Positions 1-64,000 of a DNA stretch of 64,000 nucleotides are shown piece after piece. How positions within the stretch are numbered: the stretch's first letter is position 1; each line of letters begins with the position of its first letter. Position numbers and translations under genes: made by a program. This DNA comes from Priestia megaterium. Lineage in GTDB: Bacteria; Bacillota; Bacilli; Bacillales; Bacillaceae_H. The stretch covers positions 5,001-69,000 of the forward strand of contig NZ_CP023319.1 in assembly GCF_009497655.1 (NCBI RefSeq), written 5' to 3'. The notes below the pieces were generated by a model. The model was not told where the DNA came from. It was given only the letters and a program-made list of their open reading frames with translations, and searched no databases.

Positions 1-604
<604 letters not shown>

Positions 605-701
605 TGTTTGACTTGCTCATTTAAAAAATAAAAATTAACGTTGACGTTTGTCGCTTTGTTCAGTTTTCAAAGTTCAAGCGCCGCCCTTAAGCGACTTTAA
701 T

Positions 702-730
702 ATCATAACAATCCATTAAACAAATGTCAA
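702..730 (-). promoter_or_regulatory. rrn promoter P2 (sigma-A)
   Basis: Read on the minus strand: a perfect -35 TTGACA (725-730), 17 bp spacer and -10 TATGAT (702-707). The leader between it and 16S holds a conserved Bacillus rrn block with the box A-like core TTTGAAAACTGAAC (about 663-676). It is the promoter nearest to 16S, in the usual tandem P1-P2 arrangement. Confidence 0.9.
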
Positions 731-782
731 TAACTTTTTTAAAAATCGTTATCAACGCTTTCTCTCTTAACGACGCTTTACC

Positions 783-811
783 ATTATAATTCACTTATTT
801 TTAAAAATCAA
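783..811 (-). promoter_or_regulatory. rrn promoter P1 (sigma-A)
   Basis: Minus-strand TTGATT (806-811), 17 bp spacer, TATAAT (783-788), 81 bp upstream of P2. An A/T-rich stretch at 812-840 just upstream could be an UP element. Two intact promoters suggest the plasmid-borne operon is transcribed. Confidence 0.85.
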
Positions 812-994
812 TAGTTTTTTATTTTTTATTTTAGTTGTATTTTGATCTCCTACCTGAATTGGTAACGATTATATTTCAGTTGTAAAATTTATAACTCAAC
901 CCAAAATAAGAGATTTGATGAAATAGTGTTCCATAGCTTAAACGAGACTTAATTAAGGTACCATACCCTTCAGAATATATGTTGAAACAAGAAA

Positions 995-1022
995 AAAGCA
1001 AAAAGATTAATCTTTTTGCTTT
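995..1022. terminator. perfect palindromic terminator
   Basis: A 28-nt perfect palindrome (14-bp arms, 995-1008 and 1009-1022) with A-run and T-run flanks. It lies about 40 bp past the stop of the minus-strand Cys/Pro-repeat gene and separates it from the rrn promoters. Confidence 0.75.
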
Positions 1023-1061
1023 AAATTAACTATTGCTCTATTCTATAAAAAATAAAAACGA

Positions 1062-1214
1062 TTAGTCTTTAGAAGTACAAGGTATATTAGGTACACAATT
1101 TGGAACGTCAGGTACACAGTTTGGTATCTTAGGCATACAGTTTGGCACTTTAGGTAGACAATGCGGTATCTTAGGCATACAACGTGGAACATCAGGTATA
1201 CATCTTGGCATCAT
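1062..1214 (-). CDS. 50-residue Cys/Pro heptad-repeat peptide
   Basis: A short gene of 50 codons. After MMPR, the whole peptide is an exact seven-residue repeat of the form C-hydrophobic-P-(D/K/N)-(V/I)-P-(N/R/H): CIPDVPR, CMPKIPH, CLPKVPN, CMPKIPN, CVPDVPN, CVPNIP, then CTSKD. Seven cysteines recur every seven residues. An SD-like AGAGGG precedes the ATG (1212-1214), a sigma-K-like element lies upstream and a palindromic terminator downstream, so all gene signals are present. The codons for the repeat vary at third positions, which argues for selection on the peptide. No family is recognised. A disulfide-linked spore coat or exosporium structural peptide is the most economical guess, from the promoter and neighbours. 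Confidence 0.75.
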   Translation of the reverse strand: MMPRCIPDVPRCMPKIPHCLPKVPNCMPKIPNCVPDVPNCVPNIPCTSKD

Positions 1215-1244
1215 TTTTGTCCCTCTTTTCAATATTCATTTACT

Positions 1245-1288
1245 TATTATATGTATAAACCTAAGGACAAGCTTGTACGCTCGTCCAA
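1245..1288 (-). promoter_or_regulatory. sigma-K-like promoter of the Cys/Pro peptide
   Basis: Minus strand: upstream half TTGGACGAGCGT, then ACAAGC (1271-1276), 17 bp, and -10 CATATAATA (1245-1253), which fits the sigma-K pattern CATAnnnTA. The same arrangement recurs before at least six other genes in the window. Confidence 0.55.
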
Positions 1289-1631
1289 TATCATAGAAAT
1301 TTTTCTAACTTAATATATTGACGCAGATAGAAATAAACTTAGTATAATTCCTTAAATCGCATAATCTTCAATTAACGTAATTCATTCAAAGAAATTAGAA
1401 TCATTCAGTTCAATAATTTTTATCATGTCTAAATAGGTGCAACCTCTTTTTTTTCTTAATCCATAACCTTTCTAATAATAAAAATTTCTTTTCTAAAACA
1501 TATTTATTACAAACAATACCTTTAACAACCTTGGCATATATTTTTTAGTTACTAGATAACTCACCCAAGAGTTTGTCCTATTTTCACATATACTAATATT
1601 AGAAATCTAACCTTTATTGGGAGTGAAATAC
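1289..1631. other. intergenic region between divergent genes
   Basis: AT-rich 343 bp between the divergent Cys/Pro peptide and FAD oxidase. I see no ORF with a ribosome binding site and no strong sigma-A promoter. The promoter of the oxidase must lie here. Confidence 0.4.
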
Positions 1632-2972
1632 ATGTCAACACCGTTAACAGGACGAGTCATCTTTAAGGGAGATCCTGGCTATCAACAAGCGATTAAGAAC
1701 TGGAACCCTTATGTTGATGTCTATCCTCTTGTCTTTGTTTTTGCACAAAATTCTTACGATGTCAGTAATGCTATTAAATGGGCTCAGGAAAATAAAGTAC
1801 CTTTACGTGTCAGAAGCGGACGCCATGCTTTAGATAAGAACCTTTCAGTAGTAAATGGCGGAATTGTTATTGATGTAAGTGACATGAATAGAGTTTGCCT
1901 TGATAAAAAAAGTGAGATTGCAACGGTTCAAACAGGAATTCACGTGGGTCCACTTGTAAAGATGCTAGCTCGAGAAGGCTTTATGGCTCCGTTTGGAGAT
2001 AGCCCCACTGTTGGAATTGGAGGAATTACGATGGGAGGAGGATTTGGAGTAGTCTCACGATCAATTGGCCTTATAAGCGATAACCTTCTTGCCCTGGAAA
2101 CAGTAGATGCCAAAGGCCATATTCTTCAAGCAGACCAATCTTGCAATAAGGACTTATTTTGGGCTTCTAGAGGTGGTGGCGGTGGGAACTTTGGATATAA
2201 TACCGAATACACGTTTAAAGTTCACCGTGCCCCTAAAACTGCAACCGTCTTCAATATTATTTGGCCATGGGATCAATTAGAAACAGTATTTAAAACTTGG
2301 CAAGAATGGGCACCATTTGTAGACGAACGATTAGGGTGCATACTTGAGATTTACAGCAAAGTAAATGGTTTGTGTCATGCAGAAGGGATTTTCTTAGGTT
2401 CAAAAAAAGAACTGACTAAATTGTTAAAGCCTTTACTAAATGCTGGAACCCCAACACAAACAGTTATAGAAACATTGTCCTATCCAGATGCTATAGATTT
2501 CTTAGACCCTGACGAACCAATCCCTGGCAGATCCGATCAGAGTGTTAAATTTTCATCGGCTTGGGGACTTGATCTGTGGTCCGAAGAGCCTATTTCATTT
2601 ATGAAAAAGTTTTTAGAAGAAGCTACTGGTACAGAAGCCAATTTCTTTTTTATAAATTGGGGTGGTGCTCTAAGCAGAGTACCAAGTAATGAAACAGCCT
2701 TCTTTTGGCGCCGTCCATTGTTTTATACAGAATGGACATCTAGTTGGGAAAATAAATCCCAAGAAGCTTCCAATCTTGCATCAGTTGAAAAAGTACGTCA
2801 GCTAATGAAACCATATGTAAAAGGGTCCTATGTTAATGTTCCAGACCAAAATATTGAAAAGTTCGGAAAAGCATATTATGGGTCAAACTTCGCAAGACTT
2901 CGAGAAATAAAGGCTAAATATGATCCTGAAAATTTATTTCATTTCCCTCAAAGCATCCCACCATCTTGTTAA
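1632..2972 (+). CDS. FAD-dependent oxidase, BBE/CotQ-like
   Basis: A 446-residue member of the FAD-linked oxidase (berberine-bridge-enzyme-like) family. The PCMH-type FAD domain shows RSGRH with the predicted histidyl-FAD residue near His65, and GDSPTVGIGG near 123-132. Ser stands where bicovalent members have Cys, so a single covalent link to FAD is expected. The C-terminal BBE segment ends with YYGSN, KYDPENLFHF and QSIPP, which fix the FAD pocket. Bacillus homologues include the spore-coat protein CotQ (YvdP) and YgaK; substrates are not known. I chose ATG 1632 because GGGAG lies 9-10 nt upstream; an earlier in-frame TTG at 1617 overlaps that site. No signal peptide is visible. A terminator follows, so it is probably monocistronic. 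Confidence 0.88.
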   Translation: MSTPLTGRVIFKGDPGYQQAIKNWNPYVDVYPLVFVFAQNSYDVSNAIKWAQENKVPLRVRSGRHALDKNLSVVNGGIVIDVSDMNRVCLDKKSEIATVQTGIHVGPLVKMLAREGFMAPFGDSPTVGIGGITMGGGFGVVSRSIGLISDNLLALETVDAKGHILQADQSCNKDLFWASRGGGGGNFGYNTEYTFKVHRAPKTATVFNIIWPWDQLETVFKTWQEWAPFVDERLGCILEIYSKVNGLCHAEGIFLGSKKELTKLLKPLLNAGTPTQTVIETLSYPDAIDFLDPDEPIPGRSDQSVKFSSAWGLDLWSEEPISFMKKFLEEATGTEANFFFINWGGALSRVPSNETAFFWRRPLFYTEWTSSWENKSQEASNLASVEKVRQLMKPYVKGSYVNVPDQNIEKFGKAYYGSNFARLREIKAKYDPENLFHFPQSIPPSC

Positions 2973-3020
2973 TTACTCAAAATTCAATCAAGCCTCAACC
3001 TATACAACTGAATATTTAAT

Positions 3021-3066
3021 ATAGAAAGAACTATTGACGGAAAAAAGCAGCAATAGTTCTTTCTAT
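3021..3066 (+). terminator. terminator of the FAD oxidase gene
   Basis: 16-bp perfect stem (3021-3036 with 3051-3066), 14-nt loop, then TTTAAA. It lies 49 bp after the stop codon. Confidence 0.75.
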
Positions 3067-3466
3067 ATTTAAACCCTATATAGTATAGAAATCTCTTCAA
3101 TACAATGGCCTGTATATCACACATAAAAATCTTTCACCTTAAAAAATTTATCCAAATATATGAAAAAGAGCTTTACTATTACATATAACCCCTAAACCCC
3201 CTTGGCTTTTATAACAGGCTGTTTTAGAAGTCGTAGTTTCCTTAGGAAGGAAATGTTCATCCAATTAGATCTTTTAACAATAAAAACACCCCTTGTACAT
3301 TTAAATGTACTTACTCTCGTATCACAACAGCCACTAGACCTAATATGAAAGGCTCTTTTTACCAAATATAGGCTTTTTCATATTGCAGCTTGTCTACCTA
3401 TGAATACACTATTAATGAGTAAAAGTGAATTTACTCACGTCTTCTCCCTAACTTATCAGAAAAGAG
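3067..3466. other. 400-bp AT-rich intergenic region
   Basis: No ORF with a ribosome binding site on either strand. It must hold the promoter of the gene starting near 3467; a possible late-sporulation -10-like CTATTAATG lies near 3409, but support is weak. Confidence 0.35.
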
Positions 3467-3748
3467 GTGATCGAAATAGAAAGGAATAATTCTCATCATA
3501 ATAAAAAATCTAATTGCAGCTCAAAAAACAAAAAGAAAAAAAGAGAAAAAAACTGCACCTATATTAGCATTTATATTTATAACCATGCAGAAACTGGAGG
3601 ACAGATTAGTGGTAACCACAGTCAAAATGCTAATCAGGGCGGTCAGGTTGCTAAACATGGGGGACAAAATGCGAACCAAGACGGTGTAATTGTTAAAGAA
3701 TGTGGAAGAAGAAATAAAAATGCTAAAGTAAAAAAAGTTCAGTTTTGA
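3467..3748 (+). CDS. small basic Gly/Asn/Gln-rich protein, spore-surface candidate
   Basis: About 90 residues. The N-terminal third is very basic (KNKKKKREKN); the rest is rich in G, N and Q with loose repeats (GGQISGNHSQNANQ, GGQVAKHGGQNANQ). There is no signal peptide or membrane segment. The GTG at 3467 lies inside the near-perfect SD AAGAGGTGATC, so it is an unlikely initiator. The first codon at a suitable distance is ATA at 3476, a pattern seen in three other genes here. No family is recognised. Composition and neighbours (coat-like and Lys/Cys-rich small proteins) suggest a structural spore protein. The next gene, at 3821, has the same start layout. Confidence 0.6.
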   Translation: MIEIERNNSHHNKKSNCSSKNKKKKREKNCTYISIYIYNHAETGGQISGNHSQNANQGGQVAKHGGQNANQDGVIVKECGRRNKNAKVKKVQF

Positions 3749-3820
3749 AGAGAAGTGAAGAAAAAACCATTCTAATAATATCTCGCAAGATCCCTCTAAA
3801 ATATAAGAGGTATAGAAAAG

Positions 3821-4063
3821 GTGATTAAAATACAAACATATTATATGAAGTATAATTTTAAAAATGGTATGTATTATGTAGACAAGTCCTTCCCACAAAA
3901 AAAGAAGAAAAGAAGTGTAAGTATTAATCCCCCAGCAGAAACAGCCAGTAAGAACCCTAATTCTAAAATAGCTACTCATGCTTATAACGTAGGAATGGGA
4001 TTTACAAACACTGAGATAATTTCTTCAAGGATAATTGTAATAGATGGCGGTATGAAGTTTTAG
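3821..4063 (+). CDS. small Lys-rich protein with YYV...P-KKKK N-terminus
   Basis: About 80 residues of unknown function. The N-terminus (MYYVDKSFPQKKKKRS) resembles that of the Ena-like protein encoded at 33636-34148 (VYYVEAAYPSKGSYNKKK), so the two may share a targeting or anchoring segment. The GTG at 3821 falls inside the SD AAAAGGTGATT; ATA at 3830 has the correct spacing, while ATG at 3845 is too far from any SD. No signal peptide. It follows the basic gene by 72 bp on the same strand and may be cotranscribed. No obvious terminator follows. Confidence 0.55.
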   Translation: MIKIQTYYMKYNFKNGMYYVDKSFPQKKKKRSVSINPPAETASKNPNSKIATHAYNVGMGFTNTEIISSRIIVIDGGMKF

Positions 4064-4179
4064 CTAGTATGAAAACTCCATTATATGTAAGGGCTTAAAA
4101 GAGATTTCATATAACAATTCCCTCTTAAAGTCCTTATTTTCAATCACAAAAAAAGATTAAATGAAAATGATTAAATAGT

Positions 4180-4210
4180 ACAAGCCTTTGCTTAAAACTT
4201 ACATATAATA
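4180..4210 (+). promoter_or_regulatory. sigma-K-like promoter
   Basis: ACAAGC (4180-4185), 16 bp spacer, CATATAATA (4202-4210), 61 bp before the ATG at 4272. It matches the element shared by several other genes in the window. Confidence 0.6.
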
Positions 4211-4271
4211 AATTAAATATAGATTCATATGATCTGTATTTAATTTGGTATAGCAAGGGGGGACACCGCGT

Positions 4272-4460
4272 ATGATTCCAGAGGTTTTGAGAATTCTTGA
4301 TCCTGGCACACCGATTGCAAGTGTACTTTTAAGCGGTACTCAAATTAATAACGTTATTTTTTCAAGCTTCGATGAGGCAAGATCTTTAGCTTATTTCGCT
4401 ACTTCAGCAGGAGTGATTGTTTTAGACGCTGAAGAAATCCAAGGTCTGCAAACAGCTTAA
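4272..4460 (+). CDS. 62-residue hypothetical small beta protein
   Basis: ATG with an unusually strong GGGGGG-type SD (4257-4262). The product alternates short hydrophobic strands (SVLLSG, NNVIFSS, GVIVLDA) and has no signal peptide, compatible with a small Lsm-like beta barrel. No family is recognised with certainty. Its LDPGTPIASVLLSGTQ segment resembles the C-terminus of the 44-residue peptide at 18051 (PDPGVVSIILSHTQ). The sigma-K-like promoter suggests late mother-cell expression. Confidence 0.7.
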   Translation: MIPEVLRILDPGTPIASVLLSGTQINNVIFSSFDEARSLAYFATSAGVIVLDAEEIQGLQTA

Positions 4461-4484
4461 TTATTTAAATTAGGACAAGCATTT

Positions 4485-4516
4485 AGTAGGGAAGCTTGAA
4501 AGTATGCTTCCCTACT
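4485..4516 (+). terminator. hairpin after the 62-residue gene
   Basis: 11-bp perfect stem (4485-4495 with 4506-4516) and 10-nt loop. The downstream T-run is weak, so termination is inferred from its position 25 bp after the stop. Confidence 0.5.
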
Positions 4517-4612
4517 GTCTAAATATATATTAGATACAACTTTAAGAGATATAACTATTCATTTAGAACAAAAACAAAGATTGTAGGCCTAAAGGTTCTA
4601 ACACAAACTTAA

Positions 4613-5023
4613 TTACATAATATGTAAGTTTCTATACATCTTATATTTACCAATGCCTTTCCAAAGCCCATAATAAAGAATTTGCTTTGTATAGGTAGTA
4701 AAATCACTTAAATGTTTGTCCAAAATTTGCTGAAGAATATCTTGATTAATGGCTTGATAATCGTGAACAGCAATATTTTTGAAACCTACCATAGCTTTCA
4801 TTCTATAAACAATCTCGCTTGTAATAATAGATTGAGACTCCTACATGTCAAAAGCTTCTCTGCTCGTTTTGGGAAAACCCAAACGTTCTTCAGCTACAAT
4901 GTGCATCGCTAAATCAATAAAAGCTTGGCAAGCGCGTTGTATATTTAAAATAATAGAGTCCTGTTTCGTATAATCCAGTAAGTTTTGGAAATTTTGCTGG
5001 TATACGTGTAGGACATATTGCAT
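4613..5023 (-). pseudogene. HepT-like (DUF86) toxin gene, interrupted by a stop codon
   Basis: The minus-strand frame encodes a HepT/DUF86 HEPN-type ribonuclease toxin: DYTKQDSIILNIQRAC, IDLAMHIVAEERLG, SREAFD, then VGFKNIAVHDYQ, with the RN...H-like catalytic end given as KNIAVH. An in-frame TAG at 4841-4843, where the family has a leucine (AFDLL to AFDM-stop), splits it; reading resumes in the same frame. A TTG-to-TAG change would explain it. The N-terminal 20 or so residues of the family are also missing. No MntA-type nucleotidyltransferase antitoxin gene is intact nearby. A broken HepT is consistent with loss of its antitoxin. Read-through or sequencing error are alternatives. Confidence 0.75.
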
Positions 5024-5040
5024 GTTTCAATCACATTTAT

Positions 5041-5070
5041 TTTATTTAAAATGATATCATTTTAAATAAA
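5041..5070. repeat. 30-bp perfect palindrome
   Basis: TTTATTTAAAATGAT followed by its exact reverse complement, 17 bp upstream of the broken HepT reading frame. The position fits an operator for a lost toxin-antitoxin or metal-type regulator; there is no T-run supporting a terminator. Confidence 0.7.
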
Positions 5071-5226
5071 TACTCCCAGTCTCATCTACTTTCTGCAGTA
5101 CACCTTTGCACACACCTTTGCACACACCTTTAAAGCCTTCATTTGCTCATTCATACGCAGCGTGTCATCATCTGAATAAATAACAATGCCTGTCGTATAA
5201 TTTTGGCTAATGGCTTTTCTCATACA

Positions 5227-5346
5227 CAAAATGACGTAGAACAACCTGTAGGAAATCAGGGCATTAAAGAAGGCAAAATTGCAGATTTAGAACACGTTTC
5301 TGGACCTTTAGATGACGATGATCTCGAAGAATTTAGCGATTTTTAA
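5227..5346 (+). pseudogene. 3' remnant of an unidentified gene
   Basis: The plus-strand frame ending at TAA 5344-5346 encodes an acidic tail with NQGIKEGKIADLEHVSGPLD then DDDLEEFSDF, and a good terminator follows at once. No start codon with an SD exists; the frame opens after a TGA at 5173-5175. It looks like the 3' end of a gene whose 5' part was lost. The family is not recognised. The stretch 5071-5226 before it holds three tandem copies of CACCTTTGCACA (about 5100-5132) and nothing else I can identify. Confidence 0.5.
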
Positions 5347-5351
5347 AGACT

Positions 5352-5383
5352 AAGCCACTAGATATACTAGTGGCTTTCTTTCT
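5352..5383 (+). terminator. terminator after the gene remnant
   Basis: 10-bp stem AAGCCACTAG / CTAGTGGCTT (5352-5361, 5367-5376) with loop ATATA and the tail TCTTTCT. Its presence supports the preceding fragment as a genuine gene end. Confidence 0.8.
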
Positions 5384-5583
5384 AATTACAAATTTGGTGC
5401 TTTAAAGCGAGACATAACACTCATTATCTAAAGATAAATTAGTAATATGACAGATAGGATAACTTTTCACTTTTAATAACTCTCTTAAAATACACAATTA
5501 TTTGTTTAAATAAAGACTCTGTCCAAGCCCTTTTAATGCATCGTGAATACTCTATAAAGAGTGCGATTTCTAGGAGGGAACAA

Positions 5584-6831
5584 ATGCTTCATTTATTAAC
5601 TACTACTTTATCAGTTTCTGTTGTTATCCTGTTGTTTTATGCAGTGAAATATATTATTAAGATTTTAAAACAACAATCAGTCAAAAACCTAAAAACCATT
5701 CCAATAAAAAAGGCATCACCACTATTTAAGCGCCGTATCAACGCTAGTACTAAGGAATTTACAGCTGATGATTTTCAGAACTCAAACCAAATCATTGTAA
5801 AGTTCAAAAAGAATGTGTGCTTTGAAAAACAAGTAAATATTCATCGTAAGAATAAATGTACACTGATATATCACAACAAAGATCTTGATTTTCAGGTCTT
5901 ACATTCTAAAAAAAAGATTAATGACTTAATTAAACGCTATAGTGAATTAACTGAAGTAGAATACGCAGAACCAGATTATACATTTAAAGCTTCATATACC
6001 CCGAATGACCCCTTTTTTCCTTATCAATATGGTCCTCAGAAGGTACAAGCCCCAGATGCTTGGGATGTTACTACTAGTAATGGAAATATAAAAATTGCTA
6101 TTGTAGACACGGGAATTCAGTTAAATCACCCTGAACTATCTATTAAGCTTTGGCCTGGCTATAATTTTGTAGATGGAAATCTAGTTCCTAACGACGGTAA
6201 TGGACACGGAACTCACGTAGCAGGCATAGCTGCAGCCCTTACAGAGAATGGTTTAGGCATTGCAGGAATGGCTCCGTCAGCATCAATAATACCCGTTCGT
6301 GCTCTTGACAACAGTGGAAATGGTCTATTGAGTAACATTGCAAATGCAATTACCTATTCAACAAATGCAGGAGCAAAAGTTATTAATTTGAGCCTAGGTT
6401 CAACTCAAAGTTCAATCACTTTAGAGAATGCCGTGAATTACGCTTGGAGCCAAGGAGTAGTAGTTATAGCTGCAGCCGGAAACGAAGCTTCTAGTACCCC
6501 AACATACCCAGCTGCTTATCAAAATGTAATCGCTGTGGCCTCTACAGATAGCAATGATCAAAAATCTGATTTTTCCAATTTTGGCACTTGGGTAGATGTT
6601 GCTGCTCCAGGTTCAACAATTTTGTCTACTTATATAGGCAGCTATTACGCATATCTAAGCGGTACTTCTATGGCTGCCCCTCATGTTTCAGGACTTGCAG
6701 CCTTGCTAGCAGCTCAGGGAAAAACCAATCTCCAAATTAGAAATACTATTCAATCCACGTGCGATGTAGTACCAGGTACAGGATTATACTGGACTTATGG
6801 AAGAATTAATGCAAATCGAGCAGTTCGCTAG
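5584..6831 (+). CDS. membrane-anchored subtilisin-like serine protease (S8)
   Basis: 415 residues from ATG 5584, chosen because AGGAGG lies 6 nt upstream; an earlier in-frame ATG at 5536 lacks an SD. One N-terminal membrane segment (about residues 4-27) with a basic flank suggests an uncleaved anchor. A prodomain of the inhibitor-I9 type follows (about 60-135). The catalytic domain shows the triad: Asp175 in IAIVDTG, His208 in GHGTHVAG and Ser362 in GTSMAAPHV, with oxyanion Asn300 in AAAGN. It resembles thermitase and related Bacillus subtilases. It precedes two DUF1796 genes, and could process spore-surface or forespore proteins, but this is inference. A terminator follows. Confidence 0.92.
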   Translation: MLHLLTTTLSVSVVILLFYAVKYIIKILKQQSVKNLKTIPIKKASPLFKRRINASTKEFTADDFQNSNQIIVKFKKNVCFEKQVNIHRKNKCTLIYHNKDLDFQVLHSKKKINDLIKRYSELTEVEYAEPDYTFKASYTPNDPFFPYQYGPQKVQAPDAWDVTTSNGNIKIAIVDTGIQLNHPELSIKLWPGYNFVDGNLVPNDGNGHGTHVAGIAAALTENGLGIAGMAPSASIIPVRALDNSGNGLLSNIANAITYSTNAGAKVINLSLGSTQSSITLENAVNYAWSQGVVVIAAAGNEASSTPTYPAAYQNVIAVASTDSNDQKSDFSNFGTWVDVAAPGSTILSTYIGSYYAYLSGTSMAAPHVSGLAALLAAQGKTNLQIRNTIQSTCDVVPGTGLYWTYGRINANRAVR

Positions 6832-6902
6832 CATTAAACTTTAAAGAATTCATCTATTGCGGGTGTTAACAATTTTATTTAACACAGGTCTATAAAGGGT
6901 AT

Positions 6903-6937
6903 AAAAAGCGCTGAAACCCCGATTATCAGTGCTTTTT
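6903..6937 (+). terminator. terminator of the subtilase gene
   Basis: 12-bp stem with one wobble pair (6903-6914 with 6926-6937), ending in TTTTT, 72 bp after the stop codon. Confidence 0.8.
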
Positions 6938-7043
6938 ATATTATAAGAGCAACTTACTGAATAACCATGTACATGTATGTCTTCTAAGTAAATCTACCAA
7001 TCAAATATGTGTATATAAAAATTTAAATAATAGGAGAATTAAT

Positions 7044-7724
7044 GTGAATTTACAGGATGTTAAAGGGCAATATGATTTAATCATTAGCTTAGGTAGTGCT
7101 TGTAATCCTGCACTACAACTGAATCGATTAAATTTGAGAAGTTTTACCTCAAGTCCACTTGACTGGAGCTATTCTCCGTATCTTTCAGATGTAAATAGAC
7201 TACTTCAGAATAAGTTTAATGGATTTATGCAGATTGAGAATATGAGTTTAGTAGATGACAGCGGAGATTATGTATATTTTAATGATAAAATGCTTAGATT
7301 TCCTCATCAAAATCTATATAAATCAACTAAATCTTATATTATACAGGACACTTATTACAATATCTTCTCAGCTCATGATTTTGCTATAGTGCCTAATAAA
7401 GATTGGACCGATATGTATCCAAAATTCAAAAAAAACCTTGATTACAGAGTTAACAGGTTTATGAAAAAGATGATGAGCAGTAAATCAATTTTGTTTATAA
7501 GGTGGGGAGCTAAATATGAGGAAGCAACTGAATTACAAAAAATCTTATCCTCTCTTACAAAAGCGCAGATTAGAATACTTATCCTTAATCCCGTAGACGG
7601 TATACAGACTCCTACCGAAGTTGACTGGGAAATCAATAATGTATGTATGGTCAATGTACCACTCGATCCAAATAATGTTTTGACTTGGGACTATGTTCTA
7701 GATGGAATATTACTACGTCACTAA
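7044..7724 (+). CDS. DUF1796 putative papain-like cysteine peptidase, copy 1
   Basis: 226 residues starting GTG-AAT-TTA-CAG, with AGGAG 8 nt upstream. It belongs to DUF1796, listed as putative papain-like cysteine peptidases. The conserved SLGSACNPALQL motif holds the candidate nucleophile near Cys20, LDW follows, and the candidate His lies in SAHDF (about residue 111). The C-terminal half has FIRWGAKYEEATEL and a final WDYVLDG. Four divergent paralogues lie in this window (7044, 7877, 12562, 37687). No signal peptide. The family's biology is not characterised; its link to spore-surface and glycosylation genes suggests a role in outer-layer assembly or modification, which is inference. Confidence 0.85.
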   Translation: MNLQDVKGQYDLIISLGSACNPALQLNRLNLRSFTSSPLDWSYSPYLSDVNRLLQNKFNGFMQIENMSLVDDSGDYVYFNDKMLRFPHQNLYKSTKSYIIQDTYYNIFSAHDFAIVPNKDWTDMYPKFKKNLDYRVNRFMKKMMSSKSILFIRWGAKYEEATELQKILSSLTKAQIRILILNPVDGIQTPTEVDWEINNVCMVNVPLDPNNVLTWDYVLDGILLRH

Positions 7725-7819
7725 ATGGACGTTATGTAAAAATCTCTCCCGTTTAGCCTCAGTGTCTTTTTAACTAACACTTTCTTATAAAGATATAGTC
7801 ACTTTGTCCAATCAAATGT

Positions 7820-7849
7820 ACAAGGTTTAGCATTTACTATAATAGAATT
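7820..7849 (+). promoter_or_regulatory. sigma-K-like promoter of DUF1796 copy 2
   Basis: ACAAGG (7820-7825), 15 bp, AATAGAATT (7841-7849), preceded by TTGTCCAATCA at 7805-7815. The TTGTCCAATCA block also precedes DUF1796 copy 4 (37631) and the gene at 23964. Confidence 0.45.
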
Positions 7850-7876
7850 GCTAAATACAAAGGGATGATTATATTG

Positions 7877-8560
7877 AATTTACAGGATATTAAAGGATCT
7901 TATGACTTAATGCTAGGGCTAGGTAGTTGGTGTGGTCCCTCCCTTAATTTAAGAAGGCATAATTGGAGAAGGTTTTCATTCCCTTTAGACTGGATGATAT
8001 CTAATTCAATTGCTGATGTCACTAGGTTGTTAAGAAATAGATTTAGTGGATTTATGGACCTCCAAAATCTGCAGCGAACTGATGGGTATGCTCATTTTCT
8101 TGATGACGGAGTCGCAATTTTCCCTGAAGAAGGTGGAACAGAACCAGTTAATGCTCATTTTATTCACGACATGCATTATAACATTATTTCTGTTCATGAT
8201 TTCCCTATCATTCCAAATGTAGACTGGACTGTAATGTATCCTTCTTATAAAGAAAAGCTTAATCAACGTATCACGAGATTTTTTGAAAAAATTGGGAATA
8301 GCCCCTCTGTTTTATTTATTAGATGGGGAGCAGCTACTCCAGAAGAAGCGATAGAATTAAAGACCACATTATCAGAATTAGTAAACGGTTCATTTAATAT
8401 ACTACTACTTCAACCTCTAGATGGATTAAAAGGCGTAATAGATATGAACTGGACGATTGATGGAATTTGTTCAGTTCAAGTACCTCTAGACAACCCAAAT
8501 GATGAAGCTGTTTGGGACTATGTACTGAGTGGATTAAGTATAACTAATTTTTGGGCGTAA
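7877..8560 (+). CDS. DUF1796 putative papain-like cysteine peptidase, copy 2
   Basis: 227 residues. TTG 7877 is chosen because TTG-AAT-TTA-CAG-GAT aligns exactly with the start of copy 1 and AAAGGG lies upstream at proper spacing; the ATG at 7865 overlaps that SD. Candidate Cys in GLGSWCGPSLNL and His in SVHDFPIIPN are kept, as are FPLDW and FIRWGAATPEEA. It is more like copy 4 (37687) than like copies 1 and 3. Its own promoter-like element lies upstream and a terminator follows at 8613, so it seems transcribed separately from copy 1. Confidence 0.85.
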   Translation, partial: NLQDIKGSYDLMLGLGSWCGPSLNLRRHNWRRFSFPLDWMISNSIADVTRLLRNRFSGFMDLQNLQRTDGYAHFLDDGVAIFPEEGGTEPVNAHFIHDMHYNIISVHDFPIIPNVDWTVMYPSYKEKLNQRITRFFEKIGNSPSVLFIRWGAATPEEAIELKTTLSELVNGSFNILLLQPLDGLKGVIDMNWTIDGICSVQVPLDNPNDEAVWDYVLSGLSITNFWA

Positions 8561-8612
8561 TTCCCACAACTATTTTCATACAATTTTATGTAATAAGAAT
8601 AAAATTAAGCAC

Positions 8613-8655
8613 CAAAGACCTTGTTTCTTTTTAAAAAGGAAGCAAGGTCTTTTCT
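8613..8655 (+). terminator. terminator after DUF1796 copy 2
   Basis: Long stem AAAGACCTTG...CAAGGTCTTTT (about 18 bp with mismatches) ending in TTTTC, 53 bp after the stop. Confidence 0.8.
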
Positions 8656-8928
8656 GATTTTCAACCCCCTGTATTTACTCTTTAAATATTCGTACTTGAC
8701 GGCCTAAAATATAAGATTTTAGCCCCTAGAAGAGAACTTACAGAGAAAGATTTAAACATTGAACCACAAAAAAGCAGCCATCATTCTTATTAATTTAAAG
8801 AGGAAGGCTTATTATTTTAGACTTATCACTTTTTATTGGGAAGATTAATAGATTAGCCTATAGCAAGAAAAAAGGAAAAGCATATTTTAATAAATAAGGG
8901 GCCGAATGCGAATTAGGAGAGGGTAATT
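8656..8928. other. upstream region of the sugar-nucleotide operon
   Basis: 273 bp without a credible ORF. A CATATTTTA (8881-8889) fits CATAnnnTA, but no clear -35 partner is seen. Confidence 0.35.
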
Positions 8929-8967
8929 ATGCTTATAAATAAGGTGAATAGGGTGTGTAAAGAATGA
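8929..8967 (+). CDS. 12-residue leader peptide, translationally coupled
   Basis: ATG 8929 with a strong SD (AGGAGAGGG, 8915-8923) opens a 12-codon frame, MLINKVNRVCKE. Its TGA overlaps the ATG of the next gene (ATGA at 8964-8967). Such an overlap usually means translational coupling: ribosomes finishing the leader start the epimerase. The epimerase has only a weak SD of its own (GGTG). It may be only a coupling device; the sequence shows no run of one amino acid pointing to attenuation. Confidence 0.5.
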   Translation: MLINKVNRVCKE

Positions 8968-10055
8968 AAGTTATGACTATTTTGGGTACAAGGCCCGAAA
9001 TTATACGTTTAAGCCTCATTATTAAAAAGTTAGATGAGTATGCTTCACAGCACGTTTTAGTGCATACAGGACAAAATTTCACTCCTTCATTAAGTGAGGT
9101 ATTTTTTCAAGAGTTAAACATACGCAAACCAGACTATATATTGGCTAATCAGCAGCTCTCATTAGGTGAACAGTTATCGAAGATGTATAAAGAGCTCGAA
9201 CAGCTATTTTTAAAAGAAAAGCCGGACAAAGTTTTAATATTAGGCGATACTAATAGTGGTTTAAGCGCAATTCTAGCAGAAAGAATGGGTATATCAGTCA
9301 TTCATATGGAGGCTGGAAACCGTTGTTTTGATTTAGAAGTGCCAGAAGAAAAAAACCGCCGGATTATCGATGCAATCTCAAGCTTCAATCTACCCTATAC
9401 TCCTCAAAGTAAAGAAAATTTAATTAAAGAAGGTATCCCCTCAAATCGTATTATTACTTCTGGAAATCCAATTAACGAAGTTTTAAAACATTATGAACCT
9501 GCTATAAAAAAAAGCAGCATTCTTGAGAAACTGTCCTTAAAAGAAAATGACTACTTTCTGGTTACAGCCCATCGTGCGGAAAATGTAGATCATGAAGATC
9601 GACTGTTGGAAATCATGAAAGGCATCAATATGGTAGCTGAGTTTTACCAAAAGAGAATAATATGTAGTATTCATCCTCGTACTAAATCTCGAATAGAAAA
9701 TATTTCACTGCTAGAAGTCCATCCGTTAGTAGAATTTCATGAGCCTTTTGGTTTTTTCGATTTCGTAAATTTAGAAAAAAATGCTTTTTGTGTCTTAACA
9801 GACAGCGGAACAGTTCAAGAAGAATGCTGTTTGTTTTATGTTCCTACGGTAACTATTCGTAAAACAACTGAAAGACCAGAAACCATTCAATGTGGAAGTA
9901 ACATGCTGTCAGGAATAGATGCTAACCAAATCTTGACTTGTGTTCATGTAATGGTGAACCAATTAAAAAATTGGTATTACCCTGAAGGATATGGTGATGT
10001 AAATGTTTCAGACAAGGTAATTAAAGTTGTACTAGGAGGAATGAAAGGTGTTTAA
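8964..10055 (+). CDS. UDP-N-acetylglucosamine 2-epimerase family protein
   Basis: 363 residues, the usual length of WecB/MnaA/CapG-type non-hydrolysing 2-epimerases. Family marks visible are GTRPEI near the start, HTGQNF, VLILGDTNSG, HMEAGNRCFD with the active-site region, PEEKNRR, TAHRAENVD, IHPRTK and TDSGTVQEE. With the next two genes, which overlap or abut it, it forms a three-gene operon: 2-epimerase, inverting 4,6-dehydratase, RmlD-like reductase. The same set is known from S. aureus CapE/F/G (UDP-L-FucNAc) and from WbvB/WbvR/WbvD (UDP-L-RhaNAc to UDP-L-QuiNAc). The gene would do the C-2 epimerisation. It is preceded by a coupled 12-codon leader. Confidence 0.9.
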   Translation: MKVMTILGTRPEIIRLSLIIKKLDEYASQHVLVHTGQNFTPSLSEVFFQELNIRKPDYILANQQLSLGEQLSKMYKELEQLFLKEKPDKVLILGDTNSGLSAILAERMGISVIHMEAGNRCFDLEVPEEKNRRIIDAISSFNLPYTPQSKENLIKEGIPSNRIITSGNPINEVLKHYEPAIKKSSILEKLSLKENDYFLVTAHRAENVDHEDRLLEIMKGINMVAEFYQKRIICSIHPRTKSRIENISLLEVHPLVEFHEPFGFFDFVNLEKNAFCVLTDSGTVQEECCLFYVPTVTIRKTTERPETIQCGSNMLSGIDANQILTCVHVMVNQLKNWYYPEGYGDVNVSDKVIKVVLGGMKGV

Positions 10056-11034
10056 TAATAAGACAATTTTAGTAACAGGTGGCACAGGTTCTTGGGGATA
10101 TGAACTTGTTAAGCAACTACTAACACATAACCCTAAAGAAATACGTATTTTTTCGAGGAATGAATCAAATCAATTTACCATGAAACAAGAATTTGATAAC
10201 CATCCTAAATTGAATTTTATTATTGGAGACATTAAAGAAAGAGAAGCGCTAATTGAAGCATGCCAAGGCGTCAATTATATTTTTCACTTAGCTGCTTTAA
10301 AACATGTTCCGGTATGTGAAGATCAACCAATTGAAGCCTTAAAAACCAACGTACATGGTACTCAAAATGTAATAGACGCTGCAATAAGCTGTGATGTAGA
10401 TAGAGTCGTTTATATCTCCACTGATAAAGCGTCAAATCCAGCTAATTTTTATGGTTTATCTAAAGCAATGGGAGAAAGATTAATCATTCACGCTAACACA
10501 TTAAATACTAAAACTAAATTTGTTTGTATACGTGGCGGAAATGTGTTAGGAACTAACGGAAGCGTTATTCATGTATTCAAGAAACAGATTCAAGAAAAAG
10601 GAAAAATCGGTATTACTGATCCTGGGATGACTCGTTTCTTCTTGACATTAGAGGATGCAATAAAGCTAGTTTTCAAAGCCACATTTGAAAGTCTAGGTGG
10701 AGAAATTTTTGTCATGAAAATGCCCACTTGTCGGATTATTGACTTAGCTAATGTGTTAATAGAAGCTTCTGGAAAAGAAAAGGTTGAAGTTGAGATATTA
10801 GGTGTAAGACCTGGAGAGAAAATTCACGAGCTTCTGTTATCTGAATACGAAAGTGCAACAACTGTTACTTACGACGACGAGTATTATGTTATCCTACCTC
10901 CAATTCATATTGAAGGTTTAAAAGAACATTATTTAAATTATGCTCAAGTAAATCTAGAAAAATATGATTCAAGTAAACAAGTAATTAGTAAAGAAGAAAT
11001 TAGAGAGATGTTGCTGAAAGGCGGGTTTATTTAA
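10048..11034 (+). CDS. UDP-GlcNAc inverting 4,6-dehydratase-like SDR
   Basis: 328 residues; GTG start with AGGAGG upstream, overlapping the epimerase gene by 8 nt. It is an extended SDR of the Polysacc_synt_2 (PseB/FlaA1/CapE) group: TGGTGSWG nucleotide-binding loop, FHLAALKHVPVCE, STDKASNPANFYGLSK and the C-terminal RPGEKIHE motif. The catalytic YxxxK is kept as YGLSK, as in PseB; CapE has Met at the Tyr position. The reaction would be UDP-GlcNAc to a 4-keto-6-deoxy sugar, with C-5 inversion giving the L series. There is no membrane domain, so it is the short soluble type. Confidence 0.9.
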   Translation: MFNNKTILVTGGTGSWGYELVKQLLTHNPKEIRIFSRNESNQFTMKQEFDNHPKLNFIIGDIKEREALIEACQGVNYIFHLAALKHVPVCEDQPIEALKTNVHGTQNVIDAAISCDVDRVVYISTDKASNPANFYGLSKAMGERLIIHANTLNTKTKFVCIRGGNVLGTNGSVIHVFKKQIQEKGKIGITDPGMTRFFLTLEDAIKLVFKATFESLGGEIFVMKMPTCRIIDLANVLIEASGKEKVEVEILGVRPGEKIHELLLSEYESATTVTYDDEYYVILPPIHIEGLKEHYLNYAQVNLEKYDSSKQVISKEEIREMLLKGGFI

Positions 11035-11859
11035 ATGAAAGTACTAATTCTTGGTGGAAAAGGAATGGCAGGTCATGTAATCACTAGATATTTCATACAG
11101 CATACAAACCATGATGTTTTCTGTACATCAAGAGACCCTAAGGATAAAAAGGCTATTTACTTGGACGTAACTAACTTTAAACATGTTGAGGAGACCATAG
11201 AATCTATTAAGCCAGACGTCCTTATTAACTGTATTGGAATTTTAAATGAACACGCTAGCCATAATCCAATGCATGCTTTTCAAGTAAATAGCCTACTTCC
11301 ACATCAGTTAGCTAAATTTGTTGAACGGCATCAAGGAAAATTAATTCATATTAGTACAGATTGTGTGTTTTCAGGAAAAAAAGGAGATTATACAGAAAAC
11401 GATGTTCCAGACGGTACCTCTGTATATGCTCAGTCTAAACAGCTAGGTGAAATTATTGACGAAAAACATTTAACAATCCGCACTTCTATAATAGGACCCG
11501 AGTTAAAGAAGGATGGCATTGGTTTATTCCTATGGTTTATGACACAAAAGGGCTCAATTAAAGGGTATAAAAAGGCACTGTGGAATGGAGTAACAACGTT
11601 AGAATTAGCTAAAGCAATTAATTTCTTCTTAGAAAATAATACTTGCGGACTCTATCATTTGCACTCACCGAAAAAAATATCAAAGTTTGCATTACTAGAA
11701 TTGATTAAAGATATCTTTAAAAAAGATGATGTCAAAATTATTCCTAATGAGGATGTAATATTAGATCGTACTATTATTAGTACTCGAACAGATCTTTGTT
11801 ATCCAACTCCTAGTTACCAGCAGATGTTAATGGAGCTCAAAGAGTGGATGTCAAAATAA
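11035..11859 (+). CDS. RmlD-like sugar-nucleotide 4-reductase
   Basis: 274 residues; its ATG follows the stop codon of the dehydratase directly, with GGCGGG as SD. Family: dTDP-4-dehydrorhamnose reductase-like SDR. Seen are GGKGMAGHV (cofactor loop), DVLINCIGILNEH, STDCVFSGKKGDYTE, and YAQSKQLGE (YxxxK). By analogy with CapF/WbvR partners it would reduce the 4-keto group of the dehydratase product, giving an N-acetylated 6-deoxy-L-hexosamine. The exact sugar (L-FucNAc, L-RhaNAc, L-QuiNAc) cannot be told from sequence. It lacks the extra C-terminal cupin domain of S. aureus CapF, which favours a WbvR-like role. Confidence 0.85.
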   Translation: MKVLILGGKGMAGHVITRYFIQHTNHDVFCTSRDPKDKKAIYLDVTNFKHVEETIESIKPDVLINCIGILNEHASHNPMHAFQVNSLLPHQLAKFVERHQGKLIHISTDCVFSGKKGDYTENDVPDGTSVYAQSKQLGEIIDEKHLTIRTSIIGPELKKDGIGLFLWFMTQKGSIKGYKKALWNGVTTLELAKAINFFLENNTCGLYHLHSPKKISKFALLELIKDIFKKDDVKIIPNEDVILDRTIISTRTDLCYPTPSYQQMLMELKEWMSK

Positions 11860-11972
11860 CTAGTACTCACCATATGTAAGAAAAACATGATAAGATGGGA
11901 AACACTAAAAATGATTTCTCTCATACTAGCTTATGATAAACAGATAATAAAATTCATTGTATACTTCTACAA

Positions 11973-12032
11973 GAATAAGAATAGACAGCTAGACTATTTC
12001 TATAAAAATAGTTTAGCTGTCTATTCTTATTC
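11973..12032. terminator. 27-bp bidirectional terminator hairpin
   Basis: Arms 11973-11999 and 12006-12032 match over 27 bp with one wobble, loop of 6 nt. It lies between the convergent sugar operon and the SPOR-like gene and may serve both. Confidence 0.75.
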
Positions 12033-12063
12033 TAATTTATAGTACAATGAAAATAAAGTTACA

Positions 12064-12252
12064 TTAGAGATTAGACTCAGCTTTTTCAACGTGCTCAGGT
12101 ATCACGTATACAGTAAGACCGTAGCGTTCTTTTATTTCCTTTGCAACTTGTTCTGCTATAATCTTATCAATAAATGCTCCTGTTATAATTCGATAACGTT
12201 GCTTTCCAGTTATATCGTATCCTTGTTGCAACTCTATTTGCTTATAATCCAT
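12064..12252 (-). CDS. single SPOR-like domain protein
   Basis: 62 residues; ATG preceded by GGGGGAAAGGG. The segment YRIITGAFIDKIIAEQVAKE then YGLTVYVIPE fits one SPOR (sporulation-related, glycan-binding) domain with the usual beta-alpha-beta pattern. SPOR domains bind denuded peptidoglycan. No signal peptide or membrane anchor is present, so this would be a free intracellular or mother-cell protein. Small stand-alone SPOR-like proteins exist in spore formers, but the function of this one is unknown. It ends at the long hairpin at 11973-12032. Confidence 0.7.
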   Translation of the reverse strand: MDYKQIELQQGYDITGKQRYRIITGAFIDKIIAEQVAKEIKERYGLTVYVIPEHVEKAESNL

Positions 12253-12561
12253 ACCCTTTCCCCCTTATCTGGTTAACAAATTAATTTTTTTAACATTGAC
12301 TTTTATATAGGCACCTCGAAAAGCACCTTAACATTAGCAAGGAAAAGTTTTTTGCACTGCATCTATTTCAATTAATACAACTTGTCCATTAGTATTGTAT
12401 AGAGGTTATATGTATAGAAAATATTAAATAAGCTTCAAGAGGCAAGTGAGTACATACACCAAGTAAGTATGATGGAAGTTTTCTTCCCATTCAAATCTCC
12501 TAAGGATATCATTTGAAAAACATAACCTTTTATAAATACATTAAAGGGAGAGCTAACGTAC
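12253..12561. other. intergenic region, nothing recognised
   Basis: 309 bp, AT-rich. Short frames exist but none has an SD or family signal. Confidence 0.35.
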
Positions 12562-13185
12562 TTATAAAAGGGAAACACCATCAAGTATCCTTTTCCAATA
12601 ATGATTATTAGCGTTCCATTTATCTTGATTGGGTAATTCAATAGCACAAACTTTATTTAGCGACCATTCTTTTTCAACTAAATCATTCACATCCGTATGA
12701 TTAATAATCAGAATGCTAAAGTCACTTTCAATCATAGTAGATAAAATGCTCTCAAGCTCTGCAGCTTCTTCACTATTAGCTTCCGTTCTAATAAACAGAA
12801 TACGCTGGCCAGTAGATAAATTCTCTAAAAACCGTTGAATTCTTCTATCGTACTTCTCTTTAACCTCCCCGTATCCTCCTAAGTGAGAAAGTGTATTTTT
12901 ATCAGTCTTAAAATCGTGGTTAAACCCTATATTATAAATTTCATCCCACACTAATAAATCCCAATCAGATACGTACTGGATTATCCTTAAATTATCCGGG
13001 TTTAAAAAGTCAGCAAACTGATTTTTCAAAAGCATGTTTACCTTTTTCAAATCCGGTGAGGATACCCAATCTAAAATCCCCGCAAAGTTTCTTAAGTTAT
13101 TGTCTCTCAGTTGAAGAGATGTCAAACATAAATCGCCTAAACTAAAAATGGCGCTATATGCCCCTTTTAAATCTTCTAGTTTCAT
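12562..13185 (-). CDS. DUF1796 putative papain-like cysteine peptidase, copy 3
   Basis: 207 residues, the shortest of four paralogues; ATG with AAGGAGC upstream. It starts MKLEDLKGAYSAIFSLG, which aligns with MNLQDVKG of the others. The candidate Cys is in SLGDLCLTSLQL, the candidate His in FNHDFKTD. The region between them is about 20 residues shorter than in copies 1, 2 and 4. FIRTEANSEEAAELESIL replaces FIRWGA. It sits on the minus strand beside sugar genes of the opposite strand and seems to be its own transcription unit. Confidence 0.82.
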   Translation of the reverse strand: MKLEDLKGAYSAIFSLGDLCLTSLQLRDNNLRNFAGILDWVSSPDLKKVNMLLKNQFADFLNPDNLRIIQYVSDWDLLVWDEIYNIGFNHDFKTDKNTLSHLGGYGEVKEKYDRRIQRFLENLSTGQRILFIRTEANSEEAAELESILSTMIESDFSILIINHTDVNDLVEKEWSLNKVCAIELPNQDKWNANNHYWKRILDGVSLL

Positions 13186-13322
13186 ATGGGTTGCTCCTTA
13201 AAGGGTCTTATTGTACAAGGCTATACAATATTAAATGCAGGCCTATCCTAAAATGTTAGGGCTAATGAGCATATAGTTAATAAAATAGACAACTAGTTAA
13301 GAAATGTAGAAAAGCTTAAATA

Positions 13323-14240
13323 CTAAGCTTTTTTTCTAGAGAAAGTATATGTTTCCTTTAACCCCTCTAAAACAGATACTCTTGAAGACCATTCTAATAG
13401 CTTTTGTGCTTTCTCACTGTCGAGACAACTATGTTTGATATCCCCAGGTCTCCCTTCTGTATAAACAACATCAATATTAGAACCATGAATATACTCAAGG
13501 TTTTTTAATAAATCGTTCACTGAAGTTTTCTTTGTAGTACTGGCGTGAACAACCTCTTGGTTCCCTTTTTTAATTGCTGCAATATTAGCTTGAACAATAT
13601 CTTTTACATATATAAAATCACGTGTCTGTTCCCCATCACCATGAATATTAAAGGAAAGCCCTTTGCTCAACCTTTCTAAAAAAACTGCTACTACTCCGCC
13701 TTCTCCTTTTGGCGTTTGCCGTGGTCCATATACATTTCCGTATCGAAGAATTGTATATGGTAAATTATACAAGTAATGAAATAGACGTATATACGATTCA
13801 GCAGCTAGTTTCGACAGACCGTAATAAGAAGCTGGCACAGTTGCATCTTGTTCAGTAATTAAGTCCTTTTGTAGATTTCCATATACAGCTGAAGTAGAGG
13901 CAAATATAAACTTACCTACCGAAGCATCTCTACAGGCTTCCAGCAAATTTATAGTTCCTTTTATGTTCACATCTGCGTCATATTGAGGCGATTGGATAGA
14001 TCGTGAAACATCTGCCTGAGCAGCTAAGTGAAAGACTACGTCAGGCTTTTCATCTAGAATGATTTGTTTGGCTTGATCACTACATATATCTTCTATATGA
14101 AAAGTAGCAAGAGGGTGTATATTATCATACTTTCCAGAAATTAAGTTATCAATTATGTGGACATTAAAGCCTTGTCTAATGAGCTCTTCTACAAGATGGG
14201 AACCAATAAATCCCGCCCCACCAGTTACTACAGCCTTCAT
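13323..14240 (-). CDS. NAD-dependent epimerase (UDP-hexose 4-epimerase-like)
   Basis: 305 residues of an extended SDR: TGGAGFIGSHLVEELI at the N-terminus, DVVFHLAAQADVSRS, STSAVYG, and YYGLSKLAAE (YxxxK) near residue 143, then RYGNVYGPRQ and GDGEQTRDFIYVKD. These fit GalE/WbpP-type UDP-Glc or UDP-GlcNAc 4-epimerases. It would feed a 4-epimer such as UDP-Gal(NAc) to the glycosyltransferases around it; galactosamine is reported in P. megaterium spore glycans (known), but the link is inference. It lies 114 bp downstream of the GT4 gene on the same strand. Its 3' end (13310-13332) contains a hairpin that may act as terminator. Confidence 0.85.
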   Translation of the reverse strand: MKAVVTGGAGFIGSHLVEELIRQGFNVHIIDNLISGKYDNIHPLATFHIEDICSDQAKQIILDEKPDVVFHLAAQADVSRSIQSPQYDADVNIKGTINLLEACRDASVGKFIFASTSAVYGNLQKDLITEQDATVPASYYGLSKLAAESYIRLFHYLYNLPYTILRYGNVYGPRQTPKGEGGVVAVFLERLSKGLSFNIHGDGEQTRDFIYVKDIVQANIAAIKKGNQEVVHASTTKKTSVNDLLKNLEYIHGSNIDVVYTEGRPGDIKHSCLDSEKAQKLLEWSSRVSVLEGLKETYTFSRKKA

Positions 14241-14354
14241 ATACTATTCTCTCCTCTTTAAAGTTTTAATAGTATATGTCACCTATAGGGCTCCTGTATA
14301 AGCTACCTACCCAATCATTTCCAAAAAAGACATTTAGCTTCCTTTTCGATATAT

Positions 14355-15578
14355 TTACATTTCACTCTTATGTGAAAGCACCTCTTTATAAACATCTAGA
14401 ACTTTTTGAACTGCATCTTTCTGATCCCAATGTTTTAAAGCCCATTCTTGTGCATTGGCTCCTAACATGCCTCTATATGCTGGATCTATTAGCAAATTAT
14501 AAAGGTTTTCACATAACGATGTGGCATCACCTGCCTGGAAAATTAAACCTGTAGATCCATGCTGAACCATTTCGGGTAATCCCCCTGCGTCACTTACTAT
14601 TACTGGTTTTTTAGCAATCTGAGCTTCAATAACTGATAAAGGTTGATTCTCTATAAGACTTGGCAAAACAAAAATGTTAGCAAGAGAGAGTAAAGAAGGC
14701 ACATCGTTTCTATTACCTAAAAATAAAACCCTCTTACCTAAACCGAGCGCTCTACTCTGAGCCTTCAACTCAGCTTTTTGATCTCCATCTCCAACGATCC
14801 AGCAGACCCAGCCTTTCTTAATTTTTTTGAGTTCACTGAGAGCCTCTAATAGATGATGAATACCTTTAATTTCAGCTAATCTCCCTGTATAAATAATTAC
14901 TTGTTGACCAACTGGTGGATGAACATTAGATGGTGTTTGCATTCGCTTTAAAAAAGAATCTATATCATATCCGTAATGAAACACTTTAAGTTGATGCTCA
15001 TTAACCCTAAATTCCTGAATTAAAATTTCCTTTAACCAATGATTTGCAACTATAGTACAATCAGCAGCCATAGCACCTGTATGTTCAAGTTCATTAAAAT
15101 ATTTAGTAGCTATATCAGCTGTAGGAGCCTTCAGAATGTCTTTGATGTAGCGATTTAACTCGTGAGCAACACAACCATGTATAGTTGCTACCACCGGCGT
15201 TTTTACACTCTTTAAGGAACGAATACACGCAGTTGCTACAACGTCTTGTGTGTGAATTAAATCATATTGGTTGATATTTAAACGAGAAACACCTCTTGTA
15301 TAACCAATACGTTCTTTTTCATAAAATTTCACTACTGGATCTTTATATAGAATAGGAGTATTTTTCTCATGTTGTTCCAATTCTTCTACTAATAATAGTT
15401 CATCTTTAATTACCTCTATATTTTTATTAACAATATGAACTGATTTATTTCCAAGTCCATGTCCAAGTAAATCTACTTCATGACCCAACCCTTCAAGCTC
15501 TTGCTTTAATTGCTGCATATAATTCCAAACTCCACCTACATGGGGAACTTCCCAGAATGTAGCAAGCAGTATTTTCAT
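14355..15578 (-). CDS. GT4 family glycosyltransferase
   Basis: 407 residues from ATG 15578 (SD GAGGAGAG); an upstream in-frame ATG at 15608 has no SD. The N-terminal Rossmann domain starts MKILLATFWEVPHVGG, and HTQDVVA and IHGCVAHE follow. The C-terminal domain has IIYTGRLAEIKG and IVGDGDQKAEL, and the EX7E region ENQPLSVIEAQ. It uses a nucleotide sugar and retains anomeric configuration by family rule. Paralogues with the same N-terminal pattern (GGVWN/GGVWT/GGLSN) lie at 18266 and 29190. No membrane segment, so it acts in the cytosol, most likely on a spore-surface glycan or glycoprotein. Confidence 0.88.
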   Translation of the reverse strand: MKILLATFWEVPHVGGVWNYMQQLKQELEGLGHEVDLLGHGLGNKSVHIVNKNIEVIKDELLLVEELEQHEKNTPILYKDPVVKFYEKERIGYTRGVSRLNINQYDLIHTQDVVATACIRSLKSVKTPVVATIHGCVAHELNRYIKDILKAPTADIATKYFNELEHTGAMAADCTIVANHWLKEILIQEFRVNEHQLKVFHYGYDIDSFLKRMQTPSNVHPPVGQQVIIYTGRLAEIKGIHHLLEALSELKKIKKGWVCWIVGDGDQKAELKAQSRALGLGKRVLFLGNRNDVPSLLSLANIFVLPSLIENQPLSVIEAQIAKKPVIVSDAGGLPEMVQHGSTGLIFQAGDATSLCENLYNLLIDPAYRGMLGANAQEWALKHWDQKDAVQKVLDVYKEVLSHKSEM

Positions 15579-15793
15579 TATGTTCTCTCCTCTTCCCGTA
15601 GCATTCACGTTCTAAAAGTCTCTCTATATAGGTATTCATGGAATTTGTTAATGCTATAGACCTCTGCCTGTATTTTCACTCTATGTTTTAGGATCGTGTC
15701 TTGTTGAGCATTAGATGAAATATTTAGCTTTTTAAGCATACATCTATAATAAGTTTTATTTATTAGATTATTATTCAGAGTGGGGTGTCGTGA

Positions 15794-16684
15794 TTGGATA
15801 AGAAACCTACGTTACTAATTACCGGTGCTAGTGGATTTACTGGACTTCACGCATGTGATTATTTTTCAAGATTAGAGTTTGACGTCATAGCTATCACAAA
15901 CATGAATTCATTTTCTAATAAGCAAATTAAACGCAGAACATGCAATCTATCTAATAATGAGTCGGTAAAGGAGTTAATTTCAATAACCAAGCCGGACTAC
16001 CTCCTTCATTTGGCAGGTCAAAACGCTGTGGGATTATCCTGGGATAATCCCATTCAATCTCTAGAAGTAAATGCAATGGCTACAGCATACTTACTTGATG
16101 CTCTTAGAAAAGAGATGCCTTCTTGTAAAGCTGTTATTGTAGGTTCTGCTCTTCAGTTTGATCCAACGGTTCCAGCCACGTTTAATCACCCCTATGGTCT
16201 GAGTAAGACCATTCAAACCCTCATTTCGCAATTTTGGTCAAATCAATACAATATGAATGTTGTTGTCGCTAAACCATCAAATCTTATAGGTCCTGGCTTC
16301 TCTAAAGGAGTTTGTTCCATTTTCGCTAAAAAAATTATAGCTATGGAGAAAGAAGAGGGGGAAAAGTATCTGAGGGTGAGTAACTTAAATAATCGTTTTG
16401 ACTTCTTAGACGTACGAGATGCTGTTAGAGCTTATGATTTTCTGCTCAGAAAAGGAGAAAATGGACGTTCATACAATGTCTCTTCTGGAAAAAGTAATTC
16501 TTTACAAGATATTATAAATATTTTCAAAAAGATAACTCCTATTAAATTTCAAGTGAAAGTGGATGATAAAAGTCCTTTAAATAATTTTGTTACTTCAAAC
16601 CCTACAGCACTAACTGACTTGGGTTGGCAACCAACTACGACATTAGAATCTTCTATCCGGGACATTATTGACTTTTATCGTTAG
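15794..16684 (+). CDS. SDR sugar-nucleotide epimerase/reductase
   Basis: 296 residues, TTG start at 15794 with GGGGTG just upstream; an alternative upstream GTG cannot be excluded. TGASGFTGLHA is the cofactor loop, YLLHLAGQNAVGLSW follows, and HPYGLSKTIQ supplies YxxxK. It is closest in style to GDP-mannose-dehydratase-like and GDP-6-deoxy-4-keto-hexose reductases (Rmd/Tld group), but the substrate is not clear. It lies divergent from the GT4 gene and upstream of a GT2 gene. Probable role: making or finishing a deoxy sugar for the local glycan. Confidence 0.78.
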   Translation: MDKKPTLLITGASGFTGLHACDYFSRLEFDVIAITNMNSFSNKQIKRRTCNLSNNESVKELISITKPDYLLHLAGQNAVGLSWDNPIQSLEVNAMATAYLLDALRKEMPSCKAVIVGSALQFDPTVPATFNHPYGLSKTIQTLISQFWSNQYNMNVVVAKPSNLIGPGFSKGVCSIFAKKIIAMEKEEGEKYLRVSNLNNRFDFLDVRDAVRAYDFLLRKGENGRSYNVSSGKSNSLQDIINIFKKITPIKFQVKVDDKSPLNNFVTSNPTALTDLGWQPTTTLESSIRDIIDFYR

Positions 16685-16961
16685 AGATTCTTTCTGTCAT
16701 TATAATTACCTATTCACCTTTATGGAAAATCAGAGTTTAGGTGCGTAGAAATAGCAATTCTCTTATAAAATCAGGTTTTTTATATGAATGAAGTTTCTGC
16801 GAAAGCATGTCACTTAAGAAGGTTTATGCATATTCTAATCAAGAGTGTGATTTCATTAATGAACTTAGAACTATCATCTCCACCTTTTATCCACCTACAA
16901 AAGTCATAATTTAGACTACGTTTCACTTATGCTATGAAAATTTTTTTTCGGAGGGGAAACA

Positions 16962-17693
16962 ATGGGTCCAAAAGTATCAATAATTATTCCTTTTTACAAC
17001 TGTGCCTTTGTCGATCAAGCAATCAAAAGTGCCTTAAACCAAACTTATGAAAATGTTGAAGTAATTGTGGTAGACGATGGTTCTACATCCCACACTGCGA
17101 AGATAGAATCCTTTAAAGATAAAATTGTTTATATAAGAAAAGAAAATGGCGGGACGGCTACTGCAATAAATACTGGTTTATTCACTGCTACAGGAGAGTA
17201 TATAGCCTGGCTAAGCTCGGATGATTATTTTGTTCCTGAAAAGATTTCTAAACAACTAAACTTTATGAAGCAAAGGCACATAGATGCCAGCTTCACTAAC
17301 TTTGACTATATTAATAAAGATAACCAAGTTTTAATACCTTGGTGCTGTAAACGTTTTTCTAATTTAGAAGAAGTGTATAATGCCTACTTAACTTATAATG
17401 CTATAAATGGATGTACCATTCTTATAAAAAAGAAGATCTTTGATGAAATTGGGATTTTCTCTCCGGATTTTCGTTATACTCATGATTATGAGATGTGGTT
17501 TCGTATGCTTGTCAATGGCTATGAAATCCATTATTATGATGAAGCACTCACAAAATTTCGTTCTCATGAAAAATCAGGCACCAGTAGATACCAAAATGAG
17601 ATGAGAGAAGAAATGAAAACTATCGAGTTTCATTACCGCCCTCTGCTGCAAAAATATATAAGTAAATCACAATCAAATCCTTCACAAGATTAG
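16962..17693 (+). CDS. GT2 family glycosyltransferase
   Basis: 243 residues; ATG with GGAGGGG upstream. GT-A fold marks are VSIIIPFYNC at the N-terminus, VVDDGST near residue 40, ENGGTATAINTGL, and LSSDDYF holding the metal-binding DD. HDYEMWFRML is the usual acceptor-side motif. It has no membrane segment. A paralogue with the same order of motifs is at 20782. It probably adds one sugar to the spore-surface glycan made by the neighbouring GT4 enzymes. Confidence 0.88.
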   Translation: MGPKVSIIIPFYNCAFVDQAIKSALNQTYENVEVIVVDDGSTSHTAKIESFKDKIVYIRKENGGTATAINTGLFTATGEYIAWLSSDDYFVPEKISKQLNFMKQRHIDASFTNFDYINKDNQVLIPWCCKRFSNLEEVYNAYLTYNAINGCTILIKKKIFDEIGIFSPDFRYTHDYEMWFRMLVNGYEIHYYDEALTKFRSHEKSGTSRYQNEMREEMKTIEFHYRPLLQKYISKSQSNPSQD

Positions 17694-18050
17694 GTGAGTT
17701 TATCCTTCTATGATTACTCCTTACACCCTCCTATTTAGTCTTCATTACAAGTATTTCCACTCGTTACTTTCATTTAATAAATGAAACGTATTATTAGGAC
17801 ACAAGTTTATCTTTCACTCTAAAAACTTTACATGGAAATGTGTAAAGTTTATTACATACAAATCTGTATGGAAACTTTAATAAACAAACTTTGTAAAAAA
17901 TAATTTACAAAAATTGTTATTATATTTATCTACTATCAGCGTGCACTCGTCCGTGCCAATTAAAAATTTTGGACATATTATATAGATAGGAATTTGCAAA
18001 ATAATAAAAAATTTAAGCATATATCAATTTTGAGAAAAGAAGGGACATAC
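17694..18050. other. intergenic region with hairpin and promoter-like site
   Basis: 357 bp. A 10-bp inverted repeat AAACTTTACA / TGTAAAGTTT (17823-17850) follows the GT2 gene. Further on, GGACATATTATATAG (about 17973-17987) gives a sigma-K-like -10 CATATTATA before the small gene at 18051. No other ORF is seen. Confidence 0.4.
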
Positions 18051-18185
18051 ATGAAGAATAATAAGGATTCGTTATTTGATGAAAATCTAATTGAGTTTTT
18101 AAATGAAGTAAAAACTAATTTACCTACCAATTATAAGATACCTGATCCTGGGGTTGTAAGTATAATTCTTTCTCATACTCAATGA
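18051..18185 (+). CDS. 44-residue hypothetical peptide
   Basis: ATG 18051 has AAGAAGGGA 6 nt upstream; an earlier in-frame TTG at 17994 has no SD. The peptide has an amphipathic helix-like first half (FDENLIEFLNEVKTNL) and ends IPDPGVVSIILSHTQ. That end resembles LDPGTPIASVLLSGTQ of the small protein at 4272. No family is recognised. It lies 80 bp upstream of a GT4 gene on the same strand and could be a small acceptor or regulator, but there is no direct evidence. Confidence 0.5.
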   Translation: MKNNKDSLFDENLIEFLNEVKTNLPTNYKIPDPGVVSIILSHTQ

Positions 18186-18265
18186 GGTGCTTTAGGCGTT
18201 GAAAATTCTTATTCTTCTCCTCTTACTATTGAATAGAGAGAAAATAATTAAAGGATGATTATAAA

Positions 18266-19510
18266 ATGAAGATTTTATTAGTTTCCTATTACCCACTCCC
18301 CTATACCGGAGGCGTTTGGACATTTGTATCATCACTCCAACAGTCACTGAAAGAGTCAGGTCATACAGTTCATATCCTTAGCCAGACCCCTGATTTAAAT
18401 AAATATCGAATCATTGGACAAAAACCAGAAATAGATATTGCTGTTCTTTCTCCCTATATTGAAGAAAAATTGCTTACTGAGCTTCCTTCACTTCCAATGA
18501 AGAGTTGGATATACAACACTGAATTATTTCGTTATAGCTTAGAGCTTTCCGCAGCATATTACAACCTTCAGCAATATGACCTTATACATGCGCTAGATGT
18601 CACAGCAGCAAACGCTATAAATCGAGTTAAACCTTCTCATATTCCACTTGTTACTAGTGCTCTTGGAAATTTATCACGTGATATCTTTTTCACACTCAAA
18701 ACCATGCACCCTCATAAAACAGACGAACAAATAGAAGCTACATTTGAATATCAATATCACCAGGTGATTGAGAAGTTAGGATATCAAGCCAGTGATTTCA
18801 TTCATAGTCCAACCGAATGGATGTCTCGTAATGTTGTAGATAATTTTTCTATTCCTTCAGACAAAATTGTTACCTTTCCATATGGAATTAGTAATCAACA
18901 GTTCCTTGGGGATGCCATGGAGAAGCCACTTATCGGACCCAAGCAGAGTAAAAAAATTATCCTTTATATGGGAAGGCTTGTCTATTTAAAAGGCATTCAT
19001 CACCTCCTAGATGCCCTTGCTCTCTTAAAAGAAGGTAGACAGGATTGGGAATGCTGGATACTGGGGGAAGGCGAAATTAAAGGGGAATTAGAAAAACAAT
19101 GCACAAACTTAGATCTAAAAGATAAAGTTAGATTTTTAGGTGCCTCGAATAATGTTCTTCATTTCCTTAGAGAAGCCGATATCTTTGTTCACCCTAGTAT
19201 TCACGATACTCAGCCTTATTCTGTTATGGAAGCCCAGCTTGCAGGCCTTCCTGTTCTTATTAGCAATACAGCTGGATTACCTGAAATGATTGAAGTGGGA
19301 AGGAGCGGGCTAGTCTCTTCTGTAGGAAATATTTATGAACTGTATGAGCAATTAAAGTATTTGCTTGCAAATGATTTACTTCGAAACCAGCTAGCTTCTT
19401 GTACAAAAGAGTGGGCTCAAGATAAATGGGACCTTAACAAAATGGTTACTAATTTTTTGTCGCTTTACGAACAAGCAGAAAAACTTAACACAGAAAATCA
19501 AGAAAAATAA
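18266..19510 (+). CDS. GT4 family glycosyltransferase
   Basis: 414 residues; ATG with AAAGGATGATT upstream. MKILLVSYYPLPYTGGVWTF matches the other GT4 paralogues here. The C-terminal domain shows ILYMGRLVYLKG, ILGEGEIKGEL, and DTQPYSVMEAQ with the EX7E pattern. It is cytosolic by lack of membrane segments. It is followed at once by a bidirectional terminator and a convergent glycosyltransferase gene. Confidence 0.88.
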   Translation: MKILLVSYYPLPYTGGVWTFVSSLQQSLKESGHTVHILSQTPDLNKYRIIGQKPEIDIAVLSPYIEEKLLTELPSLPMKSWIYNTELFRYSLELSAAYYNLQQYDLIHALDVTAANAINRVKPSHIPLVTSALGNLSRDIFFTLKTMHPHKTDEQIEATFEYQYHQVIEKLGYQASDFIHSPTEWMSRNVVDNFSIPSDKIVTFPYGISNQQFLGDAMEKPLIGPKQSKKIILYMGRLVYLKGIHHLLDALALLKEGRQDWECWILGEGEIKGELEKQCTNLDLKDKVRFLGASNNVLHFLREADIFVHPSIHDTQPYSVMEAQLAGLPVLISNTAGLPEMIEVGRSGLVSSVGNIYELYEQLKYLLANDLLRNQLASCTKEWAQDKWDLNKMVTNFLSLYEQAEKLNTENQEK

Positions 19511-19540
19511 AATACCAGATACTAGAAAATATCTGGTATT
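19511..19540. terminator. bidirectional terminator
   Basis: 11-bp perfect stem AATACCAGATA / TATCTGGTATT (19511-19521, 19530-19540) with T-runs both ways, between convergent genes that end at 19510 and 19545. Confidence 0.85.
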
Positions 19541-19544
19541 TTAT

Positions 19545-20627
19545 TTACTTACTGAGGTTTAGTCCCAGTGATTGAATCATTGAAATAAAATTCACACAGT
19601 ATAAATCTGGGTTGAAATTTACTTTTACGTGCTCAAAAGCATCTTTACGTATCTTTTCTCTTAACTGAGAATCCGTCATTAACTCCTTTGCCTCTTTAAC
19701 AGCTTCGGTAACGTCACCTAATGTATAGTATTTCCCCGTTTTATTATGAATAATTGAGCTTCTTACGCCATCGGAGTCAGTGGTTAAAACCGGACATTTA
19801 CAACTCATCGCTTCAAGAAGAGAATATGGGGCTCCTTCTACCTTTGAAGTAGAGCATAAAAACCCGCCTGATTCCCCTATCATGGAAAAATAAACGGCCA
19901 TTTGATCATTCGGAACGTTTGCATGAAGAAAAAGATGTTTTTCTAAATCTAACTGTTTAATTAATTTTTCAAATTGACCTCTTTCCTTAGCTTCGCTTAG
20001 AGTAGGGTCTTCAAACATATGTAATCGTATGTTTGAATTGTGATTATGGATTAATTCGCTACCGATTTTTAAGAACTCTCTCCAATTTTTGTTATCTTCG
20101 ATTCGCCCAATCCATGCGACGTTAGGCTGATGACTAGTAGGTACAGCTTTATAGGAGAACTGATTAGTATCAAAACAATTGTTGAAACTAAACTTTGGAA
20201 ATGAGGGGTAGAGTTCATCTAGTAATTGCACGATATGAGGAGTCTTGGGATTAAGAAATCCTGAAGCATAGTTAGTGACAAGAGGTATAGCATCTGTAAG
20301 AGCAGATTTTGCTGTACTTTTTGGGCCGTACCCTTGTATTTCAATAATCATTTTCCCTTGATATCCAAGCGATCTAAACCGAGGAAGAGCTTGAAAATCT
20401 GAGACAATGACAATGAGACTATAATCTCCTTCATCAAGTATTTTTTTAATTTCATGGTCTTCATTCGTTACAAACGTTTGGGTCCCATGGTCATTTATGC
20501 TTTTCTTTCTATTTTCATAATAAAGGCAATGAGCATTAATGTTGTACTTTTTAAGGGCTTTACACCTTTGACGATTTAACGTTTCTACTCCTCCACTTGG
20601 AACATAAAACACGAATAATACATTCAT
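19545..20627 (-). CDS. GT4-type glycosyltransferase
   Basis: 360 residues; starts MNVLFVFYVPSGGVETLNRQ with GGAGAGGG upstream. Its N-terminal half is more divergent than in the other GT4 genes. The C-terminal half has VAWIGRIEDNKNW, HLFLHANVPNDQM and KVEGAPYSLLEAMSC with an EX7E-like motif, which places it in GT4. It diverges from the GT2 gene at 20782, sharing a 154-bp intergenic region. It belongs to the same glycan-assembly set by position. Confidence 0.82.
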   Translation of the reverse strand: MNVLFVFYVPSGGVETLNRQRCKALKKYNINAHCLYYENRKKSINDHGTQTFVTNEDHEIKKILDEGDYSLIVIVSDFQALPRFRSLGYQGKMIIEIQGYGPKSTAKSALTDAIPLVTNYASGFLNPKTPHIVQLLDELYPSFPKFSFNNCFDTNQFSYKAVPTSHQPNVAWIGRIEDNKNWREFLKIGSELIHNHNSNIRLHMFEDPTLSEAKERGQFEKLIKQLDLEKHLFLHANVPNDQMAVYFSMIGESGGFLCSTSKVEGAPYSLLEAMSCKCPVLTTDSDGVRSSIIHNKTGKYYTLGDVTEAVKEAKELMTDSQLREKIRKDAFEHVKVNFNPDLYCVNFISMIQSLGLNLSK

Positions 20628-20781
20628 TTTCCCTCTCCACCTTTACGTGTAGAATTAATAAACTTCTATTTCATATGTAAACCGTGTTACATATGTTAAT
20701 AAATGCGATGTAAATTTAAAAATTGTTATTTTCCCTAAAAACATAATCACAGATTTTTAATTCTTGAAAGGAGAAGTGAAT

Positions 20782-21498
20782 ATGTCAAAAGTATCTATTG
20801 TTGTGCCATTCTTTAATTGCTCTTATATCGATCATGCACTAGATAGTTTAACTAAACAGACCTACACCAATATTGAAATTATAGTAGTAAATGATGGATC
20901 TACTAAGCATACGGATAAAATCCTTCCCTATTTAGATAAAATCATCTATATTACAAAAGAAAATGGTGGCACAGCGAGTGCTTTAAATGTAGGAATTCAG
21001 CAAGCAACAGGTGATTATATATGTTGGCTTAGTTCTGATGATATTTATGATCATCATAAAATCGCCATACAACTAGAATCGATGAAAACTCATAATGCCT
21101 TTTTTAGTCACACAAATTACTACGCCATCAATTATAGAGGACGAATTATTAGTCCGCCTTTAGGTATTCAGACGTTAAATAAATTAGATCTTATCACTAG
21201 AATAAGCAAAGGAAATATTATTAACGGCTGCTCAATTATGATTCACAAAAGTGTGTTTGACCATGTGGGTCTTTTTGACGAGACACTTCTTTATACTCAT
21301 GACTATGACTTATGGTTACGAATCATTCAAATATTCGATTTACAATACATCCCTCAGCCCCTTTTGTTATCAAGGATACATGAAAATATGGGGAGCAAAA
21401 AATATGCTTCTTTTATAAAAGAAGAAAACAAAATTGTAATTAATCGTCATAAACACGTAATGGAACAGCTAGCGTTAAAATATAAAGAACACTCTTAA
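20782..21498 (+). CDS. GT2 family glycosyltransferase
   Basis: 238 residues from ATG 20782 with AAAGGAG 9 nt upstream. A TTG at 20764 in frame lies before the SD and is rejected. VSIVVPFFNC, VVNDGST, ENGGTASALNVG, LSSDD and HDYDLWLRI are in the same order as in the gene at 16962, so the two are paralogues, probably with different acceptors. No membrane segment. Confidence 0.88.
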   Translation: MSKVSIVVPFFNCSYIDHALDSLTKQTYTNIEIIVVNDGSTKHTDKILPYLDKIIYITKENGGTASALNVGIQQATGDYICWLSSDDIYDHHKIAIQLESMKTHNAFFSHTNYYAINYRGRIISPPLGIQTLNKLDLITRISKGNIINGCSIMIHKSVFDHVGLFDETLLYTHDYDLWLRIIQIFDLQYIPQPLLLSRIHENMGSKKYASFIKEENKIVINRHKHVMEQLALKYKEHS

Positions 21499-21643
21499 TT
21501 ACTATTTAGTTCTTGCTACTGTATAAGAAAGGCGGATTTTTAAGTAAATTAGGTAAACCGCCGAGCACCTTAAAATCGGATAAGCATATTATAAAACATA
21601 GATAATAATGCAAAAACTTTGCTTTAAGAAAGGATGAATTCTA

Positions 21644-22168
21644 TTGGCACTATCAAGTGAAGCAAGAGCAGCGTTGTTAAAAAACCTGCTTTCATTACCT
21701 CAAACAGTCAACACAACTACTACTTCTGCTACAGACCTTTTAAATGCTGTCAACCCTGCTACTACTGTAACTAACGCCTTAAATACTATTAATCCTACTA
21801 CTGTCGTAACAGATCTTTTAAATACTGTTAATACAACTACAACTGGCCTTTTAAATACCGTTAATACGACTACAACTGATATCTTAAACACTACTACGGG
21901 TCTTGTAAGTACTACTACTACTTCTGCTAGTGATCTTTTAAGAAATCTTCTCTCCATATTAGCAGGACTACCAATTTCATCTGGTTCAGCCCCGATTAGA
22001 AACGACTTAAAAAATCGTGTTAATCAAACAGTTCAACTATCTACACCAAATGAAACCATTACAGGTGTTTTACTTGCTGTTTTATCAGACTACGTGGCAG
22101 TTGCTGAAAGTGACGGATCGTTAAACTATATCCCACTTTCTAAAGTTGAAACAGTATCATCACTTTAA
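21644..22168 (+). CDS. Thr/Asn-repeat protein with C-terminal DUF2642/Lsm-like domain
   Basis: 174 residues, TTG start with AAAGGATG upstream. Residues about 20-95 are degenerate repeats rich in T, N and L of the form LLNTVNTTTT. The last 50 residues (NQTVQLSTPNETITGVLLA and YIPLSKVETV) match the small beta-barrel seen in Bacillus DUF2642-type proteins. No signal peptide. A Thr-rich segment could be an O-glycosylation target of the enzymes around it; that is inference. It is 15 bp upstream of the next gene, which has a related fold, and both end at one terminator. Confidence 0.72.
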   Translation: MALSSEARAALLKNLLSLPQTVNTTTTSATDLLNAVNPATTVTNALNTINPTTVVTDLLNTVNTTTTGLLNTVNTTTTDILNTTTGLVSTTTTSASDLLRNLLSILAGLPISSGSAPIRNDLKNRVNQTVQLSTPNETITGVLLAVLSDYVAVAESDGSLNYIPLSKVETVSSL

Positions 22169-22183
22169 GGAAGGAGTCATACT

Positions 22184-22402
22184 ATGTTTGAAAGTACTTT
22201 AGTAGCTGAATTAACAAAGCGTATTGGTACACCAGTCGAAATCGCACTAGCAGATGGCTTTGTTGAAGGAATTATCACTGCTGTAACAAATGGCCTTATT
22301 ACAATCCTTCAAACTGTGGGATATGGATATGGCGGAACTACTCTTCCTTTAACTATTGCTCTTCCATCAATTACTTCAATTAAAATTTCACCGGTTGCGT
22401 AA
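22184..22402 (+). CDS. 72-residue DUF2642/Lsm-like small protein
   Basis: ATG with AAGGAGTC upstream. The sequence RIGTPVEIALADGFVEG, ITAVTNGLITIL and IALPSITSIKI reads as a five-strand small beta barrel like the C-terminus of the preceding protein. Mature size, neutral composition and missing signal peptide suggest an intracellular or mother-cell structural protein. It forms a two-gene operon with 21644. Confidence 0.68.
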   Translation: MFESTLVAELTKRIGTPVEIALADGFVEGIITAVTNGLITILQTVGYGYGGTTLPLTIALPSITSIKISPVA

Positions 22403-22403
22403 A

Positions 22404-23687
22404 CTAGTCAAGGTATTTTAAGAAATCACTCCAACTGGAGTGATTTTTTTTCGTGATACTTAACGGATGTTCCCTTACGTTATAAACTGTCATATCCTTA
22501 TATAACAATCGATGTGTTTTTATTAGATCATTTAATACACTTACATCCTCATACATTCGTCCTCCTTCAAAATCAATTAAAGGAAACCCGTTATTTTGTT
22601 TTAAAGTCGACGTACGATAGATGCGAGGTCCTAAGGGAAATACATAGGAAAGAAGGTCGTTTCTATTGAGAATCGCTCGTCCTTTCCTTAACCCTTTATA
22701 CCTTATATTTTCTTCTCCATTCTGCTTCCATGCTCTTAAATTACCGTAGAGAACAGCTACATCTTCCTTTAAATTTTCTAAACATCTTCTTATAGTGTAA
22801 AATGCATCTGGGTCTAGCCAGTCATCGGCATCTAACTCCATGACAAATTCTGTTTCAACATATGATAGAGCCGCATTAAGAGCCCTTGCTTTCCCACCGT
22901 TATCTTTACTAAGAAACCTAAAACCTGGTGTGTTTTTAAAACTTTTTATAATCTCTAGGGAATGATCGTTTGATCCATCATCAACTACTATTATTTGTTC
23001 TGGAAGACTACTTTGCAGAATACACGAGTTAATAGCTATCCCTACATAATTAGCCATATTATAATTAGCTATAATAACAGCAATCGAAGGAGCTAAGTTC
23101 TGTTTCTCTAACTTTTGCTGATACTTCTCTATAAAATTTAACTTTTGAAGATTACTACTGGTTTTATCTATGAATGTTTGATTAACCAATTTATTCGGTG
23201 AAGAAGCGATAGATAGTTCATCTACTGTTGAAAGCCAAGATGGAAGAACAGATTCTTTAAATGGAATGTGGCATCTCAAAGAGAAGGGATGTTGTTGGAG
23301 AAAAGAAGCCTTTGACAAAAACGGTCGCTGTATAACTTTATTATTAATTGTGATATCGTAAGTCATTACAACTTTCTCATCATCTAATGCTAATTGATGC
23401 TTCGTAATACTATTATCTAAATAATCATAACTATACAAGAACATGACATATTCACAAGACAGTGATTGAATGTGATGATTTAATGTTAACCCTAAATCAT
23501 TATCAAGTAAGTTTATACATTTTGTCTTTGCACCTTCAAAAGTCAATCCTAATTGGTTTAAAGACTCCGGTATGTCCAAGATAATAATTTCATCTATACG
23601 ATTATTAATAAGATGCACCGAATCTATAGCTTTTTTTATCGAACTTGAGTTTACATATCCAATTAAAAACAAATGAATATCCTTCAT
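22404..23687 (-). CDS. GT2 glycosyltransferase with degenerate N-terminal domain
   Basis: 427 residues from ATG 23687, with GGCGGAGGAG upstream; an in-frame ATG at 23723 precedes the SD. The C-terminal half (about 205-427) is a full GT-A/GT2 domain: VIIANYNMANYVG, IVVDDGSNDHS, KDNGGKARALN, ELDADDWLDP. The first 190 residues resemble a second, worn-down GT2 fold (DIHLFLIGYVNSSS, EYVMFLYSYDYLD) without an evident DxD. So it could be a two-domain enzyme with one active site. The 3' end overlaps the terminator of the convergent operon. Confidence 0.8.
   Translation of the reverse strand: MKDIHLFLIGYVNSSSIKKAIDSVHLINNRIDEIIILDIPESLNQLGLTFEGAKTKCINLLDNDLGLTLNHHIQSLSCEYVMFLYSYDYLDNSITKHQLALDDEKVVMTYDITINNKVIQRPFLSKASFLQQHPFSLRCHIPFKESVLPSWLSTVDELSIASSPNKLVNQTFIDKTSSNLQKLNFIEKYQQKLEKQNLAPSIAVIIANYNMANYVGIAINSCILQSSLPEQIIVVDDGSNDHSLEIIKSFKNTPGFRFLSKDNGGKARALNAALSYVETEFVMELDADDWLDPDAFYTIRRCLENLKEDVAVLYGNLRAWKQNGEENIRYKGLRKGRAILNRNDLLSYVFPLGPRIYRTSTLKQNNGFPLIDFEGGRMYEDVSVLNDLIKTHRLLYKDMTVYNVREHPLSITKKNHSSWSDFLKYLD
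22423..22450 (+). terminator. terminator inside the end of the convergent gene
   Basis: Stem AAATCACTCC / GGAGTGATTT with eight T's (22443-22450) closes the 21644-22402 operon. The same bases encode part of the C-terminus of the minus-strand glycosyltransferase (stop at 22404). Confidence 0.8.
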
Positions 23688-23963
23688 ATATACTCCTCCG
23701 CCTTTAAGAATTCTAGCCATCATGAGGCCTCATTAAGCTGTTTTCCTGACACCTAATTTATTGCTTTACATATGATCATTCTATGTGTATCTCTCAGTAT
23801 GTATGGTTTAAATTCGAACACTTTTTCATTAAAAGAATCCTTAATCAGATGTTAATCTAATTAATAACAGTTTAAATAACACTATAAGGTAATTAGTTTG
23901 TCCAATCACTACAGGTCACCATTTCATATAGTAATAGTACATAGAAAGGAGGTTAAAAATACC

Positions 23964-24398
23964 ATGACGATATTATTAGATTCTAGAACATCTCAAAATG
24001 CTAGTATAGCTAACTCTATTTCTATCCCTATTACACTTCTCTCTAATCCAGGTCTATTCGGTCAAATTGGCCTCAACGTTACAAGTGCTACAGGTGCTAT
24101 TCGTACTCAATTAAGTGGTACTGTAGCTTGCCAATTACCACTCCTCCCTGTCGCAACTACTGTTACAATTACTATTGTAAGAGGTACTGCCTTTAACGAC
24201 CCAGTTGTCTACTCTTCATCGGAGGCGTTGAATATTAACCTTTTAGGACCACAGCTTTTTACGTTTACTGCTTCAGATTTTAATGTACCAAAGCCAGCTT
24301 CTAATCTTTTAATTTACACAGCTTTCATCACTTGTAACATCCTAGGAACTGTGAGAGTTGGACCAGAAAGTTTTAATGGAGTTGCTTATTCGGATTAA
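23964..24398 (+). CDS. BxpB/exosporium-type beta-rich surface protein
   Basis: 144 residues; ATG 23964 with AAAGGAGGT upstream. An all-beta pattern (SIPITLLSNPG, SGTVACQLPLLP, TVTITIVRGT, VVYSSSEALN, FTFTASDFN) resembles the jelly-roll-like exosporium proteins of the BxpB/ExsF type and similar Bacillus spore proteins. No signal peptide. A TTGTCCAATCA block (23899-23909) and CATATAGTA (23926-23934), a sigma-K-like -10, lie upstream. It would be assembled on the spore from the mother cell. Exact family assignment needs a profile search. Confidence 0.6.
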   Translation: MTILLDSRTSQNASIANSISIPITLLSNPGLFGQIGLNVTSATGAIRTQLSGTVACQLPLLPVATTVTITIVRGTAFNDPVVYSSSEALNINLLGPQLFTFTASDFNVPKPASNLLIYTAFITCNILGTVRVGPESFNGVAYSD

Positions 24399-24422
24399 GA
24401 ATATTATTCAATTTTATTTAAT

Positions 24423-24460
24423 AAAAAAGTCTTCGCTTTTATAAACGCGAAGGCTTTTTT
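24423..24460. terminator. bidirectional terminator
   Basis: 14-bp stem AAAAAAGTCTTCGC / GCGAAGGCTTTTTT (24423-24436, 24447-24460), one wobble, T-runs both ways, between convergent genes. Confidence 0.85.
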
Positions 24461-24604
24461 ACTTTCTTTTATTTACTAAAACACGCACGAATAAATTTAG
24501 CTAAATGCATTCACAGAATAAAATTCCCTGTTTATTCTGTTTTCCTATATAGGATTACAATAATTTCCCTTCCTTGTTTTTACGCTCAGAAGGTTAGTTA
24601 CATA

Positions 24605-25033
24605 TTAAAGGATGTCTAATGTAACTAAGATAGCGATTAATACTTGTAATAGTACTTGAAGATTTACAGCGATATCTGTGTCAGTAGCTGTAACATTTAC
24701 ATTTGTAGAGTTTTCAATAATTGTTTTTTGAGAATTTTTTTGTTTAATGCTAGCGAATTGTTTTAGTTCTTCAACGACGCTGTTTCCTTGCACATTATCA
24801 CCGATTGTAATACGAACTACTACTGCAATAGCTATCTGTAAAGCTACTTGAATAGTCGCTGCAATTTGAGTATCTGTCGTTTGTACTCTAACACCTTCTG
24901 AATCTTTAACAATAATTTTCTCAAAAGATTTTTGTTCAGTAGCAGCTATTTGATCAGCTTCTTGCCATACGTCTCTACCACTGAACCGTTTATTTTCACA
25001 ATGGTCTAGTGCTCTCCATTTTCTTTCACCCAT
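24605..25033 (-). CDS. spore coat protein CotX/CotV family, copy 1
   Basis: 142 residues from ATG 25033 (SD GAGGTG); a GTG at 25042 lies in the SD. It has two copies of the Spore_coat_X_V pattern: KIIVKDSEGVRVQTTDTQ then TIQVALQIAIAVVV, and KTIIENSTNVNVTATDTD then LQVLLQVLIAIL. This matches B. subtilis CotX/CotV, insoluble outer-coat/crust proteins. It is 25 bp downstream of a second CotX-like gene and probably cotranscribed. No cysteine-rich head, unlike the other two copies. Confidence 0.9.
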   Translation of the reverse strand: MGERKWRALDHCENKRFSGRDVWQEADQIAATEQKSFEKIIVKDSEGVRVQTTDTQIAATIQVALQIAIAVVVRITIGDNVQGNSVVEELKQFASIKQKNSQKTIIENSTNVNVTATDTDIAVNLQVLLQVLIAILVTLDIL

Positions 25034-25058
25034 TTTTCTCACCTCGTTTAATTTTTAA

Positions 25059-25619
25059 TTAAAGAACATCGACAAGTACAATAATAGCTACTAATACTTG
25101 TAACAATACTTGAACGTTAAGAGCCACGTCTGTATCAGTCGTTGTAATTTCTACGTCTTTAGAATTCTCAATATAAATTTTTTGTTTATTTGTTTGCTCT
25201 ATTTCAGATAGCTGTAATAAGTCTTGAAGCACACCATCTTTTTGAACAGTATCGCCGATGGCAATACGAATTACAATAGCGATGGCTACTTGGATAGCCA
25301 CTTGAATACCGATAGCTGCTTGAGTATCTGTTGTAGTGACATTAACATCACAAGAATCTTTGATCCAAATTAATTCATCTGATTCTTGGTCAATTAAAGA
25401 AAGTTGATCTGCCTCTTGAACTACTTCTGCATTAAAACTTTCAAAACTCTCCCTACTTTCGAAACTCTCACGACTATTATAGTAATCATATTCCGTAGAT
25501 TCACTTTCATAGTGATCTACTTTACAGCCATCTTTACAATGCTTCTTAGGATCATCTTTTTTATGTTTGCTTTTGCATTTTTTCTTTACATCGTAAGAAT
25601 AATACTTTTTAGATGACAT
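25059..25619 (-). CDS. spore coat protein CotX/CotV family, copy 2
   Basis: 186 residues from ATG 25619 with AAAGGAG upstream. The N-terminal 75 residues are rich in K, C, D and E/S (KKCKSKHKKDDPKKHC, then SRESFESRESFE). Two CotX repeats follow: IWIKDSCDVNVTTTDTQ with a hydrophobic IQVAIQVAIAIVI stretch, and IYIENSKDVEITTTDTD with LQVLLQVLVAIIV. CotX-like proteins form the outermost coat and crust. A -10-like CATATATTA lies upstream (about 25650). First gene of a two-gene operon with 24605. Confidence 0.92.
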   Translation of the reverse strand: MSSKKYYSYDVKKKCKSKHKKDDPKKHCKDGCKVDHYESESTEYDYYNSRESFESRESFESFNAEVVQEADQLSLIDQESDELIWIKDSCDVNVTTTDTQAAIGIQVAIQVAIAIVIRIAIGDTVQKDGVLQDLLQLSEIEQTNKQKIYIENSKDVEITTTDTDVALNVQVLLQVLVAIIVLVDVL

Positions 25620-25708
25620 AACTAACACTCCTTTTTCATGGTATGTATTAATATATGAACATACCAATCAATAGGATTGGGCCAATTGACCATTGAGTGC
25701 AACCATTT

Positions 25709-25743
25709 TAAAAAACAACAAAAACGCCTATTTAACGGCGTTT
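25709..25743 (-). terminator. terminator of the CotW-like gene
   Basis: Minus-strand stem AAACGCC / GGCGTTT (25737-25743, 25722-25728) followed by a T-rich tail, 15 bp after the stop codon at 25758. Confidence 0.75.
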
Positions 25744-25757
25744 ATAAATAATATAAT

Positions 25758-25973
25758 TTATTTTTTTTTGTTGGTAGCATTTGTTTGTTTTACAAACTCA
25801 TCCACTCGTTTTGACAAATCTTCAACCATTTCTTTAAGCATTTGTTTTTTCTCTTCAGATAGGTTTCCTTTAATTTTTTCTTTATCTATGCCATGTTTAG
25901 AAAAAACATCGTTTACTAATAAGTCCATTAACTTATTTGGAACAATCTCCGGTTTTTTAGGTGAATCACTCAT
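25758..25973 (-). CDS. CotW-like spore coat protein
   Basis: 71 residues with AAGGAGC upstream. MSDSPKKPE, then LLVNDVFSKHGIDKEKIK and EEKKQMLKEMVEDLSKRVDE match B. subtilis CotW (there LVQNIFSKHGVTKDKMK) as I remember it, but this copy is shorter and lacks the basic C-terminal tail. CotW is a coat/crust protein encoded next to CotV and CotX in the cotVWXYZ cluster, and the same neighbours are found here, which supports the call. Confidence 0.75.
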   Translation of the reverse strand: MSDSPKKPEIVPNKLMDLLVNDVFSKHGIDKEKIKGNLSEEKKQMLKEMVEDLSKRVDEFVKQTNATNKKK

Positions 25974-26269
25974 ATTAATCGCTCCTTCTATATAAGGTCG
26001 TTATTCATAACAACATATGCAGGAATGGCCTAAAAGGAAACAATTCCCCCTTGTTTTCACATGTTGTTGAAGCGATTTTTTACTCACCAATATTTTCATT
26101 TAAATAAAAACAGTAGCATTTCTATCTTAGGTTAACTGTACTAGCCATCTCTGTCGCCTAAAAATTTAAGATAATAAAATAAATTTAACATCATATATTT
26201 GTACATAAGGTAAGTGCCTTATGTTTTCAACAATTTTCTTAACAGTATTTATGAAAAGAGTTGAGTTAA

Positions 26270-27091
26270 ATGGGAAAAAAAGCAAAGGTTGTGCATGTTG
26301 CAGGTGATTTTTTATCTCCAAAAGGAAAATCATCTACTAATCAAATTTATACAATAAATGAGGATAACAATACGGTTTCTGTGATGGATGGATTAACTGA
26401 TGATTTAATTGCCACTATAAATGTAGGACGTCAGCCAGCAAACGTAAATGGCAATCCATCTACTAATCGTATTTATGTGACTAATAAAGGTGATAATACA
26501 GTTTCCGTCATTGATGCAGGTGCAAATACAGTTATTGGAATTATTCCAGTTGGGAGTCAGCCTTCAGGTGTAGGGGTTAATCCCTACACGGATAGAGTTT
26601 ATATCACAAATGCTGGGGATGATACTGTTTCCGTCATTAATGGTGCAACCAATATTGTTGTTGCCACAATACCTGTAGAAACCCACCCAATTAATTTAGA
26701 TGTCCATCCCTATATTAACCGTATTTATGTAGCTAATAAATTTAAAAATACAGTCTCTGTCATTGATGGATTGACGAATGCTGTAATGGCTACAGTGCAA
26801 GTCGGTGATCAGCCTACTGACCTAGGGGCTAACCTATCTAACAATCGTATTTATGTAGCTAATAAAAATAGTGATACCGTTTCCGTCATTGATGCAGGTA
26901 CAAATGCTGTAATTGGAATAGTACCTGTCATAGAACAACCTTGTATGGTTGATGTTAACGCAGCCAATAATCAAATTCACGTAACGAATGAAGAAAATAG
27001 TGTAGTCTCTGTCATTGATGGTGCCACTAATATTGTCATTGCTACCCTCCCTGTCGGTGATCAGTCAACTTATACAATAACCGATACCTAA
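26270..27091 (+). CDS. YVTN-family beta-propeller protein
   Basis: 273 residues with about six repeats of some 42 residues of the form NRIYVTNKGDNTVSVIDAG then N-V-I-TIPVG-QP. This is the 40-residue YVTN/NHL-type beta-propeller pattern. There is no signal peptide or anchor, which is unusual for this family (often secreted or surface-bound) but fits a spore protein made in the mother cell. Start ATG with AAAAGAG upstream. Repeats differ from each other, so the gene is older than the near-identical repeat genes in the window. A binding or scaffold role is the best guess. Confidence 0.85.
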   Translation: MGKKAKVVHVAGDFLSPKGKSSTNQIYTINEDNNTVSVMDGLTDDLIATINVGRQPANVNGNPSTNRIYVTNKGDNTVSVIDAGANTVIGIIPVGSQPSGVGVNPYTDRVYITNAGDDTVSVINGATNIVVATIPVETHPINLDVHPYINRIYVANKFKNTVSVIDGLTNAVMATVQVGDQPTDLGANLSNNRIYVANKNSDTVSVIDAGTNAVIGIVPVIEQPCMVDVNAANNQIHVTNEENSVVSVIDGATNIVIATLPVGDQSTYTITDT

Positions 27092-27233
27092 TATAAGAAC
27101 ATAACGTGGATACTTATGTTCTATAAGAGGTGGCATAACCATGATTTTATTTTATAACCTGTAGCAACAATAATCTTATAGAAACACAATTATTGTTGCT
27201 ACAATTAATGATTTCAAATATTTCTTAAGGAGT

Positions 27234-27977
27234 TCACTCTTTATCAAAATTTCTCCATGTTTGATAAAGAGAAGGTTGAATATCTTTAACATGAGATAAA
27301 AATTCTTTTGATAAGTTTAATCCCTTCAAATCTTTTAGTAATTTAATAGGAGTAGGTCGCTTAGAACTAAAAGCTCTTTTAAGATCAATTATTTTTAAAT
27401 TTCCCTGTTCAGTTATTAGAACATGCCGTAATTCCGTATCTTGTCTACGAAAACTTAATTTCTTTAATTCATTAAAGAGGCTTATCAATTGTATAACCAA
27501 AGCCTTTTCTATATATTGATTTTTTTTCAGATGTTTTGCCAAGGAAATTCCTTTTATATATTCCATGACTATGTAATTTGGTCCATAATCGTAGAGATGA
27601 GGAATAATAAAAGACGACTGCCCCACTTTTATTGCTTCTAACTCTTTTTTATATACCTCTTCCTTAAAAAATACTTTTACACATCGATTATCAGTCAATT
27701 GATAAATAACACCATCTTTGCCTTGTCCAACTACCTTATACCTTTTAAAATTCATAAGTTCATTTTCTTTTTCTCCTATTAATTTCTGAGAAGAGTGCCC
27801 AAATGCTTTATCATTCAACAAGTCTAATTTTTTAACGCTGTTAGACGGAACAAGCTGGACATTATTATTACTCAGCAGCTGATACTTTTTCTTATTGTGC
27901 CATTTAAAGAGAGTTTCTTTCGGAAGCCTATCCCACCTATCATGATCACTACGATAATGAAAATATGATTTTCCCAT
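27234..27977 (-). CDS. divergent Ser/Thr protein-kinase-like protein
   Basis: 247 residues; the kinase fold starts near 78. Seen: GQGKDGVIY (glycine loop), VKVFF with the ATP-binding Lys, YIVMEYIKG (hinge). In the catalytic region the Asp is kept (RQDTELRHVLI), but HRD is not canonical and His replaces the usual Asn. DFG is replaced by DLK (IIDLKRAF). Activity is therefore plausible but uncertain. Similar small kinase-like proteins (YrzF type) occur in Bacillus. A sigma-K-like element upstream suggests late sporulation expression. Confidence 0.7.
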   Translation of the reverse strand: MGKSYFHYRSDHDRWDRLPKETLFKWHNKKKYQLLSNNNVQLVPSNSVKKLDLLNDKAFGHSSQKLIGEKENELMNFKRYKVVGQGKDGVIYQLTDNRCVKVFFKEEVYKKELEAIKVGQSSFIIPHLYDYGPNYIVMEYIKGISLAKHLKKNQYIEKALVIQLISLFNELKKLSFRRQDTELRHVLITEQGNLKIIDLKRAFSSKRPTPIKLLKDLKGLNLSKEFLSHVKDIQPSLYQTWRNFDKE

Positions 27978-28000
27978 TCTGTTCCTCCTTCCCCATTTGT

Positions 28001-28041
28001 TATTCTATTCGTTTATAAATAAATTGCTTGTATACTTATCC
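28001..28041 (-). promoter_or_regulatory. sigma-K-like promoter of the kinase-like gene
   Basis: Minus strand GGATAAGTATACAAGC (28026-28041), 16 bp, AATAGAATA (28001-28009). It is almost identical to the upstream half found before the genes at 38497 and 63676. Confidence 0.6.
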
Positions 28042-28146
28042 ATCTACATATAAGTTCGCGAAAAATTTTTGTTCAAATCCAAGACAAGCACCCTCTCCTG
28101 TTACCAACGGTTACATACTATAGTAATGAAAGAGGTGAATATTGAT

Positions 28147-28296
28147 ATGAAGTATAAAGAAGATTGGACTTTGGAAGAGAAAGATCATAAAAATCCTTGT
28201 AAAAAGTGTGAGAAACATAAAAAACATGATTCTTGTAAGGATACTTGTAAAGAAATGAGAGTTATAAATTTATGGAAATTAAACTCTAAGTATTAA
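28147..28296 (+). CDS. 49-residue Lys/Cys/His-rich peptide
   Basis: ATG 28147 with GAAAGAGGTGA upstream. KNPCKKCEKHKKHDSCKDTC shows four Cys in two CxxC-like groups plus His, a possible metal site. It resembles in composition the KDC-repeat protein at 32875 and the head of the CotX-like proteins. CATACTATA (28110-28118) is a plausible sigma-K-like -10. A strong terminator follows. Unknown family; likely a structural or cross-linked spore peptide. Confidence 0.6.
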   Translation: MKYKEDWTLEEKDHKNPCKKCEKHKKHDSCKDTCKEMRVINLWKLNSKY

Positions 28297-28306
28297 TTTT
28301 ACCTAA

Positions 28307-28354
28307 AAAAGAAATAAGACCTATTGGCATTTAGCAATAGGTCTTATTTCTTTT
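28307..28354 (+). terminator. 20-bp terminator
   Basis: Perfect arms 28307-28326 and 28335-28354, 8-nt loop, ending TTTT; separates the Cys-rich peptide gene from the deacetylase operon. Confidence 0.85.
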
Positions 28355-28536
28355 ATGGCTCTACTTTTTCTTACTACTAAAATTACATAATGAAAGAAGC
28401 AACAAATATGCCTTCTATATTAATTAGTATAGCTCTAATTTTTAATTCTCCGCCAATGACGGTTTCTAATATCTGGATAAGCTCATATATTGTTTATAGT
28501 ACAAGTATAGAAGAAAAAGCTACAGGAGGCACAGAT

Positions 28537-29193
28537 ATGAGCAATTGTATATTAGTAATCGGGGCTCATCCTGATGATGAACTATTAGGAACCGCAGGAA
28601 CCTTAAAAAAATTTGTAGATGAAGGGTATAAAGTAATTTCGGTAATTACTGCTTTGGGCAGAAAGGAAGAAGCTCATCATATTCAGAAATTTGGTCGACT
28701 TGCTAATAAAGAAATTGGTATTGAAGAAGTAGTATTTCTTGAGCATGTCAATTTGGAACTAGAAATGATTCCTCTTCACGAATTAACGAAAGAAATCGAG
28801 CAGCTTATCAAAAAATACAAACCGGTCAAGATTTTTACACATCACTATGGAGATCTAAATAGAGATCATCAGATCACTTTTCAGGCGGTATTAACTGCAA
28901 CTAGACCACTCCCATATACTTCCCCCATAGAATTAATTACATTTGAAACCGTTTCGTCGAGTGAATGGGGTGCTTTCTCTTGTGAAAAGACATTTAAACC
29001 AAATTTTTTTGTAGATGTTACGGCCACCATGGAAAGTAAACTTAATGCCCTTAAACATTATGATCTCGAAATGAGATCGTTCCCTCATCCTCGTTCTTAT
29101 GAAGGTGTTAAGTACTTAGGAAGGCTAAGAGGCATGAGCATTGGCGTACCTTATGCTGAAGCTTTTGAAATTATAAGGAGGGTTTGGAAATGA
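28537..29193 (+). CDS. PIG-L family deacetylase (BshB/MshB-like)
   Basis: 218 residues from ATG 28537, with GGAGG 7 nt upstream; an in-frame ATG at 28390 has no SD and would add a non-conserved head. The zinc motif AHPDDE is at residues about 10-15, and HHYGDLNRDHQ holds the third zinc ligand and partner residues. PIG-L enzymes remove the acetyl group from GlcNAc linked to another group (BshB, MshB, PIG-L). First gene of a four-gene operon; its stop overlaps the next start by 4 nt (ATGA). With a GT4 partner, the pair mirrors bacillithiol and mycothiol synthesis logic. Confidence 0.88.
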   Translation: MSNCILVIGAHPDDELLGTAGTLKKFVDEGYKVISVITALGRKEEAHHIQKFGRLANKEIGIEEVVFLEHVNLELEMIPLHELTKEIEQLIKKYKPVKIFTHHYGDLNRDHQITFQAVLTATRPLPYTSPIELITFETVSSSEWGAFSCEKTFKPNFFVDVTATMESKLNALKHYDLEMRSFPHPRSYEGVKYLGRLRGMSIGVPYAEAFEIIRRVWK

Positions 29194-30494
29194 ACCATGA
29201 AATTGCCTTTCCCTACCCCTATCTAATCGACACGTTAGACCAATATTATGGACTTAAGTCGCGCTCTTCTAGAAAAACCATTTCAAAAGAAAATTCGAAA
29301 AGAAGAAGCTCTTCAAGAAAAAATTCGAAAAAGAAATTTTCTATTTTAATTGCTACCTTTTGGAGCTTCCCTCACGTGGGTGGACTGTCGAATTATATCT
29401 CTACTTTAAGTAAAGGTTTAAAAAGTCAAGGACATAAAGTAGACATTATTTCTCCTAATCAATTTTCAATGTCAAAAGTAAAGCAATTCCGAGAAGTTGC
29501 TACCCCAAATTTAAAACATTTTTTTACCAAACGTTATGGAAGTTACAATGACAGAATTTTAAATCATCAAAGACTTATATATGTATATGAAAAAATGCTC
29601 GAAACAATAAATTTAGAAAAATATGATATTCTTCATGCACAAGATTTATTTACAGCAAATATCTTGGGAAGATTTAATGAATTCTATAATAAACCCTTAT
29701 TTTACACGCCCCATGGAATGTTCACATCTAATAGACTCAAATTTAACATCATTAAAAAGTCGTCTGTAGAAGAAGCATATTTTACGGAGCTTGAAAGTAA
29801 AGCAATAGAATATGCAAGTCATATTATTGTTTTAAGCGATTCGTTTCGTGAACCATTAATAAAGCTAGGAGCAAAAAATAGAAACATCACTACAGTTATT
29901 ACGGGAATTGATTATCCAGTGAACCAAAGGGAAGGAAAAGAAAAGGATTCACAAAAGCTAGTTATTACATGCGTAGCTAGGCTTGGTCCTCGAAAAGGAC
30001 ATAATTATCTGTTTGACGCACTGGCACGTCTAAAAAAATATACTTCCAATGTAGAGGTATTAATCGTCGGTGATGGACAAATGAGAGAGAAATTAGAAAA
30101 ACAGAAAAAGGCTCTGGGTTTATCAATGGTAAACTTTTTAGGTTCTAGAGACGATGTACCTTCACTCTTAAATAAAACTGACATTTTTGTACTTCCAACA
30201 ATCAATGATAGCTTACCCATTTCAATAATTGAAGCTATGCATAGTGGTACTGCTGTAATTTCCACAAATTGCGGAGGAATTCCTGAGCTGATAAAGCATA
30301 ATAAAACAGGTATTATTGTCGAACCTGGGGACCCTGAACAGCTAGCACATGCATTAAAATTTCTCATTACAAATAAAGAAGTGCGAAATAAAATGAGCAC
30401 AACTGCGAAAAACCATGCTAAAAACCACTTAACTGTAGACAGCATGGTAGGAAAAATAAAACATTTGTACACTGATTTTTGGGAGATGAATTAA
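29190..30494 (+). CDS. GT4 family glycosyltransferase with basic N-terminal tail
   Basis: 434 residues; ATG 29190 with AAGGAGG upstream and a 4-nt overlap with the deacetylase gene. Residues 1-50 carry a Ser/Arg/Lys-rich tail (SSRKTISKENSKRRSSSRK) before the normal GT4 start ILIATFWSFPHVGG. Core motifs: HAQDLFTANI, TPHGMF, CVARLGPRKG, VGDGQMREKL, INDSLPISIIEAM (EX7E). The same subfamily as the genes at 14355 and 18266. Coupling to a PIG-L deacetylase suggests it makes a GlcNAc-X conjugate that is then deacetylated. Confidence 0.87.
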   Translation: MNHEIAFPYPYLIDTLDQYYGLKSRSSRKTISKENSKRRSSSRKNSKKKFSILIATFWSFPHVGGLSNYISTLSKGLKSQGHKVDIISPNQFSMSKVKQFREVATPNLKHFFTKRYGSYNDRILNHQRLIYVYEKMLETINLEKYDILHAQDLFTANILGRFNEFYNKPLFYTPHGMFTSNRLKFNIIKKSSVEEAYFTELESKAIEYASHIIVLSDSFREPLIKLGAKNRNITTVITGIDYPVNQREGKEKDSQKLVITCVARLGPRKGHNYLFDALARLKKYTSNVEVLIVGDGQMREKLEKQKKALGLSMVNFLGSRDDVPSLLNKTDIFVLPTINDSLPISIIEAMHSGTAVISTNCGGIPELIKHNKTGIIVEPGDPEQLAHALKFLITNKEVRNKMSTTAKNHAKNHLTVDSMVGKIKHLYTDFWEMN

Positions 30495-30497
30495 AGT

Positions 30498-31673
30498 ATG
30501 AACCATGAACACTCTGCAGTTATTCTTGATTTGAGCGCTAACGGGATTGGCATTATTAGAAGCTTAACAGCAAAAGGTATTAATGTTTACGCTTTTGACA
30601 CAGAAAAACCATATAAAATAGGAAAATCACGCCTAGCTACTTGCAGTATATGCCCTAGTCCTGTAACTGAGGAAAAGAAACTATTAAACTTCTTAATTAA
30701 CCTCTCTAAAAAAATTGGTTCAAAACCTGTCTTGTATACAGGAGCAGATGACTACGTACAATTCATTTCCAAAAACCGAGACGAATTGCTAAATTACTTC
30801 TTGTTTTTATTACCTGATGATAATTTAGTTGAGCAAGTGCTTGATAAAAACAAAACTTACGAGCTCGCCGTCAAGCATAATATTCCATGTCCAAAAACAT
30901 ATGTAATAGATAGTAAAGAGGAACTTGAAGAGGCTATCTTAAATGTTGAATTCCCATGTATTTTAAAACCTGTTCTCGGCCACGAGTTCAGAAAGAAAAT
31001 CAACAAAAAAGCAATTGTATTTGATACTCCTGAGCAGTTAAGGAATGATTATTGTTTTTATAGAGAATGCGGACAATTAGTTATTCAAGAACTGATTCCT
31101 GGAGACAATCAATGCTTTTATAAAGTAGCTACTCTCTATAATGAAAATATGGAACTACTTGCATTATTCTCCTTACAAAAAAACCATCAGTTTCCTGCCG
31201 AATTTGGAACAGGTGCTCATATCGTCAGCAAAAGAGTTCCTGAACTTATCGATATATGTCTCCCATTTTTTGAAGAAATAAAGCTCAAAGGCATAGGCAT
31301 GGCTGAATTCAAAAAGGATCCAAGAGATGGAATTTATAAATTCATTGAAATAAACCCTCGCTTTTGGCTTACCCATAGTCTCACAGGCCCCTCAGGTATT
31401 GACTTTGCCTACACCTATTATTTATACCTCACTAACCAAAACCCAGAGCCTAGATTGAATCAAATAGACGGTATTAAATGGATTTACCTTATAAGGTATT
31501 ACCTTACTTTCCTTCAAAAGAAAAAAACTTCCGAAATGACATTCAAAGATTTTTATCTGGGGCTGCAAGGTCAAAAAGAGTTTGCTCTATTTGCATGGAA
31601 TGATCCAATGCCATTTTTCAGAAGCGCATGGTCTCATTTAGTTAATACGTGGAAACGTAAGCGAAAGGAATGA
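30498..31673 (+). CDS. ATP-grasp carboxylate-amine ligase
   Basis: 391 residues, 3 nt after the GT4 gene. N-terminal VILDLSANGIGIIRSL is a pre-ATP-grasp fold; ATP-grasp marks are CILKPVLGHEF, VIQELIPGDNQ, GIGMAEFKKDP and FIEINPRFW with the magnesium ligands E and N. Such ligases activate a carboxylate as acyl-phosphate and join it to an amine. In this operon the amine could be the one released by the deacetylase, the acid an amino acid or similar. The product is unknown. It resembles the family annotated as carboxylate-amine ligase in polysaccharide loci. Confidence 0.82.
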   Translation: MNHEHSAVILDLSANGIGIIRSLTAKGINVYAFDTEKPYKIGKSRLATCSICPSPVTEEKKLLNFLINLSKKIGSKPVLYTGADDYVQFISKNRDELLNYFLFLLPDDNLVEQVLDKNKTYELAVKHNIPCPKTYVIDSKEELEEAILNVEFPCILKPVLGHEFRKKINKKAIVFDTPEQLRNDYCFYRECGQLVIQELIPGDNQCFYKVATLYNENMELLALFSLQKNHQFPAEFGTGAHIVSKRVPELIDICLPFFEEIKLKGIGMAEFKKDPRDGIYKFIEINPRFWLTHSLTGPSGIDFAYTYYLYLTNQNPEPRLNQIDGIKWIYLIRYYLTFLQKKKTSEMTFKDFYLGLQGQKEFALFAWNDPMPFFRSAWSHLVNTWKRKRKE

Positions 31674-31678
31674 TTACT

Positions 31679-32734
31679 ATGTATGATCTTAAGGCGCTCT
31701 ATTATAAGATTAAAGATTTAAAAATAGCAGAAAAACTTTCTTATTCGATGGGTGAGAAAATTACAGTTATCCCTTCAGAAATTAAGTGTTTAAAATCAAC
31801 AAAACGAAGTAGTATATATAAATTACTGCTTCAAAGAAAAAATGGTTATTATCCAATTATCTTTAAGGTCTACAATTCGACAGCCTACAAAAATGAAGTA
31901 GAGATTAATATTTACAAAAAATCTTACCCCATTTTAAAAGAGTTTTTGCCTCGCATTTATCTTGTAGAAACAGTCAAAAATGAAACCTGGGTCTTTATGG
32001 AATTTGTTAATCAAATACGTGGACAATTGACCTTCTCTCCGTCTCACTTTCAATATATTATTCCCAGTATAGCTAAACTTCATGGTCAAACTTTTGAAAA
32101 TAGGTTTAAAAAGAATGAAAACGTTTGGAGAGATTGGCTACCTGTTTATACTTCTACAAAAAAGAATAGGGCCAAATCTATGAATCAAACAGTTGACCTA
32201 TTGCATGCAGCAATGAAAGATGATCGTATTGGCCATATTATAAAACCTTATTATTCATCATTAATTAAGCTATACAATAAAGGACCGGATTTCTTTCCTG
32301 AATTAACTAAAAATGGATTAGCTATTACGCATGGCGATCTACACATGCAAAATATATGTAGCAAAAATGTTACTGGACATACACCATGGCCTATTCAATT
32401 CATTGATTGGGAGTCAGCCAAATACGCTCCAGTATGGTTTGACATGGTTGTATTAGTGGAACTATTGTTAGGCTTCAGAAAAGACTGGCAACCAAATGCA
32501 GAGAAAATACGTACTCAGTGTGTGGGTCTATACGTGGCTGAAATGAAAAAACACGGAATTACCTTTAAAACAAACCCTATGATTCTTTATAAAATGGCCT
32601 ATCTCCAGCGAACCTTGGAAAGAGGCCTTCACACTCAACTGAGAAGGATTGCTGATAATCGTGAAGGTGAGCTCTTAAGTTATCACCTTGAAAAAATTTC
32701 AACATGGGGCAGGGAACTAGGAATATACGAATAA
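31679..32734 (+). CDS. aminoglycoside-phosphotransferase-like kinase
   Basis: About 351 residues. ATG 31679 is preferred (AAAGGA at about 31664); ATG 31670 overlaps the preceding stop and has the SD directly attached. APH-fold marks: FMEFVNQ hinge, ITHGDLHMQNI (catalytic Asp and Asn), and FIDWESAKYAPVWFDMV (metal Asp). It would phosphorylate a small hydroxylated compound. Being last in the deacetylase-GT4-ligase operon, its substrate is probably an intermediate or the product of that pathway. A strong terminator follows. Confidence 0.8.
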   Translation: MYDLKALYYKIKDLKIAEKLSYSMGEKITVIPSEIKCLKSTKRSSIYKLLLQRKNGYYPIIFKVYNSTAYKNEVEINIYKKSYPILKEFLPRIYLVETVKNETWVFMEFVNQIRGQLTFSPSHFQYIIPSIAKLHGQTFENRFKKNENVWRDWLPVYTSTKKNRAKSMNQTVDLLHAAMKDDRIGHIIKPYYSSLIKLYNKGPDFFPELTKNGLAITHGDLHMQNICSKNVTGHTPWPIQFIDWESAKYAPVWFDMVVLVELLLGFRKDWQPNAEKIRTQCVGLYVAEMKKHGITFKTNPMILYKMAYLQRTLERGLHTQLRRIADNREGELLSYHLEKISTWGRELGIYE

Positions 32735-32745
32735 ATAGATTTTGG

Positions 32746-32793
32746 AAAATAGCTTTTAGACTATCGATTTAACAATAGTCTAAAAGCTATTTT
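32746..32793 (+). terminator. 19-bp terminator of the four-gene operon
   Basis: Perfect arms 32746-32764 and 32775-32793 followed by TTTT; 12 bp after the stop codon. Confidence 0.88.
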
Positions 32794-32804
32794 TACCTTA
32801 ATGT

Positions 32805-32835
32805 ACAAGCAATTTCCCTTTTCAAAAATACAATA
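32805..32835 (+). promoter_or_regulatory. sigma-K-like promoter of the KDC-repeat gene
   Basis: ACAAGC (32805-32810), 16 bp, AATACAATA (32827-32835), 40 bp before the TTG start at 32875. It starts right after the operon terminator. Confidence 0.58.
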
Positions 32836-32874
32836 TATAGAAACACCAATTTTAAATAAAGGCAGGGAATTTAT

Positions 32875-33435
32875 TTGACTAAATTTTATTATGATTCTAA
32901 TGAAGAAAGTAAGCACTGCTTGAAAGCGATGTATGACATGCGTAAAAATAAAGAAGAAAAAGACTATGGCAAAGATAAATGCAAAGACAAACATGAAAAA
33001 GACTACGGCAAAGATAAATGCAAAGACAAACACGAAAAAGACTACGGCAAAGATAAATGCAAAGACAAACACGAAAAAGACTACGGCAAAGGTAAATGCA
33101 AAGACAAACACGAAAAAGACTACGGCAAAGATAAATGCAAAGATAAACATGAAAAAGACTACGGCAAAGGTAAATGCAAAGATAAACATGAAAAAGACTA
33201 CGGCAAAGATAAATGCAAAGATAAACATGAAAAAGATCATGGCAGAGATAAATGCAAAGATAAACATGAAAAAGATCATGGCAGAGATAAATGCAAAGAT
33301 AAACATGAAAAAGATCATGGTAGAGATAAATGCAAAGATAAACATGAAAAAGATCATGGTAGAGATAAAGTTGTCTTTTACGAGAAAGACTATGCTAAAA
33401 ATAAATGTAGATGCAGTAAAAGTTACTACAATTAA
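32875..33435 (+). CDS. Lys/Asp/Cys/His 13-residue-repeat protein
   Basis: 186 residues, TTG start with CAGGGA upstream. Ten full and one partial copies of a 13-residue unit, EKDYGKDKCKDKH, with Asp/Gly exchange at one site and a DHGRD variant in the last four units; DNA period 39 bp. One Cys and at least one His per unit recur at fixed distance. Very hydrophilic and unlikely to fold as a globule. The C-terminus (NKCRCSKSYYN) adds two Cys and Tyr pairs typical of cross-linked spore proteins. The repeat DNA leaves other frames open by chance. No family recognised; likely a coat or exosporium structural protein or metal binder. Confidence 0.75.
   Translation: MTKFYYDSNEESKHCLKAMYDMRKNKEEKDYGKDKCKDKHEKDYGKDKCKDKHEKDYGKDKCKDKHEKDYGKGKCKDKHEKDYGKDKCKDKHEKDYGKGKCKDKHEKDYGKDKCKDKHEKDHGRDKCKDKHEKDHGRDKCKDKHEKDHGRDKCKDKHEKDHGRDKVVFYEKDYAKNKCRCSKSYYN
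32957..33370 (+). repeat. 39-bp tandem repeat (coding)
   Basis: About ten and a half copies of a 39-bp unit in the gene at 32875, nearly identical, with two sequence classes (GACTACGGC and GATCATGGC). Copy number is expected to vary between strains. Confidence 0.85.
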
Positions 33436-33585
33436 GCTATTTGATTCTAACTCTAATTACTTGTAACTAAATAAGTATCAAGAAAGGACTATTGACTCTC
33501 AGGTTAATAGCCCTTTTCTTTTTCACAGACAGAATGTCTAAAATATAGCTGCAGTAATCAAGATACTTAAAATTTTCTAGTAATA

Positions 33586-33629
33586 AAAAAACCACCATGC
33601 ACAAAGTAAATTGTACATGGTGGTTTTTT
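33586..33629. terminator. bidirectional terminator
   Basis: 13-bp stem with arms AAAAACCACCATG and CATGGTGGTTTTT, T-rich both ways, between the KDC-repeat gene and the convergent Ena-like gene. A weaker hairpin with a T-run lies at about 33482-33522. Confidence 0.85.
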
Positions 33630-33635
33630 ATTATT

Positions 33636-34148
33636 TTAGAAGCAACAGCCTTTATTGGATTTTTTATTTTGACTGTTACAACCAATACAAAATGTTTTCT
33701 GTATAAAGACATTTAAAGTTCCAGCCGTAGTAGCAGAAGGATTCGAAACAGTTAATTTTTCAAAGTTTTCAACTTGAAAAGCTCTTGTAGAACCTGCAGG
33801 TATAGTCGCTGAGATCGGTAGCCTAGATCCTCTAACAAAAATTGATACCGTAAGACCAGTAGCTACACCAACACCAGTAGCTGCAGCTGATAACTGAAGA
33901 AGCGTTTTGTTATGGTTTCTAGTAAAGTCTTCAAAAACAGTTACATCTATAGCATTAGCAGGAACTGCAATAGTTAATGGGATATTTCCTGTTAAATTGG
34001 TTCCAGAACCCTCAATTGTATGATTTTCAACAAAGAATTTTTCATTCTCTTTTTTCTTATTATATGAACCCTTAGATGGGTAAGCTGCTTCTACATAATA
34101 TACTTCATCGTTTTTATTATGGTGACGATAGCTTTTTATAATAATCAC
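33636..34148 (-). CDS. Ena-like (DUF3992-type) spore appendage candidate
   Basis: About 170 residues. After a basic head (VYYVEAAYPSKGSYNKKK) comes an all-beta domain (about 45-150) with IPAGSTRAFQVENFEKLTVS and GTLNVFIQKTFCIGC, ending in a cysteine-rich NKGCCF tail. Strand order, the PAGSxRxFxV segment and terminal Cys recall the Ena subunits that build disulfide-linked spore appendages; this is a pattern match by eye, not proven. GTG 34148 lies inside the SD AAAGGAGTGAT; ATA at 34139 has proper spacing. No signal peptide. Sigma-K-like element upstream. Confidence 0.5.
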   Translation of the reverse strand: MIIIKSYRHHNKNDEVYYVEAAYPSKGSYNKKKENEKFFVENHTIEGSGTNLTGNIPLTIAVPANAIDVTVFEDFTRNHNKTLLQLSAAATGVGVATGLTVSIFVRGSRLPISATIPAGSTRAFQVENFEKLTVSNPSATTAGTLNVFIQKTFCIGCNSQNKKSNKGCCF

Positions 34149-34167
34149 TCCTTTTTTATTTATATAC

Positions 34168-34210
34168 TATTTTATTCATTTGTTTATAAAATGTTTGTGT
34201 GCTTGTCCAA
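34168..34210 (-). promoter_or_regulatory. sigma-K-like promoter of the Ena-like gene
   Basis: Minus strand ATTGGACAAGCACACAAAC (34193 upwards), 16 bp, AATAAAATA (34168-34176). The upstream 19-mer is near-identical to that before 63676. Confidence 0.58.
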
Positions 34211-34576
34211 TAATAGTCATTTTCATAAAAAAAGTGATTATTCGACTATCTAATTTCAGGTTAACAACACGGTAAAGGAATTATTTGTATGTAGAGATAA
34301 GGTAATTAGAGTAGAAATTTCGCAGAGGTTGGTTGTTTGATAAGCTAATAGAAACAGTAGTAGTGAAGTTTAAGGCGTAAACAAAGATGTAAAATTCAAG
34401 TACAATACAATGCTTTAATTGCAGAATTTCACCCCCTCACCATTTGGTGAATAGAAAATGCATTCATGCATGATTACTTTAACAATTAGAGCATTCACCT
34501 TTTGTTCCCTCTCAGGTGTCTTTCTGGAATCAAAAGGTGAATCTCCACACCTATACAAATACATATAATAAACTGT
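34211..34576. other. non-coding region with 12-bp inverted repeat
   Basis: No credible ORF. ATTCACCTTTTG (34492-34503) and its exact reverse complement (34531-34542) flank 27 bp, and a smaller CACCATTTGGTG palindrome lies at 34439-34450; all share the CACC/GGTG core. They lie just 3' of the RHH/zinc-finger gene, so they could be its terminator or binding sites. Confidence 0.45.
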
Positions 34577-35053
34577 TTACAGAGTTAGTTTACGTTCATT
34601 GATCATTTTGTAAACTATATCTTCATTGTTTTCTAAAAGCTCTTTAGTAGTGGCACTATGGTTTTTGGCATGGCGAGAAAAATTCGCTTTGCTATACCAT
34701 TGGTGACATAGAGGACAAGGTAATTCGTTTTCAACTTCATAATTAATTGACGTCCACCTAGTAGAAAAAAAAGGAGATTTATCTGTATTTTCCTTTGTAT
34801 ACGAAGTGTTTTCACGATGTATACGATTTTGTATTCGCTGTGTAGTTGCAGCAACTTCATTTGTACTGGCGTTGTATAGACCATCTTCTAATTCTTCTTT
34901 AATGAGCAAATATCCAGCTTCAGACATAGATAACCCTAACTCTTCACAACGTTGTCGAAATTGCTCATATATACTTTCAGGTAACCGAATGGGCAGAACC
35001 TTACTTGGTTCTTTTGCTTTTGATTGCCGAGCGTACTTATCCAATTTCCCCAA
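34577..35053 (-). CDS. ribbon-helix-helix plus C2H2 zinc-finger protein
   Basis: 158 residues from TTG 35053 (SD GAGGTGAT 4-9 nt upstream); ATG 35092 precedes the SD. Residues about 20-60 (VLPIRLPESIYEQFRQRCEE, LSMSEAGYLLIKEEL) form a CopG-type RHH. Near residue 112, CPLCHQWYSKANFSRHAKNH is a C-x2-C-x11-H-x3-H finger of eukaryotic C2H2 type. The linker is polar. Both parts bind DNA in known families, so this is likely a regulator. RHH proteins on plasmids often control copy number, partition or conjugation. C2H2 fingers are rare in bacteria (Ros/MucR group); the fusion is unusual. Confidence 0.72.
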   Translation of the reverse strand: MGKLDKYARQSKAKEPSKVLPIRLPESIYEQFRQRCEELGLSMSEAGYLLIKEELEDGLYNASTNEVAATTQRIQNRIHRENTSYTKENTDKSPFFSTRWTSINYEVENELPCPLCHQWYSKANFSRHAKNHSATTKELLENNEDIVYKMINERKLTL

Positions 35054-35115
35054 CCTTATCACCTCATTTATACAATTTGTATATACATTCAATACAATTC
35101 TTTATTGTTCCTGCT

Positions 35116-35159
35116 AACGCCTTAACTACATCCTGTATACGCTATGTAGTTAAAGCGTT
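35116..35159. terminator. terminator-like hairpin
   Basis: 16-bp stem AACGCCTTAACTACAT / ATGTAGTTAAAGCGTT with one mismatch and a TTT tail on the plus strand, upstream of the RHH/zinc-finger gene. No plus-strand gene ends here, so it may instead be a leftover or a regulatory structure. Confidence 0.45.
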
Positions 35160-35651
35160 TTAGAGTGAAACCTATTTACTTAATAAACTTGGTGGATGAA
35201 GAGGTGAAAATTGTATCGATAATGCTCCTAAACAATGAGCCCGGATGATGCTAGTTATCAGTAGGATTCACTCTTAGGTTATAGATTCTATATCACTTAT
35301 ACTATCATTAGGCGCTCATTTACCAAGTAAATGAATACCATAAGTATTGGAAGTTCTATTTGAAGAAACAACTGAAAAACTTACAGTTATTTTAATATTT
35401 GTTAACAAACCTATATATAATCATTTCAGATAAAGAAGACACGTGTGAATGTATATGTTGGACAAAAGTCGCTAGAGTAATATTTCTTCATCTTTTCCTT
35501 ATAACAGCTATAAAAGGTCAAGTTATAATTAACTACTCTAATGTATAAAGAACCTCAAGGTTACCTTTCTTCTTTTATCCTTCTTGTATGTCTACTCTCC
35601 CCTTCACTGATTTAAGGTAGATGAAATTGCAATAAAAGGAGGTATTGACAC
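35160..35651. other. 492-bp upstream region of the collagen-like gene
   Basis: No ORF with SD. A GTTGGACAAAAG block (about 35457-35468) resembles the upstream half of the shared sporulation element, but no matching -10 is clear. Confidence 0.35.
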
Positions 35652-36392
35652 TTGATACGTAGATACGTTCTCTGTAAAAAGATCTCTTACAAAAAAAAGA
35701 AACGAAAAGCTCATTGTTACAGATCACCCCATTCTGTATATGTTTCCAATTCACAATCTATATTGGTATTTTGTTCCATCCATAACCTCTGTAATCAAAA
35801 GTACAGAGGGCCTCAGGGACCTCAGGGGCCTCAAGGGCCTCAGGGACCTCAAGGACCTCAGGGGCCTCAGGGACCTCAAGGACCTCAGGGGCCTCAAGGA
35901 CCTCAGGGGCCTCAGGGGCCTCAAGGATCTCAAGGGCCTCAGGGACCTCAGGGGCCTCAGGGGCCTCAAGGATCTCAAGGGCCTCAGGGACCTCAGGGGC
36001 CTCAGGGGCCTCAAGGATCTCAAGGGCCTCAGGGACCTCAGGGGCCTCAGGGGCCTCAAGGATCTCAAGGGCCTCAGGGACCTCAGGGGCCTCAGGGGCC
36101 TCAGGGGCCTCCACTCTCAGATTTAATTCCCTCCACTAATTTATTATATTTTACTTTTTCAGATGGTCAAAAACGCCTATATACCAATAATGATGGGATA
36201 GCTCAATATGGAACCACTGAAATATTGGCACCTGAAGAAGCTTCTTATATCAATTTATTTATTAATGGTATTCTACAGCCTGATATTAATTATCAAATTC
36301 AAAAAGGAAGCTTAACTTTACTCACAGAAGAAGTACCTTCAAAAGAGGTTCCCATTATTATCCAATTTGTGTTAATTAATAAGGAAGTATAA
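35652..36392 (+). CDS. collagen-like protein with C-terminal DUF4183 domain
   Basis: 246 residues, TTG start with AAAGGAGG upstream. The head (about 1-52) is basic with four Cys ([17 protein letters not shown]). Then come 34 Gly-X-Y triplets, nearly all GPQ, with GSQ every fifth triplet in the later part. The tail (about 155-246) is a DUF4183 domain: [18 protein letters not shown] and IIIQFVLI. Collagen-like spore proteins (BclA) form the hair-like nap of exosporia, but this one lacks the BclA targeting motif and has a DUF4183 instead of the C1q-like trimeriser. GPQ in place of the usual Thr-containing triplets means few sites for O-glycosylation in the stalk. Confidence 0.88.
35808..36113 (+). 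repeat. 9-bp / 45-bp collagen repeat
   Basis: 34 consecutive 9-bp triplet codons with a 45-bp higher-order unit (four GPQ and one GSQ) four times near the 3' end. Recent slippage is likely, and length should vary. Confidence 0.9.
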
Positions 36393-36431
36393 AAAAGTTT
36401 ATAAATTCTAAGATAGTCATAAAAAAAAGAA

Positions 36432-36456
36432 CTGACTTCCCCAGTTGGGAAATCAG
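36432..36456. terminator. bidirectional terminator
   Basis: CTGACTTCCC / GGGAAATCAG stem with A-run before and A/T tract after, between the convergent collagen and DUF4183 genes. Confidence 0.65.
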
Positions 36457-36477
36457 CTAAAAAATAGAATACATTAG

Positions 36478-36762
36478 TTAGTTTACAACAAATTCAACCA
36501 CAATAGGGGTAGCAGATGCAAGGGTGTCTCCATCAGGAATGGTAATAAAACTATTAGTAACTGTTGAAGTATCACCTGTTTGAATTTGCCCGTTAATATA
36601 AAGATTATAATAAGCAGGAGCAGTTGGAAAAACTGTAGCAGCTGTTCCTCCATCAGTAGTAAAAGCTGTAGCAAGAATACTATAGGTAGCGCCAGTACCT
36701 GTTCCTGCTCCTGCAGTGCTACTAAACCTTAAAGAATTCATAAAGGGCTTAACGATTGGCAT
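36478..36762 (-). CDS. stand-alone DUF4183 protein
   Basis: 94 residues; ATG with GGGAGGA upstream. MPIVKPFMNSLRF, then TAPAYYNLYINGQIQTGD and ATPIVVEFVVN at the end show the DUF4183 pattern (N-x-YINGx-Q and a final PI-V-EF). It shares this domain with the collagen protein beside it and the gene at 37081, which starts MPIIKP. No signal peptide. DUF4183 is found mainly in spore formers; function is unknown, but the link to a collagen stalk suggests a terminal or assembly domain. Confidence 0.82.
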   Translation of the reverse strand: MPIVKPFMNSLRFSSTAGAGTGTGATYSILATAFTTDGGTAATVFPTAPAYYNLYINGQIQTGDTSTVTNSFITIPDGDTLASATPIVVEFVVN

Positions 36763-37080
36763 TTATGATCCTCCCTTCTTAATTATTGAATTATTTATCG
36801 CTCTTCTTTTTTAAAAATTTTAAAATGCTTCTTTACGAATACACTTTGAAATCATTAAAGGAAATATAAAACAATGCTAATTCTCTATTTATTATTCTTC
36901 TACTTTAATTTAGAAACGGCAAAAGACCTAAATGGTAAAAAAGATTGTTCACCATTTAAAAATTTGGACTACCTCTATAGACTATTGACCGTGGCAAATA
37001 ATAGAAATCTGACTATTAATAGATAGAGGGGATATTAACATTCTTTCTACATCCCATGCTTCGAAAGGAGAATAAGACAT

Positions 37081-37485
37081 ATGCCTATTATTAAACCTGT
37101 TTTTACAGCCACTAGTACAATTGCTGGAGATATTACAGTAGCAACAGCAACGAGTGTGGCTCCTACCCCAGCAAGATTTACAACATTTGTAACGGCCCCA
37201 ATGGTTGCAGGAGGAGTCACATCGATACCTGCTGGAAGCTTTATTGATGATGTAGGAGCAACAATCACAGCTTTGCCTGATGTAACAGCTAATTCTTACG
37301 CTAATATATATATCAATGGAGTCATGCAACCTACTAATGTCTACACTTTATCTACTACAGCCTTAAATATTGATGATACTGTAACTGTTGGAGCACCTGT
37401 AATTGTAGAATTTGTTACTCACTCTGCAACTTCTACCTCAACTCCAACTAGTACGTTATCTGTCACTACCGTAATTAATACGTAA
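37081..37485 (+). CDS. stand-alone DUF4183 protein with Ser/Thr tail
   Basis: 134 residues, ATG with GAAAGGAG upstream. Starts MPIIKPVFTATSTIAGD; the DUF4183 core is SYANIYINGVMQPTNVYTLS and PVIVEFVTH. The last 25 residues are Ser/Thr/Pro-rich (SATSTSTPTSTLS), a possible O-glycosylation site. It is transcribed divergently from the other stand-alone copy, sharing 318 bp of upstream DNA. A perfect terminator follows. Confidence 0.82.
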   Translation: MPIIKPVFTATSTIAGDITVATATSVAPTPARFTTFVTAPMVAGGVTSIPAGSFIDDVGATITALPDVTANSYANIYINGVMQPTNVYTLSTTALNIDDTVTVGAPVIVEFVTHSATSTSTPTSTLSVTTVINT

Positions 37486-37498
37486 TCCTATATAAAAT

Positions 37499-37536
37499 AA
37501 AAAACATGACAAACCTTTAATCTTGTCATGTTTTTT
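37499..37536 (+). terminator. terminator of the DUF4183 gene
   Basis: 14-bp perfect arms AAAAAACATGACAA / TTGTCATGTTTTTT (37499-37512, 37523-37536). Confidence 0.88.
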
Positions 37537-37686
37537 ATTTTATATTGGAGTGTAACATTTGAATTTCCAATATAAATAATTGCTCTTTATATAGACTCGT
37601 AAAAAAGATTCTTTTTAAATATGCCTTTTATTGTCCAATCAACTGAAAACCCTATTCTATATACTATAGTGTAAGAAAATAAAGGA

Positions 37687-38388
37687 GTGATTGATATAAA
37701 CTTACAAGATATAAAAGGCTCTTATAATTTGGTGGCTGGCTTAGGAAGCTGGTGTGGCCCAGCGCTTTATTCCGAACGTCACGGTTTGAGAAGGCATTCG
37801 TTTCCTCTTGATTGGATGCAATCTCCTTTTCTCCCTGACGTAAATACATTATTAAGAAACAAATTTCAAGGTTTTATGGAAGTAGAAAACATAATTGAAA
37901 AAGACATACTAGCTAATTATGTAGATGATAATGGATATCCTATTTTTAAATCCGGCACTTCTGAATCAATAAGAGCTCATTATGTTACAGATATTAAATA
38001 TAACATTGACTCTGTTCACGACTTTCCTATGGTTCCTAACCAAGACTGGTCTGTCCAATACCCACCTTATAAAATAAGATTAGATCATCGTATTCAAACA
38101 TTTCTTAATCAAATTGCACAAAGTCAACGTACGTTATTTATAAGATATGAATGGATGCCCACAAGCTACGAAGACGTAATTAACTTAAAATCAATTTTAA
38201 CAGACATGACTAACGGTAACTTTAACCTTCTGTTAGTTGAGACTGTTGACGAAGAATTACATGGAGTAAAAGACATGAATTTTGGAACACCTGAAGACAA
38301 AATTTGTTGGGTTCAAGTTTCGCGAGATAATTGCACCAATACTTCTGTTTGGAATGATTTATTAAGCGGAATAACACTATTAAATTAA
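37687..38388 (+). CDS. DUF1796 putative papain-like cysteine peptidase, copy 4
   Basis: About 230 residues, most similar to copy 2: GLGSWCGPALYS with the candidate Cys, FPLDW, SVHDFPMVPNQDW with the candidate His, FIRYEW. The GTG at 37687 is part of the SD AAAGGAGTGAT. The codon that aligns with the initiators of copies 1-3 is ATA at 37696 (ATA-AAC-TTA-CAA against GTG-AAT-TTA-CAG), so translation probably starts at ATA. TTGTCCAATCAA at 37631 is shared with copy 2. It lies next to coat and DUF4183 genes, again tying DUF1796 to the spore surface. Confidence 0.85.
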   Translation: MIDINLQDIKGSYNLVAGLGSWCGPALYSERHGLRRHSFPLDWMQSPFLPDVNTLLRNKFQGFMEVENIIEKDILANYVDDNGYPIFKSGTSESIRAHYVTDIKYNIDSVHDFPMVPNQDWSVQYPPYKIRLDHRIQTFLNQIAQSQRTLFIRYEWMPTSYEDVINLKSILTDMTNGNFNLLLVETVDEELHGVKDMNFGTPEDKICWVQVSRDNCTNTSVWNDLLSGITLLN

Positions 38389-38435
38389 ACGTTACTCTTT
38401 TTTCCTATAATATATAAAAGAAAAGGGACAAGTAT

Positions 38436-38466
38436 ACAAGCAAACCTCCTTAATTTTCATATTAAT
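38436..38466 (+). promoter_or_regulatory. sigma-K-like promoter of CotX copy 3
   Basis: GGGACAAGTATACAAGC ending at 38441, 16 bp, CATATTAAT (38458-38466), before the TTG start at 38497. Here the downstream gene is a recognised coat gene, which supports a sporulation role for this element. Confidence 0.65.
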
Positions 38467-38496
38467 ATAATAGAAACATATAAAGGAGGTTACACT

Positions 38497-38985
38497 TTGA
38501 GTTGTTCTAAAAAAAGAAAGTGCTACTGTAGTTGTCTAAATTCCAAACCTTCAAGAAAAAAAGAAAAAAATTGTAAAAAAACAAGATGTGCAGAGAAAAA
38601 TTATTTTTGTTCCAATAGATATAATAATGCACTTATTGAAACTGATACAAGACAAGAGATCCTCAGTGATCAAGTTTCTGATTCAATCATTCTTGTGAAA
38701 AACTCCTGTGATGTTACTATTACTGCAACAGATACACAGACAACCATATTTCTTCAAAGCTTCATACAAATATTAACCATTTTCTTACTTTCAATAGGTC
38801 TCGATGCCAATTCAATAAGGCTGTTTTTACAAGAAGTTTCTCAGACCGCAAGGTCACTTCAATTAAATAGACAAAGAGTTATCGTTAAAAACAGTAAAGG
38901 TGTCAATGTAACAACATCCAATAACGATACAGCTGTTTTTATACAAAATTTTTTACAAGCGTTGACCTTATTACTAACTCCTTAG
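38497..38985 (+). CDS. spore coat protein CotX/CotV family, copy 3
   Basis: 162 residues, TTG start with AAAGGAGG upstream. The head is rich in Cys and Lys (nine Cys in the first 45 residues, for example KRKCYCSCLNSK). Two CotX-type repeats follow: ILVKNSCDVTITATDTQ with a hydrophobic IQILTIFLL stretch and VIVKNSKGVNVTTSNND with LQALTLLLT. Compared with copies 1 and 2 it has more Cys and a shorter head. CotX family proteins are cross-linked outer-coat components. Confidence 0.9.
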   Translation: MSCSKKRKCYCSCLNSKPSRKKEKNCKKTRCAEKNYFCSNRYNNALIETDTRQEILSDQVSDSIILVKNSCDVTITATDTQTTIFLQSFIQILTIFLLSIGLDANSIRLFLQEVSQTARSLQLNRQRVIVKNSKGVNVTTSNNDTAVFIQNFLQALTLLLTP

Positions 38986-39405
38986 AAAACCATTGACCCT
39001 TTAATAACCTGTTAATAGAATTGTTGAAAATACTATGCGAACAGAGTTATGACAATTAGTATCTTCAATATATCCTCATAAATTAACTAACAGTGTACAA
39101 GCTATTGAAAATTCTTTGCTACTACAGCCTGTACACTATTTTATTACAGAGAAAGTTATCTAAAGCCACTACATTTATAGAATGCCTATATTACAACAAA
39201 AAGCAAAACACTTTTTATAACCTCTATGTAAACGATTTTCCATAACTATAAAAGAGTTTTTCATTCATCATAAATACATATGTAATACTCATAAAAAAGA
39301 AGCGTGTTAACACACATTCCATATCTAGGGACAAATAAGTAACGCTTGAAGAAAGAAATGGAGTAATTCAGTAACTTATAAATTACCTATAAGTAAACGT
39401 TTTTT
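38986..39405. other. intergenic region with terminator hairpin
   Basis: AGTGTACAAGCT (39092-39103) and AGCCTGTACACT (39126-39137) form a 12-bp stem with one mismatch, followed by ATTTTATT; it probably ends the CotX transcript. The remaining DNA holds no ORF with an SD. Confidence 0.5.
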
Positions 39406-39933
39406 CTATCCGTATTTCCCATTTCTTAATGTAGCAAGTAATTGTTCTAAATTGTATTTTCTCGCAATAGGAAATAAGCTTTTCCCTGGTTCTCCTTCAT
39501 ACTTCTGAAAAAGATCCAATATAATAGGTCGGTTTTCTTCATGAAATTTATCAATTTTGTAAAAGCTTTGTTTAACCAATTTTTCAGTTATTTTTATGTG
39601 CATTTGTTTATTCTGTTCTCGTATTAAAAATCGTTCTTTAGATTCTTTAGGGACAACATCTAAAAAAATAATAATATCGGCTTTACTAAAACGTAAATCA
39701 TACGTATCTAGATATCCCCATCCCTCAACAATCCAACTTGCTGTATTTAACACCTTTTCCAACCTTTTTTTAAAATATCTCTTTCTTTGCCGAATTTGCG
39801 TTATTTTTCTCATTTTAGGTTCTCTAAACCACAAATCTAAATGATGGATAGGTATATGTAATTTTTCACTTAACTGTGTAGCTAGTGTAGTTTTACCAGA
39901 ACAAGAATTTCCTAATATAACAATTTTATACAC
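39406..39933 (-). CDS. FlaR-like P-loop kinase (topology modulation family)
   Basis: 175 residues. GTG 39933 is chosen (GAGGTG 6 nt upstream); the GTG at 39942 overlaps that SD. GNSCSGKTTLA is the P-loop near residue 10, HHLDLWF and ASWIVEGWGYLD follow, and DIIIFLDV is the Walker B-like strand. This is the adenylate-kinase-like family often called DNA topology modulation protein FlaR; true substrates are unknown. Nothing in the neighbourhood explains it. It lies between a coat gene and the giant gene, on the minus strand. Confidence 0.8.
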   Translation of the reverse strand: MYKIVILGNSCSGKTTLATQLSEKLHIPIHHLDLWFREPKMRKITQIRQRKRYFKKRLEKVLNTASWIVEGWGYLDTYDLRFSKADIIIFLDVVPKESKERFLIREQNKQMHIKITEKLVKQSFYKIDKFHEENRPIILDLFQKYEGEPGKSLFPIARKYNLEQLLATLRNGKYG

Positions 39934-40037
39934 AAATATCACCTCAATTCATGTATAAAATTAAATCAAGCTATTTATTACCATTTCTATACATTCAATT
40001 ATGCTCGTTACGTACAAAACATCGTGAATCTTAATTC

Positions 40038-40076
40038 AAAAAGCTATCCAACAAATGACTTGCTGGATAGCTTTTT
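40038..40076 (-). terminator. terminator of the giant gene
   Basis: 13-bp perfect stem AAAAAGCTATCCA / TGGATAGCTTTTT; T-run on the minus strand, 9 bp after the stop codon at 40086. Confidence 0.88.
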
Positions 40077-40085
40077 AACTGTTAC

Positions 40086-43000
40086 TTATTTTCTTATAAC
40101 AAATTTAATAGTAACTTGAACCGATTCTCCTTCTATACTAACTATCTGCACAACAGCTGAATCCTCTCCTATAAAGTTTACGTTAGGGATGTAAATAAAC
40201 TCGCCTGTCTCCGTATTAAGTTTAAATTTACCATTCTTCGTCCCTTTGACGATTTGATATTTAAGAGGTAGGTTTTTGACTGTACAAGCATCGATTTCAC
40301 CACATATTTTCTTGTTAATGGTTCCTTTTATACATTGATCAGATACCTTTATAGGACATTTACCTTTTGATTTAGTTTTGCGTGGATCTCGCAACGATTT
40401 CTTTTTAGTATTAGATTTACCAGGAACTGGTGTGGGTGCCGGCGACACTCTTCTTTCCACGATGAAAGTAAGTGCTGCTTCACTTGAAGCTCCATCCGAA
40501 TTAGTAACTCTTATAATCACCGTATCGGTCCCCACAAAATTAACATTAGGGACATAAATGAACTGGCCTGTATTCTGATTAATTCTAAACTGGCCGTTTT
40601 GAGGACCTGTTATAGCTTGATAAGTTAGTGGTAAAGAATTTGGATCAAAAGCAATGAGCTGACCAGTAGTAAGGGTATTAACAAATAACTTAATTACTTG
40701 CCCTACCACATTAGGAGGCTGAGGGTCTCTGCCTACTACAACTGTTACCACTACGAGCAATTCTGTTCCTAAATCATCTCGTACTAATACAGTAAAAGTG
40801 TCTGTTCCTACAAAATTAGGTGCAGGCTGGTAGACAAACCTTCCATTGGAATCAACGGTTACGCTACCACTTAAAGGAGCTGTTGCTAGTGTGTAATTTA
40901 ATGGACGTTCTAGCAAATTAGTTACCTGAATATTACCAACCACTTGAACACCCTGCAAAGTAGCAAAGGTATTATTTCCTGGAGTAATTATATTATTGCT
41001 TGCAGTAGAATTAATGGTAACAATTGAAAACGCTTGTTGTCCGTCACTGTTTCTTACAGATACCACAAATTGATCCTGACCAATAAATCCTAAATTTGGT
41101 GTATAACTAAACGTTCCATCTGATCGTAGTACAAGTACTCCATTTGTTGGTGGGGTAGCCACAGCAAAGGTAAGAGGTCTTCCAAGTGCATCTGTTGCGA
41201 TGATTTGGCTTTCAATAATTTGACCAGTTGGTGTGGTTAAAAGCTGATTTTCAACTGTAATTAGATCATTAACTCCCTGAATCAAAACAGTAACACTAGT
41301 TGTTGCTGACTGACCAAGATTATTTGTAACAATTACTGTGAAAGAATCTATACCAGTAAATCCTGGATTCGACGTATAGCTAAATGAACCGTCCGGATTA
41401 AAATTCACTGTTCCGTTTGCTGGTAGACTCTGAACTTGGTAGGTTAATGGATTACCCAATGCATCCACTGCCGTAACCTGACCGGTAACAGGTTGATTCG
41501 TTACTCCTTGAAGCGTAAGAGGGGTAACAACAATGCTATCTTGTTGTTCTTGAACAACTATCCGCACAATACCAATTGCAGAGTCGCCTCTGTCATTTTG
41601 AATTAATACAGTAAAACTATCTACTCCAAAAAATGCTGGACTTGGTGTATAGCTAAACGTTCCATCTGCATTTACCACAGCTGCTCCATTGGATGGAGAT
41701 GCATTTAAAGAAAATCTAATTGGTCTCCCAAGATTATCAGTAGCTGATATCGTCCCTGAGACAGTTACACCTTGCTGAGTCTGTACTGTGATGTCTTGTG
41801 GTGTAATAGTACTTTGAACCGGATCAATTATAATTGAAACTGAAGCAATTGCTTGATCTCCTTGATCATTTTGAACCAGAACGTCAAATTGATCTGTTCC
41901 ACTCACACCAGGAGTCGGTGTATAAACAAACGTTCCATCTGGATTTAAAATAACCGTTCCATAAGCAGGGAGATTGTTAAGGGTGTAGGTTAGTGGCCTA
42001 TTTAGCTGATCTCGAACTGAAAGTTCACCATTTACACTCTGCCCTTCTACTGTTCGAACAATGGTATTACTGGCTACAATTTGATTAGCCAATTGTGTAA
42101 CAGTTATTTGAACCGTAGTAGCTGCATTTAAACCCGTTTCGTTTTGAACAGACACTGTAAAAGAATCCGTTCCGACGAATCCTGGATTTGGTGTATACGT
42201 AAAAGTGCCGTCTGGGTTTAGTATTAAAATTCCATTCACTGGTCCGCCAAGTAAGGTATAAGTTAATGCTTCTCCTTGTGGGTCAATAGCTACAATACTT
42301 CCTGTTACAGGCTGCTGTTCGGTTGTTGATAGTGCTTGATTAGCTACAATTGGCGCCTGTTCTATCGGTCCCTGAGTGACAACAGAAATAGTTGCAACAG
42401 CTGTATTGCCAAGAACATCGCTTACAAGTACTTGAAATTGATCTGTTCCAAAGAATCCAGTATTTGGCGTATAGATAAATGTCCCATCTGGGTTAACTAT
42501 GACAGATCCACTATTTGGATTAGACGTAAGCGTATAAAACAATTGGTTTCCACTCAAATTTGTAGCACTTACTTGCCCAGAAACTGGCGTATTGAATAAA
42601 GTCGTTATTTCACTATTTACCACTGAAATTCTGTCTCCTACTACTACTGTCACAACAGCATTAGCAATACTTTGATTTCCAGCTGAATCTATAACAACGA
42701 TATCGAAGATATCTTCTCCTGTGAATCCAGGATTGGGCGTATAAACTAAAGTTCCATCTTGATTTAATACAACAGTTCCATTTGATGGCGGAATGGCTAC
42801 AGCATAACTTAATGGAGAGCCTGCTGGATTCACAGTAGCAATAGACCCACTTACAGGTTGATTTGCTAAAGTAGTTAAAGTTAGCCCTTCAGCGCTAATC
42901 GGTAAATCTTGAGACTGAACTTCTACAGTAATAGTTCCAAACCCCTGGTTTCCAAGAGGATCTCTGGCAAAAACAGAGAATGAATCTGTTCCTACAAAAC

Positions 43001-46000
43001 TTGGGTTCGGCGTGTACGTAAATGTTCCATCTGAATTAATAATGGCAGTACCATTAAGTGGTGCTAAATTTAGACCATATACTAGTGGATCTCCTTCAGG
43101 GTCAAAGGCAGGAACTTGCCCTGTTACAAACTGACCCTGTACAGTTGATAGTGATAAATCTACGACAATCGGTGGTTGGTTCACTCGAATTACACTGATA
43201 GTTACAAGAGATTGTGCACTAGCTCCACGACTATCCCTTACCTCCACTGTGAAAGAATCCAAACCAATAAAATTAGGATTTGGGGTATATAAAAAGGTAC
43301 CATCTGGATTTACCACAGCTGTTCCATTAAAAGGAGTACCCGATAAACTAAAAATGAGTAAGTTATCGTCTGGATCTGTGGCAAAAACTTGCCCACTAAT
43401 TGCTACATTTTCTATAGTCTGAAGGATAACATCACTTGTAATTGGCGAACTGTTCACGTCGATAACTGTAACATTTACAATAGACACTGCTGTGAGACCT
43501 GTTGAATCTTCTACAATAACCGTAAATAAATCTGGACCTACATAATTAGAATTAGGTGAATATATAAAACTGCCATCTATATTTACTACGGCGCTTCCAT
43601 TGACTGGAGAAGTGCCTAAACGATAAGTGAGCAAATCCCCATTCGGATCGCTTCCTACTACCTGGCCAGTTACAGATTGATTTTCAGGAGTGGTAACCGA
43701 ATAATTAGGTACAGTGGGTGGCTGTTCAACTGGTATAACAATAACAAATACATTCGTAATAATAAACTGTCCAGCTGGATCGGCTATACGTACAGTAAAT
43801 GTATCATTTCCAGCAAAATTCTCATTTGGTACATAAGTGAATAACCCTTCTTGATTGATTACGGCTGTTCCATTAGTCGGTAGATCTTGTAAGGTGTACG
43901 TCAGAGGATCTCCTTCGGGATCAGTTGCTACGATTTGGCCTGTAACAGGGCTTTCTTCAAAAGTAGTAACCGTAATAACATCTGGACCTACTGGTGGATC
44001 ATTTACTGGCAGAATCGTAATCGTGATGGTGGAAACGGCTGTTTCTCCTTGGCCGTCGCTTACTACCACACTAAAGCTATCTACCCCGTTGTAATTTTCG
44101 TTTGGCGTATACGTGTAGGTCCCGTCTGAATTTACTACCACCGTTCCATTTGCTGGACCTGTCAGTAACCCATATGTTAGGGGATTTCCGTCCACATCTG
44201 TTGCCACCACTTGGCTATTTAAACTCGTGTCTTCGTTGATCACAAACTCATAGTTCGGCACCACTGGTACATCGTTCACTGGCGTGACTGTCACAAATAC
44301 ATTTGTCACTATAAATGCGCCCGACGGGTCGCTTATTAACACCGTAAATGTATCCGGACCATTATAATTTCCATTTGGTGTATACGTGAACGTACCATCT
44401 GGATTTACCACTGCCACTCCGTTTGTTGGCGGATCTTGTAAGCTGTACGTCAGCACCTCTCCATCTGGATCAAACGCTGTAATTTGACTCGACACTGGCG
44501 TATCTTCATTGGTAACCAACGTCACCACCACTGGACCTACTGGTGGATCGTTTACTGGCAGAATCGTAATCGTGATGGTGGAAATGGCCGTTCCTCCTTG
44601 GCCGTCGCTTACTACGACACTAAAGCTATCTACCCCGTTGTAATTTTCATTTGGCGTATACGTGTAGGTTCCGTCTGGATTTACTACCACCGTTCCATTC
44701 ACCGGACCTGTCAGTAACCCGTACGTTAGGGGATTTCCGTCCACATCCGTTGCCACCACTTGGCTATTTAAACTCGTGTCTTCGTTGATCACAAACTCAT
44801 AGTTCGGCACCACTGGTACATCGTTCACTGGCGTGACCGTTACAAATACATTTGTCACTATAAATGCGCCCGACGGGTCGCTTATTAACACCGTAAATGT
44901 ATCCGGACCATTATAATTTTCATTTGGCGTATACGTGAACGTACCATCTGGATTTACCACTGCCACTCCGTTTGTTGGCGGATCTTGTAAGCTGTACGTC
45001 AGCACCTCTCCATCTGGATCAAACGCTGTAATTTGACTCGATACTGCCGTATCTTCATTGGTAACCAACGTCACCACCACTGGACCTACTGGTGGATCAT
45101 TTACTGGCAGAATCGTAATCGTGATGGTGGAAATGGCTGTTCCTCCTTGGCCGTCGCTTACTACCACACTAAAGCTATCTACCCCGTTGTAATTTTCGTT
45201 TGGCGTATACGTGTAGGTCCCGTTTGAATTTACTACCACCGTTCCATTTGCTGGACCTGTGAGTAACCCATATGTTAGGGGATTTCCGTCCACATCTGTT
45301 GCCACCACTTGGCTATTTAAACTCGTGTCTTCATTGATCACAAACTCATAATTCGGCACCACTGGTGCATCGTTCACTGGCGTAACCGTTACTAATACAT
45401 TTGTCACTATAAATGCGCCCGACGGGTCGCTTATTAACACCGTAAATGTATCCGGACCATTATAATTTTCATTTGGCGTATACGTGAACGTACCATCTGG
45501 ATTTACCACTGCCACTCCGTTTGTTGGCGGATCTTGTAAGCTGTACGTCAGCACCTCTCCATCTGGATCAAACGCTGTAATTTGACTCGATACTGCCGTA
45601 TCTTCATTGGTAACCAGCGTTACCACCACCGGACCTACTGGTGGATCATTTACTGGCAGAATCGTAATTGTAATGGTTGAAACCGCCGTTCCTCCTTGGC
45701 CATCGCTTACTACGACGCTAAAGCTATCTACCCCGTTGTAATTTTCATTTGGCGTATACGTGTAGGTTCCGTCTGGATTTACTACCACCGTTCCATTCAC
45801 CGGACCTGTCAGTAACCCGTACGTTAGGGGATTTCCGTCCACATCTGTTGCCACCACTTGGCTATTTAAACTCGTGTCTTCGTTGATCACAAACTCATAG
45901 TTCGGCACCACTGGTACATCGTTCACTGGCGTGACCGTCACAAATACATTTGTCACTATAAATGCGCCCGACGGGTCGCTTATTAACACCGTAAATGTAT

Positions 46001-49000
46001 CCGGACCATTATAATTGCCATTCGGTGTATACGTGAACGTACCATCTGGATTTACCACAGCCACTCCGTTTGTTGGCGGATCTTGTAAGCTGTACGTCAG
46101 CACCTCTCCATCTGGATCAAACGCTGTAATTTGACTCGACACTGGCGTATCTTCATTGGTAACCAACGTCACCACCACTGGACCTACTGGTGGATCATTT
46201 ACTGGCAGAATCGTAATTGTAATGGTTGAAACCGCCGTTCCTCCTTGGCCATCGCTTACTACGACGCTAAAGCTATCTACCCCGTTGTAATTTTCATTTG
46301 GCGTATACGTGTAGGTTCCGTCTGGATTTACTACCACCGTTCCATTCACCGGACCTGTCAGTAACCCGTACGTTAGGGGATTTCCGTCTACATCCGTTGC
46401 CACCACTTGGCTATTTAAACTCGTGTCTTCGTTGATCACAAACTCATAGTTCGGCACCACTGGTACATCGTTCACTGGCGTGACTGTCACAAATACATTT
46501 GTCACTATAAATGCGCCCGACGGGTCGCTTATTAACACCGTAAATGTATCCGGACCATTATAATTGCCATTTGGCGTATACGTGAACGTACCATCTGGAT
46601 TTACCGCAGCCACTCCGTTTGTTGGCGGATCTTGTAAGCTGTACGTCAGCACCTCTCCATCTGGATCAAACGCTATAATTTGACTCGATACTGCCGTATC
46701 TTCATTGGTAACCAACGTCACCACCACTGGACCTACTGGTGGATCATTTACTGGCAGAATCGTAATCGTGATGGTGGAAATGGCTGTTCCTCCTTGGCCA
46801 TCGCTTACTACGACACTAAAGCTATCTACCCCGTTGTAATTTTCATTTGGCGTATACGTGTAGGTTCCATCTGGATTTACTACCACCGTTCCATTCACCG
46901 GACCTGTCAGTAACCCGTACGTTAGGGGATTTCCGTCTACATCCGTTGCCACCACTTGGCTATTTAAACTCGTGTCTTCATTGATCACAAACTCATAATT
47001 CGGCACCACTGGTGCATCGTTCACTGGCGTAACCGTTACTAATACATTTGTCACTATAAATGCGCCCGACGGGTCGCTTATTAACACCGTAAATGTATCC
47101 GGACCATTATAATTGCCATTTGGTGTATACGTGAACGTACCATCTGGATTTACCACTGCCACTCCGTTTGTTGGCGGATCTTGTAAGCTGTACGTCAGCA
47201 CCTCTCCATCTGGATCAAACGCTGTAATTTGACTCGATACTGCCGTATCTTCGGTTGTAACCAACGTCACCACCACCGGACCTACTGGTGAATCATTTAC
47301 TGGCAGAACCGTAATCGTGATGGTGGAGATGGCTGTTCCTCCTTGGCCGTCGCTTACTAGTACGGTAAATTGGTCAGTTCCATTAAAGTTTGCATTCGGT
47401 GTATAGGTATACATCCCATCTAACCCTACGTTTACTATTCCGTTCACTGGAGCATTTTGTAACGAATAATCCAGCTGATTACCATCAATATCAGTTGCAA
47501 TTACCATAGAAGTTACAGGTGTGTCTTCGTTAGTCGTCAACTGATAATTTGGAACAATTGGAGAATCATTTATTGGAATAACTGTAACGATAACTGATGC
47601 AGTAGCATTTCCTCCTAAGTTATCAGTTATATATACTACAAAAGCATCTGAACCGTTAAAGTTTGCATTCGGTGTATACGTAAATATTCCTGTATTAGAA
47701 TCAATTGTTACTACTCCATTAATGGGTGGGTTTTCAATAGTGTAAACAAGTGGATTTCCATTTACATTAGTAGCAATTACTTGATTTGTTACTGGTGTGT
47801 CTTCATCAGTAGAGATTTGCAAATCCTGTGAAGTTGTAGTTCCGTTTGTTTCAAGGACCGTTACAAAAATAGTCGATAGTGCAGTGGCTCCTTCTGGGTC
47901 TGTTATTAATATGGTGAATTGATCATTACCTATGAAATTGTTATTAGGTGTATAAATGAATGTACCATCTTGATTTATGACAGCTGTACCATTATCTGGA
48001 TTTTGTTGAAGAGTATAGGTTAGAGTAACGTTGTCAGGGTCTGAAGCAGGTATGCTGCTTGTAACAGGAAGATTAATGGTCGTTGTAACAGCTCTATCTC
48101 CTCCTACTGGCGGATCGTTTACAGGCACGATTGTTAAGGTCACAGTAGAAAGGGAAGTTCCTCCTTTACCATCTGATACCAGCACACCAAAAGTATCCAT
48201 TCCGTTATAATTTAAATTTGGTGTATAGGTAAATACTCCATTTGCCCCTAATACAACACTTCCATTTGACGGAGGCGGATTCAGCAAAGTAAATGTCAAC
48301 GGATCCCCATCTGGATCAAAAGCTGGAATTTGATTTGTAAGAGGTGTATCTTCATTAATTGTAAATGCTAAATCAGCGGTGATTGGAGGGTCATTCACTG
48401 GAATTACGTTTATTGTAACGGTCGAAACCGCCGTTCCCCCCTGACCATCTGACACCAATACCGTAAATTGATCTGTCCCATTAAAATCTAGGTTTGGCTG
48501 GTAGCTAAATGTTCCATCTCCATTCACCACAGCTACTCCGTTTACTGGCGCAGCCTGTAGCTGATAACTAAGAGGATTTCCATCCACATCTGTCCCTACC
48601 ACTACTCCTACCACAGGACTATCTTCTTGCGTACTGAACGTGTAGTTCGGCACCGTTGGTGCATCATTCACTGGCGTGACTGTTACCGTCACCGTTGAAA
48701 CTGCCGTTCCTCCTTGACCATCTGACACCAACACGGTAAACTGATCCGTCCCATTAAAGTTCAGGTTCGGCTGATAACTAAACGTTCCATCCGTATTCAC
48801 CACGGCCACTCCGTTGCCTGGTGCCGTTTGTAGGCTAAACGTTAACGGGTTTCCATCGGGATCTACCGCCACTACTTGATTGATTAACGTGCTATCTTCC
48901 GCAATCGTAAAGCTAACATTGGACGTAGTTGGGGGATCATTGACAGGGATAACGTTGATGGTCACCGTTGAAACTGCCGTTCCTCCCTGACCGTCTGACA

Positions 49001-52000
49001 CCAATACCGTAAACTGATCCGTCCCATTAAAATTCAAGTTTGGTTGATAACTAAACGTTCCATTTGCATTCACGGCAGCTATTCCATTTGTTGGACCATT
49101 TTGCAGCTCATAACTAAGAGGATTTCCATCCACGTCCGTTCCTACCACTGCTCCTACCACAGGGCTGTCTTCTTGCGTACTAAACGTGTAATTTGGCACC
49201 GTCGGTGCATCATTCACTGGCGTGACTATTACCGTCACCGTTGAAACTGCCGTTCCTCCTTGGCCATCTGACACCAACACGGTAAACTGATCCGTCCCAT
49301 TAAAGTTCAGGTTCGGCTGATAACTAAACGTTCCATCCGTATTCACCACGGCCACTCCGTTGCCCGGTGCCGTTTGTAAGCTAAACGTTAACGGATTTCC
49401 ATCGGGATCTACCGCCACTACTTGATTGATTAACGTGCTATCTTCCGCAATCGTAAAACTAACATTGGACGTAATTGGGGGATCATTGACAGGGATAACG
49501 TTGATGGTCACCGTTGAAACCGCCGTTCCTCCCTGACCGTCTGACACCAATACCGTAAACTGATCCGTCCCATTAAAATTCAGGTTTGGTTGATAACTAA
49601 ACGTTCCATCTGCATTCACGGCAGCTATTCCATTTGTTGGACCATTTTGCAGCTCATAACTAAGAGGGTTTCCATCCACGTCCGTTCCTACCACTGCTCC
49701 TACCACAGGACTGTCTTCTTGCGTACTAAACGTGTAATTTGGCACCGTCGGTGCATCATTCACTGGCGTGACTATTACCGTCACCGTTGAAACTGCCGTT
49801 CCTCCTTGGCCATCTGACACCAACACGGTAAACTGATCCGTCCCATTAAAGTTCAGGTTCGGCTGGTAGCTAAACGTTCCATCCGTATTCACCACGGCCA
49901 CTCCGTTGCCCGGTGCCGTTTGTAGGCTAAACGTTAACGGATTTCCATCGGGATCTACCGCCACTACTTGATTGATTAACGTGCTATCTTCCGCAATCGT
50001 AAAACTAACATTGGACGTAATTGGGGGATCATTGACAGGGATAACGTTGATGGTCACCGTTGAAACCGCCGTTCCTCCCTGACCGTCTGACACCAATACC
50101 GTAAACTGATCCGTCCCATTAAAATTCAAGTTTGGTTGATAACTAAACGTTCCATTTGCATTCACGGCAGCTATTCCATTTGTTGGACTATTTTGCAGCT
50201 CATAACTAAGAGGATTTCCATCCACGTCCGTTCCTACCACTGCTCCTACCACAGGGCTGTCTTCTTGCGTACTAAACGTGTAATTTGGCACCGTCGGTGC
50301 ATCATTCACTGGCGTGACTATTACCGTCACCGTTGAAACTGCCGTTCCTCCTTGGCCATCTGACACCAACACGGTAAACTGATCCGTCCCATTAAAGTTC
50401 AGGTTCGGCTGATAACTAAACGTTCCATCCGTATTCACCACGGCCACTCCGTTGCCCGGTGCCGTTTGTAAGCTAAACGTTAACGGATTTCCATCGGGAT
50501 CTACCGCCACTACTTGATTGATTAACGTGCTATCTTCCGCAATCGTAAAACTAACATTGGACGTAATTGGGGGATCATTGACAGGGATAACGTTGATGGT
50601 CACCGTTGAAACCGCCGTTCCTCCCTGACCGTCTGACACCAATACCGTAAACTGATCCGTCCCATTAAAATTCAAGTTTGGTTGATAACTAAACGTTCCA
50701 TTTGCATTCACGGCAGCTATTCCATTTGTTGGACCATTTTGCAGCTCATAACTAAGAGGATTTCCATCCACGTCCGTTCCTACCACTGCTCCTACCACAG
50801 GACTGTCTTCTTGCGTACTAAACGTGTAATTTGGCACCGTCGGTGCATCATTCACTGGCGTGACTATTACCGTCACCGTTGAAACTGCCGTTCCTCCTTG
50901 GCCATCTGACACCAACACGGTAAACTGATCCGTCCCATTAAAGTTCAGGTTCGGCTGGTAGCTAAACGTTCCATCTGCATTTACCACGGCCACTCCGTTG
51001 CCCGGTGCCGTTTGTAGGCTAAACGTTAACGGGTTTCCATCAGGATCTACCGCCACTACTCGGTTGATTAACGTGCTATCTTCCGCAATCGTAAAGCTAA
51101 CATTGGACGTAATTGGGGGATCATTGACAGGGATAACGTTGATGGTCACCGTCGAAACCGCCGTTCCTCCTTGGCCATCTGACACCAATACCGTAAATTG
51201 ATCACTTCCATTAAAATTCAAGTTTGGTTGATAACTAAACGTTCCATTTGCATTTACTACTGCTACTCCATTTGTTGGCCTATTTTGCAGCTGATAGCTA
51301 AGAGAATTCCCATCTACATCGGTCCCTACGACTGCTCCTACCACAGGACTGTCTTCTTGCGTACTAAACGTGTAATTTGGCACCGTCGGTGCATCATTCA
51401 CTGGCGTGACTATTACCGTCACCGTTGAAACTGCCGTTCCTCCTTGGCCATCTGACACCAACACGGTAAACTGATCCGTCCCATTAAAGTTCAGGTTCGG
51501 CTGGTAGCTAAACGTTCCATCTGCATTCACCACGGCCACTCCGTTGCCCGGTGCCGTTTGTAGGCTAAACGTTAGCGGGTTTCCATCAGGATCTACCGCC
51601 ACTACTCGGTTGATTAACGTGCTATCTTCCGCAATCGTAAAGCTAACATTGGACGTAATTGGGGGATCATTGACAGGGATAACGTTGATGGTCACCGTCG
51701 AAACCGCCGTTCCTCCTTGGCCATCTGACACCAATACCGTAAATTGATCACTTCCATTAAAATTCAAGTTTGGTTGATAACTAAACGTTCCATTTGCATT
51801 TACTACTGCTACTCCATTTGTTGGCCTATTTTGCAGCTGATAGCTAAGAGAATTCCCATCTACATCGGTCCCTACGACTGCTCCTACCACAGGGCTATCT
51901 TCTTGTGTAGTAAACGTGTAGTTTGGCACCGTCGGTGCATCGTTCACCGGCGTTACTGTCACTGTTACTGTCGAAACGGCCGTGCCTCCCTGACCATCTG

Positions 52001-53897
52001 AGACCAACACGGTAAACTGATCGCTTCCGTTGAAATTTAAATTGGGGGTATACGTGTAACCTCCACTATTAGTTACGGTAACTGTTCCGTTTGTTGGTGG
52101 AGATTGTAATTGGAAGGTAAGTAAGTCACCATCTACATCTGTAGCTTGTATCTGACCAACTAAAGGGGTATCTTCATTAGTGATAACTGCATAGTTTTGA
52201 GTAACAGGATTATCGTTTACAGGCGTATTGATTATGGTAACTACAGAGGTAGCTGTTCCTCCTTGCCCATCGTCTACAATAACTGTAAATTGATCCGTTC
52301 CGTTAAAGTTTAAATTTGGGGTATAGACAAATTGACCATTAGGATTAACAGTTACTATTCCATTAGTCGGCCTCGTACCAACACGATAAGTTAGAGGATT
52401 CCCATCAATATCACTGCCAATGACTGTTCCAATAGCTACAGTATCTTCAGGGTTTGTAATAGTATAATTTGGAACTGTGGGAGGAGTGTTAATAGCTGTT
52501 ACACTATTGACAGGAGAAGCACCTGATCCTGTTAATACGTTTCCTGGTGTACTTTCAAATTGGTAATTAATAAAAACTTGATTGCCAAGAGAAGAGATTG
52601 ATGTTAGAGGGCCAGCTACTCTAACCTGATATGTCAAAACCCGAGTTTGATTAATATTTAATGTACCAAGCGACAAACCATTTCGGATATCTGCATTTGT
52701 CTGAGTAACTCCATCCACTTGCAAACTATTAGGAATAAAGGTTGTTGCTGAAGACAATGGATCTGTAGCTATTAGAACATTGGCCGAAGCTGTGCCGGTA
52801 TTACTTACTTGGACTGTATAAGTAATAATATCTCCTGTTCGAGCAGATGTAGCATTAGCAGACTTCGATACATTTAAAACAGGCGCATTAATATCTACTT
52901 GAAGAGCTAAAGCACTAATAACGTAAGTATCTCCATTTGTCGTCCCACGTACGACGGCACTGGTTTGGTTATTTGATAACCGAGCTGAGACGTCAATATT
53001 GGTAATATCCCACCCCTGCCTAGCACCCGATAAGCTTCCTCCGGGTGTGCTATTTAAACTGCCAAATTGTCCACTTGTATCTAATACACCACTATCATTA
53101 TTAATTTGAGAAGCAAAAAAGTTATTTATAGGATTATTCGGTCCCGAAACTGGTTGCAAAGCTGCAACCGTAGGGCCGAATTGGAGCTGATCACCTACTA
53201 TAGCTGAATCCCCTTCAATAGCACTTACTAATAATCTACCATTTACTGTTCCTGTAATAGGTGTACCAAATCCAGTTACAGCTGCAGTAGAGCTTCCTGT
53301 AGATGAACTGGTCAATTCTGCTCCAACAAAAATAGACAAGTTTCGAGATTTCTGTAACGGATCAGCATATACTACGGCCAATGTCCACCCAGCTGCATTT
53401 GCATTGTTTTCTGTTGTACTTTGTGTTCCAGGAACACCCTGTACTGAATACGTACCTGCTTGAGAAATCAAATTTGTCACGTTTGCACTGCGCACATAAT
53501 AAAAGCTTGAAGTCGTTAAGGTAAAACGTGTTGCTGTATCTGGCTGCACACTAACTGTTCTGATAGGAGTAATAAAAGTCACAGCGTTATTTAAAGCTGC
53601 GCTAACATCTTCTCCACCATAAAGATAGCTTCCACCCCATATTAATTCTGCATAAAGAATTTGAGTAGTGCTAGATGGGAGTCTTAAAACTGCACTAGAA
53701 GAGTTTTGCAGATAATTTGCCGTAGTTCCTGTAGGAAACGATCCATCTATGGAGCTTGGATTTACACTGAAAAAAGTTCCTATTGAGCCTGCTGTTCCAG
53801 GAGCATTAGCATTGGCTTGCTTATTTAAGCCAAAAGTGTTTCCTGTAAATGTAACAGCCCCATTAGCGTTGGTTAAAAACCGATTAACATATGGCAT
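40086..53897 (-). CDS. giant 4603-residue tandem-95/cadherin-like repeat protein with DUF11 domain
   Basis: One open frame of 13.8 kb; ATG with GAGGTG upstream. Residues 1-330 are a unique beta-rich head (MPYVNRFLTNANGAVTF), with no signal peptide. About 340-470 is a DUF11 domain (LNVSKSANATSARTGDIITY). From about 480 on I count some 45 units of about 91 residues of the tandem-95/Ig-like type (PVND-P, EDTP/EDS, VDGNPLTY, PTNG, G-F-Y-PN-NFNG-D-FTV-VSDGQGGTA). Units 3-15 and 20-31 are near-identical two-unit blocks; others are diverged. The tail has a basic linker (SNTKKKSLRDPRKTKSKGK) with four Cys nearby and a last unit ending KFVIRK. No LPXTG or membrane anchor. Probably a very long fibre on the spore surface, released from the mother cell; this role is inferred. 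Confidence 0.93.
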   Translation of the reverse strand: MPYVNRFLTNANGAVTFTGNTFGLNKQANANAPGTAGSIGTFFSVNPSSIDGSFPTGTTANYLQNSSSAVLRLPSSTTQILYAELIWGGSYLYGGEDVSAALNNAVTFITPIRTVSVQPDTATRFTLTTSSFYYVRSANVTNLISQAGTYSVQGVPGTQSTTENNANAAGWTLAVVYADPLQKSRNLSIFVGAELTSSSTGSSTAAVTGFGTPITGTVNGRLLVSAIEGDSAIVGDQLQFGPTVAALQPVSGPNNPINNFFASQINNDSGVLDTSGQFGSLNSTPGGSLSGARQGWDITNIDVSARLSNNQTSAVVRGTTNGDTYVISALALQVDINAPVLNVSKSANATSARTGDIITYTVQVSNTGTASANVLIATDPLSSATTFIPNSLQVDGVTQTNADIRNGLSLGTLNINQTRVLTYQVRVAGPLTSISSLGNQVFINYQFESTPGNVLTGSGASPVNSVTAINTPPTVPNYTITNPEDTVAIGTVIGSDIDGNPLTYRVGTRPTNGIVTVNPNGQFVYTPNLNFNGTDQFTVIVDDGQGGTATSVVTIINTPVNDNPVTQNYAVITNEDTPLVGQIQATDVDGDLLTFQLQSPPTNGTVTVTNSGGYTYTPNLNFNGSDQFTVLVSDGQGGTAVSTVTVTVTPVNDAPTVPNYTFTTQEDSPVVGAVVGTDVDGNSLSYQLQNRPTNGVAVVNANGTFSYQPNLNFNGSDQFTVLVSDGQGGTAVSTVTINVIPVNDPPITSNVSFTIAEDSTLINRVVAVDPDGNPLTFSLQTAPGNGVAVVNADGTFSYQPNLNFNGTDQFTVLVSDGQGGTAVSTVTVIVTPVNDAPTVPNYTFSTQEDSPVVGAVVGTDVDGNSLSYQLQNRPTNGVAVVNANGTFSYQPNLNFNGSDQFTVLVSDGQGGTAVSTVTINVIPVNDPPITSNVSFTIAEDSTLINRVVAVDPDGNPLTFSLQTAPGNGVAVVNADGTFSYQPNLNFNGTDQFTVLVSDGQGGTAVSTVTVIVTPVNDAPTVPNYTFSTQEDSPVVGAVVGTDVDGNPLSYELQNGPTNGIAAVNANGTFSYQPNLNFNGTDQFTVLVSDGQGGTAVSTVTINVIPVNDPPITSNVSFTIAEDSTLINQVVAVDPDGNPLTFSLQTAPGNGVAVVNTDGTFSYQPNLNFNGTDQFTVLVSDGQGGTAVSTVTVIVTPVNDAPTVPNYTFSTQEDSPVVGAVVGTDVDGNPLSYELQNSPTNGIAAVNANGTFSYQPNLNFNGTDQFTVLVSDGQGGTAVSTVTINVIPVNDPPITSNVSFTIAEDSTLINQVVAVDPDGNPLTFSLQTAPGNGVAVVNTDGTFSYQPNLNFNGTDQFTVLVSDGQGGTAVSTVTVIVTPVNDAPTVPNYTFSTQEDSPVVGAVVGTDVDGNPLSYELQNGPTNGIAAVNADGTFSYQPNLNFNGTDQFTVLVSDGQGGTAVSTVTINVIPVNDPPITSNVSFTIAEDSTLINQVVAVDPDGNPLTFSLQTAPGNGVAVVNTDGTFSYQPNLNFNGTDQFTVLVSDGQGGTAVSTVTVIVTPVNDAPTVPNYTFSTQEDSPVVGAVVGTDVDGNPLSYELQNGPTNGIAAVNANGTFSYQPNLNFNGTDQFTVLVSDGQGGTAVSTVTINVIPVNDPPTTSNVSFTIAEDSTLINQVVAVDPDGNPLTFSLQTAPGNGVAVVNTDGTFSYQPNLNFNGTDQFTVLVSDGQGGTAVSTVTVTVTPVNDAPTVPNYTFSTQEDSPVVGVVVGTDVDGNPLSYQLQAAPVNGVAVVNGDGTFSYQPNLDFNGTDQFTVLVSDGQGGTAVSTVTINVIPVNDPPITADLAFTINEDTPLTNQIPAFDPDGDPLTFTLLNPPPSNGSVVLGANGVFTYTPNLNYNGMDTFGVLVSDGKGGTSLSTVTLTIVPVNDPPVGGDRAVTTTINLPVTSSIPASDPDNVTLTYTLQQNPDNGTAVINQDGTFIYTPNNNFIGNDQFTILITDPEGATALSTIFVTVLETNGTTTSQDLQISTDEDTPVTNQVIATNVNGNPLVYTIENPPINGVVTIDSNTGIFTYTPNANFNGSDAFVVYITDNLGGNATASVIVTVIPINDSPIVPNYQLTTNEDTPVTSMVIATDIDGNQLDYSLQNAPVNGIVNVGLDGMYTYTPNANFNGTDQFTVLVSDGQGGTAISTITITVLPVNDSPVGPVVVTLVTTEDTAVSSQITAFDPDGEVLTYSLQDPPTNGVAVVNPDGTFTYTPNGNYNGPDTFTVLISDPSGAFIVTNVLVTVTPVNDAPVVPNYEFVINEDTSLNSQVVATDVDGNPLTYGLLTGPVNGTVVVNPDGTYTYTPNENYNGVDSFSVVVSDGQGGTAISTITITILPVNDPPVGPVVVTLVTNEDTAVSSQIIAFDPDGEVLTYSLQDPPTNGVAAVNPDGTFTYTPNGNYNGPDTFTVLISDPSGAFIVTNVFVTVTPVNDVPVVPNYEFVINEDTSLNSQVVATDVDGNPLTYGLLTGPVNGTVVVNPDGTYTYTPNENYNGVDSFSVVVSDGQGGTAVSTITITILPVNDPPVGPVVVTLVTNEDTPVSSQITAFDPDGEVLTYSLQDPPTNGVAVVNPDGTFTYTPNGNYNGPDTFTVLISDPSGAFIVTNVFVTVTPVNDVPVVPNYEFVINEDTSLNSQVVATDVDGNPLTYGLLTGPVNGTVVVNPDGTYTYTPNENYNGVDSFSVVVSDGQGGTAVSTITITILPVNDPPVGPVVVTLVTNEDTAVSSQITAFDPDGEVLTYSLQDPPTNGVAVVNPDGTFTYTPNENYNGPDTFTVLISDPSGAFIVTNVLVTVTPVNDAPVVPNYEFVINEDTSLNSQVVATDVDGNPLTYGLLTGPANGTVVVNSNGTYTYTPNENYNGVDSFSVVVSDGQGGTAISTITITILPVNDPPVGPVVVTLVTNEDTAVSSQITAFDPDGEVLTYSLQDPPTNGVAVVNPDGTFTYTPNENYNGPDTFTVLISDPSGAFIVTNVFVTVTPVNDVPVVPNYEFVINEDTSLNSQVVATDVDGNPLTYGLLTGPVNGTVVVNPDGTYTYTPNENYNGVDSFSVVVSDGQGGTAISTITITILPVNDPPVGPVVVTLVTNEDTPVSSQITAFDPDGEVLTYSLQDPPTNGVAVVNPDGTFTYTPNGNYNGPDTFTVLISDPSGAFIVTNVFVTVTPVNDVPVVPNYEFVINEDTSLNSQVVATDVDGNPLTYGLLTGPANGTVVVNSDGTYTYTPNENYNGVDSFSVVVSDGQGETAVSTITITILPVNDPPVGPDVITVTTFEESPVTGQIVATDPEGDPLTYTLQDLPTNGTAVINQEGLFTYVPNENFAGNDTFTVRIADPAGQFIITNVFVIVIPVEQPPTVPNYSVTTPENQSVTGQVVGSDPNGDLLTYRLGTSPVNGSAVVNIDGSFIYSPNSNYVGPDLFTVIVEDSTGLTAVSIVNVTVIDVNSSPITSDVILQTIENVAISGQVFATDPDDNLLIFSLSGTPFNGTAVVNPDGTFLYTPNPNFIGLDSFTVEVRDSRGASAQSLVTISVIRVNQPPIVVDLSLSTVQGQFVTGQVPAFDPEGDPLVYGLNLAPLNGTAIINSDGTFTYTPNPSFVGTDSFSVFARDPLGNQGFGTITVEVQSQDLPISAEGLTLTTLANQPVSGSIATVNPAGSPLSYAVAIPPSNGTVVLNQDGTLVYTPNPGFTGEDIFDIVVIDSAGNQSIANAVVTVVVGDRISVVNSEITTLFNTPVSGQVSATNLSGNQLFYTLTSNPNSGSVIVNPDGTFIYTPNTGFFGTDQFQVLVSDVLGNTAVATISVVTQGPIEQAPIVANQALSTTEQQPVTGSIVAIDPQGEALTYTLLGGPVNGILILNPDGTFTYTPNPGFVGTDSFTVSVQNETGLNAATTVQITVTQLANQIVASNTIVRTVEGQSVNGELSVRDQLNRPLTYTLNNLPAYGTVILNPDGTFVYTPTPGVSGTDQFDVLVQNDQGDQAIASVSIIIDPVQSTITPQDITVQTQQGVTVSGTISATDNLGRPIRFSLNASPSNGAAVVNADGTFSYTPSPAFFGVDSFTVLIQNDRGDSAIGIVRIVVQEQQDSIVVTPLTLQGVTNQPVTGQVTAVDALGNPLTYQVQSLPANGTVNFNPDGSFSYTSNPGFTGIDSFTVIVTNNLGQSATTSVTVLIQGVNDLITVENQLLTTPTGQIIESQIIATDALGRPLTFAVATPPTNGVLVLRSDGTFSYTPNLGFIGQDQFVVSVRNSDGQQAFSIVTINSTASNNIITPGNNTFATLQGVQVVGNIQVTNLLERPLNYTLATAPLSGSVTVDSNGRFVYQPAPNFVGTDTFTVLVRDDLGTELLVVVTVVVGRDPQPPNVVGQVIKLFVNTLTTGQLIAFDPNSLPLTYQAITGPQNGQFRINQNTGQFIYVPNVNFVGTDTVIIRVTNSDGASSEAALTFIVERRVSPAPTPVPGKSNTKKKSLRDPRKTKSKGKCPIKVSDQCIKGTINKKICGEIDACTVKNLPLKYQIVKGTKNGKFKLNTETGEFIYIPNVNFIGEDSAVVQIVSIEGESVQVTIKFVIRK
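44010..47306 (-). repeat. C/D block: about six copies of a 549-bp two-domain repeat
   Basis: Units 20-31 of the giant protein alternate the forms VGPVVVTLVTNEDT and VVPNYEFVINEDT; the DNA period is 549 bp (183 residues) with few differences among copies. Confidence 0.85.
48400..51953 (-). repeat. A/B block: six and a half copies of a 546-bp two-domain repeat
   Basis: Units 3-15 alternate TVPNYTFSTQEDSPVV and ITSNVSFTIAEDSTLI forms with a 546-bp (182-residue) period. Near-identity suggests recent expansion or gene conversion and makes assembly collapse possible. Confidence 0.85.
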
Positions 53898-53929
53898 TTA
53901 CTCACCTCTGATAACAAAATAAATCGTAA

Positions 53930-53960
53930 CAGTATATGTAAAGTACCAATAGAAATGTGT
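53930..53960 (-). promoter_or_regulatory. sigma-K-like promoter of the giant gene
   Basis: Minus strand ACACAT (53955-53960), 16 bp, CATATACTG (53930-53938), 33 bp before the ATG. The spacing equals that of the other shared elements, but the -35 part matches only at ACA. Confidence 0.4.
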
Positions 53961-54073
53961 ATATAGACCCGTCTTATTTTGGGTACAAAAGATAATATTT
54001 TTCAGATTGTTAAATCGTAACAACGCTCGTTCTGACTTAAAATATGTATAAATAATATTATCTGTTTTCTAAT

Positions 54074-54967
54074 TTAGGAGTCTAAAAAGTTATAAAAAAT
54101 CCTACTCCCACCGTTTCGCTGAACTTCTTTTCTACGCTCAATCACAAATATTCCTCTAATCGTTCCAAAAAAATAAGCTGCAAAGTTAGTTTTTATACGA
54201 TTGCTTTTATAAGCAAAAACAGTCTCTTTAAACGCTTGAACAGGAAGGAAACTTAAATCTTCCAGGGGCTTTTCTAAACAACTCGCTTTGTAAGCTAATC
54301 GGACTTTTCTCCATAAATCATAAATATCATCTGCACATGAAAAAAAAGGTGTTACAGCATTTTTAAAAGATTTTGGTATGTAAGATGGTACATAATCAGA
54401 CGAGAGTTTAAAATTAACATCACTACGTATATATTTATTTAAATCTTTTAAAGATAAATTATAGGTAGACTGTTTTTTTGTGTCTTTACTCTTACTCTCC
54501 CAAGCGTTCTCAGTATTTTCTGTTTTAACATCTGCTTCAACATTAGACTCTAAGTCAAGCTGTAAATACTTAACCCAGTGATTAAAAAAAGGGTGGTTCA
54601 CAAATAAGTGCACTGGATTTCCCTTTCCATTGTTACGAGGGCAACGACGATATACAGTAATAATTTGTCCTTGTTTTCGTAGTTCTTTTAAATGACGATC
54701 GATTGTTCCTTTTGACTTTTCGTAGGTTTTACCTAAATATGTACTACCAGGAAAGCAAAATCCTTTTTCTGCAGCAAACCAACAAAACCGGTCTAAAGCT
54801 TTTCTAGTTCCTTCGTGGAGACGGTAAAATTTCTCTCCGTAAAGGTTGATAATTTCTTTAAGTAATTTTCGTTTCATTGATTGATGTTGAGAACGGTTTT
54901 CTATGAAACTCTGATAATTTTTCATATAATCAAATTCTTCTGTCGTAAGCATACGCGTAGTAGACAT
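54074..54967 (-). CDS. winged-helix plasmid replication-type protein
   Basis: 297 residues, ATG with AAGGAGAGG upstream. Residues about 45-110 (RKALDRFCWFAAEKGFCFPG, YLGKTYEKSKGTIDRHLKEL) form a helix-turn-helix/winged helix like those in plasmid and phage replication organisers. The rest is polar, with a conserved-looking C-terminal part (KTNFAAYFFGTIRGIFVIE). Similar proteins occur on large Bacillus plasmids, function unproven. It is transcribed away from the rep gene; between them are a candidate RNA and the iterons, so a part in replication control is likely. Confidence 0.65.
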   Translation of the reverse strand: MSTTRMLTTEEFDYMKNYQSFIENRSQHQSMKRKLLKEIINLYGEKFYRLHEGTRKALDRFCWFAAEKGFCFPGSTYLGKTYEKSKGTIDRHLKELRKQGQIITVYRRCPRNNGKGNPVHLFVNHPFFNHWVKYLQLDLESNVEADVKTENTENAWESKSKDTKKQSTYNLSLKDLNKYIRSDVNFKLSSDYVPSYIPKSFKNAVTPFFSCADDIYDLWRKVRLAYKASCLEKPLEDLSFLPVQAFKETVFAYKSNRIKTNFAAYFFGTIRGIFVIERRKEVQRNGGSRIFYNFLDS

Positions 54968-55000
54968 TAGTCTATCCTCTCCTTTTTAGGAACAAAAAAA

Positions 55001-55034
55001 GACATCGCATCCCAGAAAATAGGAAAACGATGTC
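55001..55034. terminator. hairpin with T-runs in the leader of the winged-helix gene
   Basis: GACATCG / CGATGTC stem with T-runs on both strands (TTTTTTT on minus, TTTTTT on plus). It lies 34 bp before the ATG at 54967, so for that gene it could act as a leader attenuator. Confidence 0.55.
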
Positions 55035-55112
55035 GGATTTTTTGATAGACTACGCCCTTGAAATAAATTTAATTATCCGATAAAATAAAGGCGTAACTAA
55101 ATTTATGTATTA

Positions 55113-55200
55113 GGACTTCGACAGGTGTTTTCCCTAGCTGTTTTAGGGTGAACGGTGTAAGGGTGTTGGCGCACCACTTGCACACGTTGGAGTCTTTTTA
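55113..55200 (+). ncRNA. candidate structured small RNA between the two replication genes
   Basis: On the plus strand GGACTTCGAC (55113-55122) pairs over 10 positions (three wobbles) with GTTGGAGTCT (55186-55195), followed by TTTT: a terminator-like closing stem. Inside are two hairpins: CCCTA/TAGGG (55132-55148), and GTGT-AAG-GGTG / CACC-CTT-ACAC (55155-55185) with loop TTGGCG. This makes a three-way junction of about 88 nt. It does not look coding. By position, about 330 bp upstream of iterons and rep, it could be a copy-control or antisense RNA, perhaps the Rfam Bacillus-plasmid RNA motif; I cannot confirm that. Confidence 0.55.
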
Positions 55201-55527
55201 TATTCCGCACTGTTTTGGTGACTCTATTATACCGTCTATTAATCTTATAATTCAATAAGAATTCGTGAACTCCTCATAAAACCTCTGTAGATCTCTTTAC
55301 TTATGATTAAAAATGTCTTCGCTTGGATATACTGCTAATGTTCTAAAAACCTCACTCCAAATGGATTCCTTTACTTAATTATTAATCTTTGAAGTTATAA
55401 AGTAAAAAAACAACTACTCTCTTATGTTGTTTTACTGTTTTATATATTGTTTTATATATTTGTTTTATTGTTTTATTGTTTTAGAGGGCCTATAGACACT
55501 GATATTACAAGGTTTATAAGCCTAAAC
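55201..55527. other. AT-rich region next to the iterons
   Basis: No gene. 55425-55485 is a run of TTTTATATATTGTTTTAT-like words, the kind of AT-rich DNA that melts in iteron origins. No exact DnaA box (TTATCCACA) is seen. Confidence 0.45.
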
Positions 55528-55857
55528 TATCACTAATTTTGCGCGAACTATCACTAATTTTGCGCGAACTATCACTAATTTTGCGCAAAACTATCACTAA
55601 TTTTGCGTGAAACTATCACTAATTTTGCGCGAACTATCACTAATTTTGCGTTGGAAATGCAATTATGGCTTAACTATCACCAATTTTGCGTGGACAATAT
55701 AAAAATGCTTTAAGTATCACTAATTTTGCGTTGGAAATGCAGACACGCTTCAAGTATCACCAATTTTGCGCATTGAAGTGCAGACTGAGCGTAATAAATT
55801 AAGAATATATAAGGTTTTCAGAGTTTAAAACCTTCATGAAGTATCACTAATTTTGCG
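55528..55857 (+). repeat. origin iterons: ten copies of TATCACTAATTTTGCG
   Basis: 16-bp core at 55528, 55549, 55570, 55592, 55614, 55635, 55675, 55715, 55755 and 55842. The first six are spaced 21-22 bp, two helical turns; the next three lie 40 bp apart, the last 87 bp on. Copies at 55675 and 55755 have TATCACCAATTTTGCG. They lie just upstream of a Rep_3-type gene and are the expected binding sites of the initiator, so this is the plasmid origin (inference from known iteron plasmids). Confidence 0.92.
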
Positions 55858-55908
55858 TGATATTTAAATTATAAGGACAAGTTGCTCTTCAACATGCAAT
55901 TTACACAG

Positions 55909-55935
55909 TATCACTTTTATGATATTTTAGTGATA
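55909..55935 (+). promoter_or_regulatory. inverted half-iteron operator before rep
   Basis: TATCAC (55909-55914) and GTGATA (55930-55935) are inverted copies of the iteron's first six bases, 15 bp apart, ending 24 bp before the rep start. Rep_3 proteins often repress their own gene by binding such inverted repeats as dimers. Confidence 0.7.
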
Positions 55936-55959
55936 GTTTAGAAAAATATGGGGGATTTT

Positions 55960-57348
55960 ATGAAGAAAACGACTGTCGTTCAACCATATGATCTGGAAAG
56001 TATAAATATAAAAAATTGGGTAACTAAATCAAACATCCTCATTGAGAGTACATATAAATTGTCTTTACAAGAGCAAAGAATTCTTTTAATCATGGCATCT
56101 AAAGTGCAGCCTAATGATGAAACGTTGAAGACCTATAGATTTCGAGCTAAAGACTTTATCGAAATCGTAGGCAATAAAAAAGGAACAGGTTTTTACTCTT
56201 ACTTAAAAGAAATCGTGAATGGCCTTCAAACAAAAATTCTTACGATAAAAGAAAAAGGCAGACAAAGAAATTACAACTGGGTAATTACGTCTATTTATGA
56301 AGAAAACGAAGGATACATAACATTACAATTTCATCCTAGCTTAAAGTATCTGTTTTTAGAGCTTAAGGAAAAATTTACATCGTATCAATTAGAGAATGTA
56401 GTGAGACTCAATTCGGTCTATTCCATTCGTATATATGAGTTGCTTAAGCAATATGAGCGTCTGCGAAAAAGGGAACTCACTCTTGAAGAATTACGTCATT
56501 TTTTAGCTATTGAACCTACCAAGTATAAACAGTATGGCCATTTTAAAAGCAAAGTATTAGCAGTAGCTCAAAAAGAAATCAATAATAAAACGGATATCCA
56601 CTTTGAATTCGTGGAAATAAAAACTGGTAGAAAAGTAACGTCCATAGAATTTATTATTACCAGTTCGCCTGCATTGAGTGGTTCTAGCTCTACTCAAGAG
56701 AAAAAACTAGAATTAAATCAATCCTTCTCGAAATTAGAAGACAACACAAACAGCCTTGAGAATGATTTAGCAGGCTTAGGGGTTAAGCCAGAAAAAATAG
56801 AGTGGCTTTTATCAGAATTTACACAAGAACACCTAGAAAGAAATATAAGATACACGCAAGATCGTTTGATTACAGGAGATGTGACTCACCCTCATTCCTA
56901 CGTAGTAAAAGCGATTCAAAAAGATTATGCCCAGGTCTCACAGGAATCAAAACGCATTAACTCTAAAAAGGGTGCAAAAAAAGAATTAGTTCCAGATTTT
57001 ATAGCACAAGCTAGAGATAAAGAACAAATTCTTAAGGATGCAACTTTAAAAGAGAAGCAAGAATCATTTTTAAAAGAAAATGGAACTCAAATAGAATTTG
57101 AAGAAAAGCTCTTGCAGTTTCAAGAATTAAAAAGAATGCTGATTCTAAGTTCAGATCAACCTACCCAAGAAGAAATAAAAAAAGCCCAAGAAGCAGGCTT
57201 ACAAGAAGTCATTCGAAATATGGAAGAAGATTATAGTAAACGTGAAAAATTAGGCTTAGAACCAAGAATTGTTAAGGATTTTAAAAATAAAGAGTTAAAA
57301 AAAATGTATAAAAACTTTTTACAAAGTAAAGTTTTAAATAGAAATTAG
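55960..57348 (+). CDS. Rep_3 family replication initiator
   Basis: 462 residues from ATG 55960 with GGGGGA upstream; an in-frame ATG at 55948 precedes that SD. Residues about 20-230 are two winged helices of the Rep_3 type: NWVTKSNILIESTYKLSLQE, EQRILLIMASKVQP, GFYSYLKEIVNGLQ, YSIRIYELLKQYERL and LEELRHFLAI. The C-terminal 230 residues are a longer, charged extension than in most members (usual length about 300-350). It binds the iterons upstream, opens the origin and loads the host replisome. Probably autoregulated. A strong terminator follows. Confidence 0.92.
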   Translation: MKKTTVVQPYDLESINIKNWVTKSNILIESTYKLSLQEQRILLIMASKVQPNDETLKTYRFRAKDFIEIVGNKKGTGFYSYLKEIVNGLQTKILTIKEKGRQRNYNWVITSIYEENEGYITLQFHPSLKYLFLELKEKFTSYQLENVVRLNSVYSIRIYELLKQYERLRKRELTLEELRHFLAIEPTKYKQYGHFKSKVLAVAQKEINNKTDIHFEFVEIKTGRKVTSIEFIITSSPALSGSSSTQEKKLELNQSFSKLEDNTNSLENDLAGLGVKPEKIEWLLSEFTQEHLERNIRYTQDRLITGDVTHPHSYVVKAIQKDYAQVSQESKRINSKKGAKKELVPDFIAQARDKEQILKDATLKEKQESFLKENGTQIEFEEKLLQFQELKRMLILSSDQPTQEEIKKAQEAGLQEVIRNMEEDYSKREKLGLEPRIVKDFKNKELKKMYKNFLQSKVLNRN

Positions 57349-57356
57349 CTATAGAA

Positions 57357-57411
57357 AAAAAGACGTGTAAAACCTTGCCTTGCAGAGATGGCTTTTACAC
57401 GTCTTTTTTTT
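57357..57411 (+). terminator. terminator of rep
   Basis: AAAAAGACGTGTAAAA (57357-57372) pairs with TTTTACACGTCTTTTT (57393 on), 16 bp, and a run of eight T's. Confidence 0.9.
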
Positions 57412-57416
57412 TGCGC

Positions 57417-57507
57417 TTAGGTAAATTTAATATACATAAAGAAAAAATCATTTTAGCAAGCTTGTTTAACATTTTTGTTATAATAATAGTATATTAAATT
57501 TACCTAA
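57417..57507. repeat. 19-bp perfect inverted repeat flanking the integrase promoter
   Basis: TTAGGTAAATTTAATATAC (57417-57435) and its exact complement (57489-57507) flank 53 bp that contain a -10 TATAAT (57479-57484). It lies just upstream of the integrase-like gene. The arms may be recombinase core sites or operators. Confidence 0.75.
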
Positions 57508-57517
57508 AAGATCGGGT

Positions 57518-58459
57518 GTGTCTTATTTGAATAACTTTATTTTGCTTGGAGATTTCTTATCTCATTTAGTTGAATCTAAAAAAAAGGCTTCTACAATATC
57601 AATGTATAAGCATGATCTAAAACAGTTTTTTGAATGGTTAAATGAATCTCATCCCAATATCCCTTCAGAAATTTTGCCAGGAGACAAGAAATATTACGAC
57701 GAATACTTTACCTATTTAAAAGAAAAAAACTTGTCAGAAGCTAATCTGAGGCGTGTAGCATCACATTTAAATGGCATGTTAAAGTATTATAGCCTCACAG
57801 ATGATATTGGACTTTTACAAGCAACAACAAAAAAACAACGAGCATTAACTGATACTGATTTTATAACTGAATCGGATGCTTCAATTCTTTTAGATTCAGT
57901 TATAAGTCACGAACATTTAAGTGATATTCAATTGCAGATACATAAATATATAGGTCCGCGTAACCATTCCATGTTCATCTTAATGCTTCGTTACGGTCTT
58001 ACCATTAACGAAGTTGTATCTTTAAATATACAAGACATTAACTTTGCACAGAATACATTAACGGTAAACACAGGCAAATCAAAACGCACCTTAGAGCTTT
58101 CTAAACACGATAAGAAAACCATATATGATTACCTATTAACAATCCCTCTGTTATTTAGACCTAAGGATTATACAAATGATCCGTTATTTATTTCTTTTCA
58201 TCCTCAAAAAATGGTTTATTGGTATGATTACAATTTAAATAAACCTAAAAGGATTAGTATAATCGGTACAAAACGTATGATTGAAAGAGAAGTCAAACGT
58301 TCAGGCATACAAGCAATTGTAAGATCTACTCACTTTCGAAACAGTTGTATACTTAACAAAATTCATGATGGATATTCAAACGAACACATTATTTATTACT
58401 TTGGATTGTCCAGCCGCCATGCTTTATATCGATTTAAGCGATATCTAAAGACAAAATAA
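57518..58459 (+). CDS. tyrosine-recombinase-like protein with degenerate active site
   Basis: About 310 residues; start GTG 57518 or TTG 57527, SD unclear (GGGTG). The N-terminal SAM-like core-binding domain (about 8-95) and the catalytic-domain frame (about 115-313) are visible: MLRYGLTINEVVSLNIQDI, TGKSKRTLEL, STHFRNSC and LSSRHALYRF. By eye, several catalytic positions are changed: where recombinases have Arg in GLR, this has GLT (an Arg lies four residues earlier), HxxR reads THFR, and the third His is Leu. It may be inactive or unusual. It could act in plasmid resolution or simply bind the inverted repeat upstream. Terminator-like hairpin follows. Confidence 0.7.
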   Translation: MSYLNNFILLGDFLSHLVESKKKASTISMYKHDLKQFFEWLNESHPNIPSEILPGDKKYYDEYFTYLKEKNLSEANLRRVASHLNGMLKYYSLTDDIGLLQATTKKQRALTDTDFITESDASILLDSVISHEHLSDIQLQIHKYIGPRNHSMFILMLRYGLTINEVVSLNIQDINFAQNTLTVNTGKSKRTLELSKHDKKTIYDYLLTIPLLFRPKDYTNDPLFISFHPQKMVYWYDYNLNKPKRISIIGTKRMIEREVKRSGIQAIVRSTHFRNSCILNKIHDGYSNEHIIYYFGLSSRHALYRFKRYLKTK

Positions 58460-58565
58460 AATATTAAGTTCAACTTATTTTCCACCAAAACATCTTTTAT
58501 GTAAGTGATTTTTATTTTACAAGTTAAACTTAATTTTATTTTCACCTTATTTAATTTTAGAAAAA

Positions 58566-58612
58566 ATCATTAAGTTTAACTTTAGTTTAACTTAATGATC
58601 CACTTTTTAAAA
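58566..58612 (+). terminator. hairpin after the integrase-like gene
   Basis: ATCATTAAGTT / AACTTAATGAT stem (58566-58576, 58589-58599) then CCACTTTTT. Related words AAGTTNAACTTA recur at 58469 and 58520, so it could also be part of a protein-binding array. Confidence 0.6.
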
Positions 58613-58724
58613 TTTAACTGTTTTAAAAAGTCGATTGCGATGAAAACAACCTTCTCAAGCATTACAAATTTAGAATTTGGCGGCCATGTCTTGGTTGTAT
58701 AACAACAAATTTCTTGTAAAATCA

Positions 58725-59464
58725 TCTAGAATTTAATTAGATTTATTATTCTAGGCTAAAATCTAGAAGAAGTTCACTCTAGATTCGTTGAAAACCCTTT
58801 ATTTTCAATGGTTCATTGTATTTCTAGCTTTTGCTATAAAATTTAAATAACTTAGAAAAAATTAAGATTAATTTTAACTCGAAAAATAATTCTATAAGAA
58901 TTGTATAAACAAAAAAGAAGTTCCATTAAACCAACGTAATAAATCCAGAAGATATAGGTATATAGGATTTATATTATCTTACACAAAATACTTGAATTAA
59001 AGTTAGAGAAAGTACATTCTAGATTCGTCTGAAGCTATTTTATATCAAGCTTTCTAGGTACTCTAGTTTCTTTGGACTTTAGGAGAGGAAAAGATGTGAA
59101 TCAGTTGTTAACAAAGATATTTCTTAACAGTTAAAACTCCTTTTTTGCAGACATTGGCTAAAACAAAGTTTTAGTCGAGTAGAGTTAATGTTGATCCTTA
59201 AGTTGCTTTTTTTTGAACTTTATATATAATCTATCTACATTTAAAATAAACAGTTTTACTCTTGAAAAGTTTATGATTTCATCTAGAATTGAAAAGGAAG
59301 AATAAAAGGCCTAGCGAAAGAAAAAGAAAAATGTACATAAAAAACAGGAATATAAAGTAATTAATAGAATTTTACTAGAAATATAAATCTTGAATAATAT
59401 CTCGCAAAACCGCATTCTAGAATTGCCATTAACACTGATATATCAACTTCAAAGTATATCTAGA
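58725..59464. repeat. cluster of TCTAGA sites, candidate centromere
   Basis: Seven exact TCTAGA hexamers at 58725, 58762, 58778, 59018, 59282, 59416 and 59459, plus several TCTAG words, in about 740 bp of otherwise empty AT-rich DNA. Two sit in a longer direct repeat with CTAGATTCGT (58778 and 59018). At this base composition far less than one is expected. The cluster leads into a MerR/DUF3967 gene, whose HTH may bind it. No other gene is seen in 58613-59494. Confidence 0.55.
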
Positions 59465-59494
59465 TTTTTATACAGAAAGGAGAATCCTAGAAAA

Positions 59495-60070
59495 ATGCAT
59501 GAAAAAAATAAAGATGAAGTAGTCTATACTTTGAAAGACACAGTAAAGCTAACTGGATTAAGTGTAGATCTTATTCGCTTATATGAAAAAGAATTCAATC
59601 TCCAAATTCAACGAACAGAAGGCGGACATAGGCGCTATAACAAACAAAACATCGATTTATTAACTGAAATAAAAAAAAGAATTCAAGAGCAAAACTGGAG
59701 CTATAAGATGATAAACCAGTGGCTTCAAGGAGAAATTGTACCGGAGACAGTGGAAGTTCAATCAAACCTTGAAAAAAAAGTACAATCCCTTGAAGAAAAA
59801 GTTCAAGAGTTGCTTAATCGCTCTGAAAAAGATGAGCAATTTCAATTAGCGCTTATCCAACGACTAGATGAACAAGGAAGCCTTATAAAGAAACTTACAG
59901 AAAAACTAGACCACCAAGACAAATACATTGAAAACAATCTAGAGAAACGCGATGAGAAATTGACTAGTGCCATACGTGAAATTAGTGATACAAAAAAACT
60001 TATCGCGGCCGCCCAAGAAAATCTTGATTCAAAACCAAAAGGATTCTGGAGTAAGATTTTTGGGGGTTAA
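59495..60070 (+). CDS. MerR-type HTH plus coiled coil, DUF3967 protein
   Basis: 191 residues from ATG 59495, with GAAAGGAGAA upstream at a rather long distance (12 nt); an in-frame TTG at 59390 would add 35 unconserved residues. Residues about 10-70 are a MerR-like winged helix (YTLKDTVKLTGLSVDLIRLY, RTEGGHRRYNKQNIDLL). About 90-165 is coiled coil. The end (EKRDEKLTSAIREISDTKK and GFWSKIFGG) fits DUF3967, common on Bacillus plasmids. A DNA-binding head, coiled coil and tail resemble RacA-like anchoring proteins, so a role in plasmid partition is plausible. Confidence 0.8.
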   Translation: MHEKNKDEVVYTLKDTVKLTGLSVDLIRLYEKEFNLQIQRTEGGHRRYNKQNIDLLTEIKKRIQEQNWSYKMINQWLQGEIVPETVEVQSNLEKKVQSLEEKVQELLNRSEKDEQFQLALIQRLDEQGSLIKKLTEKLDHQDKYIENNLEKRDEKLTSAIREISDTKKLIAAAQENLDSKPKGFWSKIFGG

Positions 60071-60080
60071 TACGTTACTT

Positions 60081-60145
60081 AAAGGATAAAAGCAGTAGGG
60101 TTTTTTGTGCATTACAGAAAATCCTGCTGCTTTTATCCTTTATTT
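60081..60145 (+). terminator. terminator of the DUF3967 gene
   Basis: AAAGGATAAAAGCAGTAGG pairs with CCTGCTGCTTTTATCCTTT (19 bp, one wobble), followed by ATTTTC. Confidence 0.85.
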
Positions 60146-60207
60146 TCGATGAATAAATAGTAAATTTTAAGATTTTATGTTTAGTTGCCAGAAGAAATTT
60201 ATTATTG

Positions 60208-60594
60208 TTAAACAATTCTATAAGTTCTTGAAGGGGAATTTACAGGTGTGGCAGCTTTTACTAATACAGTTTGTCCATTTGATGGCATCCTATTTTTAAA
60301 CACGTAAACTCTGGTTTATCCGCCTGGAGTACCACGTCCTCTAGAAGCTTTTCTTAGCACGATACTTCTTTCGTTATTTGAATCAAGTACCCAATGAAAA
60401 TACCATAGCTGTCGTAGAAACTGCCTATTGGTATCTTGATGGCGTTCATCAAATATACAATGATTGATTTGCTCTGTCCAACATAAATATCGACCACTAG
60501 AAATTCTCCATTGTTTATGTGATCGGTATCTAATTCCTACGCAAGATCCACGGTTTATTATTCCTAAAAAGAAATGTGTGTCTTTGTAACATTT
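60208..60594 (-). pseudogene. interrupted gene fragment, family unknown
   Basis: A minus-strand frame of 128 codons with coding-like composition: THFFLGIINRGSCVGIRYRS, FDERHQDTNRQFLRQLWYFH, NNERSIVLRKASRGRGTPGG, then an in-frame TAA at 60316-60318, then TRVYVFKNRMPSNGQTVLVK to the final stop at 60208. A CAA-to-TAA change would explain the break. The 5' end has no SD or start and is probably missing. No family is recognised. It lies between plasmid backbone and the sulfotransferase and marks a decayed segment. Confidence 0.5.
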
Positions 60595-60682
60595 TTATTG
60601 TAAAAGATACGTAAAATTTATCAATAATCCATTTATGGAACTGATATTCTTATAGGCAATTAGAGGAGAGGTGCAATTTCAA

Positions 60683-61354
60683 ATGGATGAAAAAGTTGTT
60701 ATCTTTATGCACATTCCTAAAACAGGGGGAACCACACTTAATAATATTTTTAAAAAGTTCTACTCTGAAAATGAAATATACGATCATGTTCCTTTAGAAG
60801 AGATGAATAAACAGTTTAGCCAATTAAAAGAAGAAGATAAAAAAAACATAAAAGCTATATCCGGCCATCATTTCTATGGAATACATGAATTTTTTTCTCA
60901 ACCCTATGTTTATTTTAGTATGATGCGTCATCCGGTTGAGCGTGTCATATCATTATATTTTTTTTTGAAATCGTATCCAGGGTATTATGAAGAGAACATG
61001 AAACATATGTCTTTTGAAGACTACCTTGATTGGGACCCTCAAGCTACAAATGGCCAAACTAAACAAATTTGCGGGGTGAAATCTCAACTAAGCGTAGAGA
61101 AAGCGAAAGAAAACTTGCTGGAATTTGGATCAATAGGAATAACAGAAATGTTTAACGAATCGCTTCTGCTACTAAAGAAAAAATTCAAATGGGGAAATAT
61201 TAAATATAAGAAGGTGAATGTGACAAAATCTCGCCCTTTGCTCAACGAAGTCCCCATTGATATCATTAAGAAAATAGAAAAGCACAATGAGTTGGATATA
61301 GAGCTGTTTCAGTATATAAAATCTAATTTCATCAAACAAATAAATGATTTATAG
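60683..61354 (+). CDS. sulfotransferase family protein
   Basis: 223 residues from ATG 60683 with GAGAGGTG upstream; a GTG at 60671 overlaps that SD. HIPKTGGTTLNNIF is the 5'-phosphosulfate loop (PAPS binding), and MMRHPVERVISLYFFL is the 3'-phosphate motif of Sulfotransfer_2-type enzymes. A catalytic His/Glu is likely in the SGHHFYGIHEF region. PAPS-dependent enzymes of this type move a sulfate to carbohydrates. No signal peptide or membrane helix, so a cytosolic nucleotide sugar, glycan or protein would be the acceptor. It could decorate the spore glycan made elsewhere in the window. A terminator follows. Confidence 0.85.
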   Translation: MDEKVVIFMHIPKTGGTTLNNIFKKFYSENEIYDHVPLEEMNKQFSQLKEEDKKNIKAISGHHFYGIHEFFSQPYVYFSMMRHPVERVISLYFFLKSYPGYYEENMKHMSFEDYLDWDPQATNGQTKQICGVKSQLSVEKAKENLLEFGSIGITEMFNESLLLLKKKFKWGNIKYKKVNVTKSRPLLNEVPIDIIKKIEKHNELDIELFQYIKSNFIKQINDL

Positions 61355-61360
61355 AAATAA

Positions 61361-61394
61361 AAATGAAAGCTCTCAATAGAAAGAGCTTTCATTT
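61361..61394. terminator. terminator of the sulfotransferase gene
   Basis: 13-bp perfect stem AAATGAAAGCTCT / AGAGCTTTCATTT (61361-61373, 61382-61394). Confidence 0.8.
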
Positions 61395-61493
61395 AATATA
61401 TAAGAAAAGGTTACCTTATTAAAAAAATGCGGTATCAAATCCCATATATAGTTAGTTCAATTTTTTATGATAAAGGGATTATGTCTCATTTAA

Positions 61494-61829
61494 TTAATAT
61501 AGACATATAAGCTTCATACACTTTGTATAAGGTTCATATAGGTCTTTTAAATAGTTACGTGTTATTTGAATAATTTGAGGGCTCTTATCATCCTTTTTAA
61601 GCCTTAGCATTAAATCATAAGCCATTGTCCTTTCTTTACGTACCAAACGTAGCAAAACCAACAAATCATACGTATGAAAGCATGAAAGTTCATTAAAAGG
61701 CTTCTCAACGTCCTCTAAGACCACAAATTCTTTAAGCTTTGGCCTTTTTATATTTAAATCAGCCCCACAAAAAGGGCAAATATTTTCTAATCCTTCTGTC
61801 CCACAATAACTACAATAACTACATATCAA
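61494..61829 (-). CDS. small zinc-ribbon protein
   Basis: 111 residues, TTG start with GAGGTG 9 nt upstream. CSYCG and CPFCG near residues 6-22 form a zinc ribbon. The rest (HTYDLLVLLRLVRKERTMAY, ITRNYLKDLYEPYTK) is helical and charged. Related small zinc-ribbon proteins are frequent on Bacillus plasmids and phages, without known function. It is the last of a minus-strand row of small plasmid genes (63504 to 61494). Confidence 0.7.
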   Translation of the reverse strand: MICSYCSYCGTEGLENICPFCGADLNIKRPKLKEFVVLEDVEKPFNELSCFHTYDLLVLLRLVRKERTMAYDLMLRLKKDDKSPQIIQITRNYLKDLYEPYTKCMKLICLY

Positions 61830-61860
61830 GCTATATTCACCTCATTTACTAAAAGGAAAA

Positions 61861-61876
61861 GTAGGCTTAAGCCTAC
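61861..61876 (-). terminator. GTAGGCTTAAGCCTAC palindrome with T-rich tail
   Basis: 16-bp perfect palindrome followed on the minus strand by TTTTCCTTTT; located 3' of the frameshifted plasmid gene at 61899-62302. Confidence 0.6.
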
Positions 61877-61898
61877 CTAACTAGCCTTAAAGGCTGTT

Positions 61899-62105
61899 TT
61901 AGCTTTTAGGGTTTTCCTTATCTAGCCGTTTTTGTCTTTGATTCACAATACGTTCACTTACAACCTTTTTTGCAAGTTTAGTTTCTTCTAACTCTTGAAG
62001 ATCCGTTGTCATAATTCCCCGATAGCCATGGTGAAAATACAATCCATTCATGAATTCGATGAGAATTTGTGTGTTTTTATCGGCACTATTGGTTCCTAAT
62101 CTAAT
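61899..62105 (-). pseudogene. -1-frame continuation of the gene at 62096
   Basis: Reading on the minus strand in the -1 frame relative to the upstream gene gives IRLGTNSADKNTQILIEFMN, GYRGIMTTDLQELEETKLAK and RQKRLDKENPKS, ending at TAA 61899-61901. It has no start codon with an SD near its 5' end, so it must be joined to the frame at 62302. I recall similar small plasmid proteins in which both parts form one chain. Hence it is either the product of a programmed frameshift or a broken 3' half. Confidence 0.55.
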
Positions 62106-62302
62106 TTTTTTAGTTCGCTTTTTAATGCACCATTGAGATTTTCACTAACAGTTTCCGTAATGTAATCTAACGACCATTCTTTCTTTTTTTCTTCTCGATA
62201 CTTTTTACAGATATCCATAATTGCTTCTCCAGGGAAACGAAGTTTATGTTCAGCCATATAATCTTGGATGTATTGATCCGTTTCTTTATCAAGTGTAATC
62301 AT
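62096..62302 (-). CDS. small plasmid protein, first frame of a split gene
   Basis: 68 residues: MITLDKETDQYIQDYMAEHK, AIMDICKKYREEKKKEWSLD, then SENLNGALKSELKKLD and TAG. It stops just after a run of seven A's that forms the heptamer A-AAA-AAA in frame (62111-62105), the classic -1 slippery sequence. After a -1 shift reading goes on for 65 codons with good coding character. It lies 17 bp after the RHH gene at 62320, and its own SD is weak. Family not named; a plasmid maintenance or relaxosome accessory protein is possible. Confidence 0.6.
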   Translation of the reverse strand: MITLDKETDQYIQDYMAEHKLRFPGEAIMDICKKYREEKKKEWSLDYITETVSENLNGALKSELKKLD

Positions 62303-62319
62303 ACGTCATTGTGTTTCCA

Positions 62320-62577
62320 TTACTCCTCTACATCTCCCATCAGTTCATAGATAATATCGTTCATCTTTTCAATTGATATCGCACATTGTTTCATCATTTC
62401 GATGTTCTGATGAACGATTGCTTCTAATCTTTTTTCTCTTTCTACTTGTTCATCAAAAAAAGCTAATATTTCAAATTGTTCTTTCAAGAATTGTTGACGG
62501 GACATCCCATTTTCTTTCGCAAGTGCATCAACTTTTTGCATAGCAACCCGATCAATATTTCGTAAAAAGATATCCAT
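62320..62577 (-). CDS. ribbon-helix-helix / coiled-coil plasmid protein
   Basis: 85 residues; ATG with AAAAGGAATGA upstream. MDIFLRNIDRVAMQKVDALA and NGMSRQQFLKEQFEIL read as an RHH fold (strand, helix, helix); the C-terminal half is a likely coiled coil. Proteins of this shape serve as relaxosome accessory factors, partition proteins or repressors on Gram-positive plasmids. Its upstream DNA has three 20-bp direct repeats and two hairpins, which it may bind. Confidence 0.65.
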   Translation of the reverse strand: MDIFLRNIDRVAMQKVDALAKENGMSRQQFLKEQFEILAFFDEQVEREKRLEAIVHQNIEMMKQCAISIEKMNDIIYELMGDVEE

Positions 62578-62645
62578 GAAATCATTCCTTTTCTATCAAA
62601 TTGCAAAATTTCCAGTACGAGTAGAGAAGAGCATAAGGGGTTTTT

Positions 62646-62684
62646 GATATCACATGGCTGTGATATGCTGGGCAAAGCCCAGCA
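62646..62684. repeat. two adjacent perfect hairpins
   Basis: ATATCAC / GTGATAT (62647-62653, 62660-62666) and TGCTGGGC / GCCCAGCA (62666-62673, 62677-62684), sharing one base. There is no T-run, so they are not ordinary terminators. Position upstream of an RHH gene recalls oriT or partition sites. Confidence 0.6.
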
Positions 62685-62733
62685 AAACAACGTTTTTACC
62701 CTCAAAAAAGTGACCCCACGAAAACTTCCAGTC

Positions 62734-62838
62734 TGTCGACCTGCTGTTGACCTAAAGAGCAAAAAAAGCGCATAATGTCGACCTAGTGTCGATATCAAAA
62801 CTTACACCTTTTTGTAAATGTTGACCTACTGTCCACTC
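62734..62838. repeat. three 20-bp direct repeats (TGTCGACCTNNTGTCGA-type)
   Basis: Copies start at 62734, 62776 and 62819, spaced 42-43 bp (four helical turns). Each contains two half-sites TGTCGA/TGTTGA. The regular spacing suggests cooperative binding by a small plasmid DNA-binding protein. Confidence 0.65.
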
Positions 62839-62854
62839 AAAGTACCCTCAGATC

Positions 62855-63238
62855 TTATGAAGTTTTAACGAGTTTTTGAAAAATTTCTTGATGATAATTC
62901 GTGAAGTTTTGAGAAGAAGTCTGAGTAGTTTTTTTATAAAAACCGATTGCTTCTTTCATCGAAGAAACGTTTAATTTTTGTAGAATGCTGCGTCTTTGAG
63001 TCTTAATTGTGTTCTCTTCTTTGAACAAAATATCTTACATTTCTTTAACAGAATGGCCATCAAGTGCAAGAGCAAAAACGTCTTGTTCTGATGACGTAAG
63101 TTGTTTCAAAAAAAGTTTTTCTTTAAGCATCTGACATTCTTCTTCAACACACTTAAGACGCTCCACTTCTTGTACTAAATCCGAAGCAACACTTAAAATG
63201 TTTTCGATACCTATCGATAATTTTTCGGTTTGATCCAT
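62855..63238 (-). pseudogene. LuxR/GerE-type HTH protein gene with in-frame stop
   Basis: 128-codon minus-strand frame, start ATG 63238 with GGAGGG upstream. The first 45 residues are coiled-coil-like. LTSSEQDVFALALDGHSVKE is the start of a LuxR-type HTH, then an in-frame TAA (63035-63037) interrupts the HTH, and the same frame continues DILFKEENTIKTQRRSILQK with the recognition helix, to TAA 62855. A one-base change such as GAA to TAA fits. Without read-through the product lacks DNA binding and is useless as a regulator. Confidence 0.7.
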
Positions 63239-63305
63239 GATAAGACCCTCCTATTTTTTGAGGGCAACCCATGTTATAATTAAAGTCCATATTAAGTTCT
63301 ACATG

Positions 63306-63333
63306 GGGTGCTTCCTTTGCAGAGGAAGTGCCC
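63306..63333 (+). terminator. GC-rich hairpin
   Basis: GGGTGCTTCCT / AGGAAGTGCCC (two wobbles) followed by TTTCTTTG on the plus strand, just 3' of the 53-residue RHH gene. It could end a short plus-strand transcript started near 63274 (TATAAT), antisense to the leader of the LuxR-like gene; weak evidence. Confidence 0.4.
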
Positions 63334-63342
63334 TTTCTTTGT

Positions 63343-63504
63343 TTACTTTTCTTTTCTTACTTTCTTCACATGCTCTTCTAATAAAGCCTTTACATACTTC
63401 GTAATACTTGTATCATTTTCTACAGCTAAGAAACGTAACTCCTTGTGTAACTCTTCTGGAATATCACATGTAAGTCTTCGATTACCTTCTTTAACCCTGC
63501 TCAT
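63343..63504 (-). CDS. 53-residue ribbon-helix-helix DNA-binding protein
   Basis: ATG 63504 with AAAGGAGAG upstream. RLTCDIPEELHKELRFLAVE and NDTSITKYVKALLEEHVKKV are a full RHH (strand, helix, GxSxT-like turn, helix) of the Arc/CopG/ParG type. Size and content suit a plasmid copy-number or partition repressor. The four GCAAC/GTTGC half-sites directly upstream are a likely autoregulatory operator. Confidence 0.78.
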   Translation of the reverse strand: MSRVKEGNRRLTCDIPEELHKELRFLAVENDTSITKYVKALLEEHVKKVRKEK

Positions 63505-63520
63505 ATGCTCTCCTTTTCAA

Positions 63521-63546
63521 GCAACGTATTTAAGTTGCAACGTTGC
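63521..63546. promoter_or_regulatory. operator-like GCAAC/GTTGC array
   Basis: Half-sites GCAAC at 63521 and 63537, GTTGC at 63534 and 63542, including the perfect palindrome GCAACGTTGC (63537-63546), between the SD of the RHH gene and its likely promoter. Confidence 0.6.
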
Positions 63547-63607
63547 TTTTGGTTAATTTTAAAGGATATAATTTCCAAAGTCAATAAAATAATCGTGCTG
63601 TCATTGG

Positions 63608-63646
63608 ACAAGCATACAAGCAACTTATTAGCAATTACATAACTTG
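63608..63646 (+). promoter_or_regulatory. sigma-K-like promoter of the last gene
   Basis: ATTGGACAAGCATACAAGC (63603-63621), 16 bp, CATAACTTG (63638-63646). The clearest copy of the shared upstream element. Confidence 0.6.
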
Positions 63647-63675
63647 TACTAATTATATAAAAGGAAGTGCATTAA

Positions 63676-64000
63676 TTGAAAAAATCAAGAAAGAGAAAAT
63701 ACAGATATAACTATAGTTACTCAGTCCAATCGCAGGGTGATCCTTCGGTTAATGTTTATGGTATCTTTACTCCGGGTTCTGCACCCAGTGATAGTAATGG
63801 CCGGCAAAATAGATTTAATCGAGACATTGCCTCAGCTAATCAGATATGGAATAGTGGAGGTGAATGTAATATAAACTTTATTTCACAACCTATAATCGAA
63901 GTAAATACAGTAATAGATGCAACCAATTTAAGTACTAATGAAGCATTTAGAGGACCTGTTGAGAATCTCATCAATCAAGTTAAACAAATGAATGGGAATC
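63676..64000 (+). CDS. spore-surface candidate protein, cut by the window end
   Basis: TTG start with AAGGAAGTG upstream; 108 codons present, no stop yet. The start is basic and Tyr-rich (MKKSRKRKYRYNYSYS). Then SVNVYGIFTPGSAPSDSN and RDIASANQIWNSGGECNINF, the latter like the N-terminus of matrixin-type metalloprotease folds (ANxIW...C-INF), but no zinc motif is seen before the edge. No signal peptide. The sigma-K-like promoter suggests late sporulation expression. The family is not certain. Confidence 0.65.
   Translation, partial: MKKSRKRKYRYNYSYSVQSQGDPSVNVYGIFTPGSAPSDSNGRQNRFNRDIASANQIWNSGGECNINFISQPIIEVNTVIDATNLSTNEAFRGPVENLINQVKQMNGN

Follow-up and report, generated by a model that had tools for sequence, protein, structure and literature searches.

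The window analysed here, a stretch of 64,000 nucleotides, comprises bases 5001–69000 of a 76,501-base contig, a 76.5-kb Priestia plasmid in a 5.24-Mb genome of three contigs. It contains an open reading frame of 4603 residues on the minus strand, running from an ATG at 53897 to a stop at 40086 with no internal stops. The gene, referred to in the following as the giant, its parts and its neighbours are:

40086..53897, minus: giant gene, 4603 aa; head, DUF11, 45 tandem-95/Ig-like stretches and basic Cys tail (ORF and profile searches)
53930..53959, minus: sigma-K-like promoter CACA-N17-CATATACTG, 62 to 33 nt before the giant's start codon (motif scan)
52893..53897, minus: head, aa 1–335, with invariant R6 and YAELIW and nearly invariant RQGWDITN
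52545..52877, minus: DUF11 domain, aa 341–451 (PF01345, TIGR01451)
40467..52463, minus: rod, approximately aa 479–4477, acidic and cysteine-free, its 546-bp two-unit repeats near-identical in part (end set by eye)
40278..40466, minus: Pro/Lys/Arg-rich linker with all four Cys (boundaries by eye)
40089..40277, minus: last, Ig-like tail unit, aa 4541–4603 (by eye)
39406..39942, minus: small P-loop kinase-like gene directly downstream of the giant; in type-2 plasmids a similar-size AAA gene follows the giant
38497..38985, plus: Coat_X spore coat protein (profile search)
37687..38388, plus: DUF1796 protein (Pfam)
37081..37485, plus: DUF4183 protein, F-ENA-type subunit, starting MPIIKPV (profile search; PMC11952670, available part)
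36478..36762, minus: DUF4183 protein, F-ENA-type subunit, starting MPIVKPF (profile search)
35652..36392, plus: collagen-like and DUF4183 protein, F-Anchor-like layout (profile search; PMC11952670, available part)
33636..34148, minus: weak Enas (PF13157) match below cut-off; the counterpart in one plasmid, by position and length, is annotated as exosporium protein D
24605..25667, minus: two further Coat_X genes (profile search)

When scanned against Pfam and NCBIfam, the head (aa 1–335) matched no family. It is followed by a single DUF11 copy, which was missed by the whole-protein Pfam scan but found when the head was scanned alone (PF01345, E 3.4e-10, 40.7 bits against a cut-off of 24.6); TIGR01451 (DUF11 / B_ant_repeat) scored 53.6 bits against a cut-off of 24. 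PF17963 (Big_9) and NF012211 (tandem-95) each matched 45 stretches, the latter with 2709.8 bits against a curated cut-off of 90, and the protein matched itself with peaks at 91 and 182 residues. The initial annotation had described a 13.8-kb gene with about 45 tandem-95/Ig-like units of some 91 residues behind a distinctive head and a DUF11 domain, and this layout was borne out. A PDB sequence search with the giant gave a good match for the DUF11 part only (9ifr_A, E 5.3e-6).

Residues 479–4300 have a predicted pI of 4.05 and contain one lysine, and Thr and Ser make up 20% of the rod. Residues 4440–4603 have a pI of 9.7 and hold 20 of the protein's 25 lysines. There are exactly four cysteines in the whole protein, at 4514, 4522, 4532 and 4538, so that the four tail cysteines pointed out earlier are the only ones. 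Thirty DxD[GN] motifs were counted in the giant. Calcium binding by motifs of this type is known from cadherin-like domains, and they might bind calcium and stiffen the rod.

By hydropathy, the first 40 residues contain no signal-like stretch (maximum over 12 residues, 0.72), and no membrane segment was seen in the whole protein (maximum over 19 residues, 1.68). No C-terminal LPXTG-type sorting signal was found; two LPXTG-like pentamers, at 3665 and 3793, both lie inside the rod. The protein thus has neither signal peptide nor LPXTG anchor, as had been claimed. Neither DUF4183 (PF13799) nor Enas (PF13157) was among the families matched at E up to 1, and the Pfam and NCBIfam scans yielded no collagen repeats, BclA_C domain or exosporium leader.

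Comparison with an equal-length orthologue gave dN 0.0117, dS 0.124 and dN/dS 0.095 (0.048 for the head alone), which argues that the ORF is not a chance frame. Three other plasmid records have a gene of identical length (13,812 bp), and one of these (H11) differs by ≈8% in DNA over the first 2.9 kb; the gene is therefore not a frame artefact, a misassembly having been the initial annotation's own concern. The 546-bp two-unit repeats are up to 99% identical, and 24 of 142 sliding windows exceed 95%. Length was examined in 12 copies, that of the window and those in 11 of 22 PLSDB records: four are 13,812 bp, two are 12,717 bp, and single copies are 9,972, 14,907, 15,825, 15,861 and 15,867 bp. 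The frame is intact in 11 of the 12, the copy of strain Q3 being split into three CDS. Two of the length steps are 1,095 bp, or about four units; strains thus differ in length, in at least two cases by some four domains, and the length of the fibre may be tunable.

Plasmid setting

The giant had been placed among coat, collagen and DUF4183 genes, and the profile searches agree: Coat_X, DUF1796 and three DUF4183 genes, one of them fused to collagen, lie nearby. Across the 5.24-Mb genome, the searches found three Coat_X genes (six domain matches) and three DUF4183 genes, every one of them on this plasmid. F-ENA appendages are described in the available part of PMC11952670 as consisting of F-Anchor, F-ENA and F-BclA, with subunits starting MP-x-x-K-P and a collagen-DUF4183 anchor, and as occurring in Bacillus, Paenibacillus and Clostridia; the plasmid DUF4183 genes match this layout. 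A genome-wide PF13157 search of the host left the gene at 33636..34148 unmatched, and controls were likewise unmatched.

The first 2.9 kb of the giant matched 22 PLSDB records, all from Priestia and 21 of them over at least 80%; the near-identical plasmids belong to Priestia megaterium/aryabhattai. Every one of the 22 also carries DUF4183 (from a list of 30 records) and Coat_X (from a list of 44). This linkage is partly shared descent.

A 30-kb stretch of plasmid pBM600 was matched by 21 of 42 window queries in tblastn, in the same order as in window 15794–34577 except for one gene (27234). The annotated genes at the start of pBM600 (rep, integrase, MerR, S8 protease, DUF1796 and wecB) are also present in the window. 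The plasmid is thus largely collinear with pBM600. According to the available part of PMC4674009, the exosporium-less strains examined all lacked pBM600, which ties this plasmid to exosporium formation in strain QM B1551; a role of pBM500 could not be excluded by those authors. That all Coat_X and DUF4183 genes found sit on a pBM600-collinear plasmid argues for a place of the giant on the spore surface.

DUF4183 occurs without the giant in five Priestia records, three of which were inspected. F16 and Mes11, which are 88–94% identical to a type-2 plasmid around the locus, both lack the stretch that begins shortly before the giant and extends past the AAA gene, and their break points coincide; F16 keeps three DUF4183 genes and Mes11 a DUF4183 remnant. 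In pBM600, identity ends before DUF4183 and resumes past the AAA gene; an IS256 element is annotated between these two points. None of the QM B1551 records matched the head, and pBM600 lacks the giant block. Together, the plasmids with the block, those without the giant and pBM600 with its IS256 element form a ready natural experiment, and the species is harmless.

Absence of the block from several related plasmids, the range of lengths from 9,972 to 15,867 bp and the one split copy in 12 would suit plasmid baggage, an expanding repeat gene of little function. Given the dN/dS ratios, lowest in the head, and the frame kept in 11 of the 12 copies examined, we consider this very unlikely.

Seven other genomes have intact giants, and DUF4183 occurs somewhere in six of them (G002, G004, G407, G408, G530 and G670) and not in G005. 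In these six it lies 23 kb or more from the giant or on another contig, the nearest being ≈23 kb away in G530. The genome with a broken giant (G779) has no DUF4183, which was found in 6 of 13 genomes with short heads and in 5 of 6 head-less genomes of the window's genus. Five giant genomes were searched for Coat_X: it was found in G407 and G408, and none was detected in G002, G004 or G005; in both G407 and G408, which belong to another genus, the only Coat_X gene lies ≈2 and 6 kb from the chromosomal giant. Near the first head loci searched, neither DUF4183 nor Coat_X was found outside Priestia plasmids. A dependence of the giant on F-ENA genes, suggested by the 22 plasmids, is thus weakened, the association being loose genome-wide. 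This makes a spore-surface fibre slightly less probable and its alternatives slightly more so.

The sigma-K-like site before the giant is unchanged in the type-1 plasmids aligned; in two type-2 plasmids aligned it is altered and the strict match is missing. The motif used relaxes the consensus given in the available part of PMC5749712. Such sites lie upstream of 6 of 27 head genes, against a shuffle mean of 0.34 and a maximum of 3 in 300 shuffles; about four of the six are independent, since they include orthologues (the window and L111) and paralogues (L166a and L166b). No strict match was present upstream of the window's Coat_X, DUF4183 and collagen genes.

Relatives of the head and their tails

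A genome-contig scan yielded 204 head relatives; the analysis covers the best 80 of them, 75 from Bacillota and five from proteobacterial MAGs. The Bacillota heads among the best 80 are nearly all from Paenibacillus, with others from Priestia, Metabacillus, Cohnella and Bacillus. Within this set of 80, none of the 75 Bacillota loci has a hydrophobic stretch in the first 40 head residues (maximum KD12 1.57) or an upstream in-frame extension, within 60 codons, at KD12 of 2.2 or more, and in 57 of the 75 fewer than 12 residues are available upstream of the head. All five proteobacterial heads have a hydrophobic N-terminal stretch (KD12 2.63–3.33), with the head directly after the signal, and a signal peptide was seen by eye in a Thermus relative. 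Homologues tied to secretion had been named in advance as evidence against a spore protein; secreted homologues do exist, in the proteobacteria and Thermus, but none was found among the spore formers sampled. The contrast between 0 of 75 and 5 of 5 loci in the best 80 points to a spore-surface protein.

Repeats of the tandem-95, CshA and Bap kinds are typical of adhesins, and the proteobacterial and Thermus relatives look secreted, as would fit a vegetative surface adhesin that lacks a classical signal, leaves the cell by non-classical or dedicated export or by lysis, and sits on a spore plasmid by chance. Against this, the giant lacks a wall anchor; no signal-like stretch precedes the head in any Bacillota locus of the best 80, and S-ENA, DUF4183 and Coat_X genes lie nearby in several settings. 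We therefore regard a vegetative adhesin as improbable.

Among 398 genomes of the phylum, full-length heads other than the window's own were found in four genomes of one family; the other genomes among the 21 matching gave partial matches, mostly to DUF11. At the level of the order, 23 of 397 genomes matched at E up to 1e-30, one of them (G654) in the DUF11 part only. Distribution is patchy within the window's genus, where 4 of 10 genomes have the head. In an unrooted tree of 60 heads, the five proteobacterial rows group together and, among the Bacillota rows, join the Priestia, P. flexa and Metabacillus giants (98/90); giants appear in three places, and 17 short proteins form one group (97/88). 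Co-occurrence with spoIVA was considered as a test and set aside because of its little power (26 of 26 head genomes versus 382 of 397 genomes of the order).

The MP-Y-V-N-R-F start of the head was also considered as an F-ENA hook and rejected, because the proteobacterial heads have the same stretch directly behind the signal peptide; moreover, R6 is invariant across 35 heads, whereas position 6 of the published hook is Pro (PMC11952670, available part).

In 56 of the 75 Bacillota head genes (Paenibacillaceae-type loci, L010–L081), the start aligns to ATT, ATA or ATC after a ribosome-site-like run. Five of these (L014, L029, L033, L047 and L079) have no ATG, GTG or TTG between the upstream stop and that codon; in 50, a canonical codon further up has no ribosome site of its own by a crude test, and L030 has an ATG two codons earlier. 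Translational control is possible at these starts, as in infC. At eight Paenibacillaceae-type loci (L010, L011, L021, L028, L047, L064, L074 and L079), a gene of 438–575 aa that looks DUF11-like by eye begins where the head gene ends, and the two probably form an operon. Four giant head genes of 3,400–5,225 aa lie in tandem on a chromosome-sized contig of G002 (contig 1, 2396–2447 kb; L099–L102).

Non-giant relatives in the order are proteins of ≈480–580 aa, with a head, a DUF11 domain and a short Cys-rich tail. Among 16 loci with such proteins (one of them on a plasmid), two or more Ena-like genes adjoin the short head gene, on one side or on both, at seven: L112, L163, L165, L167, L168, L169 and L170. 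PF13157 was confirmed by Pfam at five of the seven; the second Ena-like gene at L163 and the Ena-like genes at L169 had no Pfam match when tested, and at L169 and L170 the assignment depends on profile seeds to which those genes themselves belong. No Ena pair was present at the other nine (L156–L162, L164 and L166), of which L158 ends at a contig end. A BclA_C gene adjoins the short head gene at L162, with a similar gene at L168, and a further small plasmid has an S-ENA gene beside a head interrupted by the end of the record. ENA proteins made in the mother cell are held to be deposited like coat proteins (PMC12921279, available part). That 7 of the 16 short-head loci have S-ENA genes next to the relative also favours a spore-surface role.

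Cysteines confined to the tail proved to be a recurrent trait. All Cys lie within the last 100 residues in 13 of 15 giants of the order, a count that includes close relatives and leaves out the stop-broken G779; these giants have one to four Cys in 2,850–6,170 residues. The larger piece of the G779 giant contains two Cys, which stand 79 and 2 positions ahead of its final residue. The pattern recurs in several unlike tails (Lys/Cys, F[RK]CSII and others), and the giants of type-2 plasmids (L110:20000–35824 and L122:11236–27096) have a Lys-rich tail with three to four evenly spaced Cys, unlike the type-1 tail. All 17 short proteins of the order have two to eight Cys in the last 100 residues. The recurrence in unlike tails fits the earlier idea that the cysteines lock the protein to the coat. 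A thiol anchor is not general: the giants of G407 and G408 end in another domain and lack tail Cys, and of 71 complete Paenibacillaceae-type copies just one carries a Cys among its last 100 residues, while 53 contain no Cys anywhere. The terminal domain of the G407 giant is 51% identical over 81 residues to the product of a small neighbouring gene. Small genes at L119:13596–14489 likewise have a helical motif resembling 'LLASIG.EE..LAHI.NAE', found at the C-terminus of the G407 and G408 giants; the one tested matched no Pfam family.

The genomic evidence, namely the DUF4183, Coat_X and S-ENA neighbours, would serve equally for a matrix or glue protein of the coat, exosporium or extrasporal space, made in the mother cell, with the rod in or between layers as a cross-linker. 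Many near-identical units and a charged tail would suit a matrix, and exosporium genes of P. megaterium are plasmid-borne (PMC4674009, available part). However, thiols at one end only suit attachment by one end better than cross-linking, and some short relatives adjoin pilus genes; a matrix protein is, in our estimate, unlikely.

A putative spore-surface fibre

The suggestion of a giant spore-surface fibre built in the mother cell is the best-supported reading on this comparative evidence. The giant is probably a rod-shaped fibre made in the mother cell, anchored by its tail on the spore surface and related to endospore appendages. The single chain would be synthesized late in sporulation in the mother-cell cytoplasm, in which case no signal peptide would be needed. 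About 45 Ig-like domains in the cysteine-free, acidic rod would span roughly 0.2 µm at ≈4 nm per domain. The rod would be placed on the forespore surface, with the Lys/Arg-rich Cys tail attached to coat or exosporium, probably through disulfides, and would carry the conserved head outward. It may work together with F-ENA or S-ENA pili, and it would probably serve in the adhesion or spacing of spores.

By gene neighbourhood, the giant appears to belong with endospore-appendage parts, lying with F-ENA genes on Priestia plasmids and having short relatives that adjoin S-ENA genes. Genes for F-ENA-type subunits and a collagen-DUF4183 protein lie within ≈5 kb of it; F-ENA proteins, known to form a spore-surface fibre as is proposed for the giant, also lack a signal peptide, and Clostridium F-Anchor-3 has DUF11 domains, as the giant does (PMC11952670, available part). 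The giant differs in having neither DUF4183 nor collagen, in being one long chain rather than a polymer, and in that some giant genomes do not share the link to DUF4183. For S-ENA, cysteines in the Ena1C linker have been speculated to couple the fibre to the coat (PMC12921279, available part), which parallels our proposal for the tail. The giant itself lacks PF13157, although its short head and DUF11 relatives adjoin Ena genes, and the main text of PMC12921279, in its available part, does not mention DUF11. The appendages of Clostridium taeniosporum are ribbons whose DUF11 and collagen-like proteins are encoded together, with sigma-K-type promoters reported, but these proteins have at most 564 residues and no tandem-95 rod (PMC5749712, available part). 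The BclA nap of P. megaterium QM B1551 is a plasmid-encoded spore fibre in which BclA1 measures ≈190 nm, near the length predicted for the giant, but it is collagen-type and a different protein (PMC4674009, available part).

CrdA, CrdB and CrdC, reportedly described by Reiter and colleagues in 2011, are said to be products of large sporulation genes of the B. cereus group and very large DUF11-repeat proteins. They would resemble the giant in being very large, DUF11-bearing and sporulation-linked; on that description they are set apart by a long DUF11 array, the giant having a tandem-95/Ig rod with one DUF11. Endospore appendages and large sporulation genes such as crd are thus already known, as are DUF11 appendage proteins (PMC5749712, available part). 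Among the literature matches listed, in searches with subscription papers mostly outside their scope, nothing was found on the giant protein (tandem-95, DUF11 or Ig-like with spore, exosporium or appendages), nor any description of the head domain, the S-ENA-adjacent placement or the repeated tail-Cys pattern.

More tentatively, the head could be an unrecognised component of endospore appendages, shared by signal-less, tail-anchored spore proteins whose sizes run from ≈480 residues, for parts of S-ENA clusters, to 6,170 residues for the longest single-chain fibres. Giants would have been built about three times by inserting Ig or DUF11 rods between two ends, of which the head stayed constant and the anchor changed (Cys/Lys tails, one Cys at the terminus, or a helical domain common to small neighbour genes), and outside the spore formers sampled the head would carry a Sec signal. 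If so, a single-chain fibre joins the polymerised ENA pili and the collagen nap on the spore surface, and the head is a domain to seek in ENA clusters whose spore-side partners are unknown.

Some further genes of the plasmid deserve mention. A Lys/Asp/Cys-rich ORF at window 32875–33435 contains many ≈13-residue repeats (DKCKDKHEKDYGK) and matched no NCBIfam family. Several DUF1796-type genes are present (window 7044–8560, 12562–13185 and 37687–38388, the last by Pfam and the others by likeness); one also lies close to a giant of Paenibacillus (L023), and pBM600 has further annotated ones. A trio of wecB, PseB/FnlA-like and RmlD-like genes at window 8964–11859 forms a UDP-sugar pathway. It recurs ≈10 kb away from the closest giant of G002, and pBM600 carries it too by annotation, so it is not specific to giant plasmids; its products may glycosylate the Thr/Ser-rich rod.
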